Of a DNA stretch of 64,000 nt, positions 1-64,000 are shown piece after piece. Source of the stretch: Weissella muntiaci (GTDB lineage: Bacteria > Bacillota > Bacilli > Lactobacillales > Lactobacillaceae); contig NZ_SDGZ01000006.1 of the NCBI RefSeq assembly GCF_008107635.1, forward strand, positions 1-64,000, written 5' to 3'. Both the position numbers and the translations under genes were made by a program. The notes under the pieces were generated by a model. The model did not search any database. It had not been told where the DNA came from and saw nothing but the letters and a program-made list of their open reading frames with translations. Every line of letters begins with the position of its first letter. The stretch's first letter is position 1.

Positions 1-899
1 GACACTGATTCAGAATCACTTGTGCTCATACTTTCAGATGTCGTGTCTGTTATATTTAATTGCACATTAAGTGTCAGTGTCATCATCGATGTTGGGTCCC
101 AGTAGGTCAATATCAAAGTATGCGTTCCGGCTTTAGTAAAATCAATATCATCAATATTAGACGCGATAACATTTGAAACATCACCGGGTGTACCATCCGA
201 ATTCGTCAGTGTCGTAACCAAATCATCAATATTAAGCTGATCCTTGGCATTTGGTCCAGCATCAATTGTGGTCTCACTTTGTCCAGTAAAAACACTATAA
301 TCAGTTCGATAATAGTACGTCAGATGAATAATCTCGTCATCGGTCGCTTCTTGTGGGTTTACATTGTTAAAATAATCAATGACATCGTTTGGACTATCCA
401 AACCAAGAAAATCCGCCCAGTCAGCGAAACTTAGAAGCGCATCATCCGCCCCGCCAATTGCACTAGTATTCACATCTAGCACTAATCCTGCGAAATGCGG
501 TGCCACCTCAAAGACCATGTTTTCGCCTGCGTTAAAGTGGGTCGTAACCTCGCCGCTTCCTATACTTTCCCCTGTTTCTTGATTAACAAACTTCGTGATA
601 ATCGTCGCCCCAGTCCCTGCTCTAGGCGTAACATCAGCTGAACTGGTTAGTTGTTGAACCGCTGGAATCGTTGTTGAATTACTACTCGCCAGCGTCTTAG
701 ACGCATCAGCCTCAGTAGCCTTACTAGCATCTGCTGTTGTCTCGGCATGTACTGTAGAAATACTCGTGGCGCCACCACCCAAAACACCCGCAAAACTTGT
801 AATTGCAGCATAAACCCACGACTTATTACTCTTATAAGCCTTGTGTCGCTGCTTACCTTCCGACTCTTTTAATCGTTTAAAATTGTTACTCCTTGACAT
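1..899 (-). CDS. Serine-rich repeat adhesin, N-terminal part (cut by window edge)
   Basis: I translated the minus strand from the ATG at 897-899 and it stays open to base 1 (about 299 codons), so the gene continues beyond the window. Residues about 20-52 form a long KxYKxGKxW-type signal peptide: KAYKSNKSW, then a hydrophobic stretch ending near VHA. A short Ser/Thr/Ala-rich segment follows, then a non-repeat region with many acidic residues (probable binding region). The last visible residues (SESMSTSDSESVS) are the start of a serine-rich repeat tract. Family knowledge: such adhesins (GspB, Fap1, Lactobacillus SRRPs) are O-glycosylated and exported by SecA2/SecY2. It is the last gene seen of the operon that starts at 10728. 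A G-rich SD lies just upstream. The binding target cannot be read from sequence. Confidence 0.9.
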   Translation of the reverse strand, partial: MSRSNNFKRLKESEGKQRHKAYKSNKSWVYAAITSFAGVLGGGATSISTVHAETTADASKATEADASKTLASSNSTTIPAVQQLTSSADVTPRAGTGATIITKFVNQETGESIGSGEVTTHFNAGENMVFEVAPHFAGLVLDVNTSAIGGADDALLSFADWADFLGLDSPNDVIDYFNNVNPQEATDDEIIHLTYYYRTDYSVFTGQSETTIDAGPNAKDQLNIDDLVTTLTNSDGTPGDVSNVIASNIDDIDFTKAGTHTLILTYWDPTSMMTLTLNVQLNITDTTSESMSTSDSESV

Positions 900-935
900 G
901 AAATCCCCCCGAACCCTCTTAATTAATAATTACGA

Positions 936-949
936 TTATTTGCAAATAA
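936..949. repeat. Perfect 14-bp palindrome between glycosyltransferase and adhesin genes
   Basis: TTATTTGCAAATAA is a perfect inverted repeat in the 58-bp gap upstream of the adhesin start. It could be a regulator site, an mRNA hairpin or chance in AT-rich DNA. No T-run follows it, so it is not a terminator. Confidence 0.3.
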
Positions 950-957
950 ACTCTGCT

Positions 958-2001
958 CTAACTTAGGACATCGTCAAATCCTAAATTAATATATCTCAAT
1001 GCGGCAACTAGTGCCCGTTGAATGAAAAATCCCTCCGATACATTTTTCTGCCAAGGCTGCAATGCCGTCAACATTGATGCATACTTATCTGCATCAATCT
1101 TAGCCAAGACTGCGTCAATATCATTAAGGTTATCAACTACTAATCCTATTCCCCGATCCTGAATTAATTTTGCATGCGCACTCTTACTCTCTACAATAAC
1201 TGGTAAGCCTGCCGCAATATAAAATGATAGCTTTGTCGGATTATTGAACTGATTATAATAAGTGAAATTCATACTCGTCCGTTCGTCAAAGTTTTCAGAC
1301 ATAACCACGCCAAAACCACCATCAATATTCGCGATAATTTCATCGCTCGGTACGAAGCCTTTCCAAATTACACTTGGATTTTCAATTACAGACTTAGAAA
1401 CATTTTTATCATAAATATGTAGAGGCGTTGATGATGTATAGTTAATGCTATTAATTTCTCTACCAGATACATAATATAATTTTTTTGTGAATTTTTTTTG
1501 AATTATCGGACCTTGATAAACATAATCCCAAATTTTCATTGAAATCATCGGCACATTTACGTCAAATTCCTTAAGCTTAGCAATTGCCTTATCATTAGCC
1601 ATTAATAATACGTCAAATTGCCTGAGTTGCTGAAACCAAAAGTCATTTTCTATATCATAATTCTCTTCGGCATTCCCAAACATCCATGTCGGTATATCAT
1701 GGACCAGTGCAACAATTTTAACATTCGTAATTGTTTTTAACTGCGCAATGAACTCTGCTTGAAAATTCAGCTGTGGCCACAAAGGAATTTGTATAACTAC
1801 TAAGTCACCTGGCTGTACCGGCAGCAGGAGCGCTTCTAAAATATTCTTGCGTCGCTTAGGATTATTATCAAGATTCGCATACCTTGTATGATTTAGCTCC
1901 TGAAACCCTAACATTTTGGCTGATTCTACAGTATTTCTGGTTACCACAGAAATTGCTGATTCTTCATTAACCAAATTTAAATGAGTAATCCAATTAGTCA
2001 T
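958..2001 (-). CDS. Gtf3/Nss-type glycosyltransferase (adhesin glycan extension), copy 1
   Basis: The 347-aa protein looks like streptococcal Gtf3 (Nss) along its whole length. It has the PGDLVVIQIPLW block after the first helix, a KIVALVHDIP strand followed by a WMFG turn, AAGLPVIVESKSAHAKLI near the donor-binding C-terminal half, and the terminal GFFIQRALVAAL helix. Gtf3 enzymes add the second sugar to GlcNAc-modified serine-rich repeat proteins in the cytoplasm. The start (ATG at 2001) has a GGAGGAAG SD and overlaps the upstream paralogue by 8 bp, so the two are translationally coupled. The adhesin follows directly. The donor sugar is not predictable. No signal peptide or membrane segment is present, as expected for a cytosolic enzyme. 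Confidence 0.85.
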   Translation of the reverse strand: MTNWITHLNLVNEESAISVVTRNTVESAKMLGFQELNHTRYANLDNNPKRRKNILEALLLPVQPGDLVVIQIPLWPQLNFQAEFIAQLKTITNVKIVALVHDIPTWMFGNAEENYDIENDFWFQQLRQFDVLLMANDKAIAKLKEFDVNVPMISMKIWDYVYQGPIIQKKFTKKLYYVSGREINSINYTSSTPLHIYDKNVSKSVIENPSVIWKGFVPSDEIIANIDGGFGVVMSENFDERTSMNFTYYNQFNNPTKLSFYIAAGLPVIVESKSAHAKLIQDRGIGLVVDNLNDIDAVLAKIDADKYASMLTALQPWQKNVSEGFFIQRALVAALRYINLGFDDVLS

Positions 2002-3079
2002 CTACTTCCTCCAAGAACAAGTTAATTCGCTCTGTATAACCTAACTCGATAAAATTAATCGCCTCAAGGGCTGCCTGCTTTGAAAAGAAGCCTGTTGAAA
2101 CTGCCTTTTTCCAAGGCTCAAGGTTTTCAATCATTTGATCATATTGTGCCGGTGTCACCTTGTTGACAGCTGCATCTAATTCACTAAGTTCTTCAATAAC
2201 CAAACCGCCCCCTTGTTCCTTAATCCATTTAGCATGCGCCGTATTGGCTAAGGTGATTACTGGTAGGCCACTTGCCAAGTAAAGCGAAAGTTTCATTGGA
2301 TTGTTAAACTGTCCGTAGTAATGCTTTCCCTTATATCTTTGATCGCCAATTGGATAATACAGTAACCCAAACCCATTACCGAGGTTAAACGGAATCTCAC
2401 TACTTTCCATTTGTCCTAGTAGATTAATATAATCCGGCAAATCGGCCCCAAATGAATTTTGTCCAATAAAATTAATCGGCGTTGTGGCCTCATACTCATT
2501 GACAAAGGCTTTATCAATCCCAGCAGCAACATAATAAATTTGCTTCTCCAAATGGTGCTTTCTCGTTGGACCTTCATAAACAAAATCACTAAGATCCATG
2601 GACAACATTGGCGTCCTAACCTTGCCCTCCACGCGCAAGCGACCAATCATTTTCGGATTTGGCGCAATGACCAGATTAAATTCATTCAGGATTTTTAATG
2701 AACCATCATTGGAATAATCCCGCTTCCGCCCATCAGAAACCCAAGAAATGACATCCCAAACTAAAGCAACGACCTTTGCTTTACGTACATCTCTGAGATA
2801 ACTAACAAACTCAAGTTCAAAATTGAAATTATTAATCCATAATGGATATTGAACAATTACCATATCACCGGGTTGAACAACATTTAAAAGCGCCTCGAGT
2901 CTCTCACGGCGCTCAACTTGACCAATCTCCTTAAGTTCACTTCCCTTAAATCTCGGGTAATGTAAAATTCTAAATCCAACCGTTTCAACTGATTTTGCCG
3001 TATACTGATTTGCGATAATTCCAGATGCGTGCGTCGCAGAAAATTCATCATCGTTCACCTGAGTAATCCAATGTGTCAT
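1994..3079 (-). CDS. Gtf3/Nss-type glycosyltransferase, copy 2
   Basis: This 361-aa protein is a diverged paralogue of the next gene in the operon. It shares the VQPGDMVIVQYPLW block, the KVVALVWDV strand, YGQFNNPMKLSLYLASGLPVI and the STGFFSKQAALEAI C-terminal helix. It should also transfer a sugar onto the growing O-glycan of the serine-rich adhesin. Its ATG overlaps the asp3 stop (ATGA). Differences from copy 1 are concentrated in the middle third, around the acceptor-side loops. This suggests successive rather than redundant transfers, which is an inference. Confidence 0.85.
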   Translation of the reverse strand: MTHWITQVNDDEFSATHASGIIANQYTAKSVETVGFRILHYPRFKGSELKEIGQVERRERLEALLNVVQPGDMVIVQYPLWINNFNFELEFVSYLRDVRKAKVVALVWDVISWVSDGRKRDYSNDGSLKILNEFNLVIAPNPKMIGRLRVEGKVRTPMLSMDLSDFVYEGPTRKHHLEKQIYYVAAGIDKAFVNEYEATTPINFIGQNSFGADLPDYINLLGQMESSEIPFNLGNGFGLLYYPIGDQRYKGKHYYGQFNNPMKLSLYLASGLPVITLANTAHAKWIKEQGGGLVIEELSELDAAVNKVTPAQYDQMIENLEPWKKAVSTGFFSKQAALEAINFIELGYTERINLFLEEVDD

Positions 3080-3831
3080 ACGTCTCCATCCTCCATTAGA
3101 CTTGTTTTTAAATATTTCCTTGCATTATCAGCTAACCCATAAAAGTTTTTGCCGGCTATTAGGCGAAAATGACGCGGTGCAATCTCCGCCTTTATCGTCT
3201 TCAAATTGTCTATTAACCCCGTCAAATTTTGTCCATCGGTGACTGCATAAAGTGCGCTTTCATCACTTAAAATACCGTAGCCCCCTTGCGCATGCTCGAA
3301 TGATATAACCACTTCAAGCGTATCGTTAGATCGCAACTGTTGCGTCAAGTACCCTTGCATAATACCCCAATGTTCTCCAAATACCATTACCCCAGTATTC
3401 CCATCGGTGATCGTTGTAATCTGCAAATCGCTAAAGTGAATCCAATGATGTCGGATATTCAATAAATTAATCTGAAAATTACGACTTCCTCGTGGATAGA
3501 CAAAATTTCCTGACTGATCTAGATTCTTACGACCAATTTCCTGATCATCAGCATCGTAGAAAATTAACTGAACCTGTGTGCTCTCCTCACGATCAGCAAT
3601 TAAGTTGAGCGTTAAGTGATACGTTTCATTTGGCTTCAATATAGGCAATGTTGCATTAAAACGTCCAAATAATTGTTTTGGTTTCGAATACCACGAGCAA
3701 ATAATGGCTCCAGGTGATAGCATTTCATTCGAAAAGGTTACACTACCATCTTCCAGGAAATCAATTATCGAACCATCAACATTGACCGCCGCCAGATCAA
3801 CCGGCCAACGACTAATAAAAATGTTATTCAT
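3076..3831 (-). CDS. asp3: Accessory Sec system protein Asp3
   Basis: Asp3 is a small cytosolic beta-rich protein that forms a complex with Asp1 and Asp2 and helps target glycosylated adhesin to SecA2. This 251-aa product fits by position and by its beta-sandwich-like sequence, with NETYHLTLNLIADREESTQVQLIFYD resembling a carbohydrate-binding fold (cited in part: NETYHLTLNLI). I chose the ATG at 3829-3831, which overlaps the end of asp2 by 8 bp. A longer upstream reading would run far into asp2. The gene ends with an ATGA overlap to the second Gtf3 paralogue. Recognition of the family is partly from context. Confidence 0.82.
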   Translation of the reverse strand: MNNIFISRWPVDLAAVNVDGSIIDFLEDGSVTFSNEMLSPGAIICSWYSKPKQLFGRFNATLPILKPNETYHLTLNLIADREESTQVQLIFYDADDQEIGRKNLDQSGNFVYPRGSRNFQINLLNIRHHWIHFSDLQITTITDGNTGVMVFGEHWGIMQGYLTQQLRSNDTLEVVISFEHAQGGYGILSDESALYAVTDGQNLTGLIDNLKTIKAEIAPRHFRLIAGKNFYGLADNARKYLKTSLMEDGDV

Positions 3832-5410
3832 TATCAATCTCCCACATTTCATCCGGATTAAGTTCTTCTGCAGGATAATCCCGACCAAAATCAGTCATTA
3901 GGATCCCATAAAACTGTTTAATAAACCAATTTGTAATTCCTGGGGAATCGTCATTATGACGTCCCTCAATCCCTTTGTGCACTAACTTGCTCATAGGATA
4001 ATTAGCCTTTAAGTGATCAAAAATTGACTGGAAGGGTAGATCCGTATCGTTTAACATATGTGCGATTGCAAAAGTAGTTGCAGAGAAATCGGCGGTTAGA
4101 AATACATCCCAAAACTCGCGATCAATTTCTTGCGCATTTGCCTCGTTCAACTTACCTTTTAACAACAGTACTGTATTCATCGCTAAGTCCCAACCATATG
4201 GCGTTGTCAGCCGTGACTTTACGGTTAAACCACCTATATTCGCCAGCGGCTTACCAGCCAAAATCGCATGTGGCTGCATTCTCGCTCCATAATACAGCGC
4301 TGCATAGGCGCCCATTGACAGTCCACCTATATTCAGCTGTGATTTATCAAAATTCAAAGCGCTTAATTTCTCCTCAATCGTTGCAATAATCCGTTCTTCA
4401 AAGCCATCCCCACGATAAAAGGCTCCATTCGTAAGTCTTGGATCAACAAACAAGATAAATGGGGCATCAAATCCCCCCATCATCCAACGACCTTCAAAAG
4501 TTTCCGCTTGCCTTGAACCAGCAAAATAAACATTTAAAGGTGGCTTTAAATCGCCAGCATTGAAGTAATATCCCAGTTCACGACTACCGACCCGCTTATC
4601 AGCAAGCCGCCGTCCGCCAACTGCAAGAAAATTATCATCCGGTAGAGCTCTACGTACGTTAATATTTCCAACTCGTACGGTGCCACTACCCTTGATAAAT
4701 AAAGCAAAATTTAAAGGTTCACGATAAACACCAAAATCATGTATCAAACCACCCTTGGCATGTAACTCCGGACTAATATCCCAGAATTTAACACCAGTAT
4801 CCGTTTGCTGATATACACGATAGAAATAATCTATTTTGGCACTTTCCAACTCAATTTCTGGATATATATTTAACGCTCCCATCCAGATAAATCCTTGCTT
4901 CCACTGCATGATCTGATTGAACTCAGGTCCAAAATCGCCTGTTATTTCAAATTCCGATGACCCTTTCTTGACAACACTTGATTTATATCGCTCAGCAATG
5001 TCGATAATGCTATTATTCAAAGACATCCCTTGTGCTTTTCTTGCATAATAGTTATGAATATATTGAAATATCTGTCGCCCTTGATCTTGTAGTTCGACTG
5101 GTTGTGCACCTTTCAATGTCAAAATTCTTACATTATCATCACTAACTCCCGCTAGATTCTCATAAAATATCTGGTAACTCGGCAATTTTTCTAGTACTAT
5201 CTGATCTAAATAAGACATAAAATCTGCGCTAAAAATGATGATATCTTCGGATTTGTTAAAAGTACTCTCTAATATCCGATTAAATTGTTCTAACTTTGGT
5301 GTCATTGCATCACCAACTGCTAAATGATGGTAATTATAATCAGTTGCAATTTCATCAGATACTACTAATTTCTGTCCACCAAAATGAATGATCCTATTTT
5401 GAGATTTCAT
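3824..5410 (-). CDS. asp2: Accessory Sec system protein Asp2 (serine-hydrolase fold, GlcNAc O-acetyltransferase)
   Basis: The 528-aa product has an N-terminal sandwich-like half and a C-terminal alpha/beta-hydrolase half with the nucleophile motif GLSMGAYAALYYG. The Ser is near residue 365, close to Ser362 of S. gordonii Asp2, and a His lies near the end in EGRHNDDSP. Asp2 acetylates GlcNAc on serine-rich adhesins and is needed for export. The ATG at 5410 is preferred: GGAG lies 11 nt upstream, while the upstream ATG at 5431 has no SD. The gene overlaps the end of asp1 by 17 bp and the start of asp3 by 8 bp. Confidence 0.88.
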   Translation of the reverse strand: MKSQNRIIHFGGQKLVVSDEIATDYNYHHLAVGDAMTPKLEQFNRILESTFNKSEDIIIFSADFMSYLDQIVLEKLPSYQIFYENLAGVSDDNVRILTLKGAQPVELQDQGRQIFQYIHNYYARKAQGMSLNNSIIDIAERYKSSVVKKGSSEFEITGDFGPEFNQIMQWKQGFIWMGALNIYPEIELESAKIDYFYRVYQQTDTGVKFWDISPELHAKGGLIHDFGVYREPLNFALFIKGSGTVRVGNINVRRALPDDNFLAVGGRRLADKRVGSRELGYYFNAGDLKPPLNVYFAGSRQAETFEGRWMMGGFDAPFILFVDPRLTNGAFYRGDGFEERIIATIEEKLSALNFDKSQLNIGGLSMGAYAALYYGARMQPHAILAGKPLANIGGLTVKSRLTTPYGWDLAMNTVLLLKGKLNEANAQEIDREFWDVFLTADFSATTFAIAHMLNDTDLPFQSIFDHLKANYPMSKLVHKGIEGRHNDDSPGITNWFIKQFYGILMTDFGRDYPAEELNPDEMWEIDNE

Positions 5411-6905
5411 AAAGTAGCTTTCTCCATTCATTGCTCAATTGCGTAATACTGTTTGCCTCAATAATTGACACGCTTTCTACTAACGCTTGATTCCAATGAC
5501 TATCTTGCTCGAGATAATATTCGAATGCTTTAATTACGTCATCTCCAGCCTGAATTAACCTACCGTTACGACCATTGCTTAAGTACTGCGATTGATACGT
5601 GCTAATTAATGGCAAACCAGTGCTAGCCACCAACGCATGAACATAATTATTTGGTCGCCCCGTTAAATCAACATACAAGCGTGCCTGTTTGATGATTGCT
5701 AAACGCTCATTTTCTGGAAGCCCGAAATGCACTTTAATACGATTTTTAAGACTATTAGCCTCCCCAACCCGTTTAAGCAATTCTTTTGGCAAAAGCTCAA
5801 TCTCTAGATTCTCATTCATATCTTTAAAACTAATTCCGAAATTATCAACGATATATCTATCCGTTAGCCACTCAAAATGCTCAACATCTGCTAATACACC
5901 CACTTCAATTGACAGACTAACTGTGTCCTGCTTTAAACAATAATCAAAAGTACGCTTAACCAAATCATCATCGACTTGATCCATTTGCCAGAAAATATCC
6001 TGTTTAACAGTTGTATTGCTTGTACCAAAATTAATTTCCGTTGGAAATGTCGGAATCAAATGTGTTTTGCCACTCGCAAATTTAGCTAATTCTCGTTGAA
6101 CATGCCGACTTTCAACAACTACCTGACCCTGTGCCAATAAGTCCTTTTTCCGATCATCGCTCAAACTATTAAAAGTACTATCATTAAGCAAATATATTAT
6201 ATTGAGCTGCATATCAACTTGAGCTAACATTTCAACTAGCTCCACTTTACTTGCGTCAACAATTACTTGATCATTTCTTCTATCAAAATCAACAAGCGTA
6301 TGCCTTAAGAATTCATGATAAATGTCTGAAAAAGATTGATAGGTTTCTTGTTCAAATACCCCATTCAAATTATCATCAATATTAATTCCTTCAGACCGTA
6401 TATGCATCATGCGTCGCCCTTGATCAGAGTAAATATGGGCTTCAGTAAGATTCCCCTCCGCGTCCAAATAATCGGTGCGATAAATAAAGCCATGATCAGA
6501 ATAAAAGTCGACTTGCTTATGTCTTCCATTTAAGAAGAATTGAACCTCGCTAACATACCCATACTTGTTAAATTGGATTTTCCCATAGCTCTGACCATTT
6601 TTCATTAGCAAAATGCCACTATTACCATAGATTTTCTCAACATTATTGGCTAAATCCAATCCCGCCGCTGTCATTGGTAAGTCCATCGTTGTCTTAAATG
6701 CTCGTAAATAGTCGGCTATTTGAACGACATGATTTTCGTCAAAAAAACCATGTTCATTCCAGGCATATCTTAAAAAAGGAATGAATTTTGGAATGATTAT
6801 TTTATAGTCAATTTCACTTTGATCGAATGTATCAATCAAAGTGAAAATCCCATCCAAGTTTAAATCATTCGCCTCAGGCAGCCAATCGCCAATAAAATAA
6901 ATCAT
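5394..6905 (-). CDS. asp1: Accessory Sec system protein Asp1
   Basis: The 503-aa product begins MIYFIGDWLPEANDL, typical of Asp1, a GT-B-fold protein without transferase activity that binds adhesin glycans and assembles with Asp2 and Asp3. The C-terminal half contains GT-B-like text (RLAIIKQARLYVDLTGRPNN followed by ASTGLPLIST), where active glycosyltransferases bind a nucleotide sugar. Its start overlaps the secY2 stop by one base (TAATG), so it is coupled to the channel gene. Family members have about the same length. The role rests on similarity and on its place between secY2 and asp2. Confidence 0.88.
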   Translation of the reverse strand: MIYFIGDWLPEANDLNLDGIFTLIDTFDQSEIDYKIIIPKFIPFLRYAWNEHGFFDENHVVQIADYLRAFKTTMDLPMTAAGLDLANNVEKIYGNSGILLMKNGQSYGKIQFNKYGYVSEVQFFLNGRHKQVDFYSDHGFIYRTDYLDAEGNLTEAHIYSDQGRRMMHIRSEGINIDDNLNGVFEQETYQSFSDIYHEFLRHTLVDFDRRNDQVIVDASKVELVEMLAQVDMQLNIIYLLNDSTFNSLSDDRKKDLLAQGQVVVESRHVQRELAKFASGKTHLIPTFPTEINFGTSNTTVKQDIFWQMDQVDDDLVKRTFDYCLKQDTVSLSIEVGVLADVEHFEWLTDRYIVDNFGISFKDMNENLEIELLPKELLKRVGEANSLKNRIKVHFGLPENERLAIIKQARLYVDLTGRPNNYVHALVASTGLPLISTYQSQYLSNGRNGRLIQAGDDVIKAFEYYLEQDSHWNQALVESVSIIEANSITQLSNEWRKLLYEISK

Positions 6906-8128
6906 TACACGCCCCTCCGGCTCCCGAACAACTGATAGTTATCCTTATAATAAAGAAATTCTAAATCCTGTCGAACATTGTCAAAAATTGCAATTAAGAC
7001 AAACCACATTGCAAAATAAGTTGAGAAATTTGTATAGATTGATTTATGAGCCACATGACCAATTAAAAGAGGTACCACCGCAACAAATACCAAATATAAA
7101 CTGCCAACAGCCGCCCACAAGCTAACACGCTTAACGAGATAGTGTTTCGTAGTTCGTCCAGGTTTCACACCAATAATATAATCACCTTGTTCCTGCATAT
7201 CCTCCGCAATTTGAATAGGCATTAAATTGATAAATGAAAACAATACTCCCAGCGTATATAGCACAACGGCATACATAATTGTCCCTTGAAGGGTGACTAA
7301 ATTAAAAAATGCTTGGATATGCGCACTATTAATGTGCAATAGCTTAAGTAACTGCTCCGGCAAGGCCATTAACGTCGATGAGAACATCAACGGAAAGGTA
7401 CCAGCTATTAAAATTCGAAAGGCTAAATATGGTCGCATCGTTTGATTTGCTAAGATTGGTCGTTGGATTTTAATCCGGTATTCCGCCGTGTAAAGGCGTT
7501 CAGTAATAAAAATAAAGCTAACTGTCAAGATTAACAATATTATCATTCGACCACTGTGACCCTCGAGGGCTGGATAAATCTGCAATAGACTCTTAGTTAT
7601 ACTAGTTACAATTCCTGGCAAAATCATGACAAATGGTCCGCCTACACCAAATTCGACATTCATACTTGCCAGCCAAGCAATCAATAAAGCACCCGCGATC
7701 AAAAAGAGCATCGTTGTCGGAATTACTAATCCAGCAGAAACTGTTCCTTTGTCAAAAATCTGCTGATTGCCATAAAAAGAAATTGCCATAACAAATGCCT
7801 GTAGAAAGGCAAACAAAAAAATACCCCAAACCTGAATCTTCCCACGTAGCTCCCTGGAAATTCGCTTGGCCCACTCTCTATTGATCGCCGTAAATACAGA
7901 TAAAAAGATTGTTATAAACATATATGGCGCCAATCCGAGTGCGAACAAAGTCGGATTTGAAAATGTTCCACCAGTTGTTAAGGCCAACATATGCTCAATT
8001 GAACTATCTTGTGTTGCTTTCAAGACGATTTTAAAAAAAGGAAGTGGGATATTTTGCCCAATAATATATAACAACAGTAGCAATATCGTAGAACCGCTAC
8101 GCCTTAGTAAATCATCATGTTTTTTCAT
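6905..8128 (-). CDS. secY2: Accessory Sec channel SecY2
   Basis: This 407-aa, very hydrophobic protein has about ten predicted membrane segments. It shows SecY-family features such as the first-helix RRSGSTILLLLLYIIGQNIPLP segment (first part RRSGSTILLLLLYIIGQ) and a conserved EDMQEQGDYIIGVKPG loop ahead of the last helices. It is shorter than housekeeping SecY (about 430-440 aa), as is usual for SecY2. It forms the dedicated membrane pore for the glycosylated adhesin. The gene starts 19 bp after secA2 and overlaps asp1 by one base. Confidence 0.93.
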   Translation of the reverse strand: MKKHDDLLRRSGSTILLLLLYIIGQNIPLPFFKIVLKATQDSSIEHMLALTTGGTFSNPTLFALGLAPYMFITIFLSVFTAINREWAKRISRELRGKIQVWGIFLFAFLQAFVMAISFYGNQQIFDKGTVSAGLVIPTTMLFLIAGALLIAWLASMNVEFGVGGPFVMILPGIVTSITKSLLQIYPALEGHSGRMIILLILTVSFIFITERLYTAEYRIKIQRPILANQTMRPYLAFRILIAGTFPLMFSSTLMALPEQLLKLLHINSAHIQAFFNLVTLQGTIMYAVVLYTLGVLFSFINLMPIQIAEDMQEQGDYIIGVKPGRTTKHYLVKRVSLWAAVGSLYLVFVAVVPLLIGHVAHKSIYTNFSTYFAMWFVLIAIFDNVRQDLEFLYYKDNYQLFGSRRGV

Positions 8129-8147
8129 CTAGTTGTGTCTGCTTTCC

Positions 8148-10514
8148 TCACTTTGGAAATGCCAAATCAAATGAGCCATTAGCATTATCTTCAATCTTTG
8201 ACATTAGTAAATTTCTAAAAATATTAAATTGAATTTGGCGTTCCATTTCAAGGAAACTTCTCTGCGCTTCAATGCCATACTCATTGATTGGTTTATGTTG
8301 TGCAGTGGTTCGCCCATTAACTATCACTTGCAATTGTTGTAGATAGTCAAGTTGTAATACCCATGCATCATCAATTGCTTTTAAAATAATAATCTTTTTA
8401 AAGTATTGTGACTGTAATGGATGCGATAGGCGGCGCTGAACTGATGCTCTCGTTTCTTTAACCAATTGTACTAGCAAGGTCTGAACATCTTCTTTTTGAA
8501 TTTGTCCAATCAATGCTTGTTCAATTCTTGCTAGGGAGATCGTTTCATCAATGTTATTGAAAATAAAGCTACTAATTACTTCAATATTCAAATTCTGCTT
8601 CTGACTCACAAAATTATCGATAGTAACTTTTATTGCCAAGTCAATCAATCGTTCAACTTCATCTTGTTGATTATTCAGAACTTGCCTCCGAGCGAGATAC
8701 ACCTTGTCACGCTGCTCACCCAAAATAATTGCATAGGCGATTGTTGACCGTCGTTGCCGACTTTCCATATTTTTTCGTGTTTGCTGTGCCTTATCAATTA
8801 AGTGTCTACTTTGAAGAGACGTTAATGCTTGATCTCCCTCAACCGTGCCCGCTTCAACTTTAAGAAGCAACTTTTCATGATAATTTCTCGCCCGATTCGA
8901 GGCATTTTCTGTCATAATCTGATCTTCTAACGATACAAAAAATTGGCTTTCTCCAGGCTCGCCCTGTCGCCCTGCTCGTCCGCGTAACTGATTATCTACA
9001 CGGCGGTTTGCCATTCTCTCAGTTCCAATAACAACCAACCCGCCGTTCTTTTTTGCCATAGATGAGAGCTTAATATCAGTTCCGCGTCCCGCCATTGCCG
9101 TTGCAATGGTCACGGAACCAACCTGTCCAGCCTCATCGATAATTCTGTTTTCACGTTCCGCACTCTCCGCGTTAAGTAAATTGTGTGGAATTTTATGTTG
9201 TAAGAGTAATAAAGAATATAATCGCGACATGTTTACCGAACCCGTTGCAATTAAAATAGGCCGCCCTGCTTGTAACGCCGATTTTACCAACTTAATTGAT
9301 GCATCAACTTTCGCTCGATTCGTAACATACAGTTGATCAACTTGATCTTCCCTAATCAGTGGTTCATGAGTAGGAATCTGTATCACCCGCAACCGATATG
9401 TCTCCAGAAACTCTTTTTCATCAGTTTTTGCCGTACCAGTCATTCCGGCCAGTCTTTGAAATTTTTGGAATAAGCTCTGATAACTGATCACACCCAAGGT
9501 CTTAGTTTCTTTCGTCAGAGTAACATCTTCCTTGACCTCAATTGCTTGATGTAAACCGTTTGTCAGCTTAACACCCTTCAATTTACGTCCATTTGTGTCA
9601 TCTAACAAAATCACGGCATCATCCTCAACTAAGTAGTCATGCCCCTTTTCTTTCAAAACATTCGCCTGCAATGCCAAAATCAAATGAGTATACAACTCAA
9701 AATGGTCTGCTGAAAAAACATCGTCAATATCAAAATAGTTATTTATTTTCTCAAGTCCGAGATCAGAGTACCAAACACTCCGCTCATCATCACTTAATTC
9801 ATAATCTACCTCTGTTAAATTGTTAAAAAACCAATTACTAATCTCATAAAGATCCGATTGAACCTTTGGCGCGCCAGACACAATTAAGCTCGTCTGAGCC
9901 TCATCAAGGAGCACTGCATCGATTTCGTCAATTACCGCAAAATTAAATCTAGTTACAACTTGTTGGCCAATTTCTGTACCCAGATTATCAAAAAGGTAGT
10001 CAAAGCCTAATCTTGAGTGGGTTGCATAGACGATATCAGCGTCATAAAGCTTAGCCTTTTGTTGATAATCAAGTTCCTCAGTCCCAATTCCAACTGTTAA
10101 ACCAAGCCACTTAAAAACAGCCCCCATTTCCATTCCATCACGTCGCGCTAGATATTCATTTGCTGTGATTAAGAAATTTCCTTTTACCCCTAGCAACGCA
10201 TGGGCATATAAGGGCATCGTTGCAACAAGCGTCTTTCCTTCACCCGTTTTAATTTCGGCCACATTTCCAAAAAATAGAGCGACTCCCCCTAAGACTTGCA
10301 CATAATATGGCTCCATTCCTAACACTCTGCGATCGGCCTCAATTACAGCCGCAAAGATTGCTGGCAAAAGTTGTTTCAATGTTTTGCCGTTTTCTAATGC
10401 CACTTGGAAGATTTTTGTTTGAGATTGCAGCTCAGCATCTGACATTGCCTGATATTCAGGCAAGGCATTATAAACCTTCCTTGTTATTCTGCGGTATTTA
10501 CTTAATTCCAACAC
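8148..10514 (-). CDS. secA2: Accessory Sec ATPase SecA2
   Basis: The 788-aa protein is a SecA motor. It has Walker A (IKTGEGKTLVATMP near residue 90), the DEAD-like VIDEIDAVLLDEA box, the AGMTGTAKTDE motif and the helicase block ATAMAGRGTDIKLS with QLRGRAGRQGEPG. It lacks the long C-terminal linker and zinc-binding tail of housekeeping SecA1, which is normal for SecA2 of SecY2 systems. It drives adhesin export through SecY2 at the membrane. The start is a GTG at 10514 with a run of six G as SD about 7 nt upstream. It lies 16 bp after a small membrane-protein gene. Confidence 0.95.
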   Translation of the reverse strand: MLELSKYRRITRKVYNALPEYQAMSDAELQSQTKIFQVALENGKTLKQLLPAIFAAVIEADRRVLGMEPYYVQVLGGVALFFGNVAEIKTGEGKTLVATMPLYAHALLGVKGNFLITANEYLARRDGMEMGAVFKWLGLTVGIGTEELDYQQKAKLYDADIVYATHSRLGFDYLFDNLGTEIGQQVVTRFNFAVIDEIDAVLLDEAQTSLIVSGAPKVQSDLYEISNWFFNNLTEVDYELSDDERSVWYSDLGLEKINNYFDIDDVFSADHFELYTHLILALQANVLKEKGHDYLVEDDAVILLDDTNGRKLKGVKLTNGLHQAIEVKEDVTLTKETKTLGVISYQSLFQKFQRLAGMTGTAKTDEKEFLETYRLRVIQIPTHEPLIREDQVDQLYVTNRAKVDASIKLVKSALQAGRPILIATGSVNMSRLYSLLLLQHKIPHNLLNAESAERENRIIDEAGQVGSVTIATAMAGRGTDIKLSSMAKKNGGLVVIGTERMANRRVDNQLRGRAGRQGEPGESQFFVSLEDQIMTENASNRARNYHEKLLLKVEAGTVEGDQALTSLQSRHLIDKAQQTRKNMESRQRRSTIAYAIILGEQRDKVYLARRQVLNNQQDEVERLIDLAIKVTIDNFVSQKQNLNIEVISSFIFNNIDETISLARIEQALIGQIQKEDVQTLLVQLVKETRASVQRRLSHPLQSQYFKKIIILKAIDDAWVLQLDYLQQLQVIVNGRTTAQHKPINEYGIEAQRSFLEMERQIQFNIFRNLLMSKIEDNANGSFDLAFPK

Positions 10515-10530
10515 TGATTAGCCCCCCATA

Positions 10531-10728
10531 TCAATGAAAAAAGAGCACCTTCAATAGTGCAAAAATACTAGATAAAAGCCCAAATGCAGTAACTACCATC
10601 AGTACGGCAAACAGGGTTGGCCGAATGTACGTCCATTTTGATGCTGGCTTGTTCTTTCGATATTTACGTCTTCGCTGCTCGTAATCAAACTGTGCATCAA
10701 CTTTCTGATCAAGTTCTTTCTTTTTCAT
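10531..10728 (-). CDS. Small one-helix membrane protein, candidate Asp4/SecE-like subunit
   Basis: The 65-aa product has a strongly basic, charged N-terminal half (MKKKELDQKVDAQ... YEQRRRKYRKNKPASKW) followed by one hydrophobic helix of about 22 residues (TLFAVLMVVTAFGLLSSIFALL) and a short tail. This is the layout of Gram-positive SecE and of the small accessory Sec proteins Asp4/Asp5 in streptococci. It is the first gene of the operon, with an AGAGAG SD, and precedes secA2 by 16 bp. That context supports a role in the SecA2/SecY2 translocon. I cannot show homology by eye, so the Asp4/SecE call is inference. Confidence 0.6.
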   Translation of the reverse strand: MKKKELDQKVDAQFDYEQRRRKYRKNKPASKWTYIRPTLFAVLMVVTAFGLLSSIFALLKVLFFH

Positions 10729-10927
10729 TGTTTACTCTCTCTCATCTGCCTTGCTTGCCGTTATTCTCATTTTTTGAGCATTATTATTCATCAATGTCTG
10801 CCTATCAGCATTGAGGTCTCTCACGTTATTTAAAAGACAAATTCAAGCTTCTCAGCTAGTAAAATGCATAATTATTATTAAGGCTACTTAGATAGTCATT
10901 TTTGATTAGTCACTGTTCGTATATTTT

Positions 10928-10956
10928 AACATAGTGCCCTTCTTGATTAATAGCAA
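10928..10956 (-). promoter_or_regulatory. Candidate sigma-A promoter of the accessory Sec operon
   Basis: On the minus strand TTGCTA (10951-10956) and TATGTT (10928-10933) are separated by exactly 17 bp and lie 200 bp upstream of the first operon gene. The long 5' leader has no obvious ORF. Other AT-rich hexamers are nearby, so the assignment is tentative. Confidence 0.4.
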
Positions 10957-11224
10957 CAGCCTAATGTTTGATATACTCCAGCAGTCCATTAATAAATCTA
11001 ATGTATATTGATTAATAACAACTAATCAAGCCTAATATTAAAATTCCACATGTAAAACATGACCTAAAGATTGAATTTATTCAAATTTTATTTGTATATA
11101 TTCATGAACATTACTTTTATAAAACCGACTTTAAAAAAGGCTTGTGTTTGAAATCTTGCGATCATTCGATTGTATACGGCATTTAAAGATAAGTATCATG
11201 GCCCGATTGATATATTTGTAGATA

Positions 11225-11254
11225 AAAAAACGCCAGCAAAATTGTCGGCGTTTT
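11225..11254 (-). terminator. Rho-independent terminator of the Mrr-type gene
   Basis: AAAACGCC (11247-11254 read on minus) pairs with GGCGTTTT (11227-11234) around a 12-nt loop. A T-run follows on the minus strand. It sits 34 bp past the stop. Confidence 0.75.
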
Positions 11255-11287
11255 CCCAAATCTATTAAATTTTATGTGTAACAAGCT

Positions 11288-12151
11288 TTATCTAAAAAAA
11301 TCGTCAACAACATACGTTATGACTGGTTTAACATGCAACTCATACTTTGCAATCAAATCCAACATTTTCTCTTGATCAATCAAAGTAATCACTCGTGTGC
11401 CCTCACGAGCCGCCTTCATTGCTGCCGGTGTAAATACACCCGTTGTAATAAAAATTCCATACTCCGCATTCCGCTTATCCATTGCGCCACGGAATTTATC
11501 AATCTCCGGCGAACCAACATTACCCGCCCAGCGCTTTGACTGCAGTGCTACTCTGACGGTTCTAAAATCATCAGTGGTTAGGTACCCAAAGCCATCTAAG
11601 CCACCGTCACCACTAGCCACAACACCAATTTTCTCGTCTAATTCGATTTGCATCTTACTAATCAAATTACGCGAAAACGCCTCAAATTTGATTGGATTCA
11701 TATCTTTAAGACTCGCCAATACTTTTCCCCGCCATGCATCGATATAATCTGAGGTATTTAACTCATCGACGATTTCTTCCTCTACATCGTCCCCAGATCC
11801 ATCGATAGATTCGTTTGCTTTAGCATCACGAGACTTTGCCCATACCTGATCAGTCAGTTCATTTGTTCGTGTTGCATTCGCAACCAGTTCATGCGCCAAG
11901 ACCAGATTAAGTCCCTTAATCTTTGAACGCTCAGAGATATCAATTAATCCGATCATCTCTAAAGTCTTTAGTGAGAAATTAAATGGAAAGGCAAACTGTT
12001 GATATGCTCGCTGTGTCTTTTTAGACACCTTCTCTTGCGTAAGTGTTTCTGCCGTAATCAGGTCCGTGTTTGTAACCAACCACCTTTTAACATCATCTCT
12101 CGTCGTATCGCCACCTAAACTAATGAGTGCCTTAATAATTGCCTGACGCAA
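11288..12151 (-). CDS. Mrr-type restriction endonuclease, 5' end possibly damaged
   Basis: The C-terminal half is an Mrr-catalytic domain: NPIKFEAFSRNLI helix, GDGGLDGFG with D186, then VALQSKRW with Q204 and K206 (D-x17-QxK), and GIFITTGVFTPAAMKAA. The N-terminal half resembles the Mrr winged-helix domain. Such type IV enzymes usually cut modified DNA. The only usable start in frame is TTG at 12151. However, protein-like sequence (YYKYKDFFDLRSKDREEYL) continues upstream in the same frame to a TGA at 12242 without a start codon. An ATG with SD GAGAAAG (12210) lies one frame off. Either translation starts at the TTG, giving 287 aa, or the gene carries a 1-nt lesion near its start. It is a single gene with no methylase partner. 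Confidence 0.75.
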   Translation of the reverse strand: MRQAIIKALISLGGDTTRDDVKRWLVTNTDLITAETLTQEKVSKKTQRAYQQFAFPFNFSLKTLEMIGLIDISERSKIKGLNLVLAHELVANATRTNELTDQVWAKSRDAKANESIDGSGDDVEEEIVDELNTSDYIDAWRGKVLASLKDMNPIKFEAFSRNLISKMQIELDEKIGVVASGDGGLDGFGYLTTDDFRTVRVALQSKRWAGNVGSPEIDKFRGAMDKRNAEYGIFITTGVFTPAAMKAAREGTRVITLIDQEKMLDLIAKYELHVKPVITYVVDDFFR

Positions 12152-12385
12152 ATACTCCTCACGATCCTTGCTTCTGAGATCAAAAAAGTCCTTGTATTTG
12201 TAGTATTCATTATCATTTACTTTCTCATTTTCTATATAATGTCATTTAATTCACAAATGTCCTCTATTATTATAGCTGGATATCTTCAAAACCAACCACC
12301 CAGTTTTTCCTTTTCCTATTTCTTAAAGTTATAGGTTAAAATCAAAGTATAAAATAAACGCTCAGTCCGCCTAAAAACAGCTAAA

Positions 12386-12414
12386 TTGTAATAAAGCAAC
12401 AAAAGGCGTAGAAT
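12386..12414 (+). promoter_or_regulatory. Promoter of the MFS transporter
   Basis: TTGTAA (12386-12391) and TAGAAT (12409-12414) are spaced by 17 bp. The predicted transcription start falls inside the palindrome that follows directly. Confidence 0.65.
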
Positions 12415-12415
12415 G

Positions 12416-12438
12416 ATAAACTATTGTTAATAGTTTAT
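12416..12438. promoter_or_regulatory. Perfect 10-bp inverted repeat, operator candidate
   Basis: ATAAACTATT (12416-12425) and AATAGTTTAT (12429-12438) are exact reverse complements with a 3-bp centre. The site begins one base after the -10 box and ends before the SD (GAGGTG, 12441-12446). A bound repressor would block initiation. No regulator gene is adjacent, so a TetR- or MarR-type repressor encoded elsewhere is only a guess. Confidence 0.55.
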
Positions 12439-12450
12439 GCGAGGTGAAAT

Positions 12451-13677
12451 ATGTTTAAAAAGTTATCTACTATGGAAACCTGGCGTCGTAATATGTATGT
12501 TCTCTGGTTTGGTGTGTTTATGTCTGGAATTGGTTTTTCTTCAGTCATGCCCTTCTTGCCACTGTACGTTGATACCTTAGGTGATTTTTCCAAGAGTCAA
12601 TTAACGTTATATGCGGGTCTTGTTTTCTCAATTACCTTCTTGGTCACTGCGCTAGTCTCACCAATGTGGGGAAAGCTTGCTGATCGGAAGGGCCGTCGTC
12701 TGATGTTGCTAAGAGCATCACTGGGGATGGCGATTGTTTTTGCTCTCATGGGGCTTGTTACAAATGTTTGGCAGCTCATGGTCCTTCGGGCGCTCCAAGG
12801 ATTCTTTGGCGGCTTTATCTCAAATGCCAACGCGATGGTTGCAACACAGACACCGAAAGAAAAAGCCGGCTACGCGCTTGGAACATTAGTAACTGGCGTC
12901 ACTGCCGGTCAATTACTCGGTCCGTTCATCGGTGGTGCAATCGCCTCCGTCGTTTCTTATCGTGCTTCCTTCTTTGTTACTGGCTCACTACTTTTTGCAT
13001 CGTTTCTCTTGGTGTTCTTCTTCGTTGAAGAAGATTTCACACCAATCGCCAAAGGTGCCACACCTAAGCTACGCGAAGTATTCAAAATGGTCTCCTCCAG
13101 TCAATTAACCATTGATCTATTTATCACTACCATGATCATCCAAGCCGTTAATACTTCAATCTCACCAATTGTGGCACTTTTTGTCCGAGAGCTTACAAAT
13201 AATAGTTCCAGCTCAACTTTCCTTGCTGGAATCGTAGCCGCGATGCCTGGAATTGCAACCATGATTGCAGCACCTCGCTTTGGGGTGATTGGCGACCGGA
13301 TAGGGACGCACCGGATGATCTTTATTGGCTTCTTGTTCGCCTTTGCCGTCTTTGTTCCAACAACGTTTGTCACTTCTGTTACAATGCTTGCTGTTTTCCG
13401 TTTCTTAGTCGGAATCTCGGACGCAACAATGTTACCGGCTGTTCAAACCTTGCTGACCAAGACGACGCCACACGAAATTACTAGTCGGATCTTCGCCTAT
13501 AACCAAAGTTTCCAATCCATTGGCGCCGTCCTTGGACCACTTCTTGGAACAGTCGTTGCATCGATCTTTGATTATCGTTGGATCTTCCTATTCTCGGCAA
13601 TTCTAATTGCCCTGAACGCCCTGTTATTCTGGTTTAACACGAAGCCAATTCGAAATGGCTCGATTAAATATCAATAA
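12451..13677 (+). CDS. MFS multidrug-type exporter (DHA1 family)
   Basis: The 408-aa protein has about twelve membrane segments in two halves. It carries the MFS motif A in the loop after helix 2 (GKLADRKGRR), a related copy in the second half (FGVIGDRIGTHR) and an antiporter-like motif C region (GVTAGQLLGPFIGG). These mark a proton-driven drug/metabolite exporter of the 12-TM DHA1 group. The substrate cannot be predicted. The gene stands alone, has its own promoter with an overlapping palindrome, and ends in a strong terminator. This suggests inducible expression by a repressor-sensed compound. Confidence 0.85.
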   Translation: MFKKLSTMETWRRNMYVLWFGVFMSGIGFSSVMPFLPLYVDTLGDFSKSQLTLYAGLVFSITFLVTALVSPMWGKLADRKGRRLMLLRASLGMAIVFALMGLVTNVWQLMVLRALQGFFGGFISNANAMVATQTPKEKAGYALGTLVTGVTAGQLLGPFIGGAIASVVSYRASFFVTGSLLFASFLLVFFFVEEDFTPIAKGATPKLREVFKMVSSSQLTIDLFITTMIIQAVNTSISPIVALFVRELTNNSSSSTFLAGIVAAMPGIATMIAAPRFGVIGDRIGTHRMIFIGFLFAFAVFVPTTFVTSVTMLAVFRFLVGISDATMLPAVQTLLTKTTPHEITSRIFAYNQSFQSIGAVLGPLLGTVVASIFDYRWIFLFSAILIALNALLFWFNTKPIRNGSIKYQ

Positions 13678-13689
13678 TAACATATTTTT

Positions 13690-13722
13690 AACCGCAACTA
13701 ATGTATTTAGTTGCGGTTTTTT
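13690..13722 (+). terminator. Terminator of the MFS gene
   Basis: A 12-bp perfect stem (AACCGCAACTAA / TTAGTTGCGGTT) with a 5-nt loop is followed by T-rich sequence. It lies between convergent genes. Confidence 0.9.
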
Positions 13723-13728
13723 ATAAAT

Positions 13729-13762
13729 AAAAAGCTAGCAAATTCTCAACGAATCCACTAGC
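13729..13762 (-). terminator. Terminator of tpx
   Basis: On the minus strand GCTAG (13758-13762) and CTAGC (13734-13738) pair, with an inner ATTC/GAAT stem, and a TTTTTATTT tail follows just past the tpx stop. Confidence 0.6.
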
Positions 13763-13770
13763 ATGTCATT

Positions 13771-14256
13771 CTATTTTGTAATTGCCGCCAACGCCGCCTG
13801 ATAATCCGGTTCATCGCTAATCTCTGTAACAATTTGCCGGTAAACCACCTTACCATCTTTTATTACAAAAATTGAACGTGCCAAACGATTAACCAATGGT
13901 CCAATTTTCATTGTCAAACCAAACGCTTCTCCAAATGAACCGTCATCAGCCAAGATGGTCATATCAACACCATGAGCGGCACACCAATTTGCCTGTTCTT
14001 CCGGCGTGTTATTTGAGATTGACCAGAATTCAATATCCTGATGAGCTGCCGCCTCCACATTGAAGCGCTGCGTCTGCAAGGAACAAGTCTTTGTTCGAAT
14101 ATCTGGAAAAACCGAAATTAATAACGGCTTCGTCACCTGACTTAATTGATGTTGCTGACCAGCCAAATCATTCAAAACAACCTCAGGTGCATCCTGACCT
14201 ACTGTAATTGGATCAATTGATATAAATTTTATTCCATGAACTTTAATCTTTTCCAT
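13771..14256 (-). CDS. tpx: Thiol peroxidase, Tpx type
   Basis: This 161-aa peroxiredoxin has the Tpx-like peroxidatic block SVFPDIRTKTCSLQTQRFN with T-x-x-C geometry (T-K-T-C). It also has an upstream GQDAPEVVLNDLAG start and the later NRLARSIFVIKDGKVVY strand. It reduces H2O2 and organic peroxides in the cytosol using thioredoxin. A resolving Cys may be the WCAAHG cysteine in the following helix. Length matches the family (about 165 aa). It is monocistronic, with its own hairpin downstream. Confidence 0.88.
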   Translation of the reverse strand: MEKIKVHGIKFISIDPITVGQDAPEVVLNDLAGQQHQLSQVTKPLLISVFPDIRTKTCSLQTQRFNVEAAAHQDIEFWSISNNTPEEQANWCAAHGVDMTILADDGSFGEAFGLTMKIGPLVNRLARSIFVIKDGKVVYRQIVTEISDEPDYQAALAAITK

Positions 14257-14365
14257 CCTGTTACCCTCCCTATCGAAGCACTTTTCTGATATCTCGTAAC
14301 CGGTTTCGTTCCTGCCTATATCAGTGATTATCGCATATATTGGACTGCTTTAGAATATTAGCGAC

Positions 14366-14404
14366 TTAAAAAAGCTGTCGGCTCATTCAACGAACCAACA
14401 GCTT
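14366..14404 (-). terminator. Terminator of the amino-acid permease gene
   Basis: AAGCTGT (14398-14404 read on minus) pairs with ACAGCTT (14372-14378), extended by a GGTTC/GAGCC inner stem. TTTTTTA follows on the minus strand. Confidence 0.8.
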
Positions 14405-14414
14405 GATTTATATT

Positions 14415-15773
14415 TTAGGATTTAACAGGCTTCCGATAACTAAAGAATGCCAATAAACAAATCACCAAGGCAAAAATCGATAAATACCATGGGTTTGATG
14501 TTATTTGCGAATAAACAACGAAGATCAAGAATAATAACACAATTACTGTAATACTCTTCAAGAATATGTTAGCTACCCCACCATGCTTGAAATACAAGAT
14601 TAATGCCGAAACCAGCAATACAATCCAAACCGTTGAAATAGTGTAAGAGATCGATCCAGCAACGAATTGCCAGAATCCATCTCCAAAGATTGCTGAAAGC
14701 ACAACTCCTAAGAATAAGACCGCTGAACTGACCCAAATTGTCCGCGTGGGAACTTGGTTACGATTTAGCTTACTTAGACCACGTCCCAACTTAGTTTCCG
14801 AACCTTGTACTCGTGCGTAGAGTGACCTTGATGTCGCATAGATTGCCGAGTTAACCGCTGAGAAAATCGCAATCACAATCACAATTAGAATTAATTTATC
14901 CGCATGCGGAATTCCCACACGTGTGAATAGTGTCGCAAAAGGACTCTCGGCATTTGGATCAGCAACTTGCTTCCAAGGCAATAATTGCAAAAATAGAAAA
15001 ATTGGCACAACGTAGAATGCAATAATTCTGAAGAGCACACTTCGAATTGCCTTAGGGATTGCCGTCTTTGCATCCTTAGTTTCTGCAACCGTAACTGCCG
15101 CAAGTTCAGAACCACCAAAGGAGAAGATTACCACCAACATTGAATTGATGACTCCTTGCATGCCATTTGGTGCAAAACTCGATGCAGTACTATTGTTAGC
15201 GGCCAGCTGAGCAGCAGTTGGCTTAAATCCCAAGTGCACATTATTAATGAACAATAGATAGAGTCCAACCGCAATTAGAATAATGATCACAGCAATTTTA
15301 ATAAATGCTAACCAATACTCGGTTTCAGCGAATGCACGAACCGAGTATAAATTAATCGCCGTTCCTAAAACTGCCACGATCAAAGCAAAGATCCATAATG
15401 GCACGCCTGGAATTAACATTCCTAGGAACGTTGCCACACCAGCCTCTTCAGCAATTAAGACCGCCATCCATGTCGACCAATAAACCCAATCCGTAAAGTG
15501 CGCCATCCGCGCCCCAATGTAAGGCTTAACAATCGCCGACATCCCGACATCCGATGATTTCTTATTAAACAGAATCATCTTTGCAACGCCGTTCATCACA
15601 ATATATAGAGAAAAGCCAGCCAAGACGTAAGCCAGGATTGCTGCTGGTCCGGCAGTCGCAATGACTGAACCAGATCCCAAAAATAATCCTGAACCAATTG
15701 CTCCCCCAAGTGAGAGCATAACGACATGGCGAGTTTGTAGCACTGGCTTCAACTCATCATTTCTTTCTTCCAC
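14415..15773 (-). CDS. Amino-acid permease (APC superfamily, AAT type)
   Basis: The protein (about 452 aa) has twelve predicted membrane segments. It carries the first-helix APC signature GGAIGSGLFLGSG and the conserved loop AVTVAETKDAKTAIPKAI after helix 6 typical of AAT-family permeases. It imports one or more amino acids with protons; specificity is not readable. The longest reading would use a GTG at 15785 with an SD touching it. I prefer GTG at 15773, since AAGGGTGG lies about 8 nt upstream. The gene is monocistronic. Confidence 0.85.
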   Translation of the reverse strand: MEERNDELKPVLQTRHVVMLSLGGAIGSGLFLGSGSVIATAGPAAILAYVLAGFSLYIVMNGVAKMILFNKKSSDVGMSAIVKPYIGARMAHFTDWVYWSTWMAVLIAEEAGVATFLGMLIPGVPLWIFALIVAVLGTAINLYSVRAFAETEYWLAFIKIAVIIILIAVGLYLLFINNVHLGFKPTAAQLAANNSTASSFAPNGMQGVINSMLVVIFSFGGSELAAVTVAETKDAKTAIPKAIRSVLFRIIAFYVVPIFLFLQLLPWKQVADPNAESPFATLFTRVGIPHADKLILIVIVIAIFSAVNSAIYATSRSLYARVQGSETKLGRGLSKLNRNQVPTRTIWVSSAVLFLGVVLSAIFGDGFWQFVAGSISYTISTVWIVLLVSALILYFKHGGVANIFLKSITVIVLLFLIFVVYSQITSNPWYLSIFALVICLLAFFSYRKPVKS

Positions 15774-16010
15774 AGGTAATACCACCCTTATATTTGTTCT
15801 TCTTATTCTTGATCGCTCACTTGGTACTTGCTCTGTAACCCTGCTTGGAGTCGATACACGATTAATTACAACAAGATACCTTAAATAAAAAGACTTTCTC
15901 TAATTTAGCACAAGATGACCGGTTTGTCATTTTATTTTAATAATCTTTTCATAAAACGGTTTTAAGTTGTTTTCCATAGTAGCTAGCGCATTAAAATTTC
16001 TAAATATAAC

Positions 16011-16038
16011 AAAAAGGCGTTGACGGAACACCAACACC
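16011..16038 (-). terminator. Terminator of the acyl-CoA operon
   Basis: GGTGTTG (16032-16038 on minus) pairs with CAACGCC (16016-16022), including one G-U pair. A TTTTT run follows. It lies 17 bp past the last gene of the operon. Confidence 0.8.
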
Positions 16039-16054
16039 CTTTCTAAACACAATT

Positions 16055-16717
16055 CTACTGTTGCAAACTTTCTAACAAACGCGCTCGATCAACAATCATT
16101 CGCGTGTGTGTCCCATGCCCAATTTCTCGATTGCCCTCCCGAGCCACCACATCAAAAGTTATCCTGCGACCATAGACTTTAGTGATAGTCGCTGTTGCGG
16201 TTATTCTGGCGCCTTTAAGCGCACCAGCCGTATGAAAAACATGCACCTCTGTTCCAACTTGCGACTCTTCAACACTTAGTGCAGATGCGATACAGTCAGT
16301 AGCCGTATTCTCCAATAATCCAATTAAAAATGGGGTTGCAAATACTGGCATTAAATCGCCCTTTACTGCTCCCGTCATATTAGTATCATCAACAATTAAT
16401 GACTCCGAAAAACGCTTGCCAATAAATAGCGGTGATTCAATCATGCCACCTTGAATCGTCAAGATTGCCGCCATCACATGCTTACACATTAGTGGCGCCC
16501 CTTCATCACATGTACAGTAAAACTGTTTAACATCTCTACCGTCACCTTTGATTCTAATCACTCCGCTCTCACCATCACCAACAAATATATAACTATTTGG
16601 GTTGCCTAACGGAATGATTTTTAAGGCGCCAACCTCAAACAATGCAATGCCGGCCGAAAAGTTTTCCGCATTCATAGTCCGACTTTCCATCGTCGCACGA
16701 TTTATTTGTACTTTCAT
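16055..16717 (-). CDS. SWIM zinc-finger / FlK-type acyl-CoA thioesterase fusion
   Basis: Two domains can be read in this 220-aa protein. Residues about 1-90 contain a SWIM-type zinc finger, C68-x-C70-x7-C78-x-H80 (CTCDEGAPLMCKH). Residues about 105-220 form a hot-dog thioesterase of the FlK (fluoroacetyl-CoA thioesterase) group. There T128, E136 and H162 have exactly the spacing of FlK's Thr42, Glu50 and His76, followed by the IGHGTHTRMIVD end strand. The gene is last in the acyl-CoA operon, 3 bp after a CoA-transferase gene, so it probably hydrolyses a pathway acyl-CoA. The SWIM part usually binds nucleic acid or protein, and its use here is unknown. The fusion is unusual to my knowledge. 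Confidence 0.8.
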   Translation of the reverse strand: MKVQINRATMESRTMNAENFSAGIALFEVGALKIIPLGNPNSYIFVGDGESGVIRIKGDGRDVKQFYCTCDEGAPLMCKHVMAAILTIQGGMIESPLFIGKRFSESLIVDDTNMTGAVKGDLMPVFATPFLIGLLENTATDCIASALSVEESQVGTEVHVFHTAGALKGARITATATITKVYGRRITFDVVAREGNREIGHGTHTRMIVDRARLLESLQQ

Positions 16718-16720
16718 ACT

Positions 16721-18043
16721 TCACCAAATCTTTTCATTATTAGCTGCTACCCGTAATTTCTCACGGAAATCTGGATGTGCGATTGCAATCAGTGCCTCTG
16801 CCCGTTCACGAACATTAAGTCCACGTAACCACGCGATACCATATTCTGTTACAACATAATCAGTATCATTACGCGACGTTGATACAACAGCGCCTTGAGC
16901 CAAAAAAGGAACGATCTTGGAGTGCAGTTGACCAGACTCATCTTTATAAGTCGAATGACAAGCAATAATTGATTTACCACCCTTTGACATCTGTGCACCA
17001 CGTACTGTTTCGGACTGTCCGCCGGTCCCAGACCATTGGACACTGCCAAGTGTCTCCGAAGCACATTGCCCAGTCAAATCAACCTCAAGTGTTGCATTAA
17101 TTGAAACAAATTTATTATTCTGACCAATCGTATAAGGATCATTCGCATATGTACAGCTCTTAAATAATACCGAAGGATTATTATCGATATAATCATACAC
17201 ACGCTGACTCCCCAACGTAAATGAAGCAATCGAGAAATTATTGTTCAACCCTTTTACCGTATTATCAACCGCACCACATTCAATCAGATCAATCATCGTC
17301 TCAGTAAACATTTCAGTATGAATTCCTAAATGTTTCTTATTGCGCAATTCGAACGCAACTGCGTTTGGAATATTACCAATCCCTAACTGCAATGTTGAAC
17401 CATCTTCTACTAAAGTCGCAATTTGGCGACCAATTTCTGCATCAATCTCCGTGTAGGGGGCCAATTGAATATAAGGAATTGGCCGGTTTGATTCGATTAA
17501 TGCTGCCACTTCTGAAATATGCACATTCGTGTCGCCAAAGGTTCGTGGATAATTCGGATTGACTTCAACAATCACAAGTGCCCCGGCATCAATCAAATCA
17601 CGCTCGTAAACGGTACTAACGGACAATGAAAGATATCCGTTCTTGTCCATTGGCGCAACTGTTGAAAACAAGACCGGCCGGCGATGTTCAGTCGTAATTC
17701 GATCCAATGTCTTGCTCAATGCTGTTGTTGAATTCTGCGGAATAGCGCTTGATAATTGATTTTTTTGTGATTCACGTACTGCTCCCGTGAAAAACCAACT
17801 ATTGTGCTCCATTACACCCCGCATTGTTTCATCATGTAACCACAAATAGTCCTTTGTTGGCAAACACGTATTCAAGGTCACACCCTTTACACCCGTTGTT
17901 TTTAAATACTGCAGATGATCCAGCAAAGCAGTGGGTTCGCCAGCCGATTGGCCAGAAAAAATATAATCATGACTTTGAATTAAATCCAACGCACCTTCAA
18001 CGTTTTTCAATTTGCTTTGATATATTGCATCAAAATTTTTCAT
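16721..18043 (-). CDS. Acyl-CoA:carboxylate CoA-transferase, Cat1/AbfT (acetyl-CoA hydrolase) family
   Basis: The 440-aa product matches 4-hydroxybutyrate or butyryl-CoA:acetate CoA-transferases. It has the GIGNIPNAV loop, the catalytic glutamate motif LGIHTEMF (Glu244 with this start) that forms the glutamyl-CoA thioester, and the C-terminal WSGTGGQ CoA-binding motif with VTEYGIAWLRG. It would move CoA between a short-chain acyl-CoA and acetate or another acid. The ATG at 18043 is 7 nt from a GAGG SD; the adjacent ATG at 18046 is only 4 nt away. It follows the permease by a few bases and precedes the thioesterase fusion by 3 bp. Acetyl-CoA hydrolase activity is an alternative. Confidence 0.88.
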   Translation of the reverse strand: MKNFDAIYQSKLKNVEGALDLIQSHDYIFSGQSAGEPTALLDHLQYLKTTGVKGVTLNTCLPTKDYLWLHDETMRGVMEHNSWFFTGAVRESQKNQLSSAIPQNSTTALSKTLDRITTEHRRPVLFSTVAPMDKNGYLSLSVSTVYERDLIDAGALVIVEVNPNYPRTFGDTNVHISEVAALIESNRPIPYIQLAPYTEIDAEIGRQIATLVEDGSTLQLGIGNIPNAVAFELRNKKHLGIHTEMFTETMIDLIECGAVDNTVKGLNNNFSIASFTLGSQRVYDYIDNNPSVLFKSCTYANDPYTIGQNNKFVSINATLEVDLTGQCASETLGSVQWSGTGGQSETVRGAQMSKGGKSIIACHSTYKDESGQLHSKIVPFLAQGAVVSTSRNDTDYVVTEYGIAWLRGLNVRERAEALIAIAHPDFREKLRVAANNEKIW

Positions 18044-18052
18044 CATTCAGCC

Positions 18053-19423
18053 TCATAAACTCGCAAATAAAATAATAATAATTAGCCCAATCAAGTTACC
18101 GACGGCAACTGTTGTAACAGCGTATTTGTAAGAATTCTTTTGCTTCAATTTCGATAAAGCCAAAAAAGTAATGAACGCACCTGATTGTGGTACCAATGTT
18201 GCAAAGCCGGATGCAACAGCCGCTACACGATGAATTATCTGTGGTTGAATTCCAGCTGCGAGATAATGCTGTGCAAAGTTTGGCATGACAATCCCTAACG
18301 CTCCAGATGATGATCCCGTAATCGCAGTAATCACCGAGGTTAAAGCTGTTAACGAGATCAGTGAACCGCCGGGCATATGGAAGATCGCTTTTTGAATTAC
18401 TTCAAACCCTGGTGCACCAACAACCACAGCACCAAAAGCCACCGCTGAAGCTGTGGCAATAATTGGTGCAAATGCACTGGTTGTTCCAAGCGTTAATGTT
18501 GTTTTAGGTTGTGAAATAAACTTACGGAATAAGATTACCGATAACAATATAGCCAAAATAAGTGCAACATAGATAACGTTTTTCTTAACCAATTCATTTC
18601 CAAGAACTGAACCGCTAATTGCAATAATAATCAACAACAGTAGTGGTGAAATTGATGCGCCAAAACTTGGTAACTCACGATTAGTTTCATCCACATCGTT
18701 GATATCCGCGTAGGTCGCAAAGTTTTCACCCTTTTTCAAACTCTTATTCAAAGCATATCGCATATAAAACAAGCCAAAAATCGTTGTGGCAACTGCGGCG
18801 ACTAAACTTGGCAGAGCGTCAGCCGTGAGCGAAGTTCCCAAAGTTGTCATTGGAATAACATTTTGGATTGCCGGAGTTCCAGGTAGCATGACCATTGTAA
18901 TTGTTGCTAATCCAAGCCATAAAGGAATTGTAACCAACGTCCATGCAATATCTAACTTTTTGAATAAGGCTCGCGCCAAAGGAATGATCGCAAACATTGC
19001 CACAAAGAGTGAAATTCCACCATAGGTTAACAACGTTGTAATTACAAATACGGCAACCAGCACTCGGTAAGGACTATCCGAACCAAATTTTTTTAGAATA
19101 AAGTTAGCAATTGACACAGTCGCACCAGATGCTTCCATGAATTTCGCCAAAATCGCACCAAATAAAAAGATTGCAAAATACGAGATAATATAATCTCCTA
19201 GTGCTGGCATGAAAGCATGCGGATTGTACAAAAAGGTACCCACTTTGGCTGGGTTTGCAACTGGTTCACTTCCTAGTAATGTTTTAATAACATCCATGTT
19301 ATTAAGTAATACTACGAGCAAAGATGCAATCAAGGCTGCAATCGTAATATGTACCTCTTTAACAACCAATAAAATAATCGTGCAAATACCAATCAGAATT
19401 CCGATTGTTCCTAAAAGACCCAT
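18053..19423 (-). CDS. GntP-family organic-acid permease
   Basis: The 456-aa protein has about twelve to fourteen membrane segments. GntP-like text includes a TYGGISLFVAMFAIIPLARALF helix pair (quoted in part: TYGGISLFVAMFAI), MLPGTPAIQNVIP and GSSSGALGIVMP. The family moves gluconate, serine or 3-hydroxybutyrate-type acids with protons; Bacillus YxjC sits next to CoA-transferase genes. Here it lies between two CoA-transferase genes. Uptake of a hydroxy- or enoic acid, or exchange for the saturated product, is therefore the natural inference. The start codon ATG at 19423 has a GGAGAAGGAAA SD. An intrinsic terminator-like hairpin precedes it. Confidence 0.85.
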   Translation of the reverse strand: MGLLGTIGILIGICTIILLVVKEVHITIAALIASLLVVLLNNMDVIKTLLGSEPVANPAKVGTFLYNPHAFMPALGDYIISYFAIFLFGAILAKFMEASGATVSIANFILKKFGSDSPYRVLVAVFVITTLLTYGGISLFVAMFAIIPLARALFKKLDIAWTLVTIPLWLGLATITMVMLPGTPAIQNVIPMTTLGTSLTADALPSLVAAVATTIFGLFYMRYALNKSLKKGENFATYADINDVDETNRELPSFGASISPLLLLIIIAISGSVLGNELVKKNVIYVALILAILLSVILFRKFISQPKTTLTLGTTSAFAPIIATASAVAFGAVVVGAPGFEVIQKAIFHMPGGSLISLTALTSVITAITGSSSGALGIVMPNFAQHYLAAGIQPQIIHRVAAVASGFATLVPQSGAFITFLALSKLKQKNSYKYAVTTVAVGNLIGLIIIILFASL

Positions 19424-19441
19424 TTTCCTTCTCCTCGAAAT

Positions 19442-19467
19442 AAAAAGGAAGGAGACACGCTCCTTCC
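19442..19467 (-). terminator. Intra-operon hairpin with T-run (attenuating terminator)
   Basis: On the minus strand GGAAGGAG (19460-19467) and CTCCTTCC (19447-19454) form an 8-bp GC-rich stem with a 5-nt loop, followed by TTTTTA. It lies between the propionate-CoA-transferase-type gene and the permease. It would lower expression of the last three genes or stabilise the upstream mRNA. Confidence 0.75.
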
Positions 19468-19480
19468 TTCCAGCAGTGCC

Positions 19481-21037
19481 TTATTGCAGACCCATCTTCT
19501 CATCCCTAAAGATTTTTGAATCCATTTTATTAAGCACATCTTTCTGTATGATCGGCTCGAAAGCCATTTGATCCAAAACATCTTTTTGTAAGTCCACTCC
19601 GGGCGCAATTTCAAGTAATTGAACCCCATTTTCAACTAACTTAAAGACTGCGCGTTCTGTAACATAATAAACATTTTGTTTGTTGTGTCGGGCTGTTGCG
19701 GCTGAGAATGTAATTTGCTCCACATTCCGGACAAATTTCTTAGCTCGTCCTTCATTATCAATTTGCAATTCTCCATTGGCATTAATTGAAGTCTTTAGCC
19801 CACCGGCAGTCAATGTACCTGTAAAGATTACAGTATGGGTATTTTGGCTAATATTCACAAAGCCACCTGTTCCTGCAATTTTAGGTCCAAATTTAGAAAC
19901 GTTCACATTTCCGGATTGATCAAATTCAGCAAGTCCCAAATAGGCAACATCAATTCCGCCACCATCATAAAAATCAAACATTAAGTTCTGATCAATGATG
20001 GCTTCTGGTGAAATTGCAGAGCCAAAATCAAAGCCACCCTGTGGAGCACCACCAAAAGTTCCTGGTTCCAAAACAGCGGTGAAATTATCACCTAAGCCTT
20101 CCTCTTTGAAGACAGCGGCTACATATTCTGGAACACCAATCCCATAGTTTACGACGCGAGTTCCTTCAGGAACAAGCATCGCTCCACGGCGACCGATGAT
20201 CTTTTTTTGATCAAGCTTTAATGGTGCCGCATCGTCATTAACCACCAAACCTGCTGTTACAAATTCACTTTTATATTGAGATGCTAAAGTCTGTTTGTGT
20301 TTAGTAACATCAGCAACTTCAACAACGTAGTCAACCAAAATTCCTGGAACTTTGATTGACTTTGGATCAAGCGAGCCACTTTTCACAACGTGCTTAACTT
20401 GGACAATTACAATCCCACCATTATTATGTGCAGCTGTCGCAATTGACGTTGTTTCCAATGTAAGTGACTCCTCATCCATAGAAATATTGCCGTCTTCATC
20501 GGCATAAGTTCCTCGCAGAATTGCAACATTGGGACGTGGGAAATGGTACATCAGATAATCTTCATTATCTAATTGAATTTTATCTACCAATGCTGGGGTA
20601 ATTTCATTCAAACGACCACCTGCTTGTTCTGGATCAACAAAAGTTCCTAAGCCCGTCTTCGAAATCAAGAAATTCTTACCCGCAGCCAACTCGCGGAATG
20701 CCTGTGAAATCACACCCTGAGGAAAGTTATAGGCCTGTAGCTCATTTGCAGCAACAAGTGGCTGGAGCTTAGGAGCTAACCCCCAATGTCCACCAATTAC
20801 CATCTTCGACATACCCTTGTAAGCCAATCGATTCATTCCCAGATCACCTGAATCACCAATCCCGGCAGAATAAATCGTGGTCAAAGCATTTGGAACCCCG
20901 ACTTCCATAAAAGCGGTTTCCATCTCTTCTAAGATTTCTTCAGCAACAACATTTCCCATAAAGCCTTCAAGGCCAATGACCGCACCGTTAGGAATCAATT
21001 TTACAGCCTCTTTAGCTGTTATAAATTTAACTGTCAT
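19481..21037 (-). CDS. Propionate CoA-transferase-type enzyme (fused alpha/beta)
   Basis: This 518-aa protein fuses the two halves of a family I CoA-transferase. It starts with FITAKEAVKLIPNGAVIGLEGF, has the glycine-rich TYADEDGNISMDEESLTLE region, and ends its active-site loop in AVLEPGTFGGAP. The catalytic Glu324 has the same number as in Clostridium propionicum Pct. These enzymes load CoA from acetyl- or butyryl-CoA onto 2- or 3-hydroxy acids and short fatty acids. An AAGGAG SD overlaps the fabV stop 9 bp away. A second, unrelated CoA-transferase in the operon suggests one enzyme for loading and one for release. Confidence 0.9.
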   Translation of the reverse strand: MTVKFITAKEAVKLIPNGAVIGLEGFMGNVVAEEILEEMETAFMEVGVPNALTTIYSAGIGDSGDLGMNRLAYKGMSKMVIGGHWGLAPKLQPLVAANELQAYNFPQGVISQAFRELAAGKNFLISKTGLGTFVDPEQAGGRLNEITPALVDKIQLDNEDYLMYHFPRPNVAILRGTYADEDGNISMDEESLTLETTSIATAAHNNGGIVIVQVKHVVKSGSLDPKSIKVPGILVDYVVEVADVTKHKQTLASQYKSEFVTAGLVVNDDAAPLKLDQKKIIGRRGAMLVPEGTRVVNYGIGVPEYVAAVFKEEGLGDNFTAVLEPGTFGGAPQGGFDFGSAISPEAIIDQNLMFDFYDGGGIDVAYLGLAEFDQSGNVNVSKFGPKIAGTGGFVNISQNTHTVIFTGTLTAGGLKTSINANGELQIDNEGRAKKFVRNVEQITFSAATARHNKQNVYYVTERAVFKLVENGVQLLEIAPGVDLQKDVLDQMAFEPIIQKDVLNKMDSKIFRDEKMGLQ

Positions 21038-21046
21038 TTTCGCTCC

Positions 21047-22228
21047 TTAAGGCTTCAAAGTTAGCAAGTCGTCAAATTCAAACTCATCAATAGTATTTCC
21101 CTCAACTTCAAAACCATTTAAGTTCAGGAACTCTGTTCTGAACAAATCGTAAGCCGCAATGTCTGTCTTAAAGTTTTCTGCAGTAATCTCGTTAAAGAGT
21201 GCTTCAACCTTAGCTTGTAATGCTGGTTCAAGTTCAAAACTATCTGGGCGCATCCGTCCCTTCTCGTCATAGTTTGCTTGGTCACCATACAACATCGTCC
21301 GGTATGTCCGATCGATATGCATTATTGGTGTCTCGTGGTTTTCTTCAAGCTTATAAAGCGCAATTAGATATTTCGGTAAAATTGGAATAACCACAGATGC
21401 TTTTGTGGTTACGGCACGCGCAACAATAATGGTTGCCTTACCAGCAATGTCTTGAATATTTTCATTGATTCGAACCGCTGATTCTTCTGTTTGGTCCTTA
21501 GCACGTCCTAAGGCGCCACCATGATAGAAAGCATGGGTCATTTTAGGACCAATATAACTGTAAAGGACTGTCTTGAAGTTATCAGCAAGGACGCCGGCCT
21601 CTTTAAGTAAGTTGACCCACCATTCCCAGTCTTCGCCACCCATGACTTTGACAGTTCCTTCAACTTCCTCAGGTGTAGCGGCATGTACAGTTTGTTCAAA
21701 AATCTCTTCCGTCTCAAGATTGATATTCTCACCTGTCACATCTTGTCCAATTGGGTTAAGCGAACTAAACCATTTCTTACCCATTGGATCGACACGAACT
21801 CCAGAAGCCAAACTATAAACAAGTAGGTCAATCTTGCCACCAAACTCTTTTTGGATATATGCAATTACTTGTTGCTTCATGGCTAAGCTAAAGGCATCGC
21901 CAACGAAATTCTTTGCAATCAAGCCGGCCTCTTCTGCAAACTCGCGGAAGAAAATATTATTATACCAACCGGCCGTACCAATATTGGTCTCTGTTTTTGG
22001 TCCGCGTTCAAAACTTACAGCAATTGTGTCAGCCCCAGCACCAAAAGCAGATGAGATCCGAGAAGATAGACCGTAAGATGATGACCCACCAATAATTAGA
22101 ACCTTCTTAGGACCTTCATAAGACCCCTGAGCTTTAACATAATCAATTTCGTTCAGAACTTCTTGGCGAATACCGTAGGGGTTAACTGAACGGGCAACGT
22201 TGCCTTTCATTTGTAATGATGCTTTCAT
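21047..22228 (-). CDS. fabV: FabV/Ter-type trans-2-enoyl-CoA (ACP) reductase
   Basis: The 393-aa protein is a FabV/Ter reductase over its full length. It has the N-terminal NPYGI block, the Rossmann loop GGSSSYGLSSRISSAFGAG and Glu74 after the second strand (VSFERGP), which favours NADH. GWYN follows, and the active site is Tyr235-x8-Lys244 (YHGGALGRAK), identical in spacing and numbering to Yersinia FabV. It reduces crotonyl-CoA-like 2-enoyl thioesters irreversibly with NADH. It lies between a hydratase and a CoA-transferase gene rather than with fatty-acid synthesis genes. This argues for a fermentative Ter role rather than FabI replacement. Confidence 0.95.
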   Translation of the reverse strand: MKASLQMKGNVARSVNPYGIRQEVLNEIDYVKAQGSYEGPKKVLIIGGSSSYGLSSRISSAFGAGADTIAVSFERGPKTETNIGTAGWYNNIFFREFAEEAGLIAKNFVGDAFSLAMKQQVIAYIQKEFGGKIDLLVYSLASGVRVDPMGKKWFSSLNPIGQDVTGENINLETEEIFEQTVHAATPEEVEGTVKVMGGEDWEWWVNLLKEAGVLADNFKTVLYSYIGPKMTHAFYHGGALGRAKDQTEESAVRINENIQDIAGKATIIVARAVTTKASVVIPILPKYLIALYKLEENHETPIMHIDRTYRTMLYGDQANYDEKGRMRPDSFELEPALQAKVEALFNEITAENFKTDIAAYDLFRTEFLNLNGFEVEGNTIDEFEFDDLLTLKP

Positions 22229-22272
22229 TTTATCTCTTCCTTATGCTCTCTGAATGACAGTATCCTGAGTTG

Positions 22273-22707
22273 TTATCCCTCTGGTGGAATAACTGTGGCA
22301 GTACCAGTTGTAACAATTTCACCATCTTGGTTTGTTACAACAGTATCAAAAGTGGCAATTGTAAAATGCTTTTTTGGTGTCAATTCAGACAATGTCACTT
22401 TAGCAGTGATCACATCTCCAAAGTGAATTGGCTTTTGAAATTTTAAATCCTGACCCAGATAGATTGTCCCCGGTCCTGGTAAATGCATTCCCAACACTGC
22501 AGAGATTAAACCAGCCCCTAACATTCCATGCGCTATCCGCGTTTTAAAGGGCGTTGTTTCTGCATATGCTTCATCGGTATGCGCTGGATTGTGATCACCA
22601 GTTACTTCCGCAAAACCTTGAACATCCGCTTCGCTAACCTGCTTTGAAATCTCCTTAGACATTCCGATAACCAATTCAGAAGTCTTAACATTTGTGTAAT
22701 CGCTCAT
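22273..22707 (-). CDS. MaoC/PhaJ-type (R)-specific enoyl-CoA hydratase
   Basis: The 144-aa single hot-dog protein carries the hydratase 2 motif FAEVTGDHNPAHTDEAYA. Asp38 and His43 have the same 5-residue spacing as Asp31/His36 of Aeromonas PhaJ, followed by AHGMLGAGLIS. It interconverts (R)-3-hydroxyacyl-CoA and trans-2-enoyl-CoA. It is the first gene of the operon, 44 bp upstream of fabV, so its enoyl-CoA product is the direct substrate of the reductase. The single-domain short form usually prefers C4-C6 substrates, though chain length cannot be read here. Confidence 0.92.
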   Translation of the reverse strand: MSDYTNVKTSELVIGMSKEISKQVSEADVQGFAEVTGDHNPAHTDEAYAETTPFKTRIAHGMLGAGLISAVLGMHLPGPGTIYLGQDLKFQKPIHFGDVITAKVTLSELTPKKHFTIATFDTVVTNQDGEIVTTGTATVIPPEG

Positions 22708-22746
22708 TATGAAGTTCCTTTCTCATGCTACTTATAACACAAGTTT

Positions 22747-22775
22747 AGGATAGCGCTTACATTGACAAAAATCAA
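22747..22775 (-). promoter_or_regulatory. Promoter of the acyl-CoA operon with cre and FNR-like sites
   Basis: On the minus strand TTGATT (22770-22775) and TATCCT (22747-22752) are 17 bp apart. TGTAAGCGCTATCC (22748-22761) matches the cre consensus TGWAANCGNTNWCA at 13 of 14 positions and covers the -10 box and most of the spacer, so CcpA would repress. TTGACAAAAATCAA (22762-22775, plus strand) differs from the FNR box TTGATN4ATCAA at one base and covers the -35. Catabolite repression is well supported; redox control is speculative. Confidence 0.65.
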
Positions 22776-22921
22776 TATTACATTTAATAGCCATTCTTAT
22801 ATTGGAATGCCTAATTTTAAGCGATATGGTTTTCATTTACAGATAAATAATATTCCACATATATTTTCAAGGAATTCGAAAAAGATTTCATCTAAAAAGG
22901 CAATAACTTTACTAGACAATT

Positions 22922-22965
22922 AAAAAGCGTTGATATACAGTTTCCACTGTACATCAACGCTTTTT
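22922..22965 (-). terminator. Strong terminator of obg
   Basis: A 20-bp stem with one mismatch (AAAAAGCGTTGATATACAGT with its partner at 22946-22965) and a 4-nt loop ends in a T-run on both strands. It lies just past the obg stop. Confidence 0.92.
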
Positions 22966-22973
22966 AATTTTAA

Positions 22974-24284
22974 TTAGGCCTCATACTCAAACGCAAAATC
23001 AAGCAATCGAACCGTATCACCGGCTTCAGCACCAGCTTCAGCCAAGGCACGGTCGACACCCATAAAGCGCATTTGACGAGCAAAACGCATCAATGATTCT
23101 GTATAACCGACATTTGTTCGCTTGAACAAACGCTCAATCTCATCCCCAGACAAGATCCAAGTACCATCTTCATCTTGTGAAAGTTCAAATGGTGCCGCGT
23201 CAGCTGTAAACTCATACAAGGCACTGTCAGAATCAGCCTCTTCCATTCCCTTAGGAATGAATTGTGGTGTCTCATCAAGCAAAGTTGCAGTTCGTTGCAA
23301 GAGTGGTTCCAATCCATCACGCGTCAATGAAGAGATTGGCATAATCTCAATATCATCATCAATTTCTGGATCAGCTGCTAACTTGGCCTTAAATTCGGCT
23401 AACGTCTCTGCTGCATCTGGCATATCCATCTTGGTTGGTACGATAATTTGTGGCCGTTCCAACAACATTGGATCATATTCAGCTAATTCTTGATTGATTG
23501 CAAGATAATTTTCATATGGGTCTGACTCTGGATCAACCCCTGACATATCAAGCATATGCAAGATTACACGAGTTCGTTCAACGTGACGTAGGAATTGGAT
23601 TCCCAATCCTACACCTTCTGAAGCTCCTTCAATCAACCCTGGTAAATCAGCCATAACAAAATCACGTCCATCATCCAAACGCACCATCCCCAAATTGGGA
23701 ACAAGGGTTGTAAAGTGATATGCCGCAATCTTAGGCTTAGCCGCCGTAACAACTGATAACAAGGTTGACTTACCAACTGACGGGAATCCAACCAACCCAA
23801 CATCTGCCAAAACCTTCAGCTCAAGTTGAATTTCACGTTCCTCACCAGGCTCACCGTTTTCAGCAATTTCTGGTGCTGGGTTCTTTGATGATGCGAAACG
23901 GATGTTTCCGCGACCACCACGACCACCAGCTGCTACGACCAAGCGATCACCCTGCTCAATCAAATCGCCAATTACCTGACCAGTCTCCGCATCAGTTACC
24001 GTAGTTCCTTGTGGTACGCGGATTACCAAATCATCTGATGACCGCCCTGTCATGGCCTTAGTTGCTCCATTTCCACCAGCAGTGGCCTTAAAATGGCTCT
24101 TATAGCGGAAATCCATCAGGGTGCGCAAACCCTCATCTACTGTCAAAACGATTGAACCGCCACGGCCGCCATCGCCACCGAAAGGTCCTCCCATATTGAT
24201 ATACTTTTCATGTCGGAAGGAAACGGCTCCATCGCCACCCTTACCAGCTTTTACATTAATTTTAACTTGGTCGACAAACGCCAT
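22974..24284 (-). CDS. obg: Obg/CgtA GTPase
   Basis: The 436-aa protein shows the three Obg domains. They are a glycine-rich N-terminal fold ([22 protein letters not shown] in part), a G domain with [21 protein letters not shown] and the PTKMD base motif, and a C-terminal OCT domain. It is an essential ribosome-associated GTPase in 50S assembly and stress control. The ATG at 24284 (MAFVDQ) has SD GAGG 8 nt upstream and matches family starts. An upstream GTG at 24299 is unlikely. Confidence 0.97.
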
Positions 24285-24354
24285 GCTTGGTGACCTCACT
24301 TTCTCTTATATAGTCCTAACTATTCTACATGAAATTAGGCATAATAGCGACCAT

Positions 24355-26166
24355 TTACCACTTCTTATGATTATCCTTGTTAGCATTTTGAATAGTTTCC
24401 AAAGAAATCTTGATCTGTTTAGCCACTTTTTCAGACACACCCAATTCTTGTAAGTCAGCGACCGGCGCTTCTGCAATCTTTTTCAACGAGCCATACTTTG
24501 TCAATAATTTCTGGCGTGTCTTTGGTCCAACACCAGCGATTCCATCGAGCTTTGAGCTCAATGATGCTTTTGATCGCAACTGCCGGTGGAAAGTGATTGC
24601 AAACCGGTGCACCTCATCTTGAATTCGTTGTAGCAAGAAGAAACCCTGTGAACGTGTATCAAGATGCACATGTTCATCCCCTTCTTGCCTTAATAAATCC
24701 GCCGTCTTATGGCGATCATTTTTTACCATGGCCGCCACGGGAACATCCAAGCCCAACTCATCCTCAACGACCTCTTTAGCGGCGTTCAATTGAATCTCAC
24801 CGCCATCCATCAAAATCAAATCAGGCATTTGTGCGTGTTCTTTCAGCAACCGTGTATACCGGCGCCGGATCACTTCCTGTGTTGCGGCGGTCTCATCAGC
24901 ATGTTCAACCGTCTTTAACTTGTACTTCCGATAGAGGTTTTTGTTTGGTAAGCCATCCTCAAAGACTACCATTGCCGACACCATCTCAGCCCCTTGAATA
25001 TGCGAGTGGTCAAAGGTTTCAATTCGATGCAACTCTGGAATTCCCAATGCATCCGCAATTTCTTGCATTGCCCCGCTCGTCTTATTGTTATTCATTTCCA
25101 TTAACTGGAACTTTTCTTCCAAAACCAACTTAGCATTCTTTTCAGCAAGCTCGAGCAAGGCGAATTTCTCACCTCGTTGTGGTGTTCGAACTGGAACATC
25201 AAGAACTTCTTTAATCATTTTCTTATCAACTTGCTTAGGAACCAGAACTTCTTTTGGCATAATCATGTTCCGCCGGCTATAAAACTGGACGATAAATGCT
25301 GTCATCTCATCTTCTGCTGAATCAACCACTGCAAAGGTTCGTTTCTCACGCTTCATCAAGCGACCTTGACGAATGAAGAATACTTGAACTGACAACCAAC
25401 CTTTATCCATATAAAAGTTAAAGAGATCACGTGGCGTGCCATCTTCTGAAATAATCTTTTGCTTCTCAACTGTCTGATCAATAAAACTTAGTTGATCACG
25501 CAAATCAGCGGCCCGCTCAAATTCCATATTCTCTGAAGCCGTCAACATTTTTTCGTTTAACTGGCGCTTTACAACCTTTGTTTCACCATTTAGAAAACGA
25601 TCAATATTATGAATCTGCTCTTTATATTCAGAGACCGGGACTTCATGCCAGCAAGGTCCCAGACATTGTCCCATATTGGCATACAAGCAAGGTCGCCCTT
25701 GATAACCATTACAGCGACGCAAAGGATAGGCCTTTTGTAAGAAGTGCATCGTCTCTGATGCAGCATATACATTTGGATAAGGACCAAAATAACGTGCCTT
25801 ATCATCAAGGATCTCACTGACCAATTCAATTTTTGGATCACGTTCATTCGTGATTTTAATATAGGGGTAGCCGGTTCCCTTTTTCAATTTGATATTATAA
25901 TATGGCTGATATTTTTGAATCAGAGTGATTTCGAGAAGTAACGATTCCTTCTCAGAACTCGTGACTATGTAATCGAAATCAGCAATATTCTCAACTAACT
26001 GTTCTGTCTTACCGGTATGATCACTTTTGAAATATGACCGAACCCGATTCTTTAAATTTTTTGCTTTTCCGACGTAAATGATCTTACCATTGATATCTTT
26101 CATCTGATATGACCCTGGAAGATCTGGCAATAAAGCTAATTTTTGTTCAATATGTTCAGAAGCCAT
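24355..26166 (-). CDS. uvrC: Excinuclease ABC subunit C
   Basis: The 603-aa protein has the N-terminal GIY-YIG nuclease domain (LPGSYQMKDINGKIIYVGKAK), four zinc-ligand-like cysteines at CNGYQGRPCLYANMGQCLGPC and a UVR motif around EFERAADLRDQL. The C-terminal RNase H-like nuclease (ETFDHSHIQGAEMVSAMVVF) and helix-hairpin-helix pair (LDGIAGVGPKTRQKLL) follow. It makes both incisions in nucleotide excision repair with UvrAB. The length is normal for the family. It precedes obg with 70 bp between them. Confidence 0.97.
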   Translation of the reverse strand: MASEHIEQKLALLPDLPGSYQMKDINGKIIYVGKAKNLKNRVRSYFKSDHTGKTEQLVENIADFDYIVTSSEKESLLLEITLIQKYQPYYNIKLKKGTGYPYIKITNERDPKIELVSEILDDKARYFGPYPNVYAASETMHFLQKAYPLRRCNGYQGRPCLYANMGQCLGPCWHEVPVSEYKEQIHNIDRFLNGETKVVKRQLNEKMLTASENMEFERAADLRDQLSFIDQTVEKQKIISEDGTPRDLFNFYMDKGWLSVQVFFIRQGRLMKREKRTFAVVDSAEDEMTAFIVQFYSRRNMIMPKEVLVPKQVDKKMIKEVLDVPVRTPQRGEKFALLELAEKNAKLVLEEKFQLMEMNNNKTSGAMQEIADALGIPELHRIETFDHSHIQGAEMVSAMVVFEDGLPNKNLYRKYKLKTVEHADETAATQEVIRRRYTRLLKEHAQMPDLILMDGGEIQLNAAKEVVEDELGLDVPVAAMVKNDRHKTADLLRQEGDEHVHLDTRSQGFFLLQRIQDEVHRFAITFHRQLRSKASLSSKLDGIAGVGPKTRQKLLTKYGSLKKIAEAPVADLQELGVSEKVAKQIKISLETIQNANKDNHKKW

Positions 26167-26218
26167 CTTAGCGCCCCTCCTAAATTCATAACAATTTTAC
26201 CATGAACTACCTCAAATC

Positions 26219-26228
26219 ATGCTATACT
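26219..26228 (+). promoter_or_regulatory. Extended -10 promoter of the 41-aa ORF
   Basis: A TGC extension is followed by TATACT (26223-26228), 25 bp upstream of an SD-led small ORF. No good -35 box is seen, as is allowed for extended -10 promoters. Confidence 0.55.
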
Positions 26229-26253
26229 AAATAGAAAAAATGGAGGTCTCATC

Positions 26254-26379
26254 ATGGCTTTACAACACAAACGGACAGAAGATGAAATGGGCAAGCAATT
26301 TGATGATTTATTCATCATGCCTGACGCCATTGACAAAGATAAAGACAAGTACTTGAAAAAAGACGATTCACATAAGTAG
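26254..26379 (+). CDS. Small acidic/lysine-rich protein, 41 aa, unknown function
   Basis: The ORF has its own promoter, a perfect SD (GGAGGT, spaced 6-8 nt) and a strong terminator 4 bp after its stop, so it is very likely expressed. The product, starting MALQHKRTEDEMGKQFDDLF and ending in a run of Lys and Asp residues, is charged with no membrane segment or Cys. It resembles short conserved proteins of streptococci and lactobacilli of about 40 aa (SPJ_0845-like), but I am not certain of that link. It is the only plus-strand gene between uvrC and ftsK. Confidence 0.75.
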   Translation: MALQHKRTEDEMGKQFDDLFIMPDAIDKDKDKYLKKDDSHK

Positions 26380-26382
26380 CGC

Positions 26383-26426
26383 AAAACGCTGAGTTCAGTT
26401 TTAAAAGCTGAACTCAGCGTTTTTTA
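26383..26426. terminator. Bidirectional terminator
   Basis: A 16-bp perfect stem (AAAACGCTGAGTTCAG / CTGAACTCAGCGTTTT) is flanked by A and T runs. It serves the 41-aa ORF on plus and the ABC operon on minus. Confidence 0.92.
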
Positions 26427-26436
26427 TTTCTAGTGC

Positions 26437-27684
26437 TTAATTCCGATTCCTAATGAACAGTCCACGTAACGATAAAATCGCCGCCTTGGTTAAGTTACCG
26501 TCGTTGTACTGGAGAACGTTCTTCTTATAAACATTTAGTCCAAACCAACTAATGTAAATCAACACTGCAATTTCCAATCCTAGCGCAATTACCCCATCGG
26601 TTACACTAGCGTACTGAACACTAATGCGAGCTGGCATTAGTGTCTGTGATACGAATGGTACGAATGAGAGAATCTTGATCAACAGATTATTTGGTTGAAC
26701 AGCAACTAGTAAGCTAAGAATATAACCCACCATTGCCAAATAAGAGATTGGTGCAACCGCCTGCTGAACCTGACTTTGATCGTTCACCATTGCCGCAATA
26801 ATGGCCGTCAAGACCATATATAGCAGAATTCCAATCAAAACTAATAGCCCTGTTACTATCATAAAACTACTGTCAACCCCTGAAAGAACTGAGGTGACTT
26901 GTCGAACCTGATCATTATCCGGCAAAACCAGCGCAACCGCTGTACCAGCAACGACATAAATCAATAAATGCAAGATCGCTAAAGCTGCAATTCCAGCGAT
27001 TTTACCAAAGAATTGTACTGCGGGGCTAGTTGCCGCCAACAGAATCTCCATAATTCTTGACGATTTCTCATTCGCAATTTCATTCGAAATCATTCCAACA
27101 TAGAAAGTCAAGAACACGAAAATTCCAATTCCTAGCGCCGTTGACATTGCTCGATTTGCAGTTCTCGTAGCATCACCATCAGTTGTCTTCCCCTTTGATG
27201 ACACCACCTCCGTCTTGAGCGTCGTCGGTGCCAATAAGGCGGCCAACTCAGCCTGACTTAGGTGTAACTCCTTCGCACGCGTTAAGACCGCATACTGGTT
27301 CAGTGCCGCCTGCAAAGTCTGCTCATCAACTGGTGTGCCACCATTAACGCTCTTCAATGTATATTTATTAGTAGTCGGATCAACAATCAAATAATTATCA
27401 ATCTTCCCTTTATCAACCGCTTGTTTAGCTTCACTAACCGTACTTACTTCGGATATCTTGGCATTAACTGTCTTTTCTTGTTTTAAGTATGTGGTTACTT
27501 GTGGCGCATCTACCACCGCCAATCGTGACGTTTTATCGTTATTGGTGACAGTCATCAGCCAAGCAATCCCACCAACCACGGCCAACATTAGCAATGGCGA
27601 TAGCACGACCAGCCAAAAAGCGCGCGTCCGGAAACGTGTTTTAAAAGTTTGACGGGCGACTAACCAAAATTGTTGCTTAAACAT
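26437..27684 (-). CDS. ABC-2 type exporter permease (NatB-like)
   Basis: The 415-aa protein has an N-terminal helix (FWLVVLSPLLMLAVVGGIAWLM), a large extracytoplasmic domain of about 150 residues and five to six C-terminal membrane segments. It contains NEIANEKSSRIMEILLAATSP, the signature of NatB/YhaP-type ABC-2 permeases. It works with the ATPase encoded immediately upstream (1-bp overlap). Na+ export, drug export or peptide stress response are possible roles in this family. None can be chosen from sequence. Confidence 0.85.
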   Translation of the reverse strand: MFKQQFWLVARQTFKTRFRTRAFWLVVLSPLLMLAVVGGIAWLMTVTNNDKTSRLAVVDAPQVTTYLKQEKTVNAKISEVSTVSEAKQAVDKGKIDNYLIVDPTTNKYTLKSVNGGTPVDEQTLQAALNQYAVLTRAKELHLSQAELAALLAPTTLKTEVVSSKGKTTDGDATRTANRAMSTALGIGIFVFLTFYVGMISNEIANEKSSRIMEILLAATSPAVQFFGKIAGIAALAILHLLIYVVAGTAVALVLPDNDQVRQVTSVLSGVDSSFMIVTGLLVLIGILLYMVLTAIIAAMVNDQSQVQQAVAPISYLAMVGYILSLLVAVQPNNLLIKILSFVPFVSQTLMPARISVQYASVTDGVIALGLEIAVLIYISWFGLNVYKKNVLQYNDGNLTKAAILSLRGLFIRNRN

Positions 27685-28580
27685 TAGTTTTCTCCTCCCA
27701 CTACTTCGCGCCGGAAAATATCGTCAAGTGTTGGCGCTTGCTGAGCAAAAACCGGCACGTAGCCTTTCGCACTGACTAAAGCAAAAATTGCTTTGCCTAC
27801 TTCGGGATCAGCAATATGAATTCGACGTCCCATTCCGTCAGCTTCAATTGATAATACGCCATCCACATTGAACAACGCTTCATCGGCAATTTCAGCTTCA
27901 AGGTAAATTTCCGTTCGGCCAAAGGACTCACGAATCTCATTTGTACTCCCTGCCAGAACTGTTGAACCATTTTTCAACATCGTCAATGAATCTGAGAGTT
28001 TCTCCACACCAGCCATATTGTGCGAACTAAAGATAATTGAAGCACCATTCTTTTTTAACCGGCGAATCTCATTCATCATAATTTCAGTATTCACCGGATC
28101 TAATCCAGTAAAAGGCTCATCCAAAATCAAGAAATCTGGTTCAAAGATTACTGTTCCGATTAACTGAATCTTTTGTGCATTTCCCTTGGAAAGTTTTTGA
28201 ACCTTATCCTCAGGCTTTCCGACAACTTCCAAACGAGTCATCCAGTCACGCAAAGCACTTTTAGCATCTCCACGTTTCATTCCATGAAGCTCAGCAAAAT
28301 ATAAAACCTGCTCTTCAATAGTCCATTTTTGATATAAACCACGTTCTTCGGGTAAAAAGCCAATTCGTTGCTTCTCAGTGGGTGAAATCGGTTGACCATT
28401 CCAAGTAATACTTCCAGAAGACATTGGAATAAAATCGAGAATCATGCGAAAGGTGGTCGTTTTACCTGCACCATTCTGTCCAATTAGGCCCATTACCTCA
28501 CCAGGCTTAATGGTCATATTAAGGTCATTTACAGCATGTTTGTCAGCAAAATATTTGTTTAGGTCTTTAATCTCAAACAT
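27684..28580 (-). CDS. ABC transporter ATP-binding protein (NatA-like)
   Basis: The 298-aa ATPase has Walker A (GLIGQNGAGKTTT), a Q-loop region (IGFLPEERGLYQ), the signature variant LSKGNAQKIQ and Walker B (DFLILDEPFTGLDP), followed by an H-loop (FSSHNM). The C-terminal about 80 residues form the accessory domain common in ABC-2 exporters. The LPEERGLY text is typical of the NatA/YhaQ group. It energises the adjacent permease. Confidence 0.9.
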   Translation of the reverse strand: MFEIKDLNKYFADKHAVNDLNMTIKPGEVMGLIGQNGAGKTTTFRMILDFIPMSSGSITWNGQPISPTEKQRIGFLPEERGLYQKWTIEEQVLYFAELHGMKRGDAKSALRDWMTRLEVVGKPEDKVQKLSKGNAQKIQLIGTVIFEPDFLILDEPFTGLDPVNTEIMMNEIRRLKKNGASIIFSSHNMAGVEKLSDSLTMLKNGSTVLAGSTNEIRESFGRTEIYLEAEIADEALFNVDGVLSIEADGMGRRIHIADPEVGKAIFALVSAKGYVPVFAQQAPTLDDIFRREVVGGEN

Positions 28581-28663
28581 TGCCCTACTCTTTTCTTATT
28601 TTTCATAATTATACCCGAATCCATTCCGTTAGAACACCAAATCAATCAGCCACGCAGTTACGC

Positions 28664-28693
28664 AAATAAAAAATGCACCCAAATCGGGTGCAT
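28664..28693 (-). terminator. Terminator of the ftsK/98-aa unit
   Basis: ATGCACCC and GGGTGCAT form an 8-bp perfect stem (28673-28680 and 28686-28693) followed on minus by TTTTTTATTT. Confidence 0.9.
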
Positions 28694-28704
28694 CTCCATA
28701 TAAA

Positions 28705-29001
28705 TTACTTAGCTTCAGCTAAGCCAAGAATTTCTTCGTGTAAGATTGGTTCATAAATCAAGTTTGCAAAAGATGTCTTCGCAGTCGGATTTTGCCCTTC
28801 AGTCTGTAGATAGAAACGAACTTGCTCGTCATCACGCAACTCAGCAATCGTTCTCACCTCATCAGCAAAATTCAAAACGAATTGTTTCTCACTAGGCACA
28901 TAAGTCCACTTACGTCCAACGTCAAAATTAACGTCGGTCATACTCAAAGCGATTAATGTACTAGTCTGACTAGGATTATTCAAATCAAAACGGTAAGTCA
29001 T
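28705..29001 (-). CDS. Conserved small protein of unknown function, 98 aa
   Basis: The gene starts inside the last codons of ftsK (17-bp overlap), with GAGG 9 nt before its ATG, and ends before a strong terminator. It is therefore translated with ftsK. The product is soluble, acidic and mixed alpha/beta by eye (beta strands around TLIALSMTDVNFDV, then a helix near the C-terminus LHEEILGLAEAK). No motif, Cys or membrane segment is present. I do not recognise the family. The coupling suggests, but does not prove, a cell-envelope or division link. Confidence 0.7.
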   Translation of the reverse strand: MTYRFDLNNPSQTSTLIALSMTDVNFDVGRKWTYVPSEKQFVLNFADEVRTIAELRDDEQVRFYLQTEGQNPTAKTSFANLIYEPILHEEILGLAEAK

Positions 29002-31780
29002 CTGTTTCTTCCTCCGTAATCGTTGCGTTATCCGTACTTGCTGTCATATCGGCCTCGCCATTCTTCAACCGATACAACATTTCTTTAGAAATCAACACAC
29101 GCCTTGGCTTGGCACCATCTTGCGGACCAATAACCCCGCGTGCTTCCATATCATCCACTAAACGAGCCGCTCGATTGTAACCAATCCTAAAACGACGTTG
29201 AACCAACGACGTTGACGCACGTTGCTGATCAACGACAAAGTCGACTGCCTCGTCCCACAGTTCATCTAGCTCATCAGCTCGATTACCATCACTACCGTTG
29301 GCTTCACCGCCATCTAATGCCTGGACTTCATCATCTGAAACCGTCATCGTATCATCATACTGCGCCTCACCTTGGCTCTTAATAAAGTCAGTCAATGCCT
29401 CAACATCGTCATCCGATAGAAAGGCCCCTTGAATCCGTTGAGGACTATTTGCGCCGATTGGTGCAAATAACATGTCACCACGTCCCAATAGTTTCTCAGC
29501 ACCATTACCATCCAAGATTGTCCGTGAATCCACTCCAGATGAAACTGCGAAGCCCATTCGTGAAGGTACATTTGCCTTAATCAATCCAGTAATGACATCA
29601 ACCGATGGTCGCTGAGTTGCCACAATTAAGTGGATTCCAGCGGCTCGTCCCAGCTGAGCGATTCGCACAATTGCCGGCTCAACCTCACCTGAGACGGTGA
29701 TCATCAAATCTGCCAATTCATCAACAATCGCAACTAAGTACGGCATCTTTTGATAAACCGTTCCGTTACCTTCAGCATTTGCTCGTTGAATCTGTTTGTT
29801 ATAACCATCAATATTCCGCACGCCCGCTTCAGCCAGTAGCTTAAAGCGTCGATCCATCTCAGCAACAACCTTCTTCAAGGCAAGGGCTGCCTTACGCGGC
29901 TCAGAAACAACCGGCGTAATCAGATGCGGAATATCATTATAAACTGATAATTCAACCTTTTTGGGATCAACTAACATCAACCGCACTTCACTTGGTTTAG
30001 CCTGTAGCAGAATTGAAGCTAAAATCGAATTAATCGCAACTGATTTACCAGATCCTGTTGAACCAGCAATCAATAAGTGCGGCATTTTGGTCAAATCCAT
30101 CTTAATGATTTCGCCTGAAACACTCTTACCAATTGGTACGTTCAAAGGATGCTCACGATCAATCCCAACACTATCCATCATATCGCGGAAACCAACCATC
30201 GCCTGCTTATCGTTGGCAACTTCGATTCCAACTAATGACTTACCTGGAATGGGTGCCTCAATTCGCAATGACTTCGCTGCTAGCGCTAAAGCAAGGTCAT
30301 CTGAAAGATTAGTAATTCTTGAAACCTTAACCCCGATTGCAGGCTTAATTTCATATTGTGTAACCGTCGGTCCGAGAACTACCTTTTCAACATCCGCATT
30401 GATATTAAAGGATTTTAGAGTGTCGTGTAAGATGTGCGCCTTTTCAGCGAGTCCCTCACGCTCACTCGATTGATCAGTTGAACCAACCTTGGTCAACAAA
30501 TCCGTTGTCGGAATGACATAATCTTTATCATCAACGGTTCCCATTGAAACATCAGCAACCGGCGTTGACTGAGTTGAAGGCTCGACATGCCCAACGTTAT
30601 TTTGGTGTGCGATCGTCTTTGGCGATGTCTTACTCTCATCATGCCCTAGAATATCGGCATGTGTTAGCTTAGCGTGTTTAACACTATTCGACTGCGCATT
30701 TGCGGTATTTGGCGCAACCGATGCAAAAATCGCGGAGTCAACTGAGTCCATCATCCCCATATCAATGGCATCAGGAACATTATTCTCAACTGGTGGCAGG
30801 TCATTGTCAGACAGGCCATAAGCGGGTGCCTCATATTGCTCAGGAGCCGGCTTAGTACTTGCCGGAGCCGTTGTTGTCGTGACTTCTTCAACTGGTTCTG
30901 GTGCGATAATGGTTGGTGCCTTATACGATTCAGCTGTTAAGTCGCTAGCAGCGGATGTTTGCGGCGCCATTGCAACCGTTGGCTCAATATCATCGATATC
31001 AACCTTAACGATTGGGGTTTCCTTGCTAAAGGGATCAGCCTCCATCAAGCTATCAAAGTTCTTACGCTCATTCGCTCGATTTTCAGCCCGTTCCCTTAGA
31101 TCCTCGGACTTCACCTTGGCATACTCAAGCCCTGACTGAACGCCAGTCTCAACTGTCTTACCAGTGGCTGCCGTAAAGTTGAAAAATACCGCCATTACGT
31201 CTGAGAGGTCCAAACTAAAGGTCACAATGATTCCACCAATAATCAACACAATTGCGATCAACCATGAACCAAAGTCGCTAGCGATTAAATATGTGCCTGT
31301 ATATAACACAGCACCAATTATTCCACCACCAACATCAGTTGATACAGATTGATTAACTAGGTCTTGCTTAACGAGTAAGGAAACCGTGCTAATAAAGTTA
31401 CTATGCATATCAAGTGTGTTAAATAGTGAGATTGTTAACATCAATAAGACGCCTAACATTGCGATTGCAAAGCCTAAATAATAACGTAACTTGAACTTGC
31501 TTGGCCAGCGTCCATAAGCAATCACACCCAAAAGTGGCACCATCAGAATCACAAGTAGAATCTGATAAGGATTTCCTACTAGGTAGCGCATCAGGTTTGC
31601 TAAAAACTTTCCTAACATCCCTAAGTTTAATACTGCAAAAATTGCTAGCAACATCGCCACCAGACCAACCACGTTACCAACATGGTTATTCTTTTGTGGT
31701 GTTTTCTTTCGTGGAGGTGTTTTGCGATTCTTTGTATTTGTCGACTTACGTGGAGTCGGTTTTTTGGTCGACGTCGCCAT
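28985..31780 (-). CDS. ftsK: DNA translocase FtsK/SpoIIIE
   Basis: The 931-aa protein has a basic N-terminus, four to five membrane segments in residues about 35-190, and a long acidic/Pro-Thr-rich linker. The motor follows, with Walker A IAGSTGSGKSVAIN near residue 570, Walker B LVAIVDELADLM, and the ATQRPSVDVITG block. The C-terminal gamma winged helix includes STSLVQRRFRIGYNRAARLVDDME (quoted in part: QRRFRIGYNRAARLVD). It pumps chromosome ends through the closing septum and reads polar sequence motifs. The unusual length of the linker (about 300 aa) is normal variation. Confidence 0.96.
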   Translation of the reverse strand: MATSTKKPTPRKSTNTKNRKTPPRKKTPQKNNHVGNVVGLVAMLLAIFAVLNLGMLGKFLANLMRYLVGNPYQILLVILMVPLLGVIAYGRWPSKFKLRYYLGFAIAMLGVLLMLTISLFNTLDMHSNFISTVSLLVKQDLVNQSVSTDVGGGIIGAVLYTGTYLIASDFGSWLIAIVLIIGGIIVTFSLDLSDVMAVFFNFTAATGKTVETGVQSGLEYAKVKSEDLRERAENRANERKNFDSLMEADPFSKETPIVKVDIDDIEPTVAMAPQTSAASDLTAESYKAPTIIAPEPVEEVTTTTAPASTKPAPEQYEAPAYGLSDNDLPPVENNVPDAIDMGMMDSVDSAIFASVAPNTANAQSNSVKHAKLTHADILGHDESKTSPKTIAHQNNVGHVEPSTQSTPVADVSMGTVDDKDYVIPTTDLLTKVGSTDQSSEREGLAEKAHILHDTLKSFNINADVEKVVLGPTVTQYEIKPAIGVKVSRITNLSDDLALALAAKSLRIEAPIPGKSLVGIEVANDKQAMVGFRDMMDSVGIDREHPLNVPIGKSVSGEIIKMDLTKMPHLLIAGSTGSGKSVAINSILASILLQAKPSEVRLMLVDPKKVELSVYNDIPHLITPVVSEPRKAALALKKVVAEMDRRFKLLAEAGVRNIDGYNKQIQRANAEGNGTVYQKMPYLVAIVDELADLMITVSGEVEPAIVRIAQLGRAAGIHLIVATQRPSVDVITGLIKANVPSRMGFAVSSGVDSRTILDGNGAEKLLGRGDMLFAPIGANSPQRIQGAFLSDDDVEALTDFIKSQGEAQYDDTMTVSDDEVQALDGGEANGSDGNRADELDELWDEAVDFVVDQQRASTSLVQRRFRIGYNRAARLVDDMEARGVIGPQDGAKPRRVLISKEMLYRLKNGEADMTASTDNATITEEETDDLPF

Positions 31781-31793
31781 ATTCCCCTCCTTC

Positions 31794-32309
31794 TTACTTT
31801 AATTTGTCGTAATCATATTCATGCGTCAGATCCAGTTCAGGGAATCCTTGTTGGCGAAGTGCTTCATAGATAATAATCGCCGCTGTATTCGACAAATTTA
31901 GCGAGCGAATATGCTCATCATTTTGTGGAATTCGTAATGCCTTTTCTGGGTGTTGCTTCATAAATGGTTCTGGTAGTCCAGTGGTCTCCTTACCAAAGAG
32001 GAAGTAATAGTCATGATCTGGATTTGTATAATCAGCCTCATGATATGCACGTGGTGCAAACTTAGAAATCAAAAACAACTCGTCCTCAGCTTTTAAACTT
32101 GCCATAAAGGCTGGTAGATTCTCGTGAACAGTTATATCAACTGAGTCCCAATAATCCAAACCAGCGCGCTTAACATGCTTCTCATCCAGTTTGAAGCCCA
32201 GTGGCTCAATTAAATGTAATTTTGTATTCGTCCCGGTGGCTGTTCGAGCAATGTTACCAGTGTTAGCTGGCATGAGGGGCTCGAACAGTACAATATGATT
32301 AGTTGACAT
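31794..32309 (-). CDS. trmL: tRNA (cytidine/uridine-34 2'-O)-methyltransferase TrmL
   Basis: The 171-aa SPOUT-class protein starts NHIVLFEPLMPANTGNIARTATGT. It carries the three SPOUT motifs, ending with FGKETTGLPEPFMKQHPEKALRIPQ and the knot segment RSLNLSNTAAIIIYEALRQ. It methylates the wobble ribose of tRNA-Leu isoacceptors. SD AAGGAG precedes the ATG at 32309. ftsK starts 13 bp after its stop, so they may share a transcript. Confidence 0.94.
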   Translation of the reverse strand: MSTNHIVLFEPLMPANTGNIARTATGTNTKLHLIEPLGFKLDEKHVKRAGLDYWDSVDITVHENLPAFMASLKAEDELFLISKFAPRAYHEADYTNPDHDYYFLFGKETTGLPEPFMKQHPEKALRIPQNDEHIRSLNLSNTAAIIIYEALRQQGFPELDLTHEYDYDKLK

Positions 32310-32437
32310 CGATCATTCTCCTTCTTGGTGGCTAACTGCCACATCTTTAGCTACTTAGATGAATTATACCATGTGGGTTCCGGTAAATTTTTTAAATCAC
32401 TAATCTCAGATATTCTTTGCCAATTTCTTAATAAATC

Positions 32438-32463
32438 AAAAAAGAGCCCGCCGAAGCTGACTC
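32438..32463 (-). terminator. UUCG-loop terminator of the AI-2E family gene
   Basis: On minus GAGTCAGC (32456-32463) pairs with GCGGGCTC (32444-32451) around a TTCG tetraloop with one mismatch and one G-U pair. TTTTTT follows. Confidence 0.8.
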
Positions 32464-32480
32464 GAATTCATTATTACAAG

Positions 32481-33638
32481 CTACTGATCGCTGGTCTTCC
32501 GCTCACCTCTAAAGAATGATGAGTTTTGACGCCACCAATCGAAGAAGCGTGTCGTTAGGACTTTTAGAATTGCATAACCAGGAATTCCAAAAATAACGCC
32601 CATTAATCCAAAAACATTTCCCGCTGACAATAGTACCAGTAAGACCGTCACTGGATGAATTTTAAGTGAACTCCCAAGTAACTTAGGTGAGATCACACGG
32701 CCCTCCAGATTTTGCTCGATTACAAAAACAATTGTAACTGCGATGACCATTGATGGTGAAACAAAAAGCGCCACAATATACGCTGGAACCATCGCCAGAA
32801 AGGTTCCTAAGTAAGGAATCAAGTTCAAAAAGCCGGCTGCAATAGCGATTAACCATCCTGAAGGCAGCCCGATAATGCTATAGCCAATCACAAACATAAT
32901 ACTAACTGCGAGTGCAACTAGTAGCTGACCACGAATATAATTCGAAATCTGCTCATTAATTTCCTTCAGCGTGTCCAAGAACGAAGCTTGAGCCCTCTGT
33001 GGCAGAAACTTTGCCATGTAATGTGGCAACTGCCTTCCATCCTTCAATAAATAAAATAGAATAAAAGGAAATGTCAACAAAGTAATAATCACTGAAGTTA
33101 CCGTTCCAACAATTGACGTAATTGGATTCACACCTGAACTTGCAAATTGACCACCAAAACTCCTAAACCACGTTGACAAATCTTGATTTGTTTCGCTCAA
33201 CCATGCATTTACTTGTTGTAGCTGACGGTTCTGTCCCCACCGCTCTACAAAGTCAGTCGTAGCTTGCCAATATTGGGGCCAATCTTTCAAAAAAGCACTG
33301 ATTTGATCACGTAACCAAGGAATTCCCGTTAGAACTCCCCAAACAATCAATCCTGCTAATAGTAAAAAGATCACTGTGATACTGATGACCCGTTTAACAT
33401 GGTACTTCTCTTCAAAAAGGTTCACGAGTGGATTCAGCAAATAATAAAAGACTCCTGCTAAAATAATTGGCGCACCTACAGCCGACAAGAACTTCCCGAC
33501 TGGTTCAAAAATAAAGCGCACCTGATGTAGCATAAATATGATGCTCAAAACGAGCAAAATAATTACTAAGACCGAAACCACCTTATTATTTGCTACCCAC
33601 CGCCACAACCATGAACGTTGTGTCTGCTCCTGCTCCAT
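32481..33638 (-). CDS. AI-2E (PerM) family membrane protein
   Basis: The 385-aa protein has about eight membrane helices in the AI-2E arrangement: two N-terminal helices, a soluble loop of about 120 residues with paired Trp residues, then five or six helices. The conserved VIEQNLEGRVISPKLLGSSLKIHP block lies before the last pair. Family members act as autoinducer exporters or Na+/H+ antiporters, and the role here is open. I chose the ATG at 33638, 7 nt after a perfect AGGAGG, over an SD-less upstream start at 33689. Confidence 0.88.
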   Translation of the reverse strand: MEQEQTQRSWLWRWVANNKVVSVLVIILLVLSIIFMLHQVRFIFEPVGKFLSAVGAPIILAGVFYYLLNPLVNLFEEKYHVKRVISITVIFLLLAGLIVWGVLTGIPWLRDQISAFLKDWPQYWQATTDFVERWGQNRQLQQVNAWLSETNQDLSTWFRSFGGQFASSGVNPITSIVGTVTSVIITLLTFPFILFYLLKDGRQLPHYMAKFLPQRAQASFLDTLKEINEQISNYIRGQLLVALAVSIMFVIGYSIIGLPSGWLIAIAAGFLNLIPYLGTFLAMVPAYIVALFVSPSMVIAVTIVFVIEQNLEGRVISPKLLGSSLKIHPVTVLLVLLSAGNVFGLMGVIFGIPGYAILKVLTTRFFDWWRQNSSFFRGERKTSDQ

Positions 33639-33769
33639 TAAGTGCCTCCTAAAATAAAAATCAGCCCGCAATAACGGGACGTAGAGCACCTTAACTAAAT
33701 AAGTGCCGATTCAATCGAGTTATCTTAGACTGATTTTCCAACTGTTTGCTCGTCTACAATGCAGACGAA

Positions 33770-34804
33770 TTAGACAAATTCAACATTGATTGCTTCTGGG
33801 ACATTAAAATCCTTTTGAACAAGTGTCAATTCACCACTTTGTGCATCACGGCGATAAACGGTGATATTATCGGTGTCTTGATTACCTGCTACAAGATAAC
33901 TTTGATCAGCATTTAAATTAAAGTCACGTGGGAACTCTCCCTCTGTGCTAATTGTTTGAACCAATGATACCTTGTGTGTATTCTGGTCAATCGCCCAAAC
34001 GGCAATTGAGTTATGCCCACGATTTGATGTGTATACAAAACGCCCATCATTGCTAAGGCGAATAGCAGCGCCACCATTATGACTGTCCCAATCAGCTGGA
34101 ATCGTCGGAACGGTTTGCAATAATGTAAAGCTTCCATCTGTCTGGTCGTACTTTAATACAGACAATAGCGATGACAACTCGCCAACTAGATAGGCATATT
34201 CACCATCAGGGCTGAATCGAATATGACGAGGGCCGAAGCCACTACCAGCTTGGTAGGTCGCGACTAGTTCAAAAATACCTTCATCACTGATATTCAGCGT
34301 GTATACCTTATCCGCTCCCAAATCAACAGACACCAAACGCTTATCCGGAGTTAAGTTGGTAAAATGCAAGCGCGCCTTATCTTGTTCTGGACGTGGTCCC
34401 TGTCCCCAAGACTTAAAGCGATCAAGTAATGTTAAGGTACCATCAGCTTGCACCGCAAATGACTCAATCGTTCCCTTATGGTAGTTTGTCACGAAGAACA
34501 ATTGACGCTCCTCGTCCATGCTAACGTAAGCAGGTGAACGACCCTCCGTCAAGATTTCCTGAATCAAAACCGCTTGATCACCATCACGATAATCATAAAC
34601 GGATATCCCACCACGATCGGAATTTTTCTTATTAATTGCGTAGAGATAGCCAGCTTTACTCAAGTGCAAGTATGTTGGTGAACCTAATTCTGCAACTAAT
34701 TTGGCATCTTGCAACAAACCAGTTGTGTTATCCAAATTCGCCGTATAAATACCTTTTGACGCACCCTTTGTGTAGGTACCAAATAAAATCTTTTCCAGAG
34801 CCAT
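33770..34804 (-). CDS. pgl: Lactonase-family beta-propeller (6-phosphogluconolactonase, YbhE/Pgl type)
   Basis: The protein (344 aa with this start) is a seven-bladed propeller of the lactonase family. It has KILFGTYTKGASKGIY at the N-terminus, repeated blade motifs such as YLHLSKAGYLYAIN and FVTNYHKGTI, GPRHIRFSPDGEYAY, and FVYTSNRGHNSIAVW. It hydrolyses 6-phosphogluconolactone in the oxidative pentose/phosphoketolase route, which suits heterofermentation. An upstream ATG at 34822 is possible, but MALEKILFGTYT at 34804 aligns better with family starts. Neither has a strong SD. It is monocistronic. Confidence 0.85.
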   Translation of the reverse strand: MALEKILFGTYTKGASKGIYTANLDNTTGLLQDAKLVAELGSPTYLHLSKAGYLYAINKKNSDRGGISVYDYRDGDQAVLIQEILTEGRSPAYVSMDEERQLFFVTNYHKGTIESFAVQADGTLTLLDRFKSWGQGPRPEQDKARLHFTNLTPDKRLVSVDLGADKVYTLNISDEGIFELVATYQAGSGFGPRHIRFSPDGEYAYLVGELSSLLSVLKYDQTDGSFTLLQTVPTIPADWDSHNGGAAIRLSNDGRFVYTSNRGHNSIAVWAIDQNTHKVSLVQTISTEGEFPRDFNLNADQSYLVAGNQDTDNITVYRRDAQSGELTLVQKDFNVPEAINVEFV

Positions 34805-34844
34805 CTTTTTGCCCACTTTCATCGAATTTCATGTAAACCCTTAC

Positions 34845-34873
34845 AGTATATTGCATTTTATCGTGAAAATCTA
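34845..34873 (-). promoter_or_regulatory. Promoter of the lactonase gene
   Basis: On minus TATACT (34845-34850) lies 17 bp after a weak -35 TAGATT (34868-34873). It is about 25-40 bp upstream of the start codons. Confidence 0.5.
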
Positions 34874-34875
34874 GT

Positions 34876-35826
34876 TTATAACTGATTTCTTTTCCGCGGC
34901 CGATCGCGGAACCACGAGGCTAGAATCGAAACAACAAGTAACATAATAATCACCGTCAACGAGACCCCGTTACCAATATGGAAGGTCCAGTCAAAGATTT
35001 TACCAGCTTCATTGATTACCATCTTTGAACCAATGAAGGCCAAGATTAATGCCAGTGCGTATTTAATATACCTGAACATAGGCAAAATTCCCGACAAGGC
35101 GAAGTATAGTGAACGAAGTCCCATAATTGCAAAGATATTTGATGTAACAACAATAAAAGTATCCTGCGAAACTGCTAAGACTGCCGGAATCGAATCTACT
35201 GCAAACAAGAGATCCGAAGCCTCAATGAAAATCAAGGCTAACATAAATTGCGTTGCATAACGCTTACCATCAATCTTTACAGTTAAATGTGGCTCTACAA
35301 CGTCTTCCTTAAGCGGTAGAATCCTTCGAAGCATCTTAATCAACCTTGCATCATCAAGATTCTGTTCGCCTTCTTTTTCGAAGAACATTTTGATCCCGAC
35401 ATAGATTAGGAAAACACCAAAGACAAACATTAACCAAGCGAAGCGATGCAGCAAACTTGCCCCCGCAAGGATAAAGATTACTCGCATAATCAGTGCCCCA
35501 AAGACACCCCAAAATAGTAATTTATGTTGATACTTTAACTGAATATTGAAGAACCCAAAGACTAGGATAAAGATAAACAAATTATCAATACTCAACGATT
35601 TCTCTAACAGATAAGCTGTTACGAAATCAAGAGCATTCTCGCTGCCACCCTTGAACCATACCAAACCGGCGAAGGCAAAAGCCAATGCAATCCAAAAGGC
35701 CGACCATAGTAGCGATGACTTCATCGTTGGCTCTTCGTCTTTTCGATGAAAGACCCCCAAATCCAATGCCAACATAATCACCACAAATACAAAAAATCCA
35801 ATCCAATAACCAATGCCTACGTCCAT
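34876..35826 (-). CDS. TerC family membrane protein
   Basis: The 316-aa protein has about nine membrane segments with the TerC metal-site text. This includes LDLGVFHRKDEEPTMK early, AYLLEKSLSIDNLFIFILVF (Glu/Asp in the membrane) and the second half repeat FIEASDLLFAVDSIPAVLAVSQD. TerC proteins handle Mn2+ or other metals and assist extracytoplasmic metalloproteins. The ATG at 35826 has SD GGAGGG 6 nt upstream; the longer reading lacks one. Confidence 0.93.
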   Translation of the reverse strand: MDVGIGYWIGFFVFVVIMLALDLGVFHRKDEEPTMKSSLLWSAFWIALAFAFAGLVWFKGGSENALDFVTAYLLEKSLSIDNLFIFILVFGFFNIQLKYQHKLLFWGVFGALIMRVIFILAGASLLHRFAWLMFVFGVFLIYVGIKMFFEKEGEQNLDDARLIKMLRRILPLKEDVVEPHLTVKIDGKRYATQFMLALIFIEASDLLFAVDSIPAVLAVSQDTFIVVTSNIFAIMGLRSLYFALSGILPMFRYIKYALALILAFIGSKMVINEAGKIFDWTFHIGNGVSLTVIIMLLVVSILASWFRDRPRKRNQL

Positions 35827-35914
35827 TTGTTTCCCTCCGAATGGCAAAAACTTTAATAAATTAATTTTAGCTTAATTATGCCTTCGTGGATAGCCCTTCA
35901 TATACATTGAAATC

Positions 35915-36403
35915 TCAGTTATTCATCGCCCTAACCCGAAGCTTGTGTGCCCGATGTTCAAATGCGGCTCGGTGTAATCGTTCGACCCGATTACGCCAAA
36001 AATCGATGTCGGCTGTTAAAGCCCGTGCATCATTTCTCTGCGCATCAATAATCGTCTTTTGTAGCTCATTGATTGCTTTGATCAAAGGGCGTTCAGACTC
36101 AAATACGGTCCCTTGGATCGCCTTAATCGTCTTAGTTGCACGCACAATTGCTGCTTGCCGTAACTCAATGGCCTTGTCCACACTTTGGCTCAGTTGATCT
36201 AACAATTTCGTAAAACCAACCACGTTCGTTCGTTCTTCATCCGCATAATTTTCTAATTGTTGAATTGCTCTGGCAACTACCTGTTCATAGGTCACAGGCG
36301 CCGTCGCCTCAATTGCTGCAATCAAATCGCTTTTAACTAATTTGCTTTCTTTCGGCAAGATTCGCACTAGGCGACTATTAAACTCGTCTCTTTTATGAAT
36401 CAT
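35915..36403 (-). CDS. Unknown 162-aa helical, basic protein
   Basis: The gene has a strong AGGAGG-like SD and an ATG at 36403. The product is almost all helix by eye, rich in Ala, Arg, Lys and Glu, with heptad-like stretches in the middle (LLDQLSQSVDKAIELRQAA) and an Arg/His-rich C-terminus (FEHRAHKLRVRAMNN). There is no signal peptide, membrane segment or Cys. I do not recognise the family. A coiled-coil cytosolic protein is the safest description. It is monocistronic between TerC and the LPNLG adhesin. Confidence 0.7.
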   Translation of the reverse strand: MIHKRDEFNSRLVRILPKESKLVKSDLIAAIEATAPVTYEQVVARAIQQLENYADEERTNVVGFTKLLDQLSQSVDKAIELRQAAIVRATKTIKAIQGTVFESERPLIKAINELQKTIIDAQRNDARALTADIDFWRNRVERLHRAAFEHRAHKLRVRAMNN

Positions 36404-36491
36404 CTCAATTTCCTCCTGAAATCTATTAGTTCTTTCAGTATTACAGGAAAGCGTTATCTTTCTATTACGATATTTAGAAGATATTATGCTT

Positions 36492-36520
36492 TACAAAAAA
36501 AGACCGCTTAACGGTCTTTT
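36492..36520 (-). terminator. Terminator of the LPNLG adhesin gene
   Basis: AAAAGACCG (36498-36506) and CGGTCTTTT (36512-36520) pair with a 5-nt loop. A T-run follows on minus, 14 bp past the stop. Confidence 0.9.
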
Positions 36521-36533
36521 AACTAACCAGCTA

Positions 36534-38462
36534 TTAGTGATTATTACGACGCCAAAGCTGATAGACGCCAATTGCTACGCCAACCATGCCTGCGATCGCT
36601 AACCCCCACGCTGCCTGCACTCCTAGATTAGGCAAACTACCTTCACGTTTGACTTCACTGGCCTGTGCGTCGGCATTCGCCAACGGTTGCTTCACAGTTC
36701 CTTGGTCAGATGGAGCGCCTCCGCCATTTCCTTGATCAGGTTGCCCCGGAACCTCGCCACCTTCCGCTGGCTCATCCGGATCTGGTTTACCGCCATTATC
36801 TTCAAGCTGATTGGTGATTGTAAACTCTGTTTCAACTTGCTTTAAGCTCATTTGATACCCGTCTACCGCCTGTTCAATAAGGGTATATTCATAAGGCTTT
36901 CCGTCCTCATCAAGTGCATCAAGCCCTGAAACCTCCAATTGCCATTGGTTACTAGTTGGATCATCCGTTGGTGCTGTTAATTTCAAAATTTCCAATAATT
37001 GGTCATTTTGTCTTAACTCAACGAAAATCTCCTTTGGACGGTCAGTTACTTCATCATCCTTCCATAACTTATTAATTTTAATTGAGGTTTGCTCAGGTGT
37101 TAGATCAACCCGATTGCTAATCAAGACTTGATAAGTCTTCGTTGCTGGATCATATTCAGGAGTTGCAATTGTTGCTTGATATCCTGGTACGGGGACTTCA
37201 CGGACAATATAATTTAGCTCTTCGCCATGTGCATCAAATTCCGGTAGATTGGTGATTGATGTCTGCCAATTATTCGCCGCAGAAATCGTCACCTGATCAA
37301 ATAGATGCTCTTGACCGCTTTGTGTAACTTGAATAATTTGTGCTTCAATTTGATCAGGTCGTTCTGCTGGGTCATCATCAAGCCATTTTTTTTGAATTGT
37401 CATCTCCTTCGCCCCTGTATAACGGAAGCTATCAATCTTGAATTGTTGAAGATTAAAGAACAATCCCGTTCCCGCTGAAAGCGCTAGAGCGAATGACTCG
37501 CTAATTGCAAATTGATCGCTGACATCCATCTCATTTGTGAAGCCTCCTGCGGCTCGATTATTCACACCACCATTGTAAACAACGACCACTTTATGGCTGT
37601 TGGCGTGATAATTAAATTCCACTGGAACGAAGCCCTTTTGTGGGTCGATTTCAGCATCCCAACCATCACTGCCAGTATTTCTTGCTACTGAACTATTTAA
37701 GATCAAACTCGGATCTAAATCGTTTAATGTTCCATTAACACGCGTCATAAATCCATTATCACCATTAGTTTTGACAAAAGTTCCAAATGGCGTTCCTGGC
37801 CAGCCACCGGTCGGCCAAGTTGGAATCCCTAGATTGGGCCGGCTTGGATCATTCAGGCTTGTTGGATCGCCCTGCCAACCTAGTCGATGATTTTCATCTT
37901 TGCCATTCGGATCACCAGGTGTTGGTAGATTATAAAAAGTGTCAAATTTATAGCCAAACGCATTCTTTAAGCCACCAATTCCCATGTTGGCTCCGGAATA
38001 GCCGATTGTTCCGATTTCACCCGGATGAAAACCAAAGGCAATCCCGTCACCACCACCCATAAATTGAGGGCTTGTATCATACAAATTATTTGGGTCATGG
38101 CGTTCATTCCATGCGCTGTCCAGCTTATCACCTAGATAAATTGATCCCTTCAAAGAAAAATCATCCTTCAAAGATACGCGATCATTCAAAGTGGCGCTCC
38201 CAGATTGATCTTGTAAATTTGGTGTTAAAGTCAAAATCCCAGTATTTTTATCATATCTGGGTAACTGCGCTGTCGGATGCGTGCTGTCGACGTGATTTGT
38301 CAAGGTAAAATAATCCTCAAAATTATCTTTATTGATCACTGTCTCGCTGCCACTCTGCTGTCCAACTGCCTGTGCTGTAATTAACTGTCCAGGTCCGCTA
38401 ACAACTGTCCCTAATAGGGTACTCAGTCCAAGCAGCACCTTTGCCTTTTTTATTAATGCCAT
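36534..38462 (-). CDS. Cell-wall-anchored L-type-lectin/CnaB adhesin with LPNLG motif
   Basis: The 642-aa protein has a signal peptide (residues 1-32, ending ITAQA). An L-type-lectin-like domain of about 310 residues follows, with GGGDGIAFGFHPG, NAFGYKFDTFYN and FKIDSFRYTG. Next come two CnaB-type domains starting at MTIQKKWLDDDPAERPD and SIKINKLWKDDEVTDRP, a Pro/Gly/Asp linker and a sorting tail. The sorting motif is LPNLG (residues 610-614) in place of LPxTG, followed by a hydrophobic helix and RRNNH. It likely binds glycans on host, plant or microbial surfaces. SD GAGGAG precedes the ATG. The gene is alone with its own terminator and no neighbouring sortase. Confidence 0.88.
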   Translation of the reverse strand: MALIKKAKVLLGLSTLLGTVVSGPGQLITAQAVGQQSGSETVINKDNFEDYFTLTNHVDSTHPTAQLPRYDKNTGILTLTPNLQDQSGSATLNDRVSLKDDFSLKGSIYLGDKLDSAWNERHDPNNLYDTSPQFMGGGDGIAFGFHPGEIGTIGYSGANMGIGGLKNAFGYKFDTFYNLPTPGDPNGKDENHRLGWQGDPTSLNDPSRPNLGIPTWPTGGWPGTPFGTFVKTNGDNGFMTRVNGTLNDLDPSLILNSSVARNTGSDGWDAEIDPQKGFVPVEFNYHANSHKVVVVYNGGVNNRAAGGFTNEMDVSDQFAISESFALALSAGTGLFFNLQQFKIDSFRYTGAKEMTIQKKWLDDDPAERPDQIEAQIIQVTQSGQEHLFDQVTISAANNWQTSITNLPEFDAHGEELNYIVREVPVPGYQATIATPEYDPATKTYQVLISNRVDLTPEQTSIKINKLWKDDEVTDRPKEIFVELRQNDQLLEILKLTAPTDDPTSNQWQLEVSGLDALDEDGKPYEYTLIEQAVDGYQMSLKQVETEFTITNQLEDNGGKPDPDEPAEGGEVPGQPDQGNGGGAPSDQGTVKQPLANADAQASEVKREGSLPNLGVQAAWGLAIAGMVGVAIGVYQLWRRNNH

Positions 38463-38830
38463 ATTAAACTCCTCATAAATCAGAAAATGCTCTCTCTACT
38501 GCTTAATTCAAGCATGCCTGAAAATAAAGGTTAATTTACTCATTATTAATGATATTTTTAAGGATGGTTTAATTTTCAGTTCGTTCCTACATCTACAATT
38601 GCATTCTATAATTAGCTTTATCGCATAACATGCTCGAGGTAGTGATTTATAAGGTATTCACTTAAATGGATTTATATATTGATTCAATTTTGTTAATATT
38701 CTTTGCGCGTTCTGTGTCTATTCTATGTATTTGAGCTCCTTTATTATTTAATGTCCTGATGGCGTATAATGAACTTGTGATGATTTTGTTAATCACGAAT
38801 ATTTGCGCAATAGAAAGGTGATTTTAAACT
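38463..38830. other. 368-bp divergent intergenic region
   Basis: The gap lies between the divergent adhesin (minus) and dehydrogenase (plus) genes and must hold both promoters. For the plus gene TATAAT is at 38765-38770 with TTATTA 18 bp upstream (38741-38746), and the SD AAAGGTG is at about 38812-38818. The adhesin promoter was not pinned down in the AT-rich left half. I see no RNA gene or further ORF. Confidence 0.5.
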
Positions 38831-39715
38831 ATGACATATCAAAAGATTGTCGTCGCTGGTGGTGGAACGCTTGGCTCACAAATTGCATATATGAGTGCAT
38901 ACAGTGGCAAAGATGTTACAATTTGGGGACGCTCAGCCGGATCACTCGATCGTGCAAAAGCACGGGTCGCTCGTTGGGAAGTTGAGGTTCAAAATTATTT
39001 TAAGAGCTCGGATGAGCTGAAGAATGACACTCAAAAGAACTTGCATTATACAACAGATTTAGAATCTGCCCTCAAAGATGCTGATCTAGTAATCGAGGTC
39101 TTACCAGAATCTGTGCCAACCAAGGAAGCTTTCTATGAGGAATTTGCGAAAATTGCCGATCAAAAAACAATTATCGTAACCAATTCATCGACATTGTTAC
39201 CTAGCGTATTAGCTGATTTTACTGGTCGTCCAGAAAAATTCCTAGGCTATCACTTTGCCAACTCAATTTGGCGCGGTAACACGGCTGAGATCATGCCCGG
39301 CAAGAAAACCGATCCAAGCCTGCCAGCTACTTTCGTTGACTTCTCGCGTGAAATCAAGATGGTTCCAATCATGGTCAAGAAGGAACAACCTGGCTATATT
39401 CTTAACTCAATGCTGGTACCCTTCTTAAATAGCGGTTCATATCTCTGGGTCAACGAGATTGCTGAACCTCATGATATTGATAAGACTTGGATGATTGCAA
39501 CCGGCTCACCAATGGGACCTTTCGCAATTATGGATTTGGTCGGAATGAATACAGTCTATGAAATCAACCATGCCAATCCAAGTGAAACGTCTCAAAAAGT
39601 GGCTGAAAAGATCAAAGCCATGATTGATGCTGGTAAAATTGGCGTTGAAAGCGGTGAAGGATTTTATAACTACCCCAACCCAGCCTATCAGGCTAATGAT
39701 TTCCTAAAAGAATAA
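38831..39715 (+). CDS. 3-Hydroxyacyl-CoA dehydrogenase family protein
   Basis: The 294-aa protein has the NAD-binding loop VVAGGGTLGSQIAY and, after it, the 3-hydroxyacyl-CoA dehydrogenase active site. His141 (GYHFANS) and Glu153 (TAEIM) are 12 residues apart as in His158/Glu170 of the mitochondrial enzyme, with Ser118 and the ILNSMLVPFLN helix. It should oxidise (S)-3-hydroxyacyl-CoA or reduce 3-oxoacyl-CoA. Similar orphan genes are common in lactobacilli and their true substrate is uncertain. It is monocistronic, 16 kb away from the acyl-CoA operon. Confidence 0.87.
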   Translation: MTYQKIVVAGGGTLGSQIAYMSAYSGKDVTIWGRSAGSLDRAKARVARWEVEVQNYFKSSDELKNDTQKNLHYTTDLESALKDADLVIEVLPESVPTKEAFYEEFAKIADQKTIIVTNSSTLLPSVLADFTGRPEKFLGYHFANSIWRGNTAEIMPGKKTDPSLPATFVDFSREIKMVPIMVKKEQPGYILNSMLVPFLNSGSYLWVNEIAEPHDIDKTWMIATGSPMGPFAIMDLVGMNTVYEINHANPSETSQKVAEKIKAMIDAGKIGVESGEGFYNYPNPAYQANDFLKE

Positions 39716-39722
39716 AATAAAT

Positions 39723-39766
39723 AAAGACTTTAAGCACTATATAACAAGTGCTTAAAGTCTTTTTAT
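39723..39766 (+). terminator. Terminator of the dehydrogenase gene
   Basis: A 16-bp perfect stem (AAAGACTTTAAGCACT and its complement at 39747-39762) with an 8-nt loop is followed by TTATTTT. Confidence 0.92.
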
Positions 39767-39799
39767 TTTCCTAGCGAACTATTACCCTGCTCCACGTTA

Positions 39800-40567
39800 T
39801 TAATATGCTGAAAATAACCGCCTCTTTTTAATTGGACTGGCGTTAAAACGTTCAACATCGGTCCCATTGACAAATGCCCGCGCATTTTGTGCAAAAGCAA
39901 CCGCTTCTTTGTCGCCGACTTGTTCAGCTAATTTATCAAAGGCCGCCGCCATATTGTAACCACGCCCTTTTAATAGGTGGGCATCAGATGCTAAAACATG
40001 CGCTAAGCCTTGACCAATTATGTCTTCAGAAAATGCCATCACCGCTTTACCGAAGACGCCAACATAAGAGTTCGCCGTAACCTGAGCATACGCCCCACGT
40101 TGGATCAAATCATATAAGATACTCGGTTTGTCCATTAACATCTGATTTCGTTCAGGATGCACGATCACCGGTGCAACTCCATGTTGTTGTAATTCAAATA
40201 ACACCTCGGTTGTAAACGCGGGTACATCATTGGATGGAAACTCGATCAACATATATCCGCCCTGCTCGTCCGTTGTCAGTAATTCGCCTTTCTCAAGACT
40301 GTCAATTAAATTTCCATTAATTCTGATTTCTTGGCTAGGATAAACTTGTAGCTTGATTTTCGCCTGATCAAGTTTGCTCTGAAATTCTTCTGTCAAAGCA
40401 ATCACCTTGCTCGCTGGATTGACATACTGCCCATTGAGGTGATGCGGGGTCATTAAGGCGTGTGTAATTCCATCCTTAACTGCTAAGCGTGCTAACTGCA
40501 AAGAACCTTCCCAATCTGCCACGCCGTCATCAATTCCTGGTAAGAGATGACTATGAATATCAATCAT
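39800..40567 (-). CDS. PHP-type tyrosine-protein phosphatase CpsB/YwqE
   Basis: The 255-aa protein is a PHP-fold metal-dependent phosphatase. It shows IDIHSHLLPGIDDG (first metal ligands), LMTPHHLNG, VHPERN and ASDAHLLKGRGYN. It dephosphorylates the tyrosine-rich tail of CpsD/EpsB-type kinases and so controls polysaccharide chain length. The cognate kinase gene is about 11 kb away (51199-51963), at the far end of the EPS operon. The phosphatase is transcribed separately. Confidence 0.92.
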   Translation of the reverse strand: MIDIHSHLLPGIDDGVADWEGSLQLARLAVKDGITHALMTPHHLNGQYVNPASKVIALTEEFQSKLDQAKIKLQVYPSQEIRINGNLIDSLEKGELLTTDEQGGYMLIEFPSNDVPAFTTEVLFELQQHGVAPVIVHPERNQMLMDKPSILYDLIQRGAYAQVTANSYVGVFGKAVMAFSEDIIGQGLAHVLASDAHLLKGRGYNMAAAFDKLAEQVGDKEAVAFAQNARAFVNGTDVERFNASPIKKRRLFSAY

Positions 40568-40619
40568 AAATCCATTCTTCCTCCTGCGATAAACATATCA
40601 ACATCATCATACATCAAAT

Positions 40620-40649
40620 TTGACCAATAGCAAAGATATGGATTATAAT
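40620..40649 (+). promoter_or_regulatory. Promoter of the LCP gene
   Basis: TTGACC (40620-40625) and a consensus TATAAT (40644-40649) are separated by 18 bp, 28 bp upstream of the ATG. Confidence 0.7.
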
Positions 40650-40676
40650 TAGTATCTAATAAAGGAGATATTGGAA

Positions 40677-41564
40677 ATGAAAAAGATTCTGTTGTGGATA
40701 TTAGGAATTGCGCTTGTTGGGATTATTGGGGTTGGTGCAACTGGTTATTATTTTGTTGAAAAAACAACCAGTAAAGTTCATTCTAATGATGTAACTTTAA
40801 GTAAAAGGTCGGATACCAAGACCAACGCCGGTCAGCCGGTGGCCTATTTACTCCTAGGGACCGATACTGGATCATTAGGTCGTACGGACAAAGGACGTAC
40901 AGATACAATGATTGTGATGGTTTTGAACCCAAAGACACAAACTACAACCATGATTTCACTTGAACGGGATACCTTGATTCACATCAACGGAAACTACGCT
41001 AAACTGAATGCCGCGTATGCCTACGGTGATGCTCAGGCAGCTGTTGACGAGGTCAATCAGCTACTCAATATTAAATTAGACGGTTACCTGTTAGTAAATA
41101 TGGGTGGTCTACAAAAACTAGTCGATGCTGTTGGTGGCGTGACCGTTACATCACCGCTGACTTTCAGTTACGAAGGCTATAATTTCACACAAAATCAATC
41201 TGCTTCCCTTGACGGAAATGGCGCTTTAGCATTTTCAAGAATGCGTTACGATGATCCAGAAGGTGACTACGGTCGTCAAATTCGTCAACAGTTAGTTATT
41301 CAATCGATCATGAATAAAATGAAAACTAACCCTACCAGCGTCCTTTCAACAACTTTCCTCAATGCTGTCTCTGATAATGTTCGTTCGGATGTTTCGCTAA
41401 CGTCAGCTAAGAACTTAGCATTGAAGTACAAACCAGCGGCCGAAAACATTAAACGTGATCAAATGAAAGGTACCGGCGAAATGATTGATGGTGTCTCCTA
41501 TCAAACAATTTCAAACGATGAGTTCAATCGAGTTCACACCGAAGTTACCAATGCTCTAAAATAA
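40677..41564 (+). CDS. LytR-CpsA-Psr (LCP) cell-wall glycopolymer ligase
   Basis: The protein (295 aa) has one N-terminal membrane helix (ILLWILGIALVGIIGVGATGYYF) and an extracellular LCP domain. LCP blocks include LLLGTDTGSLGRTDKGRTDTM, SLERDTLIHI, KLNAAYAYGDAQAA, and the RMRYDDPEGDYGRQIRQQ arginine-rich lipid-phosphate site. It attaches polysaccharide or teichoic acid from undecaprenyl carriers to peptidoglycan or releases it. The ATG at 40677 has AAAGGAG 9 nt upstream. It faces the end of the EPS operon, so anchoring that polymer is a reasonable inference. Confidence 0.9.
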   Translation: MKKILLWILGIALVGIIGVGATGYYFVEKTTSKVHSNDVTLSKRSDTKTNAGQPVAYLLLGTDTGSLGRTDKGRTDTMIVMVLNPKTQTTTMISLERDTLIHINGNYAKLNAAYAYGDAQAAVDEVNQLLNIKLDGYLLVNMGGLQKLVDAVGGVTVTSPLTFSYEGYNFTQNQSASLDGNGALAFSRMRYDDPEGDYGRQIRQQLVIQSIMNKMKTNPTSVLSTTFLNAVSDNVRSDVSLTSAKNLALKYKPAAENIKRDQMKGTGEMIDGVSYQTISNDEFNRVHTEVTNALK

Positions 41565-41577
41565 CCTTGAATCGTTC

Positions 41578-41615
41578 AAAAAAGTCCTATGCAGACATTT
41601 GCATAGGACTTTTTA
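41578..41615. terminator. Bidirectional terminator between LCP gene and EPS operon end
   Basis: AAGTCCTATGC (41582-41592) and GCATAGGACTT (41601-41611) form an 11-bp perfect stem flanked by A and T runs. Confidence 0.9.
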
Positions 41616-41622
41616 ATTAGAA

Positions 41623-42690
41623 CTAGCCTTCAAGACGCTTAAAATACTTTCGCTTAAATATCGGATCCAGCCAATCGCTAACACCAAATTGTTTAAAAAG
41701 ACGCATCCTTAACTGATCAATTAAAAACACAATTACAAAGAGACTAATCGTCCAAAGTATGCTGAACAACATAATTACAAACATATTATCAACTCGCGCG
41801 AATCGCATAAAGGTAGTAACTTGTTCGCGATGCAAAATATTATGTTGAAAAAGATAAACTGCAAAAGACGTCGGTGCAATCAAATTAATTGCACGACTAT
41901 TAAAGGCCGGCAAATCAATCACCAATAGAAAGATTAAAACCGCACCAAACGCCGGCAAAATGCCATCATTACTAAACACCATCGTGATAACATCCAGCGC
42001 GCTCATGCCAACTAATAGTCCAAATAACATCATCACTTTATGTTTTAGAACAATCCCATAATTCTTAATATAAATTCCCAACAAAAATGGTAGTAGAATG
42101 CTCCCTAAGCCAGCGCCACCAAGCGTAAAGGTCTGATTTCCAATTGTCGACAATGTATTAAACAGCGTTATTATACCAATTAGAACTACCAGTTGCGATT
42201 GTCTCAATTGCCGGATACCGGTAAGAATAAACGGACTAAAAACGATCAACATAATGTACGCTGTAACAAACCAATATGCATTAAATGTAAATGGCAGTAG
42301 TTCCTCCAATAACAACTTAATCAACGCCTTCGATAGTGGAACTTGCCTGCTTATCACCATAATTATATCAAAAAGTAAAAAAATAGCAGAATACGCAAAC
42401 GCCTCACTCCAAACGCGCCAAACACGCTTGACTGTTTTCTTAACGCTTACGACCTCGTTAGCCAAAAAATAACCTGTGATCATTACAAAGAGCATCACGC
42501 CAATCTTTCCAAATGGAATAAACAATGAATCCATGATCGATGTTCCCGGATGTGTAATCCTTGAAACCAATCCAACAGGCATTCGATAAAGCTGACCGAC
42601 AAAATAGAAATGATAGATTGTGATCATAAAGATTGCAATAATCCTTAACAACTCAAATCGACTATCACGTTCATTAACTTGCTTTTTCAT
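41623..42690 (-). CDS. Membrane acyltransferase family 3 (EPS O-acetylation)
   Basis: The 355-aa protein has about ten membrane helices and opens with RDSRFELLRIIAIFMITIYHFYF, where the Arg and His match the acyltransferase 3 active-site region. It probably O-acetylates or otherwise acylates a sugar of the exopolysaccharide. It is the last gene of the EPS operon. I chose the ATG at 42690 (SD GGGAGAG); the longer reading begins with TTG. Confidence 0.88.
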   Translation of the reverse strand: MKKQVNERDSRFELLRIIAIFMITIYHFYFVGQLYRMPVGLVSRITHPGTSIMDSLFIPFGKIGVMLFVMITGYFLANEVVSVKKTVKRVWRVWSEAFAYSAIFLLFDIIMVISRQVPLSKALIKLLLEELLPFTFNAYWFVTAYIMLIVFSPFILTGIRQLRQSQLVVLIGIITLFNTLSTIGNQTFTLGGAGLGSILLPFLLGIYIKNYGIVLKHKVMMLFGLLVGMSALDVITMVFSNDGILPAFGAVLIFLLVIDLPAFNSRAINLIAPTSFAVYLFQHNILHREQVTTFMRFARVDNMFVIMLFSILWTISLFVIVFLIDQLRMRLFKQFGVSDWLDPIFKRKYFKRLEG

Positions 42691-42737
42691 TATAACTTCT
42701 CTCCCTGACAAGTGACCAAAGCGCCTTCACCCCACCA

Positions 42738-44270
42738 TCATCTTCTTGGATTGATGAAATTAATTATTATTTCGCGTTCTTGATGATTCAGAATGGTCAA
42801 GGCAATCATCACAAAACTGAGTAACGAAAAGACAATAATAATTGCACCAAGCTTCATCCAACTATTTACATCAATCAGCAGCAACAACCCTTTCCCAATC
42901 AAAAATTCTAAGAAAAAGCTGAAGGCCGTATAGCCAATTAACGGGAAAAACGTATACCATTTGACCGATAGATACTTTGCCGAGAAAGGCAAAGTAAAGA
43001 TTACGTTCCGCAAGATATTAAAGATTGACCCAATCATTGCAATGGCAACAATGCCCATATTTGTATAGCGCAAGGCTAGCACAGTCACCAGTAAACTTAA
43101 GCCACCTGAAATTAAAACCGAATAGGCATTTGGCTTTGTCTTATTAACAATCGCAAATATATTCCACAAGGGCATAATCCCCGCCAGCAAGCTATATCCA
43201 ACCGTATAAAGGATTGTAATTTCTTGCAAGACGCCACTATCTTGACTTGGTAACCAAAGTCGATAGAACTCTGCGCCAAATAAAATAATTGCTGCGAAAG
43301 GAATTCCGATAATAACAATCAAAATTCTACCTGCTTGCTTCAATTCATGAACCAATTCCGCAATTTTCCCATTTGAATATAGAATCGTCATTTGTGGCGC
43401 AAAAGTATAAGTTACAGAACTTTGAAAGCTAATTAAAAAATTAGGAATTGTCTGAGCAATTGCGACCATCCCCATAATTTCACCACTAATGTATATATCT
43501 GCCAGTAACAAGTCTAATCCGCTAATTAACATCACGCCCAATTGATTAATTGAATTCCAGATTCCGCTAGTCAATAGTATTTTAAGGCGCTCCCATTTCA
43601 CATATGACCATTTCACAAGTAATTGATTAATATTTGGCTCACGTGTCTTACATGCGTACTGCCAAGCTTGTGCTACAAAACTTGCAACCACCGCGGCCAC
43701 CCCGACGTACCAGACACTAGGCTTCATCATCGCAAACATTAATATGATGACCAAGGCTCTCGAAATGGCTGATAACATATTTCCAACTGTTTGTAGATAG
43801 ATCTTATTTGTAGCAAAAAAGGCAATATTCCAATTTGGAGTAATAATTGAAATTAGGTAACTGACATACATCAACAGAAATAGCCATTCGACCGCCTCAA
43901 CTGAACTGGCAGGCACACTAATAAATCTGTCAATATTCAGGATTCCCAAAACTATCGGTACAGTGATCACAGCAATTATGATTAGATTACCCAAGAAGGT
44001 TGATGAATAATATTCACCCGCTTCCACATAGTTCTTCTTCTCAAGTGAAAACGTTATAAACCTTGATGACATTGAATTCACAGCAATCGAGATAATGCCC
44101 AGGTATGAAACAAAGGTGTTTGCTAACTGAAGGAAGCCGTTTGCCTCAACTCCTAGGTATTTAACAACAAATGGTGCCAACAGAAAATTTATTAGGAATC
44201 CAATCAGGAATACTAATACCGTTGTAACCAAATTAATAAAGACTTTATTCCCCGTAAGTAATTTATTCAT
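42738..44270 (-). CDS. Polysaccharide flippase (Wzx/MATE-like)
   Basis: The protein (510 aa) has twelve to fourteen membrane helices with the polysaccharide-transporter opening FLIGFLINFLLAPFVVKYLG and long hydrophobic repeats. It should flip undecaprenyl-linked repeat units across the membrane for EpsG-type polymerisation. The ATG at 44270 overlaps the upstream pyruvyltransferase gene by 8 bp and has a GAGG SD about 10 nt before it. Confidence 0.9.
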   Translation of the reverse strand: MNKLLTGNKVFINLVTTVLVFLIGFLINFLLAPFVVKYLGVEANGFLQLANTFVSYLGIISIAVNSMSSRFITFSLEKKNYVEAGEYYSSTFLGNLIIIAVITVPIVLGILNIDRFISVPASSVEAVEWLFLLMYVSYLISIITPNWNIAFFATNKIYLQTVGNMLSAISRALVIILMFAMMKPSVWYVGVAAVVASFVAQAWQYACKTREPNINQLLVKWSYVKWERLKILLTSGIWNSINQLGVMLISGLDLLLADIYISGEIMGMVAIAQTIPNFLISFQSSVTYTFAPQMTILYSNGKIAELVHELKQAGRILIVIIGIPFAAIILFGAEFYRLWLPSQDSGVLQEITILYTVGYSLLAGIMPLWNIFAIVNKTKPNAYSVLISGGLSLLVTVLALRYTNMGIVAIAMIGSIFNILRNVIFTLPFSAKYLSVKWYTFFPLIGYTAFSFFLEFLIGKGLLLLIDVNSWMKLGAIIIVFSLLSFVMIALTILNHQEREIIINFINPRR

Positions 44271-45237
44271 CAATAAATTGCCTCTTCCACTGACTAATCC
44301 CTTCAAAATTAAGCGTTAGCATACTATCAAGGGTCCCGTTGATAATTGTCTCAAGTTCCGCGAGGTTACTTCGTCGCAATACATTGATCGCAAAATCTTT
44401 TTGCATTTCAATTGCTCGATTATCAACCCCGATTATCAGCGTTCGATGCCCTTTTTGCATTGCTCTAATCCCAGCATGGAGCCTTGTCCCGACAAAATCC
44501 AAATCGTCATTATTCATTAGAAAATGATCATACGCTTCTAGTGATGGATCAATTTTAATAATCTTTTCTGTATATTCACTGGATAAACTATCAAAATATA
44601 TTTCATCCTGATGCCCTTGGATCCATAAATAAACTTTTTCATAATTTCGAATCAGCGTCGCCAACATCAATTCATCATTTTTAGGATCAGCTCGATAATC
44701 CGTAATAGTCGTAATAACTTCTTTCCCCTTTGCCACCGGAATCTGACTAGTTACGTCCGGCGTGAGCCCCCATAAAGTCATATCACCCGTATTAATAACA
44801 TTCGTAATCCCAATTTGGGCTAACTTTTCTTTTGTATAGGCATCACGCACTGAATGCCAATATTGCTTACTCAATATTTTATTGTAGATAAATTTGGCTC
44901 GGAAATTTGGTTTACCTTGATAATCGCCCCAACCAACCCCCATCAATATTAAGTCCCTTAGCTCCATCACGTCCTTGAATCTCAAACGCCACTGACTCCC
45001 GCCACCAATGTTTTGTGAGGAATTCAATAGGTTAGTACCTGCCACAAAAGCGTACTCACTTTGTGCGATCATTTTTCGACTATGTTCAGCAATCACTTCG
45101 TGCGTAGGTGCTGTGACAAACATGTCCGCACTGGGCAGAATTTGTTTCAGTTGTGAACGTACACCATCAACAACTATGTAATCACCCATGTTATATGATC
45201 CAATTGATGTGTCCAAGATTGTAATTAGCTTTGTCAT
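44263..45237 (-). CDS. Polysaccharide pyruvyl transferase family protein
   Basis: The 324-aa protein shows the pyruvyltransferase (CsaB/WcaK) fold. It starts ITILDTSIGSYNMGDYIVVDGV, has FVAGTNLLNSS, LMGVGWGDYQGKP and HSVRDAYTKEKLAQIG, and ends with FVGTRLHAGIRAMQKG, whose Arg-His is typical of the family. It would add a ketal pyruvate from PEP to an EPS sugar, giving negative charge. It lies between a GT4 gene and the flippase. Exact linkage unknown. Confidence 0.88.
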   Translation of the reverse strand: MTKLITILDTSIGSYNMGDYIVVDGVRSQLKQILPSADMFVTAPTHEVIAEHSRKMIAQSEYAFVAGTNLLNSSQNIGGGSQWRLRFKDVMELRDLILMGVGWGDYQGKPNFRAKFIYNKILSKQYWHSVRDAYTKEKLAQIGITNVINTGDMTLWGLTPDVTSQIPVAKGKEVITTITDYRADPKNDELMLATLIRNYEKVYLWIQGHQDEIYFDSLSSEYTEKIIKIDPSLEAYDHFLMNNDDLDFVGTRLHAGIRAMQKGHRTLIIGVDNRAIEMQKDFAINVLRRSNLAELETIINGTLDSMLTLNFEGISQWKRQFIDE

Positions 45238-45241
45238 ATCA

Positions 45242-46360
45242 CTAGTCCACTATTTCCATTATTTTCTTCTCAACAATTGCAACAATCCGATCAGTATTAA
45301 AGTCATTCCCCCGTTCAATAGCCCTGGACTTTAAATCTGCCAGATATCCGTCGGTTGTTAAGACTTTTCTGATTCCCAAGTACAGCGATTCGTCATTATT
45401 TTCCGTAATGACACCTGCTCGACCATCAGCAAGCAATTCTGAAGCGCCTGAGACATTAACGGTCAAGACTGGTGTCCCCACAATTAAAGCCTCGGTCGTT
45501 GTTGTGCTCAATCCCTCATAGAAAGATGACACTATGTATAAGTTGGCCGCCTTGAGATATTTATATGGATTAGCATCGTAAGCCAAAATTGTTATTGCCA
45601 TATTCATTTGTAATTCTTGAATTAACTTTTGATATTCCGCTCTCAGTTCGCCTTGTCCAAGCAGATACAAATGCACCTTCAAGTCATCTTCGTCTCGCAA
45701 ACGAGCTATAGTTCTGATCAACCGTTCAAACCCTTTCACATGCGTAAAACGACCAATTCCGAGTAAGTTAAAATAGCTTGGATCAAATTTTAACGGTAGC
45801 GCTTCGGTTGCTTGACGGCGAATTATATCCGTCTCAACTACGTTTGGAACCACGCTATATGACGCGCGCTCGTCTGCGACCTCATTGATAAATGATTCAA
45901 GTGCCATTTGCGACACAAAGTAAGTGCGATCAAAATTAGCGTAATACTTGAGTAATTCCTTTTTTGAGCGAAAGAAATTTTCCATTCGATAAGTCGTTGA
46001 AAAATTCCGATGTACCCAACTCACCAACTTAGTCTTACCCGTCCCGCCTGCAACAATTCTAGTAAAATAACTTTCATAAAAAGATACAACTACATCATAT
46101 TCGTCTCCAATTAGTTGCTGAAACAGAAATTCTGGTTTGAATAACTTCAAGGTTCGTACCAAACCGCGATGATATCGCTTGAACACTGCCCGATATTTTA
46201 TTTTTGGTGATAAAAACTGTCGATTAACACCACCATCAAACATTACTAATACTGAAACATCAAATTTCTTAGTATCCAGATTATTAACTAGATTCACGAG
46301 AATCTTTTCAGCTCCACCACCGCCTAAATCTGGTATTACAAATAAGATTTTTGCTTGCAT
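45242..46360 (-). CDS. Glycosyltransferase family 4 (EPS)
   Basis: The 372-aa GT-B enzyme has an N-terminal glycine-rich acceptor loop (IPDLGGGGAEKILVNLVNNL) and a C-terminal donor site: LLGIGRFTHVKGFERLI and the EX7E-like block SSFYEGLSTTTTEALIVGTPVLTV. It retains anomeric configuration and adds one sugar of the repeat unit on the cytosolic face. It ends 5 bp before the pyruvyltransferase start. The donor cannot be predicted. Confidence 0.92.
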   Translation of the reverse strand: MQAKILFVIPDLGGGGAEKILVNLVNNLDTKKFDVSVLVMFDGGVNRQFLSPKIKYRAVFKRYHRGLVRTLKLFKPEFLFQQLIGDEYDVVVSFYESYFTRIVAGGTGKTKLVSWVHRNFSTTYRMENFFRSKKELLKYYANFDRTYFVSQMALESFINEVADERASYSVVPNVVETDIIRRQATEALPLKFDPSYFNLLGIGRFTHVKGFERLIRTIARLRDEDDLKVHLYLLGQGELRAEYQKLIQELQMNMAITILAYDANPYKYLKAANLYIVSSFYEGLSTTTTEALIVGTPVLTVNVSGASELLADGRAGVITENNDESLYLGIRKVLTTDGYLADLKSRAIERGNDFNTDRIVAIVEKKIMEIVD

Positions 46361-46432
46361 TTTCTAAACCCCAGTCACAACTACTTAAATAATGTACCCG
46401 ACTTTACAAAACCTCTCCAACCAGCTAAAGTC

Positions 46433-47356
46433 CTAACCGATTTGCACCACAGCTTTTCTAATCAATTCAAGAAAGCCTGTTTTGAACTTATATTTCCTCT
46501 TTAACGATCGAATTGTTGTCCTTTTCAAGCGTTCGTCTATCTCGGCTCGATACAAGCCACGATTTAGCACGGCCGTCCGCTTCCTAAGAAATCTCTGATA
46601 CATCGAATTAGCCCTTACCTGCCGCCGCTTTTTTTCCAAAACGTCGATGATTGTTACCCTTGATCTAAAGGAATCATAATTTTTCGTAATGTCAGTCGTC
46701 ATGATTGAACCACTTCGATATCTTCTTTGAAAATATTTTCTTGAGTCATACATGGCTCGACTAACAAATTCGAAAACTAAGGGCATATATAATTCATCCT
46801 CATGAATAATTGCCTGGAAGCGCAGATCATGCGCCATTATAATCTCTGTCCGAATGAAGTAAAGCCAGACAGGTGCTAAAAAGTCTTTTATATTTGCCTT
46901 CAAGAAGCGTTGCTGGTTATAAACTACATCCTCCCGCAAAGCCCTAATTGGCCGATCAATCTGAATTTGATGTTCAAAACCGGTCTCGATAAACGGTGCA
47001 TAATTAAACCTAATTAAGTCAACTGAATTAGACTCAGCCTTTTCCACTAGGCTCATAAGCATATCTTCCGTGATAAAATCATCCGCATCCAAAAAGAAAA
47101 GATATTTTCCATGCACATGCGTAAGTCCAGTATTTCTAGCTGGTCCCAAACCCTGATTAGCTTGATTAATGATCAACAAATTCTGATGCACTTTTGCCAT
47201 TTCTTTTAAGACCGCTAGGCTTTGATCAGTACTACCATCATTTACTGCAATTATCTCCACGTGTGTATAAGTCTGATCAAAAACTGAATTAAGGGCCTTC
47301 TCAAGATATTTTTCGACATTGTGTACAGGTACAATTATTGAAACAAGCGGATCCAT
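46433..47356 (-). CDS. Glycosyltransferase family 2 (EPS)
   Basis: The 307-aa GT-A enzyme starts MDPLVSIIVPVHNVEKYLEKAL. It has AVNDGSTDQS, NQGLGPARNTGL and the metal-binding FFLDADDFI (DxD). The C-terminal third is basic and helical (KRTTIRSLKRKYKF), probably for membrane contact. ATG at 47356 has SD AAGGAG at 7 nt; the longer reading from 47413 lacks one. It adds a sugar in EPS unit assembly. Confidence 0.92.
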   Translation of the reverse strand: MDPLVSIIVPVHNVEKYLEKALNSVFDQTYTHVEIIAVNDGSTDQSLAVLKEMAKVHQNLLIINQANQGLGPARNTGLTHVHGKYLFFLDADDFITEDMLMSLVEKAESNSVDLIRFNYAPFIETGFEHQIQIDRPIRALREDVVYNQQRFLKANIKDFLAPVWLYFIRTEIIMAHDLRFQAIIHEDELYMPLVFEFVSRAMYDSRKYFQRRYRSGSIMTTDITKNYDSFRSRVTIIDVLEKKRRQVRANSMYQRFLRKRTAVLNRGLYRAEIDERLKRTTIRSLKRKYKFKTGFLELIRKAVVQIG

Positions 47357-47393
47357 GCTCTTCTCCTTTGAATTGACTAATCCATGTTGCAAG

Positions 47394-48542
47394 TCACTTG
47401 AGATAGCGAGCATAAACCGCCCTCATAACTCTATCAACCTCGGCATGATCAAACTTCATCAAGGCCACCCGATTCCCCGCAACATTAGCACGAAGTTGCC
47501 TGTGCTTAATCGCCATGATTTTACTTTTTATCATGCCAACATCTTTAGGATTAATCAGATACCCCAATTCATCATTTAAAATAAAGTCAACCATCCCTGT
47601 GTTTTCGCTACCTAGAATATAATTACCATCTAACATTGATTCCAAGCCACCAAGTCCCAATCCCTCACGAACCGATAAGAAAGCGTTCATGTCTGCTGCA
47701 AAATGTAGCTTGCGAAGGTCCTTCACATATCCCATCAAATGGATATGCGCTTGTAAACCATTTTTCCTGGCATACTCAATTAATTGATCATGTAATGGAC
47801 CAACACCGGCAATAAAATAATGAATCTGTGGATCTTTTAGCTCTGCCAGCGCCTTTAACACACTTAAATGATTTTTATTTTTGTTAAGTTCTCCAACGGA
47901 GATAATTGCAAAATCTGTTGTTTCCAATCCCAAATCACGCCGAGCATGGTTACGAAATTTAGCTCTATCTATATCTGAGGATCGCCCTGCTACTGCAACA
48001 GCAACACCAACACCGTAAATTTGAACCGTGTGCCTAGCGTGTAGGCGAGTTTGAGCAAACCTGTAATCACGTTGATTTATCATAATCAAGGTATCAGTGA
48101 AAAAACTCAATCCATACTCAATCGGAAAAAAAAGCCAGTTCTTCAGTGGACCCTTTTTAAAGAAATGTAATCCATGTGCTGTATACAAACTTTTCTTATG
48201 GCAAAGAGCACTGGCAATTCTTCCTAAAACGCCGCCAATCGGCGACTGTGCATGTACAAGATCTATTTCAAAAGTTCGAATAATCCTGATCAATTCATAC
48301 GTAGTCTTTAGATTTCCAAAAGGTGATCCAATCCCACGTGCGAAAGCCACCTGGTGCACCACCACTGATTTCTCCTGCAATCGTTCTAAGAGTCGCTCTC
48401 TTGCGTCAAAATCCATCGAGCCAAAATTGACGAAATCACTTGCCACGTGCACCTCATAACCAAGTTCCAAAAGCAGATCAATATTGTGCTGATTAAATTG
48501 TTCAATCATATTCGCTTTTGCAGCCACAATTAAAATTTTCAT
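47394..48542 (-). CDS. Glycosyltransferase family 4 (EPS)
   Basis: The 382-aa GT-B enzyme begins MKILIVAAKANMIEQFNQHNIDL. It has an HAQSPIGGVLGRIAS segment, an IISVGELNKNKNH donor-site strand and the VREGLGLGGLESM block with GLU residues of the EX7E type. It resembles EpsD/EpsF-type transferases of other lactic acid bacteria. The ATG at 48542 is internal to a longer reading and follows AAGG-rich SD sequence. It is 25 bp after the epsG-type gene. Confidence 0.9.
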   Translation of the reverse strand: MKILIVAAKANMIEQFNQHNIDLLLELGYEVHVASDFVNFGSMDFDARERLLERLQEKSVVVHQVAFARGIGSPFGNLKTTYELIRIIRTFEIDLVHAQSPIGGVLGRIASALCHKKSLYTAHGLHFFKKGPLKNWLFFPIEYGLSFFTDTLIMINQRDYRFAQTRLHARHTVQIYGVGVAVAVAGRSSDIDRAKFRNHARRDLGLETTDFAIISVGELNKNKNHLSVLKALAELKDPQIHYFIAGVGPLHDQLIEYARKNGLQAHIHLMGYVKDLRKLHFAADMNAFLSVREGLGLGGLESMLDGNYILGSENTGMVDFILNDELGYLINPKDVGMIKSKIMAIKHRQLRANVAGNRVALMKFDHAEVDRVMRAVYARYLK

Positions 48543-48567
48543 TTCCTTAGCCCCTTTATATTTAAAT

Positions 48568-49644
48568 TCATTCAATCATTTCTGGCAGCGGGTATGAATC
48601 GTTCAAATTCAAGTTTGTATTGACTTGATAAGGCAACACGCCACTATTGTCCAAAGCCAACTGATTATTAAATGAATAAATACCTAGGATCAAGCAAAGC
48701 ATGTAAAAAGGTAGTTGCAGTATCCGATAACGTCCCTGTTTCAAAAGTTCAAGTTCTGATGGAACAAAGACGATTAGAAAGATTATGAAATAAACGCCCA
48801 ATCTCTGCACAACAATATTGTCAAAAAAGAATAGCATTGGAAAAAGCATCGTCATCAAGAGACCATAAATATTGTTGTTAGGATTAAGTTGATCCAGCTG
48901 ATCTTTATTCAGGAAATACACAATCAGTGCACTACCAACAATCAGTGCTAGCATGTTTGCTGTACCATGTACAACCGATTGGGTTCCAGTATAAATTGCC
49001 ATTTTTGGAATAATGATTGCAATTAAGGAAATCCAGTAAGTTGAATAGAGAAAGAAAATAAATTCCAAGATCATTATCAATACCAGCGTGCTCCGTCTAA
49101 TAATCCTCCGGACCACCAACGGCAATAGTAAGAAGATCAATGCGGAAGAATGTATCGAAATTGCCAACAACACAACAAAATAATAAGCAGTAAATTGCTT
49201 CACCTTAATGAATTTAACAGCATAAAAGATCAACGCAACTGAGATATATTGGCGCAAAATATTAAACGAACTAAAATACATGTATAGAGTCAAAAACATA
49301 AAAATACTTAGAAAAGGACCCGTCGACTGGTCTGAAATTGCCTTAAAAATGAAAAAAATCGTGATTAATGAAACCACAATAAACAAATATTGACTATTTG
49401 TGGCAACCGATCTAACAAAAAAGATCAATCCAATAAAGCCTTTTTCAAAGGGCAGGACCAAATTATTCGAGAAATCAAAGTAGTATTTATATGACATAAA
49501 ATCAACACCAACGTCATAGCGCAAGGCTGACACTAACCATAAAATAAAAAAAGAACCCACAAATAGCGATTTTTTCAAAAATGGAAAAATCGTACTTGTT
49601 AATCCAAAAATCACTATCAGAAGTACCATGTACCAATAAATCAT
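48568..49644 (-). CDS. EpsG-family polysaccharide polymerase (Wzy-like)
   Basis: The 358-aa protein has ten or more membrane helices. It has the EpsG-type text WLVSALRYDVGVDFMSYKYYFDF near residue 40 and FNILRQYISVALIFYAVKFI around residue 130. These enzymes polymerise undecaprenyl-linked repeats outside the membrane. Start overlaps the end of the upstream GT2 gene by 4 bp. Confidence 0.9.
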   Translation of the reverse strand: MIYWYMVLLIVIFGLTSTIFPFLKKSLFVGSFFILWLVSALRYDVGVDFMSYKYYFDFSNNLVLPFEKGFIGLIFFVRSVATNSQYLFIVVSLITIFFIFKAISDQSTGPFLSIFMFLTLYMYFSSFNILRQYISVALIFYAVKFIKVKQFTAYYFVVLLAISIHSSALIFLLLPLVVRRIIRRSTLVLIMILEFIFFLYSTYWISLIAIIIPKMAIYTGTQSVVHGTANMLALIVGSALIVYFLNKDQLDQLNPNNNIYGLLMTMLFPMLFFFDNIVVQRLGVYFIIFLIVFVPSELELLKQGRYRILQLPFYMLCLILGIYSFNNQLALDNSGVLPYQVNTNLNLNDSYPLPEMIE

Positions 49645-50480
49645 ATTGATCGTTCCTTTCTATTAGTCCATGATTTCTGCTTGCTAATAATGATTCTACG
49701 GATAAACTTTAGCTGATAGAATCCTCTCAAAAACAAATATGTCAGTGCACCAATATCGTGTCGTTCAAACGCCGCCATTAAATTTTTCAACGTCCCACGA
49801 TGCATCTCAAACAGTTTTGATGAGAGACCACTTTCGCCAAAAACCTCTTTATCCATATTTAGCGTCACCATTCGATGCGCCAAGAAAAATACGTTATACG
49901 AAGATGCAATCTTCAAAAAGTAGTTCGTATCTTCCGCATATCGCTGAGTGACATCAAAGCCACCAATTTCTTCAAAAATTTGCTTCTTCATCAAAACAGT
50001 TGGCGTTGAAGGAAAGGATTTTAGCAACATATCAAGCACACTAACTTGATATAGTCCAACGATTCGTCTAAATAAAACTCTCACTGGTTGATCATTATAG
50101 TAAGAACCCAACAAGTCAATTTGGTCATGCTCCATTAACTGTTTAACTTGAACGGCAATCTTATCCGGCTCCCAAACATCGTCTGCATCAAGAAAGGCGA
50201 TCCAGTTACCCTGAGCTACATTCATTCCTCGATTCCTGGCTACGGACACACCAGAATTTGATTGATTCAAAAGATGAATTGGCACTTTTGATTCCCCTAT
50301 TAACATCTGCACTGATCGATAAGAATCATCTTGTGAGCCATCGTTTATTACAATGATTTCCTTAATATATTTCAGTCCTCCATCAGCCTGCTCATTCACT
50401 GAGGCAATTGCCAACTTAATCTTGGCCGCCGCATTATATAAAGGAATCACAACCGATATTTCAAAATTATTTTCATTCAT
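49641..50480 (-). CDS. Glycosyltransferase family 2 (EPS)
   Basis: The protein (279 aa) is a GT-A enzyme: ISVVIPLYNAAAKIKLAIASV, VINDGSQDDSYRSV, NSGVSVARNRGM and the DxD segment FLDADDVWEPDK. It adds an early sugar after the priming transferase. An in-frame ATG three codons upstream (50489) is possible. A 107-bp gap separates it from the priming transferase, without an obvious terminator. Confidence 0.9.
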   Translation of the reverse strand: MNENNFEISVVIPLYNAAAKIKLAIASVNEQADGGLKYIKEIIVINDGSQDDSYRSVQMLIGESKVPIHLLNQSNSGVSVARNRGMNVAQGNWIAFLDADDVWEPDKIAVQVKQLMEHDQIDLLGSYYNDQPVRVLFRRIVGLYQVSVLDMLLKSFPSTPTVLMKKQIFEEIGGFDVTQRYAEDTNYFLKIASSYNVFFLAHRMVTLNMDKEVFGESGLSSKLFEMHRGTLKNLMAAFERHDIGALTYLFLRGFYQLKFIRRIIISKQKSWTNRKERSI

Positions 50481-50587
50481 TTTGTCCAACTCTCATGCAA
50501 GATAGCTTTAGAAATAGACAAAAGCACCTTCTAAATCAGCTATGCTCCTATCAAAATTACTATCGACGCCAGAAGATTCGCTAGTCG

Positions 50588-51190
50588 TTAACTATGATTA
50601 ATCCCAGTCATACTATAAACAGACCAAACTGTTTTCAAAAGAATTACTATATCGCCCTCTAAGGAGATGTTTTGCGCATATTGCCCATCATAGTCAGCTT
50701 TTTGGCGGTCCGATAGAATATTCCGTCCATTAACTTGTGCACATCCTGTAATTCCTGGCCGAATTTGTGCGGCCCCGTTTTGCTCACGAAATTTCACCAC
50801 AAGCATATCTGAATCGGCCATCGGCCTTGGTCCAACAATACTCATATCGCCTTTCAGGACATTAAACAGTTGCGGTAATTCATCCAATGAAGCATACCGC
50901 AAGAATTTTCCGGGTAATGTCAAATATCGGGCAATATCTACAAAATTATTATTTGATTGCAAGGGCGTTGAAATCTTCATTGTCCTAAACTTATACATCT
51001 CGAAGGATGACGAGTCTTTTCCAAATCGGACCTGTTTGAAAATAATCGGTCCTTTCGACGTCACTTTAATCAGGGCTGCAATAACTAACATTGGAAGTAA
51101 TAAAATGATGATCAATACGGACGCCATAACAAGATCGCTGAACCTCTTCCAAAAAGATTTATATGAAAATTTTTCCAAAAAATCATTCAT
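50588..51190 (-). CDS. Priming sugar-phosphate transferase (undecaprenyl-phosphate)
   Basis: This 200-aa short-form polyisoprenyl-phosphate hexose-1-phosphate transferase has one N-terminal hydrophobic helix (LVMASVLIIILLLPMLVI). The conserved catalytic stretch follows: KGPIIFKQVRFGKD, EMYKFRTMKI, SLDELPQLFNVLKGDMSIVGPRP (quoted in part) and RPGITGCAQVNGRN. It starts each EPS repeat unit. The sugar (glucose, galactose or an amino sugar) is not determined. It follows the kinase gene by 8 bp. Confidence 0.94.
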   Translation of the reverse strand: MNDFLEKFSYKSFWKRFSDLVMASVLIIILLLPMLVIAALIKVTSKGPIIFKQVRFGKDSSSFEMYKFRTMKISTPLQSNNNFVDIARYLTLPGKFLRYASLDELPQLFNVLKGDMSIVGPRPMADSDMLVVKFREQNGAAQIRPGITGCAQVNGRNILSDRQKADYDGQYAQNISLEGDIVILLKTVWSVYSMTGINHS

Positions 51191-51198
51191 GGCCCACC

Positions 51199-51963
51199 TT
51201 ATTTCCGTGCAGACGCATTTTCATCTTGTGAGTAACCGTAACCATAGCCATACCCATAACCGTAACCATAGCCAGCATCATGTTTTGATTTTTTCATTCT
51301 TGACACTGAACCAAAAATTCTTGCATCACCCAATTTAAGAATTTCAATTGTTCGTTTTAAATTTGCCTTTAATGTCTTACCTAATGTGTTAACCAATACG
51401 ACACCATCGACATCTGACAATAAAACCTGTGCATCAGTTACAGCCATGATGGGTGGCACATCCAAAATAATTATGTCGAATTGATTACGTAGACCATTAA
51501 TCAAATCTTCCATCTTCTTTGAATTAAGCAACTCAGCTGGATTGGGCGGTGTTGGTCCAGCCACAAGAACTGACAGATTCTCCACAAAGGTTGACTGAAT
51601 ATAATTCTTTACTGGTAACTTTTGAACCAAATAATTGGTTAAACCACGCGAGGCTATCAAGTTAAAAGTCGTATGCAAGGTTGATCGACGTAAATCGGCA
51701 TCAATAATAATAACTTTTTTCCCGTCTTGGGCCCATGAAACCGCAAGATTCGCTGAAATCGTTGACTTACCATCTGCCATTTCAGGTGAAGTAATCATGA
51801 TGACTTGCATTCGATCGCCAATAGCGCTGGCAAATTCAATATTCGTTCTAACAGTTCGAATTTGTTCTGAAATAACGTTCTTGGGCTCCACAAATGAAAC
51901 CAACCGTGCTCCGTGCTGCATGGTTTCATTATTCTCTTTATCTTTTTTTTGCCTAAATCTCAT
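51199..51963 (-). CDS. EPS tyrosine-protein kinase, CpsD/EpsB type
   Basis: The protein (254 aa) is a BY-kinase cytosolic domain: Walker A MADGKSTISANLAVSWA, Walker A' VIIIDADLRR and Walker B IIILDVPP. It ends in a tail with seven Tyr in a Gly-Tyr repeat followed by SQDENASARK. The autophosphorylated tail and its partner EpsA-type protein control polymer length, and the CpsB-type phosphatase at 39800-40567 would reverse this. The second of two adjacent ATG codons (51963) is better spaced from AGGAG. Confidence 0.93.
   Translation of the reverse strand: MRFRQKKDKENNETMQHGARLVSFVEPKNVISEQIRTVRTNIEFASAIGDRMQVIMITSPEMADGKSTISANLAVSWAQDGKKVIIIDADLRRSTLHTTFNLIASRGLTNYLVQKLPVKNYIQSTFVENLSVLVAGPTPPNPAELLNSKKMEDLINGLRNQFDIIILDVPPIMAVTDAQVLLSDVDGVVLVNTLGKTLKANLKRTIEILKLGDARIFGSVSRMKKSKHDAGYGYGYGYGYGYGYSQDENASARK
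51232..51273 (-). repeat. Seven-unit Gly-Tyr hexanucleotide repeat in the kinase tail
   Basis: Seven 6-bp units of the form GGN TAY encode alternating Gly and Tyr. The third positions vary, so the repeat is degenerate rather than a pure microsatellite. Confidence 0.9.
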
Positions 51964-51980
51964 CATATCTCTCCTACCAA

Positions 51981-52886
51981 TTAAATACGTCTTCCCAATC
52001 TACTTGCTCCCCCTTTGTCCCTCTGGTTGGTCAAATCATCCGATTGCCCTTTTTGTTGTTCCTTTATAACTTCTGCAAGTGGCTTCAATTCGCCGATATA
52101 TTGCACAACACCCAGATTTGTCAGCCCAAACTCATCCGTAATCGTTTCCAGATTCTTGACAGACCGGTCTGTTAATTCGCGAATAATGCCCCATAGGAAT
52201 CCAATCAAAGCTCCAGCAACTACCCCGACAATTGTTAGTAACTTGAAATTAGGCGATACTGGTGTCCCAATTGTCGTGGCCTTTGATATAACTGAAACAT
52301 TTTTTATGATCATAATATTTGCAATTTTATTTTTAAAAACATTCACAACTTCATTGACTGCGTCACGTGAAAATTTTGCATTAGTTGACGTAACCGAAAC
52401 AGTAAACACTTGTGAATTTGCTTGATTTTGAATTGTAATCATCTTTGCTAGTCCACTTGATGTAAGTCCCATGTTTGGATATTTAGCAATTTCTGTATCG
52501 TAGACGGCTGGCTTCCCTTTCGAAGCCAAAATTTCAGTTCCATCCCGTAAAGTTGAATACTCATCGGAAGTCGCCTTTGACACTAGAGTTCGTTGATTCT
52601 TAGTCAGATTCTGAACGACTTCGTCCAAGATTATGGGACGTGTAATAATGTCCTTATAGGTGTTAATCATTTGAACATCTGCTTGTTGGTCAGCAAATTG
52701 GACCGTCGTATTACTATCCTTATTTTGATTAACCAATAATGAAGCCGTTGAAGCATATTTAACTGGTATCACGAATTTCGAAATTCCAAATGTAATGACT
52801 CCAAAAGTTAATCCCAAAACAATAATCTTGCCAAAATTGTTTCGTAAAACGTTCCACATCTTTGCTAAATTAATTACGTTATCCAT
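51981..52886 (-). CDS. EPS chain-length regulator / kinase activator, Wzz/EpsA type
   Basis: The 301-aa protein has two membrane helices (about residues 17-37 and 205-225) flanking an extracellular domain, and a cytosolic Lys/Arg-rich tail, as in CpsC/EpsA. Wzz-type text includes YASTASLLVNQNKDSNT and a second helix with a LIGFLWGIIRELTD end. It activates the kinase encoded 14 bp downstream and sets chain length. It is the first gene of the EPS operon. Confidence 0.92.
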   Translation of the reverse strand: MDNVINLAKMWNVLRNNFGKIIVLGLTFGVITFGISKFVIPVKYASTASLLVNQNKDSNTTVQFADQQADVQMINTYKDIITRPIILDEVVQNLTKNQRTLVSKATSDEYSTLRDGTEILASKGKPAVYDTEIAKYPNMGLTSSGLAKMITIQNQANSQVFTVSVTSTNAKFSRDAVNEVVNVFKNKIANIMIIKNVSVISKATTIGTPVSPNFKLLTIVGVVAGALIGFLWGIIRELTDRSVKNLETITDEFGLTNLGVVQYIGELKPLAEVIKEQQKGQSDDLTNQRDKGGASRLGRRI

Positions 52887-53228
52887 CTTGACCCCTAAAT
52901 AATAATTGAACGAAACAAATATTAATTATATCTGAAACTTCAGAAAGCAACATCATCCTTTTCATGATATAAGTTATCCTTTTATAATGCAAGGACGTTA
53001 TTATTGAATATATAAAGCCTTTTTAATAATTAAATAATTGAAATTTTGTAATTATTTATTTTGAAAACATTTCAAAAGTAATTCATCATTATTTAAATAC
53101 GTTTTTCAAGAATTGATATACTTTGAATTTAAATATGCCAAAATCCACAAAAAAGAGACCATCCTAATGATTTAAAATCACTAGAATGGTCTCTTTTTTA
53201 TAAAATCAACTTCTTACTTAGTAAATTA
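52887..53228. other. 342-bp region upstream of the EPS operon
   Basis: The gap is very AT-rich. It contains the EPS operon promoter (a possible -10 TATAAA with TTCAAT 16 bp upstream on minus, near 52980-53010), two ATCCTTTT direct repeats at 52955-52962 and 52976-52983, and the glyS terminator (53150-53198). I found no ORF with an SD and no RNA element. Confidence 0.5.
53150..53198 (-). terminator. Terminator of glyQS
   Basis: AAAAAGAGACCAT (53150-53162) pairs with ATGGTCTCTTTTT (53186-53198), with an inner imperfect stem. T-runs flank it. Confidence 0.9.
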
Positions 53229-55310
53229 TCACTTGCTCTTAACATCTAACTCCAAAAAGTTAGCTAACTTAGTCGCCTCATTTGCAACAAGTTGCAAGGT
53301 TGCTAAGCGGTTGTTCTTAACAGCTTCGTCTTCAACCATTACCATAGTATCCTCGAAGTAGGCTGCAATCACTGGCTGTAAGGCTAGCAAAGCGATCATC
53401 CGATCATTTAGACCAGAAATTGAGCTCAATGGTTGAACAGCCTGGTAAAGGTTTGCTTCAACGTCATTCTCAAATAAAGCCGGTTGAACTGTCTCAGTTG
53501 TCGGATTCTTGGTCATTAACCGCATAACGCGTGTTAATGCCTCAACCCCATCACGGAAATTGAAATCCTCATGATGATTGTTAATTGCATCTGCAGCATC
53601 TAACATCAAAGTTGTATCCGTCATTGCATTATTAGTAACTGCATTAATAATATCACGACGAATTCCTTGATCTTGCAAAGTCTTGGCCACCCGGTCAGTT
53701 AAGAATGCAATCACATTCTCAACATTTTCTTGCAAGGCTGTCGCAACTTCAATTGGTAGACCGAACTTATCCGTTGCCACATTGATCTGTTCAGCTGCCT
53801 GTCCTAGAATTTGTGCTAAATCAAAGTCCCAATCGTTATCAGCCAAAATTGCCACAACACCACTAGCAGCACGTCGTAAAGCATATGGATCGTTGGATCC
53901 AGATGGAATCATACCAGCTGCAAAGAATGACAATAATGAATCAAGCTTATCAGCGACTGCTAAGACCTTCCCCAATTCGGAGGTTGGCAACTCACCATCA
54001 GCTGAAATTGGCATATAATGCTCCCGAATTGCCTGGGCAACTGATGCTGACTCACCAAACAAACGGGCATACTTCTCACCCATAATTCCTTGCAATTCGT
54101 CAAATTCACCAACCATACCAGTCATCAAATCAAACTTGTAGATGTCGGCAGCTCGTTGTAACTCAGTAACCTGCTCAGCATCCAACTTAATTTGCTCAGC
54201 CAACAGCGTTGCAATAACTTTTGCACGACGTGTATGACTTGCAACAGAACCAAGCTTAGCGTGGAAAGAAACAACTTGTAGCTTATCGTTATAGAAGTCG
54301 ATCGGATGCTTCTGATCCTCATTATAGAAGAACTTCGCGTCCTCTAAACGAGCGACCAAAACTTTCTCATTACCCGCAATTACGTTTTCGAGATGCTCGG
54401 CATTCCCATTCCGTACCGAAATAAAGTGTGGCAACAACATACCTTCACTATCGACAATGTGGAAGAAACGTTGATGTTCTTTCATTGAGGTGATCAGAAC
54501 CTCATCAGGTACTTGGAGATATTCTTCATCGAAACTACCAGCAAAGGCTGTTGGATATTCCAAGATGTTGTTAACCTCTTCAAGCAAATCCTCATCAACC
54601 ACAACCTTCCAATTATGCTCTGTTGCGATTTGCTCAACTTGTTGCAGAATATTCCCCTTACGTTCAGCTGCATCAGCCTCAACATAGACCGTTTTCAACT
54701 GAGCTTCATAGCTTGTTGCTTGATCAATTTCTATATCATGACCTAAGAAACGATGTCCACGGGTTGTTCGACCAGTTGCAACTCCTAGAATCTCAAAAGG
54801 TACAATCTCGTCATCCAACAAAGCTATCAACCAACGAATTGGGCGAACGTATTCAAATGTATGGCGGCCCCACTTCATCGTCGTCGCGAAGGTCATTGCT
54901 TCAACAACTTGCTTCACTTCGGCCAATACGTCCAAAGCAGACTTTCCAGCTTCAAACTTGGTTACATACACATATTCATTACCATTAAATTCTTTAAAGG
55001 TAATATCATCAGTTGTTAGACCTTGGCCACGTACAAAACCTTGTGCGGCCTTGCTAAAGTTTCCTTCGGCATCCAAAGCAGCTTTCTTTGCTGGTCCTTT
55101 AACTTCTTCTTCAAAATCCTCAGCCTTGTCTGCCACATCAGCTACCAAGACAGCAAGACGACGCGGTGTTGAGTAAGCCTTAATTGTGCCATAGGCCAAA
55201 CGCTCATCAACCATGAAATCCGCAATGCGACGTTCAAGTTGCGCAATTGCTGGCGTTACCAAATGTGCTGGAATCTCTTCCAAGCCAATTTCTAGTAGAA
55301 AGTTTGCCAT
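53229..55310 (-). CDS. glyS: Glycyl-tRNA synthetase beta subunit
   Basis: The 693-aa protein starts MANFLLEIGLEEIPAHLV, typical of GlyS, with the HD-domain-like and C-terminal anticodon-binding (DALR-type) regions. SISGLNDRMIALLALQPVIAAYF lies near the end. With GlyQ it forms the alpha2beta2 enzyme that charges tRNA-Gly. The ATG at 55310 follows GGAGG and sits 1 bp after the glyQ stop. A longer reading would run into glyQ. Confidence 0.97.
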   Translation of the reverse strand: MANFLLEIGLEEIPAHLVTPAIAQLERRIADFMVDERLAYGTIKAYSTPRRLAVLVADVADKAEDFEEEVKGPAKKAALDAEGNFSKAAQGFVRGQGLTTDDITFKEFNGNEYVYVTKFEAGKSALDVLAEVKQVVEAMTFATTMKWGRHTFEYVRPIRWLIALLDDEIVPFEILGVATGRTTRGHRFLGHDIEIDQATSYEAQLKTVYVEADAAERKGNILQQVEQIATEHNWKVVVDEDLLEEVNNILEYPTAFAGSFDEEYLQVPDEVLITSMKEHQRFFHIVDSEGMLLPHFISVRNGNAEHLENVIAGNEKVLVARLEDAKFFYNEDQKHPIDFYNDKLQVVSFHAKLGSVASHTRRAKVIATLLAEQIKLDAEQVTELQRAADIYKFDLMTGMVGEFDELQGIMGEKYARLFGESASVAQAIREHYMPISADGELPTSELGKVLAVADKLDSLLSFFAAGMIPSGSNDPYALRRAASGVVAILADNDWDFDLAQILGQAAEQINVATDKFGLPIEVATALQENVENVIAFLTDRVAKTLQDQGIRRDIINAVTNNAMTDTTLMLDAADAINNHHEDFNFRDGVEALTRVMRLMTKNPTTETVQPALFENDVEANLYQAVQPLSSISGLNDRMIALLALQPVIAAYFEDTMVMVEDEAVKNNRLATLQLVANEATKLANFLELDVKSK

Positions 55311-55311
55311 T

Positions 55312-56238
55312 TTACTTTGCCTCCTCATCTGCTGGTAGATACTTTGCCCGCAATGCTTCATCCTTCAAAAGAGGGAAGCCAAGCTTCTTACGCTCATCGA
55401 TGAAAGCTCGTGCAACTGTTCTAGCCATGTTACGAATCCGTGAAAGATACTTCGCCCGTTCAGTCACAGAAACAGTTCCGCGCGCATCTAACAAATTAAA
55501 TGCATGCGATGATTTAAGAATATAATCATACGCTGGATGAACAAGTCCTTGCTCTAGGGCACGCTTAGCTTCAGTTTCATATTCGTTGAAATGACGCAAT
55601 AGCATCTCTTGGTCAGACTCTTCAAAAGAGTAAACTGAGTGCTCATACTCAGGTTCCTTAAAAATATCACCATACATAACGCCATTTCCCCATTCAAGGT
55701 CATAGACCGTTGGGACATCTTGAATGTAAGATGCTAAGCGCTCAAGACCATAAGTAATTTCAGAGGTCACAGCATCGACCTGGATTCCACCAACTTGTTG
55801 GAAATAGGTAAACTGAGTCACTTCCATTCCATCGAGCCAGATCTCCCAACCAATTCCAGCGGCACCCATTGATGGATTTTCCCAGTTATCCTCGACAAAG
55901 CGAATATCGTGTTCTAGCGGATCAATCCCTAGGGCTTTCAACGAATCAAGATAAAGCTCCTGAATGTTATCAGGGGATGGCTTCATAACCACTTGAAATT
56001 GATGATGTTGATACAAACGATTCGGATTGTCACCATAACGACCATCAGCAGGTCGACGTGAAGGCTCTACATAAGCCGCATTCCACGGCTCAGGTCCATT
56101 GGCTCGCAAAAAGGTATAGGGACTCATTGTACCTGCTCCCTTTTCCGTATCATAGGCTTGCATTAGCATGGCCCCTTGTTCAGCCCAAAAGCCTTGCAAA
56201 GTTAAAATAATATCTTGCACTGACAATTTCTTTGTCAT
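55312..56238 (-). CDS. glyQ: Glycyl-tRNA synthetase alpha subunit
   Basis: The protein (308 aa) starts [18 protein letters not shown] and contains the class II motifs of Gly[34 protein letters not shown] (quoted in part: [20 protein letters not shown]), QHHQFQVV and [19 protein letters not shown]. It activates glycine. SD AAAGGAAAG precedes the ATG at 56238. A T-box leader lies immediately upstream. Confidence 0.97.
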
Positions 56239-56267
56239 AATCTTTCCTTTCACGTGGTTGTGAGAAC

Positions 56268-56472
56268 AAAAAAAGCCCTACACCAACCACTATCCATGGT
56301 TGATGTAGGGACGATAAATCGCGGTTCCACCCTACTTCTGCAAAAGATTGCAGCAGCTTCATTACTATAATTAAATTGTTCCAACAGTGCCCCATAGATT
56401 AATCAGGTTATTCTCCCACCTACCAATAACTCGCTGAACTGATTATCATCTATTTATTCTGTCTTCATTACT
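56268..56472 (-). promoter_or_regulatory. Glycine T-box leader of glyQS
   Basis: The minus strand carries the T-box sequence AGGGTGGAACCGCG (56320-56333). The terminator stem CCCTACATCAACCA (56297-56310) / TGGTTGGTGTAGGG (56276-56289) and a T-run (56268-56274) follow, with the competing antiterminator formed by the T-box half. Uncharged tRNA-Gly should cause readthrough. A GGC triplet at 56389-56391, followed by A, is a plausible glycine specifier, but I did not fold Stem I. Confidence 0.95.
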
Positions 56473-56478
56473 TGAATA

Positions 56479-56506
56479 ATTGTAGCACTAACAGGTGTAC
56501 TGTCAA
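56479..56506 (-). promoter_or_regulatory. Promoter of glyQS
   Basis: On minus a perfect -35 TTGACA (56501-56506) and TACAAT (56479-56484) are 16 bp apart. The predicted start is near 56472, at the beginning of the T-box leader. Confidence 0.85.
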
Positions 56507-56518
56507 CAGAACACCTGT
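56491..56518. repeat. 8-bp inverted repeat around the glyQS -35 box
   Basis: ACAGGTGT (56491-56498) and ACACCTGT (56511-56518) are exact reverse complements with a 12-bp spacer that contains the -35 hexamer. It is either an operator or a weak hairpin; no T-run follows on either strand. Confidence 0.5.
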
Positions 56519-56610
56519 GTTCACGTTTAACACAACCGTCCATGAAACAACTCAGAACATGTTGTTTGAATAAACCTTCACATCAGCCAAACTAGAGCTC
56601 TTATTCTTAC

Positions 56611-57408
56611 CTACTCACGCTTTGCCTTTCGATCGATTAGCTTATTCTGCCAATCATTCAATTGCTGAATAAATGACTTCGCTTTTAAATGAATCCCGAC
56701 TTGATCATCATAGATTTTGTCGAGGATTCTTGCCATATCAGTCTTGCTGTCAGTCTTAAGCACGAGACTGTTGATATTCTTTAATTCGGTCTCCGCCAAT
56801 TTCATCAACAAACGTACCGCTCTAGGCTCTGCATGCATCCTTTGCTCATCAAGCTGCCAGTGTTCCTGACATAGCACTCCATTATACTTTTCGGAAAAGT
56901 CCAACGGGATATCCCGACGTCCATCAATTACGCAACCATCCCACTTTATACCAATTCCAAACGCCGTCAACAAATGTAATTCAAACCAATTTGCGAGACC
57001 CTGAGCATCAAAATCAGGCTGATCGTTAAGTAAACGTAACGCACGCTCGGCACGTTCGTACCAGGGTAGTAAATTCTGATTATCCACAAAAGCTGCGTCT
57101 AGCAGGCCTAGAATATAGGTCGCGTACGCATTGCGTTCGACGTCTAACATCAGCTGAGTGGGCAATTTTGCCTCTTTCACTTCATCAATAAATGATAACC
57201 CCTTCTCATTAAGTACCCCTTCAAAGGTTGCAATGGTTAAGGGCTGTATCTCAGCAGCATACGGATATCTTTTGGATTTACCGTTTTTTATATAAAACAT
57301 CCGCTTGCCGGCCTGTTTCGTGAGGATCTTAACCATTAAATCCTTCTCTTTATAGGTTCTCTGATACATTACAATCCCCTGGAAAATTGTATGATTTCTT
57401 TCAGGCAC
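56611..57408 (-). CDS. recO: DNA repair protein RecO
   Basis: The protein (265 aa) starts with the RecO OB-fold (TIFQGIVMYQRTYKEKDLMVKILT), continues through KSKRYPYAAEIQPL and ANWFELHLLTAFGI, and ends in a helical C-terminal domain. A single Cys pair region (VIDGR... GVLCQEHW) replaces the full zinc finger. It loads RecA in the RecFOR path. I chose GTG at 57408 with GGAGGT 7 nt upstream; the longer GTG at 57423 overlaps that SD. Confidence 0.92.
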   Translation of the reverse strand: MPERNHTIFQGIVMYQRTYKEKDLMVKILTKQAGKRMFYIKNGKSKRYPYAAEIQPLTIATFEGVLNEKGLSFIDEVKEAKLPTQLMLDVERNAYATYILGLLDAAFVDNQNLLPWYERAERALRLLNDQPDFDAQGLANWFELHLLTAFGIGIKWDGCVIDGRRDIPLDFSEKYNGVLCQEHWQLDEQRMHAEPRAVRLLMKLAETELKNINSLVLKTDSKTDMARILDKIYDDQVGIHLKAKSFIQQLNDWQNKLIDRKAKRE

Positions 57409-57472
57409 TTTGCCACCTCCCACCCTGCTAATTAATTCCTTTAAGTATAACCCAAACCATGCTTGATGTATT

Positions 57473-57512
57473 TAAAAACCGAACGTCAGTCCATATGAGA
57501 CTGACGTTCGGT
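57473..57512 (-). terminator. Terminator of the disulfide oxidoreductase gene
   Basis: A 14-bp perfect stem (ACCGAACGTCAGTC and its complement at 57478-57491 / 57499-57512) is followed on minus by TTTTTAAA. Confidence 0.93.
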
Positions 57513-57526
57513 CAATAATATTCTGC

Positions 57527-58864
57527 TTAGATTAATTGGTTACTAGAGAACCCGATACTTGGGAATAGGTAGACCAACCGTGCTAGCTGATCTTGTGAAT
57601 ACTGAAATTCAACGGCTGGTAACAACGTATTAATTACTTCAGCCGCATCTTCACTCATATCAACTGCCCCAACTAACTGATGTGCTTTATTATAAATCAA
57701 GCTTGTACTACCAAACTGAGGCCTTGCGATCTGTCGGAACCAGTCCTCTGTAATCGCATGTTCCTCAACCGTATATTCGGTTGGATTAGCCAATGCAGTT
57801 GCTAGGCTCACACCAACCTGAGCAATTCGCGGTGATGTGAATACAACCGTCGGAATCACTGGGTAATTAATTGGTGCTGTAGTCGCGCCCGTAAAGGTTT
57901 GCATTAAATATTTCGACTCGAAGATTGCCGTTGGCGTAAGGTTTGGTTGCGCCTTATCAATTACATCACCAGAAGCGTAAATATTTGGTACCGAAGTCCG
58001 CAAGTGATCATCAACAACGATTCCTTTAGCATTATAAGCAACGCCAACCGTATCTAAACCGATGTTTTCAACATTTGGCACCCGCCCAGTTGCATCCAGA
58101 ACCCAATCGGCAACCGACTCACCCGCAGAGGTGTGCACAATTGTTTCCGTTCCATTTTGCTCTAGGGCAGTTACAGTAACGTTTCGCTTAATGTTGACAC
58201 CACGCTCTGCTAAATCAGCAAGAATCTGTTCCACATACTTCTGTGGGAAGCTCCGCAAAGCCTGATCACCATGTAAGAGTAAATCAACTTTTGCGCCTGC
58301 CGTATTCGCTATTGTTGCAAATTCAAGTGCGATATACCCACCACCAACAATCGTGATCCGTTCTGGCAGAGTCTCTAGCGCCAGAAAATCCTTACTATCA
58401 TGAGCAAACTCAGTCCCTGGTACCATCAAGTGTTTTGGCCGTAAGCCAGTTGCAATTACAATCTTATCAGCTGTCTTGGTCTGACCATCAATTGTGACCG
58501 TATGTTTATCAGCCAACATCGCGTGACCAAACAAAACGTCAATCTTACTATTATCCATTAATCCTTGAATAAAGTTAGGCAAGCCATCAATAATGGCGTG
58601 CTTATTTGCCATGTTTTCGGACCAATCAATTGATACATCCCCATTCACAATTCCATGAACTGCTTCTAAGTGACGCTTCAATGCAATTGGCTGATCCAAA
58701 ATTATTTTAGCGTTGCAACCCCAATTGGGGCAGGTTCCACCGATTTTTTCTTCTTCAACTACTGCGACACGTAATCCAGAAGCACTTAACGGGATTGCCC
58801 CATCAAAGGTTCCATGACCACTACCAATGTATAAAACATCATAATCAAAACTATCTGCACTCAT
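57527..58864 (-). CDS. FAD-dependent pyridine nucleotide-disulfide oxidoreductase
   Basis: The 445-aa protein has the FAD Rossmann motif (DVLYIGSGHGTFDGA), the redox-disulfide block GGTCPNWGCNAKI (C-x4-C), the NAD(P) motif ITIVGGGYIALEFATIA, and the FAD segment DATGRVPNVENI. It is close in plan to glutathione/mercuric reductase-like enzymes. The C-terminal dimer domain lacks the usual HPT...E catalytic pair; the equivalent place reads VYLFPSIGFSS. The natural substrate is thus doubtful: NADH oxidation, or reduction of small disulfides or quinones. It is monocistronic. Confidence 0.88.
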   Translation of the reverse strand: MSADSFDYDVLYIGSGHGTFDGAIPLSASGLRVAVVEEEKIGGTCPNWGCNAKIILDQPIALKRHLEAVHGIVNGDVSIDWSENMANKHAIIDGLPNFIQGLMDNSKIDVLFGHAMLADKHTVTIDGQTKTADKIVIATGLRPKHLMVPGTEFAHDSKDFLALETLPERITIVGGGYIALEFATIANTAGAKVDLLLHGDQALRSFPQKYVEQILADLAERGVNIKRNVTVTALEQNGTETIVHTSAGESVADWVLDATGRVPNVENIGLDTVGVAYNAKGIVVDDHLRTSVPNIYASGDVIDKAQPNLTPTAIFESKYLMQTFTGATTAPINYPVIPTVVFTSPRIAQVGVSLATALANPTEYTVEEHAITEDWFRQIARPQFGSTSLIYNKAHQLVGAVDMSEDAAEVINTLLPAVEFQYSQDQLARLVYLFPSIGFSSNQLI

Positions 58865-58959
58865 TATTCGTTCCCCCCAATTTAAAATCGGTTTTTGTCC
58901 GAAGAAGTTACTGATAAAAACTTTTGTTAATTACTGTTTTTGCCTAAAAAAGAAATCGA

Positions 58960-60066
58960 TTAAGCCCCCCTCTGGAGCTGACCCTTTGTCATTGTAAGTT
59001 GACGCAACTGCCAATATTCAAACACGCCAATAAATACAACAATGATCAGCAGACCTGTTAAAGCATTAATAATTGGCATACCTAAGTATAAGACCAAAAT
59101 AAACCAAAATACAACGGTAAGGCCCGCAAACTTGCTTGTAATACTTATAAAAGCCCTTCGGCGCTCAGCAAGTTTGATCGGATAAACATGATCAAAAACC
59201 ACATTCTGCTGAGCTTTGACCAACGGATACCATTGGATGATCATTAGATAGACTAAAACAGTTAATAGCCCTAATTGTAACCAGCCAGTGCTTAAGAAGA
59301 TTAAGACACCACCGAAAAGTGTAATTCGCAACCAAACTGATAAATACTGAGTTTGCCTTACAAAGGTTCGAACCATGATTTTGCTAATCGTCGTCGATTG
59401 CCGTGGCTCGAAGAACGCCAATAACGGATCAGCCCAAGCTCGCCGTTTAACGCGTGCTTGCATTCCGGGTACATCAATAAACATGTTAAAAAAAGCCAAG
59501 ATCTTTTGTTGACGGTTCCGTTCGCTTACAACCAACTGATGCCAATTAACTAGTTTATTCGCTTGTCCTCGGTGACCTTGCGCAGACTCCTTAAAGCGTT
59601 GCATATATTGCATATTCCAAAAGGTAATTAGACCCTTAATACCAATGCTAATTATGATAATGATCATGGTTGCCGATATTCCAAATAATTTCGCCAATAG
59701 CGGAGTCAATACAAGCATGATCAAAAATTGAACCAACATATTTATGATAATACTGTACACTGTTGCCTGTCGCAAAATCTTTCGTAAACGATTTTCCGCG
59801 GCCAATAAGTAAACTGGATCAGCTGGCAAAATGAAACTTGCTCCCCGCCAAAAAATGGAAAAGGTTAATCCTACTAAGATTAGCGCAAGGCTTTTGGTCC
59901 AAAAGCCTATCTGTATACTTACCAAGATTTGCTGATACCCTACCATCCCCGCACCAAGCAAAATTAGTAAAGCGATAATCGCATGATCATTAAAAACATA
60001 CCGTAAATACTTTGCAAATTGTTGCCATTGACTCAGCCAACGTGCTCTAAAGGATAGTATTTTCAT
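58960..60066 (-). CDS. ecsB: ABC transporter permease EcsB
   Basis: The 368-aa protein has an N-terminal KILSFRARWLSQWQQFAKYLRYVFNDH region and about eight membrane helices typical of EcsB. It partners EcsA. In Bacillus, EcsAB affects secretion, competence and intramembrane proteolysis. The ATG at 60066 has GGGAG 6 nt upstream and overlaps the end of ecsA by 20 bp. Confidence 0.92.
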   Translation of the reverse strand: MKILSFRARWLSQWQQFAKYLRYVFNDHAIIALLILLGAGMVGYQQILVSIQIGFWTKSLALILVGLTFSIFWRGASFILPADPVYLLAAENRLRKILRQATVYSIIINMLVQFLIMLVLTPLLAKLFGISATMIIIIISIGIKGLITFWNMQYMQRFKESAQGHRGQANKLVNWHQLVVSERNRQQKILAFFNMFIDVPGMQARVKRRAWADPLLAFFEPRQSTTISKIMVRTFVRQTQYLSVWLRITLFGGVLIFLSTGWLQLGLLTVLVYLMIIQWYPLVKAQQNVVFDHVYPIKLAERRRAFISITSKFAGLTVVFWFILVLYLGMPIINALTGLLIIVVFIGVFEYWQLRQLTMTKGQLQRGA

Positions 60067-60766
60067 ATTCAACTCCCTTTTGATGCAACTCTGGCACTAA
60101 GCGTGCAAAATCATTTGTTGAGCCAGTTGCCGCAACCTTACCAGCCTTCAAATAAACAAACCGATCTGCTAGACCAGCCAATGTATCAAGCACATGGGTC
60201 GTCAAAAGAATTGAACCACCAGCAGCCTTACGTTCGGCGATTAATTGCAAAACATCCTGCACAGCAAGCACGTCCAGGCCAATAAAAGGCTCATCAATAA
60301 TTAATAATGGCGTGTCGGTTATAAAGGCCATTACGAGCATAACTTTTTGGCGCATTCCCTTTGAAAAATGGACAGGGAACCAGTTCAATTTATTATCTAG
60401 CCGAAAGATTTTAACCAATCGCTCAGCACGTTGCCAAGCGAGCTCTTCATCCAACTGATAGGCGGTGATTGTTACATCAATATGCTCCCTTAGGGTTAAT
60501 TCTTCATATAAGATTGGTTGTTCAGGTACATAAGTGATTTGGGCCTTGTATGCCGCACTATCGCTCTGCAGGGTCGCACCATTTAAAGTGATTGAACCTT
60601 TTTTGGGTGACAATAGCCCGATAATATGATTAATCGTGGTTGATTTCCCCGACCCATTCAAACCAACTAATGCCACTAATTCGCCATCGTCAACTTTAAA
60701 ACTAATTTCATGAAGAATGCTTTCTTTACCATAGCCTCCAGCTAAATTTTCCACTACTAATGTCAT
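60047..60766 (-). CDS. ecsA: ABC transporter ATPase EcsA
   Basis: The 239-aa ATPase has Walker A (GLNGSGKSTTINHI), the signature FSKGMRQKVMLVMAF and Walker B (PLLIIDEPFIGLD), with LLTTHVLDTLAGLADR as H-loop. The short form without C-terminal extension and the linked EcsB gene fix the identity. SD AAGGAAGG lies upstream. Confidence 0.93.
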   Translation of the reverse strand: MTLVVENLAGGYGKESILHEISFKVDDGELVALVGLNGSGKSTTINHIIGLLSPKKGSITLNGATLQSDSAAYKAQITYVPEQPILYEELTLREHIDVTITAYQLDEELAWQRAERLVKIFRLDNKLNWFPVHFSKGMRQKVMLVMAFITDTPLLIIDEPFIGLDVLAVQDVLQLIAERKAAGGSILLTTHVLDTLAGLADRFVYLKAGKVAATGSTNDFARLVPELHQKGVEYENTIL

Positions 60767-60815
60767 CTGTTCTGTACCTTCCTTCGCTTACTCGCTTCTA
60801 ATAATTTCGTCACTC

Positions 60816-63800
60816 TTACAAAGTTTGATAGTACAGCTCTGAATGACCGTTTCCTTGCTTCTTAACCTGCAACTGTTGCCCAATTTGACTCTTCATTGAC
60901 TCGACGTGGGAAATAACCCCAACCATACGGCCGTCTTGTTCAACTAAATTCAATGCCTCCAAAGCCTCTTGCAACGTATTTGCATCCAATGATCCAAACC
61001 CTTCGTCAATGAAGAGGGCATCAATCTGCGCCCCACCAGCCCGGTTCTGTACCACCGCTGCCAGTGACAAAGCAATCGCTAGTGCGGCAATAAATGACTC
61101 ACCACCGGACAGCGAACTAGTTGACCGGATTTTACCAGCATCTTGATCTAATACATCAATGTTCAAACCATTTTGATTAGCACGACCAGCAACATCGTTG
61201 TTCAAGACAAACTGATAGCGTCCCTTTGATAATTGCCCAATATAATAACGATTCGCGTATTGTAGCACTTCGGCTAGGTACATCCGTAAAACATACGGTT
61301 CCAATCTAAGTTTCTGTGCATTATCCCCATCAACAACTGCCGCCAATTGTAACAGACTTGCTGAATCACCAGTCAATTTCTCCAAGGTATTGCTAATTTC
61401 AATTAGTTTTTGTTCCAAATCACTTTGCTTCGCAAGCGCTTGTTCCAGATTATGCTGCTCAGCTTGTACCTGCTCCAAGTCAGCTAAGGCCTGGGCCTTT
61501 TCCTGACTAAGTTGAGCTAAGTCTGGCCGTGACTGATCCTTGATTTCGATCATTAACTCCTCTAAGGTTTCATTCACCTGAAGCAGTTGTTCATCATAGC
61601 GCGTAACCTCCTCGGTTAGCTTTTGCAGTTGCATTGGCACTTGAACCAATTCTGCTTGCAAGGCAACTACCTCATTAAGATCCTTAATATTCTCAGGAAG
61701 TTCTAACTGATCAATTTGCTCATTGGCTAGTTCAAGATGTTGCTTTTGCTTCGTTAGCAAGTCATTTTGTTTCGCCAAAGTTGCTTGATTGGCTGTCAAA
61801 AAGCTCTGCGCTTCGGCCAAGGCTCGTTGCTGATCTTGCAATGCTTTTTCTAAGCCATTCAGCCGTTCTTTGGTCTCAAACAATTCTTGTTCAATAACTA
61901 CAACCGCGGGCGTCTCAGGCAAGTCATTCATACTACTATTAAGCTGCTCATACAACGCCTGACTTGTCGCAATGTTCTGTTGTTTTTTCAATAAATCCTG
62001 CCCAACCTGCTTATATGCCAAATCTGCTTTAGCAAGTTCAGTTTGAGTGGCTAGCTTAATCGCTTGGTTTGCCTGAATGTCACTTGCAACTGTCAGAAAC
62101 GCATTTTCCACTTTTCCTTGATCCCATTTGGCGCCTAATTCCTGTGAAAAATTCTTATTCCAACGGTCACTTAAAGTTTGCCAACCAGCCTCAAAATGCT
62201 TCATGATATCCTGCAAACGCTTATTCGCTTGGTCCAACTGTATCTCTAATAAACTCATCCGTTCATCAGAATTAGCGATTTCAGCAGTTAGAACGGCAAC
62301 CGAATGGCCGGCTTCCTCAGCCGCATCAACTGCCTTTTTTAACTCATCGGCGGTAATTTTGTTTTCACTATGATGATCAGCTTGCCCAGTATAGATTTCA
62401 CCACAGACCAAGCAAGGCTCCCCAATTTCCAAGTCAGCCTGAATTTGCTGAATGAAAAGTTGCTTACGTTCGTCTCTTCGTTCGTTCGCATGACGCTTAG
62501 CATCCGCTAGTTGAACCGTCTGTTGCTGATGCTGTGCGATTAGCTCTGTCTGCTGTTTACTTAAGGTCTGTTTTTCACTTTCCAACTCAGCGATATTCCG
62601 ACGTTGTTCTACTAATACTTGATACTTTCCTTGCAGGTCATTAAATTGTGCTTGTTGATCCTCAAGGTCCGCATATTGCTCAATCTGGTTAGTCTGTTCG
62701 AGTAACCGTCCTGATAGAATTTGTTGCTGCTGCTCTAAAGTCCCCGAATCATTTTTCGCCTTGTCGAGCTGTTGCTTTGTTGTATCAAGTTGTATAAACA
62801 ATTTAGCACGTTGTTGCGCAGCTGGTAGTTGCTGACCCTGCAAAAAATCACTTTGCTTCCGTAATTCAACAATTTCATCACTCATTTGCGTACTCTGCTG
62901 CTGACTCATATTGGCCTGCTCAAGTTGTTGCTCTGCCTCAACCACGATCCGCTCCTGTTGTTGCAAATCGAGTTGAAGTTGTTTGATCTTAGCTTGATCA
63001 TTCTGTACGGTCGTGAATAACGGTTGATGCGTTTGGGCCCAACTCAATTTTGCTAACTTTTCCCGTTGAACTTGGACGAGTGGCTTAGTCTGTTCAAGCT
63101 CAACTAATTTCAACTTTGTTTCCGCTTGGGTTTGAATTAATTTTTCCAAACTCACGCCCGCTGAATACAACTGATCAGCTTTATTAAAAGCCTGCTTCTG
63201 GGTGGCAACCAATTCAGCTTGTGCTGAAAGTCGCTGATTCATTTGGATAGTCTGTCGCTTGACCAGTTTCAACTGCTCAATTAACTCAATTGGACGCTCA
63301 GTTTCCCAAATAAAGTCATCTAACAAGAAATCCCAACGATTTCGTAGTTCGGTCTGCGCCTGAGTCCGATCTTTAACTTGCTCCTTCAGACGACTTGTTA
63401 ATTCATCAAAGATCTCGGTTCCAAACAACGAACGCAGAATTTCCCGTTTTTCATCAGAAGTAGCCGCCAAAAATTCACGAAACTTATTCTGTGGTAGCAG
63501 AATAATCCTTTTAAACTGATCAGCCGTTAAATGCAGTAGGTTCTGAACCTCAAGTTTAACTTCTTGTGCTTTAGACCCAATCAGACGTAGCTCACTTTCA
63601 AGCTCTGCATCTAGCTCCACAAAGCGAACGTCCATTTGACGAACCTTCATACTGGTATCATCCTCAGCCGAGGTTTTCTTAACCTGGTATCGTGGTCGGC
63701 GCCTAATTTGATAAAAGCGACCGTGATGTTCAAAGGTAAATACAACTTCTGTAATTTGCTGATCTGATGCGAAATCGCTCCGCATTTCCTCAGCTTTTCG

Positions 63801-63974
63801 CTCACTCGTACCAACATTGTAGAGGGCGAAGGTCATCGCATCGAACATCGTTGTTTTCCCTGCACCGGTGTCTCCCGTAATCAAAAATAACTTCGACTTG
63901 TTAAAATTACGAAAATCGATCGTTTCGTGTTCGTATGGACCGAAATTAGTCATACTAATTGTTATGGGGCGCAT
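60816..63974 (-). CDS. sbcC: Exonuclease SbcC (SMC-like ATPase subunit)
   Basis: The 1052-aa protein has Walker A near the N-terminus (LITGDTGAGKTTMFDAMTFALY). Long coiled coils rich in Gln/Leu/Glu flank a zinc hook CLVC at residues about 521-524. The C-terminal ATPase half carries SLSGGESFIAALAIALSLA (signature) and IDALFIDEGFGSLD (Walker B). With SbcD it opens DNA hairpins and trims ends. The ATG overlaps the stop of the upstream gene (TAATG), consistent with an sbcDC operon. Confidence 0.95.
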   Translation of the reverse strand: MRPITISMTNFGPYEHETIDFRNFNKSKLFLITGDTGAGKTTMFDAMTFALYNVGTSERKAEEMRSDFASDQQITEVVFTFEHHGRFYQIRRRPRYQVKKTSAEDDTSMKVRQMDVRFVELDAELESELRLIGSKAQEVKLEVQNLLHLTADQFKRIILLPQNKFREFLAATSDEKREILRSLFGTEIFDELTSRLKEQVKDRTQAQTELRNRWDFLLDDFIWETERPIELIEQLKLVKRQTIQMNQRLSAQAELVATQKQAFNKADQLYSAGVSLEKLIQTQAETKLKLVELEQTKPLVQVQREKLAKLSWAQTHQPLFTTVQNDQAKIKQLQLDLQQQERIVVEAEQQLEQANMSQQQSTQMSDEIVELRKQSDFLQGQQLPAAQQRAKLFIQLDTTKQQLDKAKNDSGTLEQQQQILSGRLLEQTNQIEQYADLEDQQAQFNDLQGKYQVLVEQRRNIAELESEKQTLSKQQTELIAQHQQQTVQLADAKRHANERRDERKQLFIQQIQADLEIGEPCLVCGEIYTGQADHHSENKITADELKKAVDAAEEAGHSVAVLTAEIANSDERMSLLEIQLDQANKRLQDIMKHFEAGWQTLSDRWNKNFSQELGAKWDQGKVENAFLTVASDIQANQAIKLATQTELAKADLAYKQVGQDLLKKQQNIATSQALYEQLNSSMNDLPETPAVVVIEQELFETKERLNGLEKALQDQQRALAEAQSFLTANQATLAKQNDLLTKQKQHLELANEQIDQLELPENIKDLNEVVALQAELVQVPMQLQKLTEEVTRYDEQLLQVNETLEELMIEIKDQSRPDLAQLSQEKAQALADLEQVQAEQHNLEQALAKQSDLEQKLIEISNTLEKLTGDSASLLQLAAVVDGDNAQKLRLEPYVLRMYLAEVLQYANRYYIGQLSKGRYQFVLNNDVAGRANQNGLNIDVLDQDAGKIRSTSSLSGGESFIAALAIALSLAAVVQNRAGGAQIDALFIDEGFGSLDANTLQEALEALNLVEQDGRMVGVISHVESMKSQIGQQLQVKKQGNGHSELYYQTL

Positions 63975-64000
63975 TATGCTTCCTCCGTGTCTCGACGCAA
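63974..64000 (-). CDS. sbcD: C-terminal end of probable SbcD (cut by window edge)
   Basis: The last nine codons (LRRDTEEA, then TAA at 63974-63976) of a minus-strand ORF overlap the sbcC start by one base. The identity is inferred only from the standard sbcD-sbcC gene order; the visible tail is not diagnostic. Confidence 0.6.
   Translation of the reverse strand: MRRDTEEA

Follow-up and report, generated by a model that had tools for sequence, protein, structure and literature searches.

What does a compact set of genes for acyl-CoA metabolism do in Weissella muntiaci? The 64,000-nucleotide stretch of DNA analysed here (the window) carries, on its minus strand, six ORFs with intact frames, separated from gene 1 to gene 6 by gaps of 44, 9, 57, 6 and 3 bp. 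The order given by the first-pass annotation, namely hydratase, enoyl reductase, CoA-transferase, permease, second CoA-transferase and thioesterase, is borne out by the ORF list of the window and by Pfam domains above the curated cut-offs in all six proteins, and six ORFs with these lengths and E-values are not due to chance. The residues it had singled out, D38/H43, Y235/K244, E74 and E324, could each be read directly in the translations.

The first gene (22273..22707, minus strand; PF01575, 4.7e-21) encodes an (R)-specific enoyl-CoA hydratase/3-hydroxyacyl-CoA dehydratase of the MaoC/PhaJ type. Its best solved relatives, 5cpg and 1iq6, are (R)-specific enoyl-CoA hydratases, and D38 and H43 of its MaoC domain align with the Asp and His of both. 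The second gene (21047..22228, minus strand; PF12241, Enoyl_reductase, 5.8e-87) encodes a predicted NADH-dependent trans-2-enoyl-CoA reductase (Ter/FabV), which combines the PF12241, PF12242 and PF07055 domains with a Y-x8-K motif and Asp111; Y52, E74, D111, Y225, Y235 and K244 were all read, with residue roles taken from the relevant parts of PMC3198815. The protein scores 460 bits with the NCBIfam subfamily model NF010177 (cut-off 403) and 397.2 bits, just under the cut-off of 400, with the equivalog model NF043048, scores that are compatible with a preference for either short enoyl-CoA or enoyl-ACP; its best solved relative is CA_C0462 (4eue). According to the portion of PMC3198815 consulted, crotonyl-CoA is reduced by a bona fide FabV at the expense of NADH, with a kcat of about 1335 per min.

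Two different CoA-transferases are encoded. Gene 3 (19481..21037, minus strand; PF01144, CoA_trans, 9.1e-22) specifies a family I enzyme of the YdiF/FadX/Pct-like kind with catalytic E324, which aligns with a glutamate of YdiF (2ahu, 1.6e-130); at 430.3 bits it remains below the cut-off of 750 for the FadX equivalog NF052271, and we therefore call it FadX/YdiF-like only. Gene 5 (16721..18046, minus strand; PF13336, AcetylCoA_hyd_C, 1.4e-61) encodes a Cat/AbfT-type transferase, the closest solved relative being the 4-hydroxybutyrate CoA-transferase AbfT (3gk7, 1e-91), and scores 309.2 bits with the butyryl-CoA:acetate CoA-transferase model TIGR03948 (cut-off 674.8). Its proposed catalytic glutamate is present, but is numbered E245 from the ATG, becoming the E244 of the earlier reading when counted from the second Met. 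Of 398 genomes of the class, 150 contain a match to Cat, with identities of 40-44% at best, and all plasmid matches fall below 60%; these comparisons point to no clear donor of the gene.

The permease (gene 4; 18053..19423, minus strand; PF02447, 9.9e-13), a putative 3-hydroxybutyrate carrier, is assigned to the GntP superfamily by Pfam only (48 bits, cut-off 22.5), and reaches 43.1 bits against the cut-off of 292.75 for the gluconate symporter model TIGR00791. GntP-family members in general transport several acids. In a tree of tblastn best matches covering at least 330 aa with 25% identity (other rows were dropped), a six-row clade (100/100) unites the window protein with permeases from a Streptococcaceae MAG (L067) and from vagococci, the five partner rows representing four loci since those of L054 and L068 are identical. 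At all four (L052, L053, L067 and L068), the adjacent short-chain dehydrogenase (SDR) is a 3-hydroxybutyrate dehydrogenase (3HBDH) above the curated cut-off; the classification also covered the SDRs of L085 and L194, which gave FabG-like scores, below most cut-offs. By its phylogenetic placement, the window permease thus groups with permeases encoded beside 3HBDH, suggesting 3-hydroxybutyrate as its substrate, with the proviso that trees are evidence on descent rather than function. Among the open-licence literature searched, the text surveyed contained no experimental proof linking GntP to hydroxybutyrate.

The same lineages recur in the reductase tree, built from tblastn best matches of at least 300 aa and 40% identity, other rows being dropped: the window FabV joins that of L067 (100/100) and then that of Vagococcus (99/97), whereas the 19 rows from its own bacterial family fall elsewhere. 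The L067 genes form one run, thl-AtoD-AtoA-3HBDH-GntP-hyd-FabV-FadX-FlK-LysR (hyd, the hydratase; thl, thiolase), with identities to the window proteins of 57% for GntP, 75% for the hydratase, 78% for FabV, 66% for FadX and 42% for FlK. In Vagococcus fluvialis (L068) and in two further members of that genus (L052 and L053), these genes, FlK excepted, are divided between two neighbouring operons that diverge.

Gene 6 (16055..16717, minus strand; PF22636, 6.3e-28) encodes a fusion of a putative SWIM-type zinc finger with an FlK-type hotdog thioesterase. The thioesterase part (aa 113-211; PF22636, 97.4 versus 27 bits) retains T128, E136 and H162, invariant in 10 aligned sequences and matching the Thr/Glu/His triad of FlK. 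The family had been recognised correctly, but the N-terminal extension of ~90 residues (about aa 1-90) had been overlooked; it carries C68-x-C70-x7-C78-x-H80, a CxCxnCxH motif, at a SWIM score (PF04434, 15.8 bits, 0.01) under the cut-off of 19.6. No other full-length match to the fusion protein was found in our searches. Leu122 lies opposite Phe36 of FlK, the lid residue for fluoroacetyl-CoA, and with Leu in that position fluoroacetate resistance was rejected as a function.

The suggestion that one promoter serves all six genes could not be confirmed. A scan of the minus strand from 22707 to 23000 for sigma-70-type consensus sites listed none, and a terminator-like hairpin (19446..19468, minus strand; perfect 9-bp stem, then a U-rich tail) lies between genes 3 and 4. 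The folding energy of this hairpin is not unusual (z -1.15, with 22 of 200 shuffles equally stable) and it is missing from the terminator scan output, so that its role as a terminator is not conclusive; a second, intrinsic-terminator-like hairpin (16011..16043, minus strand; 15 pairs, then a T run) follows the 3' end of gene 6. Upstream of gene 1, cre-like (22748-22761, minus strand) and FNR-like (22762-22775, minus strand) sequences each deviate by one mismatch from the consensus pattern; the match numbers observed in the window were reached by 29 and 9 of 100 shuffles, respectively, so both sites are unproven and not clearly above shuffles. An Rfam search of 15700-23000 gave no match, and no tRNA was found in the window. 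With 41.4% GC, the cluster lies between its flanks (39.3% and 42.6%), and composition therefore carries no transfer signal; a plasmid search returned eight records with weak pieces only, covering at most 15% of the cluster.

On balance, these gene relationships favour the view that the cluster, probably a horizontal acquisition, encodes the reductive half of a 3-hydroxybutyrate fermentation, which a heterofermenter would use as an external electron sink. GntP would import (R)-3-hydroxybutyrate, onto which the FadX/YdiF-like transferase would load CoA, drawn from butyryl-CoA once the cycle is running; the MaoC hydratase would dehydrate 3-hydroxybutyryl-CoA to crotonyl-CoA, and FabV/Ter would reduce the latter with NADH to butyryl-CoA. 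Butyrate would be freed by CoA transfer to the next 3-hydroxybutyrate, or to acetate through the Cat-type transferase, with the FlK-type thioesterase clearing stalled acyl-CoA. The net reaction would be 3-hydroxybutyrate + NADH → butyrate + NAD+, and NADH re-oxidised by this route would allow acetyl-phosphate to go to acetate and ATP instead of ethanol. Substrate, direction, transferase partners and physiological role are all predicted from family membership and gene context.

An NADH sink for 3-hydroxybutyrate or a similar acid had been proposed by the first-pass annotation, and gains support from the 3HBDH genes beside the closest GntP relatives, which share the same hydratase-FabV-CoA-transferase set. 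Further support comes from the rest of the genome (assembly 96.5% complete), which encodes phosphoketolase (XFP) with no PFK above the cut-off; the XFP model also matches the control Lactococcus lactis, so XFP alone is weak evidence of heterofermentation. That the acceptor would be external is in line with our failure to find genes for making the substrate in the cell: PF00378 (crotonase) has no match in the genome, its SDRs are only 26-32% identical to 3HBDH, and a PF01144 search for AtoDA lists cluster gene 3 alone, a search that missed a C5 paralogue found by protein query, AtoD and AtoA scoring far higher on this model. With one thiolase but neither a close 3HBDH nor an AtoDA match, the genome also differs from a two-branch 3-hydroxybutyrate fermentation.

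The same reductive machinery might instead act on another substrate, such as crotonate or other 2-enoates, 3-hydroxypropionate (yielding propionate) or 3-hydroxy acids of five to eight carbons (C5-C8). The CoA-transferase and MaoC hydratase families concerned have broad specificity, and Lactobacillaceae relatives join the core to a MIP-type channel and a crotonase, so that their substrates may differ. Given the clustering of the window permease with those adjoining 3HBDH and the missing crotonase, we regard this as unlikely, although it is the alternative that survives best.

Less probable again is de novo butyrate formation from acetyl-CoA. The earlier statement that thiolase is lacking applies to the cluster but not to the genome, where one thiolase lies elsewhere, and the window contains an Hbd-family 3-hydroxyacyl-CoA dehydrogenase outside the cluster (38831..39715, plus strand; NF006143, 380.2 bits, cut-off 312), so some internal substrate supply is possible. 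A thiolase also stands beside the same core in L067, Neobacillus (L085) and Brevibacillus (L091), and in the relatives these gene sets might just as well lead from acetyl-CoA to butyrate. Hbd-family enzymes, however, yield (S)-3-hydroxyacyl-CoA, making this gene a possible but stereochemically mismatched partner for the (R)-type hydratase of the cluster; both genes lie apart from the cluster, and a role in the mevalonate pathway is possible for the thiolase. Of the classical butyrate pathway (thiolase, Hbd, crotonase and Bcd-EtfAB), which had already been discounted, the cluster contains no component; a complete internal pathway was rejected on stereochemistry and the lack of a crotonase match.

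We consider it improbable, to a slightly greater degree, that the cluster descends from a transferred 3-hydroxybutyrate operon that has since decayed or fallen silent. Among 28 genomes of the genus (own included), no other FadX-type match exceeds 48% identity except short G401 fragments, as also expected for an accessory trait, and the LysR gene adjoining the cluster in L067 and the vagococci has no counterpart beside the window cluster. Yet all frames are intact, the expected catalytic residues are kept, and the Cat gene, found near FadX in none of the best 80 of 366 relatives' loci (some sharing one genome), is tightly spaced within the set.

Least probable of all is a role for FabV as an additional enoyl-ACP reductase in fatty-acid synthesis, with its neighbours handling exogenous fatty acids. 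In its favour, the matching NCBIfam models bear the name FabV, 73 of the order's 395 genomes contain PF12241, and hydratase and FadX matches are missing from 14 of 19 full-length FabV neighbourhoods (20 were taken from the 73, L065 being a fragment match with no tblastn match). Against it, the window FabV is flanked by the hydratase and CoA-transferase genes and clusters with genes in the same setting, and the genome has a FabK-type gene surrounded by apparent fab genes. FabV is thus probably not needed for fatty-acid synthesis, and was rejected as the main reductase; the profile scan covered the FabK-type protein only, its fab neighbours being recognised by reading ORFs.

External acceptors set the ATP yield and acetate output of heterofermenters, the familiar ones being fructose, citrate, oxygen, hydroxycinnamates and aldehydes. 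If the 3-hydroxybutyrate sink is real, a 3-hydroxy acid would be a new acceptor type, a lactic acid bacterium would be able to form butyrate with no need for Bcd-Etf, and cross-feeding on 3-hydroxybutyrate could occur in guts and fermentations. More tentatively, this lactic acid bacterium may have gained only the reductive half of 3-hydroxybutyrate dismutation, run as a closed, ATP-free CoA cycle with a ketone body (or storage-polyester monomer) as external acceptor of heterolactic fermentation; the putative SWIM finger of the thioesterase may control the release of acyl-CoA, and the FabV- or FabK-type modules of other lactobacilli may apply the same principle to other hydroxy acids. Among the open-licence matches listed, judged by titles and abstract starts, none dealt with lactic acid bacteria using 3-hydroxybutyrate or crotonyl-CoA as a sink. 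The terms crotonyl, enoyl-CoA and 3-hydroxybutyr- are absent from a review of short-chain acids in Lactobacillus published in 2025 (PMC12603697), which describes, in the excerpt seen, the introduction of butyrate genes into Lactobacillus by engineering.

Butyrate formation by lactic acid bacteria has precedents by a different proposed route: in the extracts used, it is assigned to FASII plus thioesterase in Lactiplantibacillus plantarum (PMC5698307), and FASII is proposed for Weissella cibaria 92, for which the authors report no butyryl-CoA dehydrogenase gene (PMC7125115). Compared with the V. fluvialis and L067 sets, the window locus has the same hydratase-FabV-FadX order and a permease of the same clade, but is without thiolase, AtoDA, 3HBDH and LysR and has an extra Cat; of these two relatives only L067 has FlK, and the window FlK carries the SWIM-type extension. 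Clusters in Companilactobacillus, Paucilactobacillus, Lactiplantibacillus, Furfurilactobacillus and Lentilactobacillus (hydratase, crotonase, MIP channel, FabV, FadX and LysR) share the hydratase, FabV and FadX core at 45-63% identity; they differ in having a MIP-type channel, crotonase and LysR rather than GntP and 3HBDH, and form separate FabV and FadX clades (the FadX tree by a quick method without bootstrap, from tblastn best matches of at least 450 aa and 40% identity). The presence of such clusters in named type strains of the Lactobacillaceae makes the idea testable. On plasmid p2 of Cetobacterium somerae (L194), GntP adjoins a FadX-like transferase and a MaoC dehydratase, as in the window, with a FabG-like reductase, thiolase and acyl-CoA dehydrogenase-Etf in place of FabV. 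The Ilyobacter-type fermentation, which converts 3-hydroxybutyrate to acetate and butyrate, resembles the proposed route in CoA transfer onto 3-hydroxybutyrate, dehydration, reduction and butyrate release; its oxidative branch (3HBDH, AtoDA) was not found in the W. muntiaci genome, and in place of its acyl-CoA dehydrogenase/Etf the window has the NADH-dependent FabV/Ter, for which electrons would come from sugar fermentation.

Six adjoining genes on the minus strand (16055-22707), flanked by an amino-acid permease gene on one side and obgE on the other, encode, in order, a MaoC-type hydratase, a FabV/Ter reductase, a YdiF/FadX-like CoA-transferase (FadX), a GntP permease, a Cat/AbfT-like CoA-transferase and a SWIM+FlK fusion. 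Each of the six scores above the Pfam threshold of its named domain, with only the SWIM part falling under its own; the gene set proposed in the first-pass annotation is real. The catalytic residues named there are likewise all present, the Cat glutamate being at position 245 rather than 244. The genes are separated by 44, 9, 57, 6 and 3 bp, and a terminator scan identified a terminator-like hairpin closing the set. A second hairpin, followed by a U tail, lies inside the 57 bp that separate gene 3 from gene 4; its stability was not unusual relative to shuffled sequences and it was absent from the terminator-scan listing. Given this hairpin, the set, previously assigned to one promoter, may be expressed as two transcripts, hydratase-FabV-FadX and GntP-Cat-FlK.

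Gene context in relatives points to 3-hydroxybutyrate. In a Streptococcaceae MAG (locus L067), genes for thiolase, AtoD, AtoA, 3-hydroxybutyrate dehydrogenase (3HBDH), GntP, hydratase, FabV, FadX, FlK and LysR run in one direction, and in Vagococcus fluvialis (L068, judged by length and identical rows to be the contig of L054) and two other genomes of its genus (L052 and L053) a thiolase-AtoD-AtoA-3HBDH-GntP group is divergent to an adjoining hydratase-FabV-FadX trio. The SDR exceeds two curated 3HBDH cut-offs in all four loci. In the FabV tree, the protein from the window is sister to that of L067 (100/100) and the pair joins Vagococcus (99/97), and 19 rows from the window's own family fall outside this group; FabV of L047, a genome of that family, is placed amid named Companilactobacillus, which makes Lactobacillaceae the probable family of the window. 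The GntP of the window belongs to the same L067/Vagococcus clade, which has six rows (100/100); a quick tree places its FadX with that of L067 (93, not starred). Together, these groupings indicate a likely transfer of FabV between the lineage of the window and those of L067 and Vagococcus; no composition anomaly was found at the operon.

In the relatives, the first gene group would form an oxidative branch, from 3-hydroxybutyrate through acetoacetate to acetyl-CoA, and the second a reductive branch, from 3-hydroxybutyrate to butyrate, which can be read as a balanced 3-hydroxybutyrate fermentation; a route leading from acetyl-CoA to butyrate is an equally good reading of these groups. The window would retain the permease and the reductive branch. 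The simplest reading of the gene content is an NADH sink, in which the operon would dispose of NADH from sugar fermentation and butyryl-CoA would donate its CoA to incoming 3-hydroxybutyrate, the Cat-type transferase perhaps priming the loop by acetate/acetyl-CoA exchange. The earlier proposal of a closed CoA loop with an external 3-hydroxy acid or 2-enoate as NADH sink is sound as a first hypothesis, and 3-hydroxybutyrate as the putative acceptor has gained gene-context support from the 3HBDH neighbours in L067 and Vagococcus.

The host genome (2.29 Mb in 35 contigs, 96.5% complete, in a genus represented by 28 genomes of 1.3-2.4 Mb including this one) contains phosphoketolase and, by profile search, no PFK over the cut-off, which fits an obligate heterofermenter, although phosphoketolase alone is also found in the control Lactococcus lactis. 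Family profile searches of the genome yielded no crotonase match and no CoA_trans match beyond the operon gene. With the CoA_trans model, the L052 proteins AtoD and AtoA reach 212 and 134 bits, so that such genes would hardly be overlooked, even though the search has a blind spot: it missed a FadX-like paralogue with 45% identity to gene 3, caught by protein query (contig C5, 86208-87635; L169 8173-9678). This paralogue, matched at about 47-48% in five other genomes of the genus, one of them by fragments only, may correspond to the EC 2.8.3.8 gene described for W. cibaria (PMC7125115). SDRs of the host share only 26-32% identity with 3HBDH, and its one thiolase copy is on a contig other than that of the operon. 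A FabK-type gene scores just under the cut-off (434.9 versus 453.1 bits) amid ORFs that we take to be accA, accD, accC, fabZ, fabF, fabG and fabD, which would leave FabV free for another task. Within the window, an Hbd-family 3-hydroxyacyl-CoA dehydrogenase (38831-39715, plus strand) exceeds its curated cut-off in this genome without a crotonase match; its expected (S) product makes it ill-suited to the operon hydratase. SecA-like and SecY-like ORFs with adjoining ORFs (3824-10514) may represent an accessory Sec cluster.

Of 395 genomes from the order, 73 contain PF12241, including none of the four other same-genus genomes among the 395, and 5 of 20 FabV neighbourhoods (L047, L048, L052-L054) contained both hydratase and FadX relatives. 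An alignment scan of named genomes with FadX recovered 366 relatives. Among the best 80 of these 366 loci, the hydratase (35), FabV (20), GntP (37), thiolase (34), SDR (33), FlK (1) and Cat (0) were found within 6 kb of FadX, hydratase and FabV both being close in 17; all GntP except that of L067 were distant (about 28-36% identity). Five Lactobacillus loci of the same 80 combine hydratase and FadX without a FabV match. In the one examined, L080, a FabK-like gene (342.9 bits versus the cut-off of 453.1) lies between the two. Such FabK/nitronate-monooxygenase-type genes adjoin a FadX-like transferase in Lactobacillus loci L080 (8315-9253; no FabV match) and L193 (6556-7494), in what looks like non-orthologous replacement. 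Other Lactobacillaceae loci (L047, L048, L069-L071, L073-L079, L081 and L083) carry clusters of hydratase, crotonase, MIP-type channel, FabV, FadX and LysR that may serve as a module for reducing hydroxy acids or enoates; because the shared core is accompanied there by the channel and crotonase, it is plausible that these clusters act on other acids. Plasmid p2 of Cetobacterium somerae (L194) carries a GntP/FadX-like/thiolase/FabG-like/MaoC/acyl-CoA dehydrogenase/Etf cluster.

According to the excerpted text of the respective reports, FabV proper reduces crotonyl-CoA with NADH (PMC3198815), W. cibaria 92 forms trace butyrate, its authors finding no butyryl-CoA dehydrogenase gene (PMC7125115), and butyrate of L. 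plantarum is credited to FASII plus a thioesterase (PMC5698307). Among the records listed by searches of a mainly open-access literature, none described a 3-hydroxybutyrate/NADH sink of this kind in lactic acid bacteria.

Gene 6 combines a hotdog part carrying the FlK triad T128/E136/H162 with an in-frame N-terminal fusion of about 90 residues, a SWIM-type zinc finger (16433-16717, minus strand) containing CxCx7CxH. Neither the rest of the 395 genomes from the order nor plasmids yielded a full-length match: in the genomes the longest covers residues 60-217 at 23% with two stops, and in plasmids the best covers 65%. Searched alone, the N-terminal part gave weak matches in 4 other genomes among 398 from the phylum, always within ORFs 628-1095 aa long; the ORF inspected among these comprises SWIM plus SNF2_assoc, a weak likeness to the N-terminal part of SNF2-type helicases. 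Any role of the SWIM part in metal binding or in regulation would be speculative. The FlK of L067, in contrast to gene 6, is without the N-terminal extension. Within the genomes and plasmids searched, the fusion looks new.
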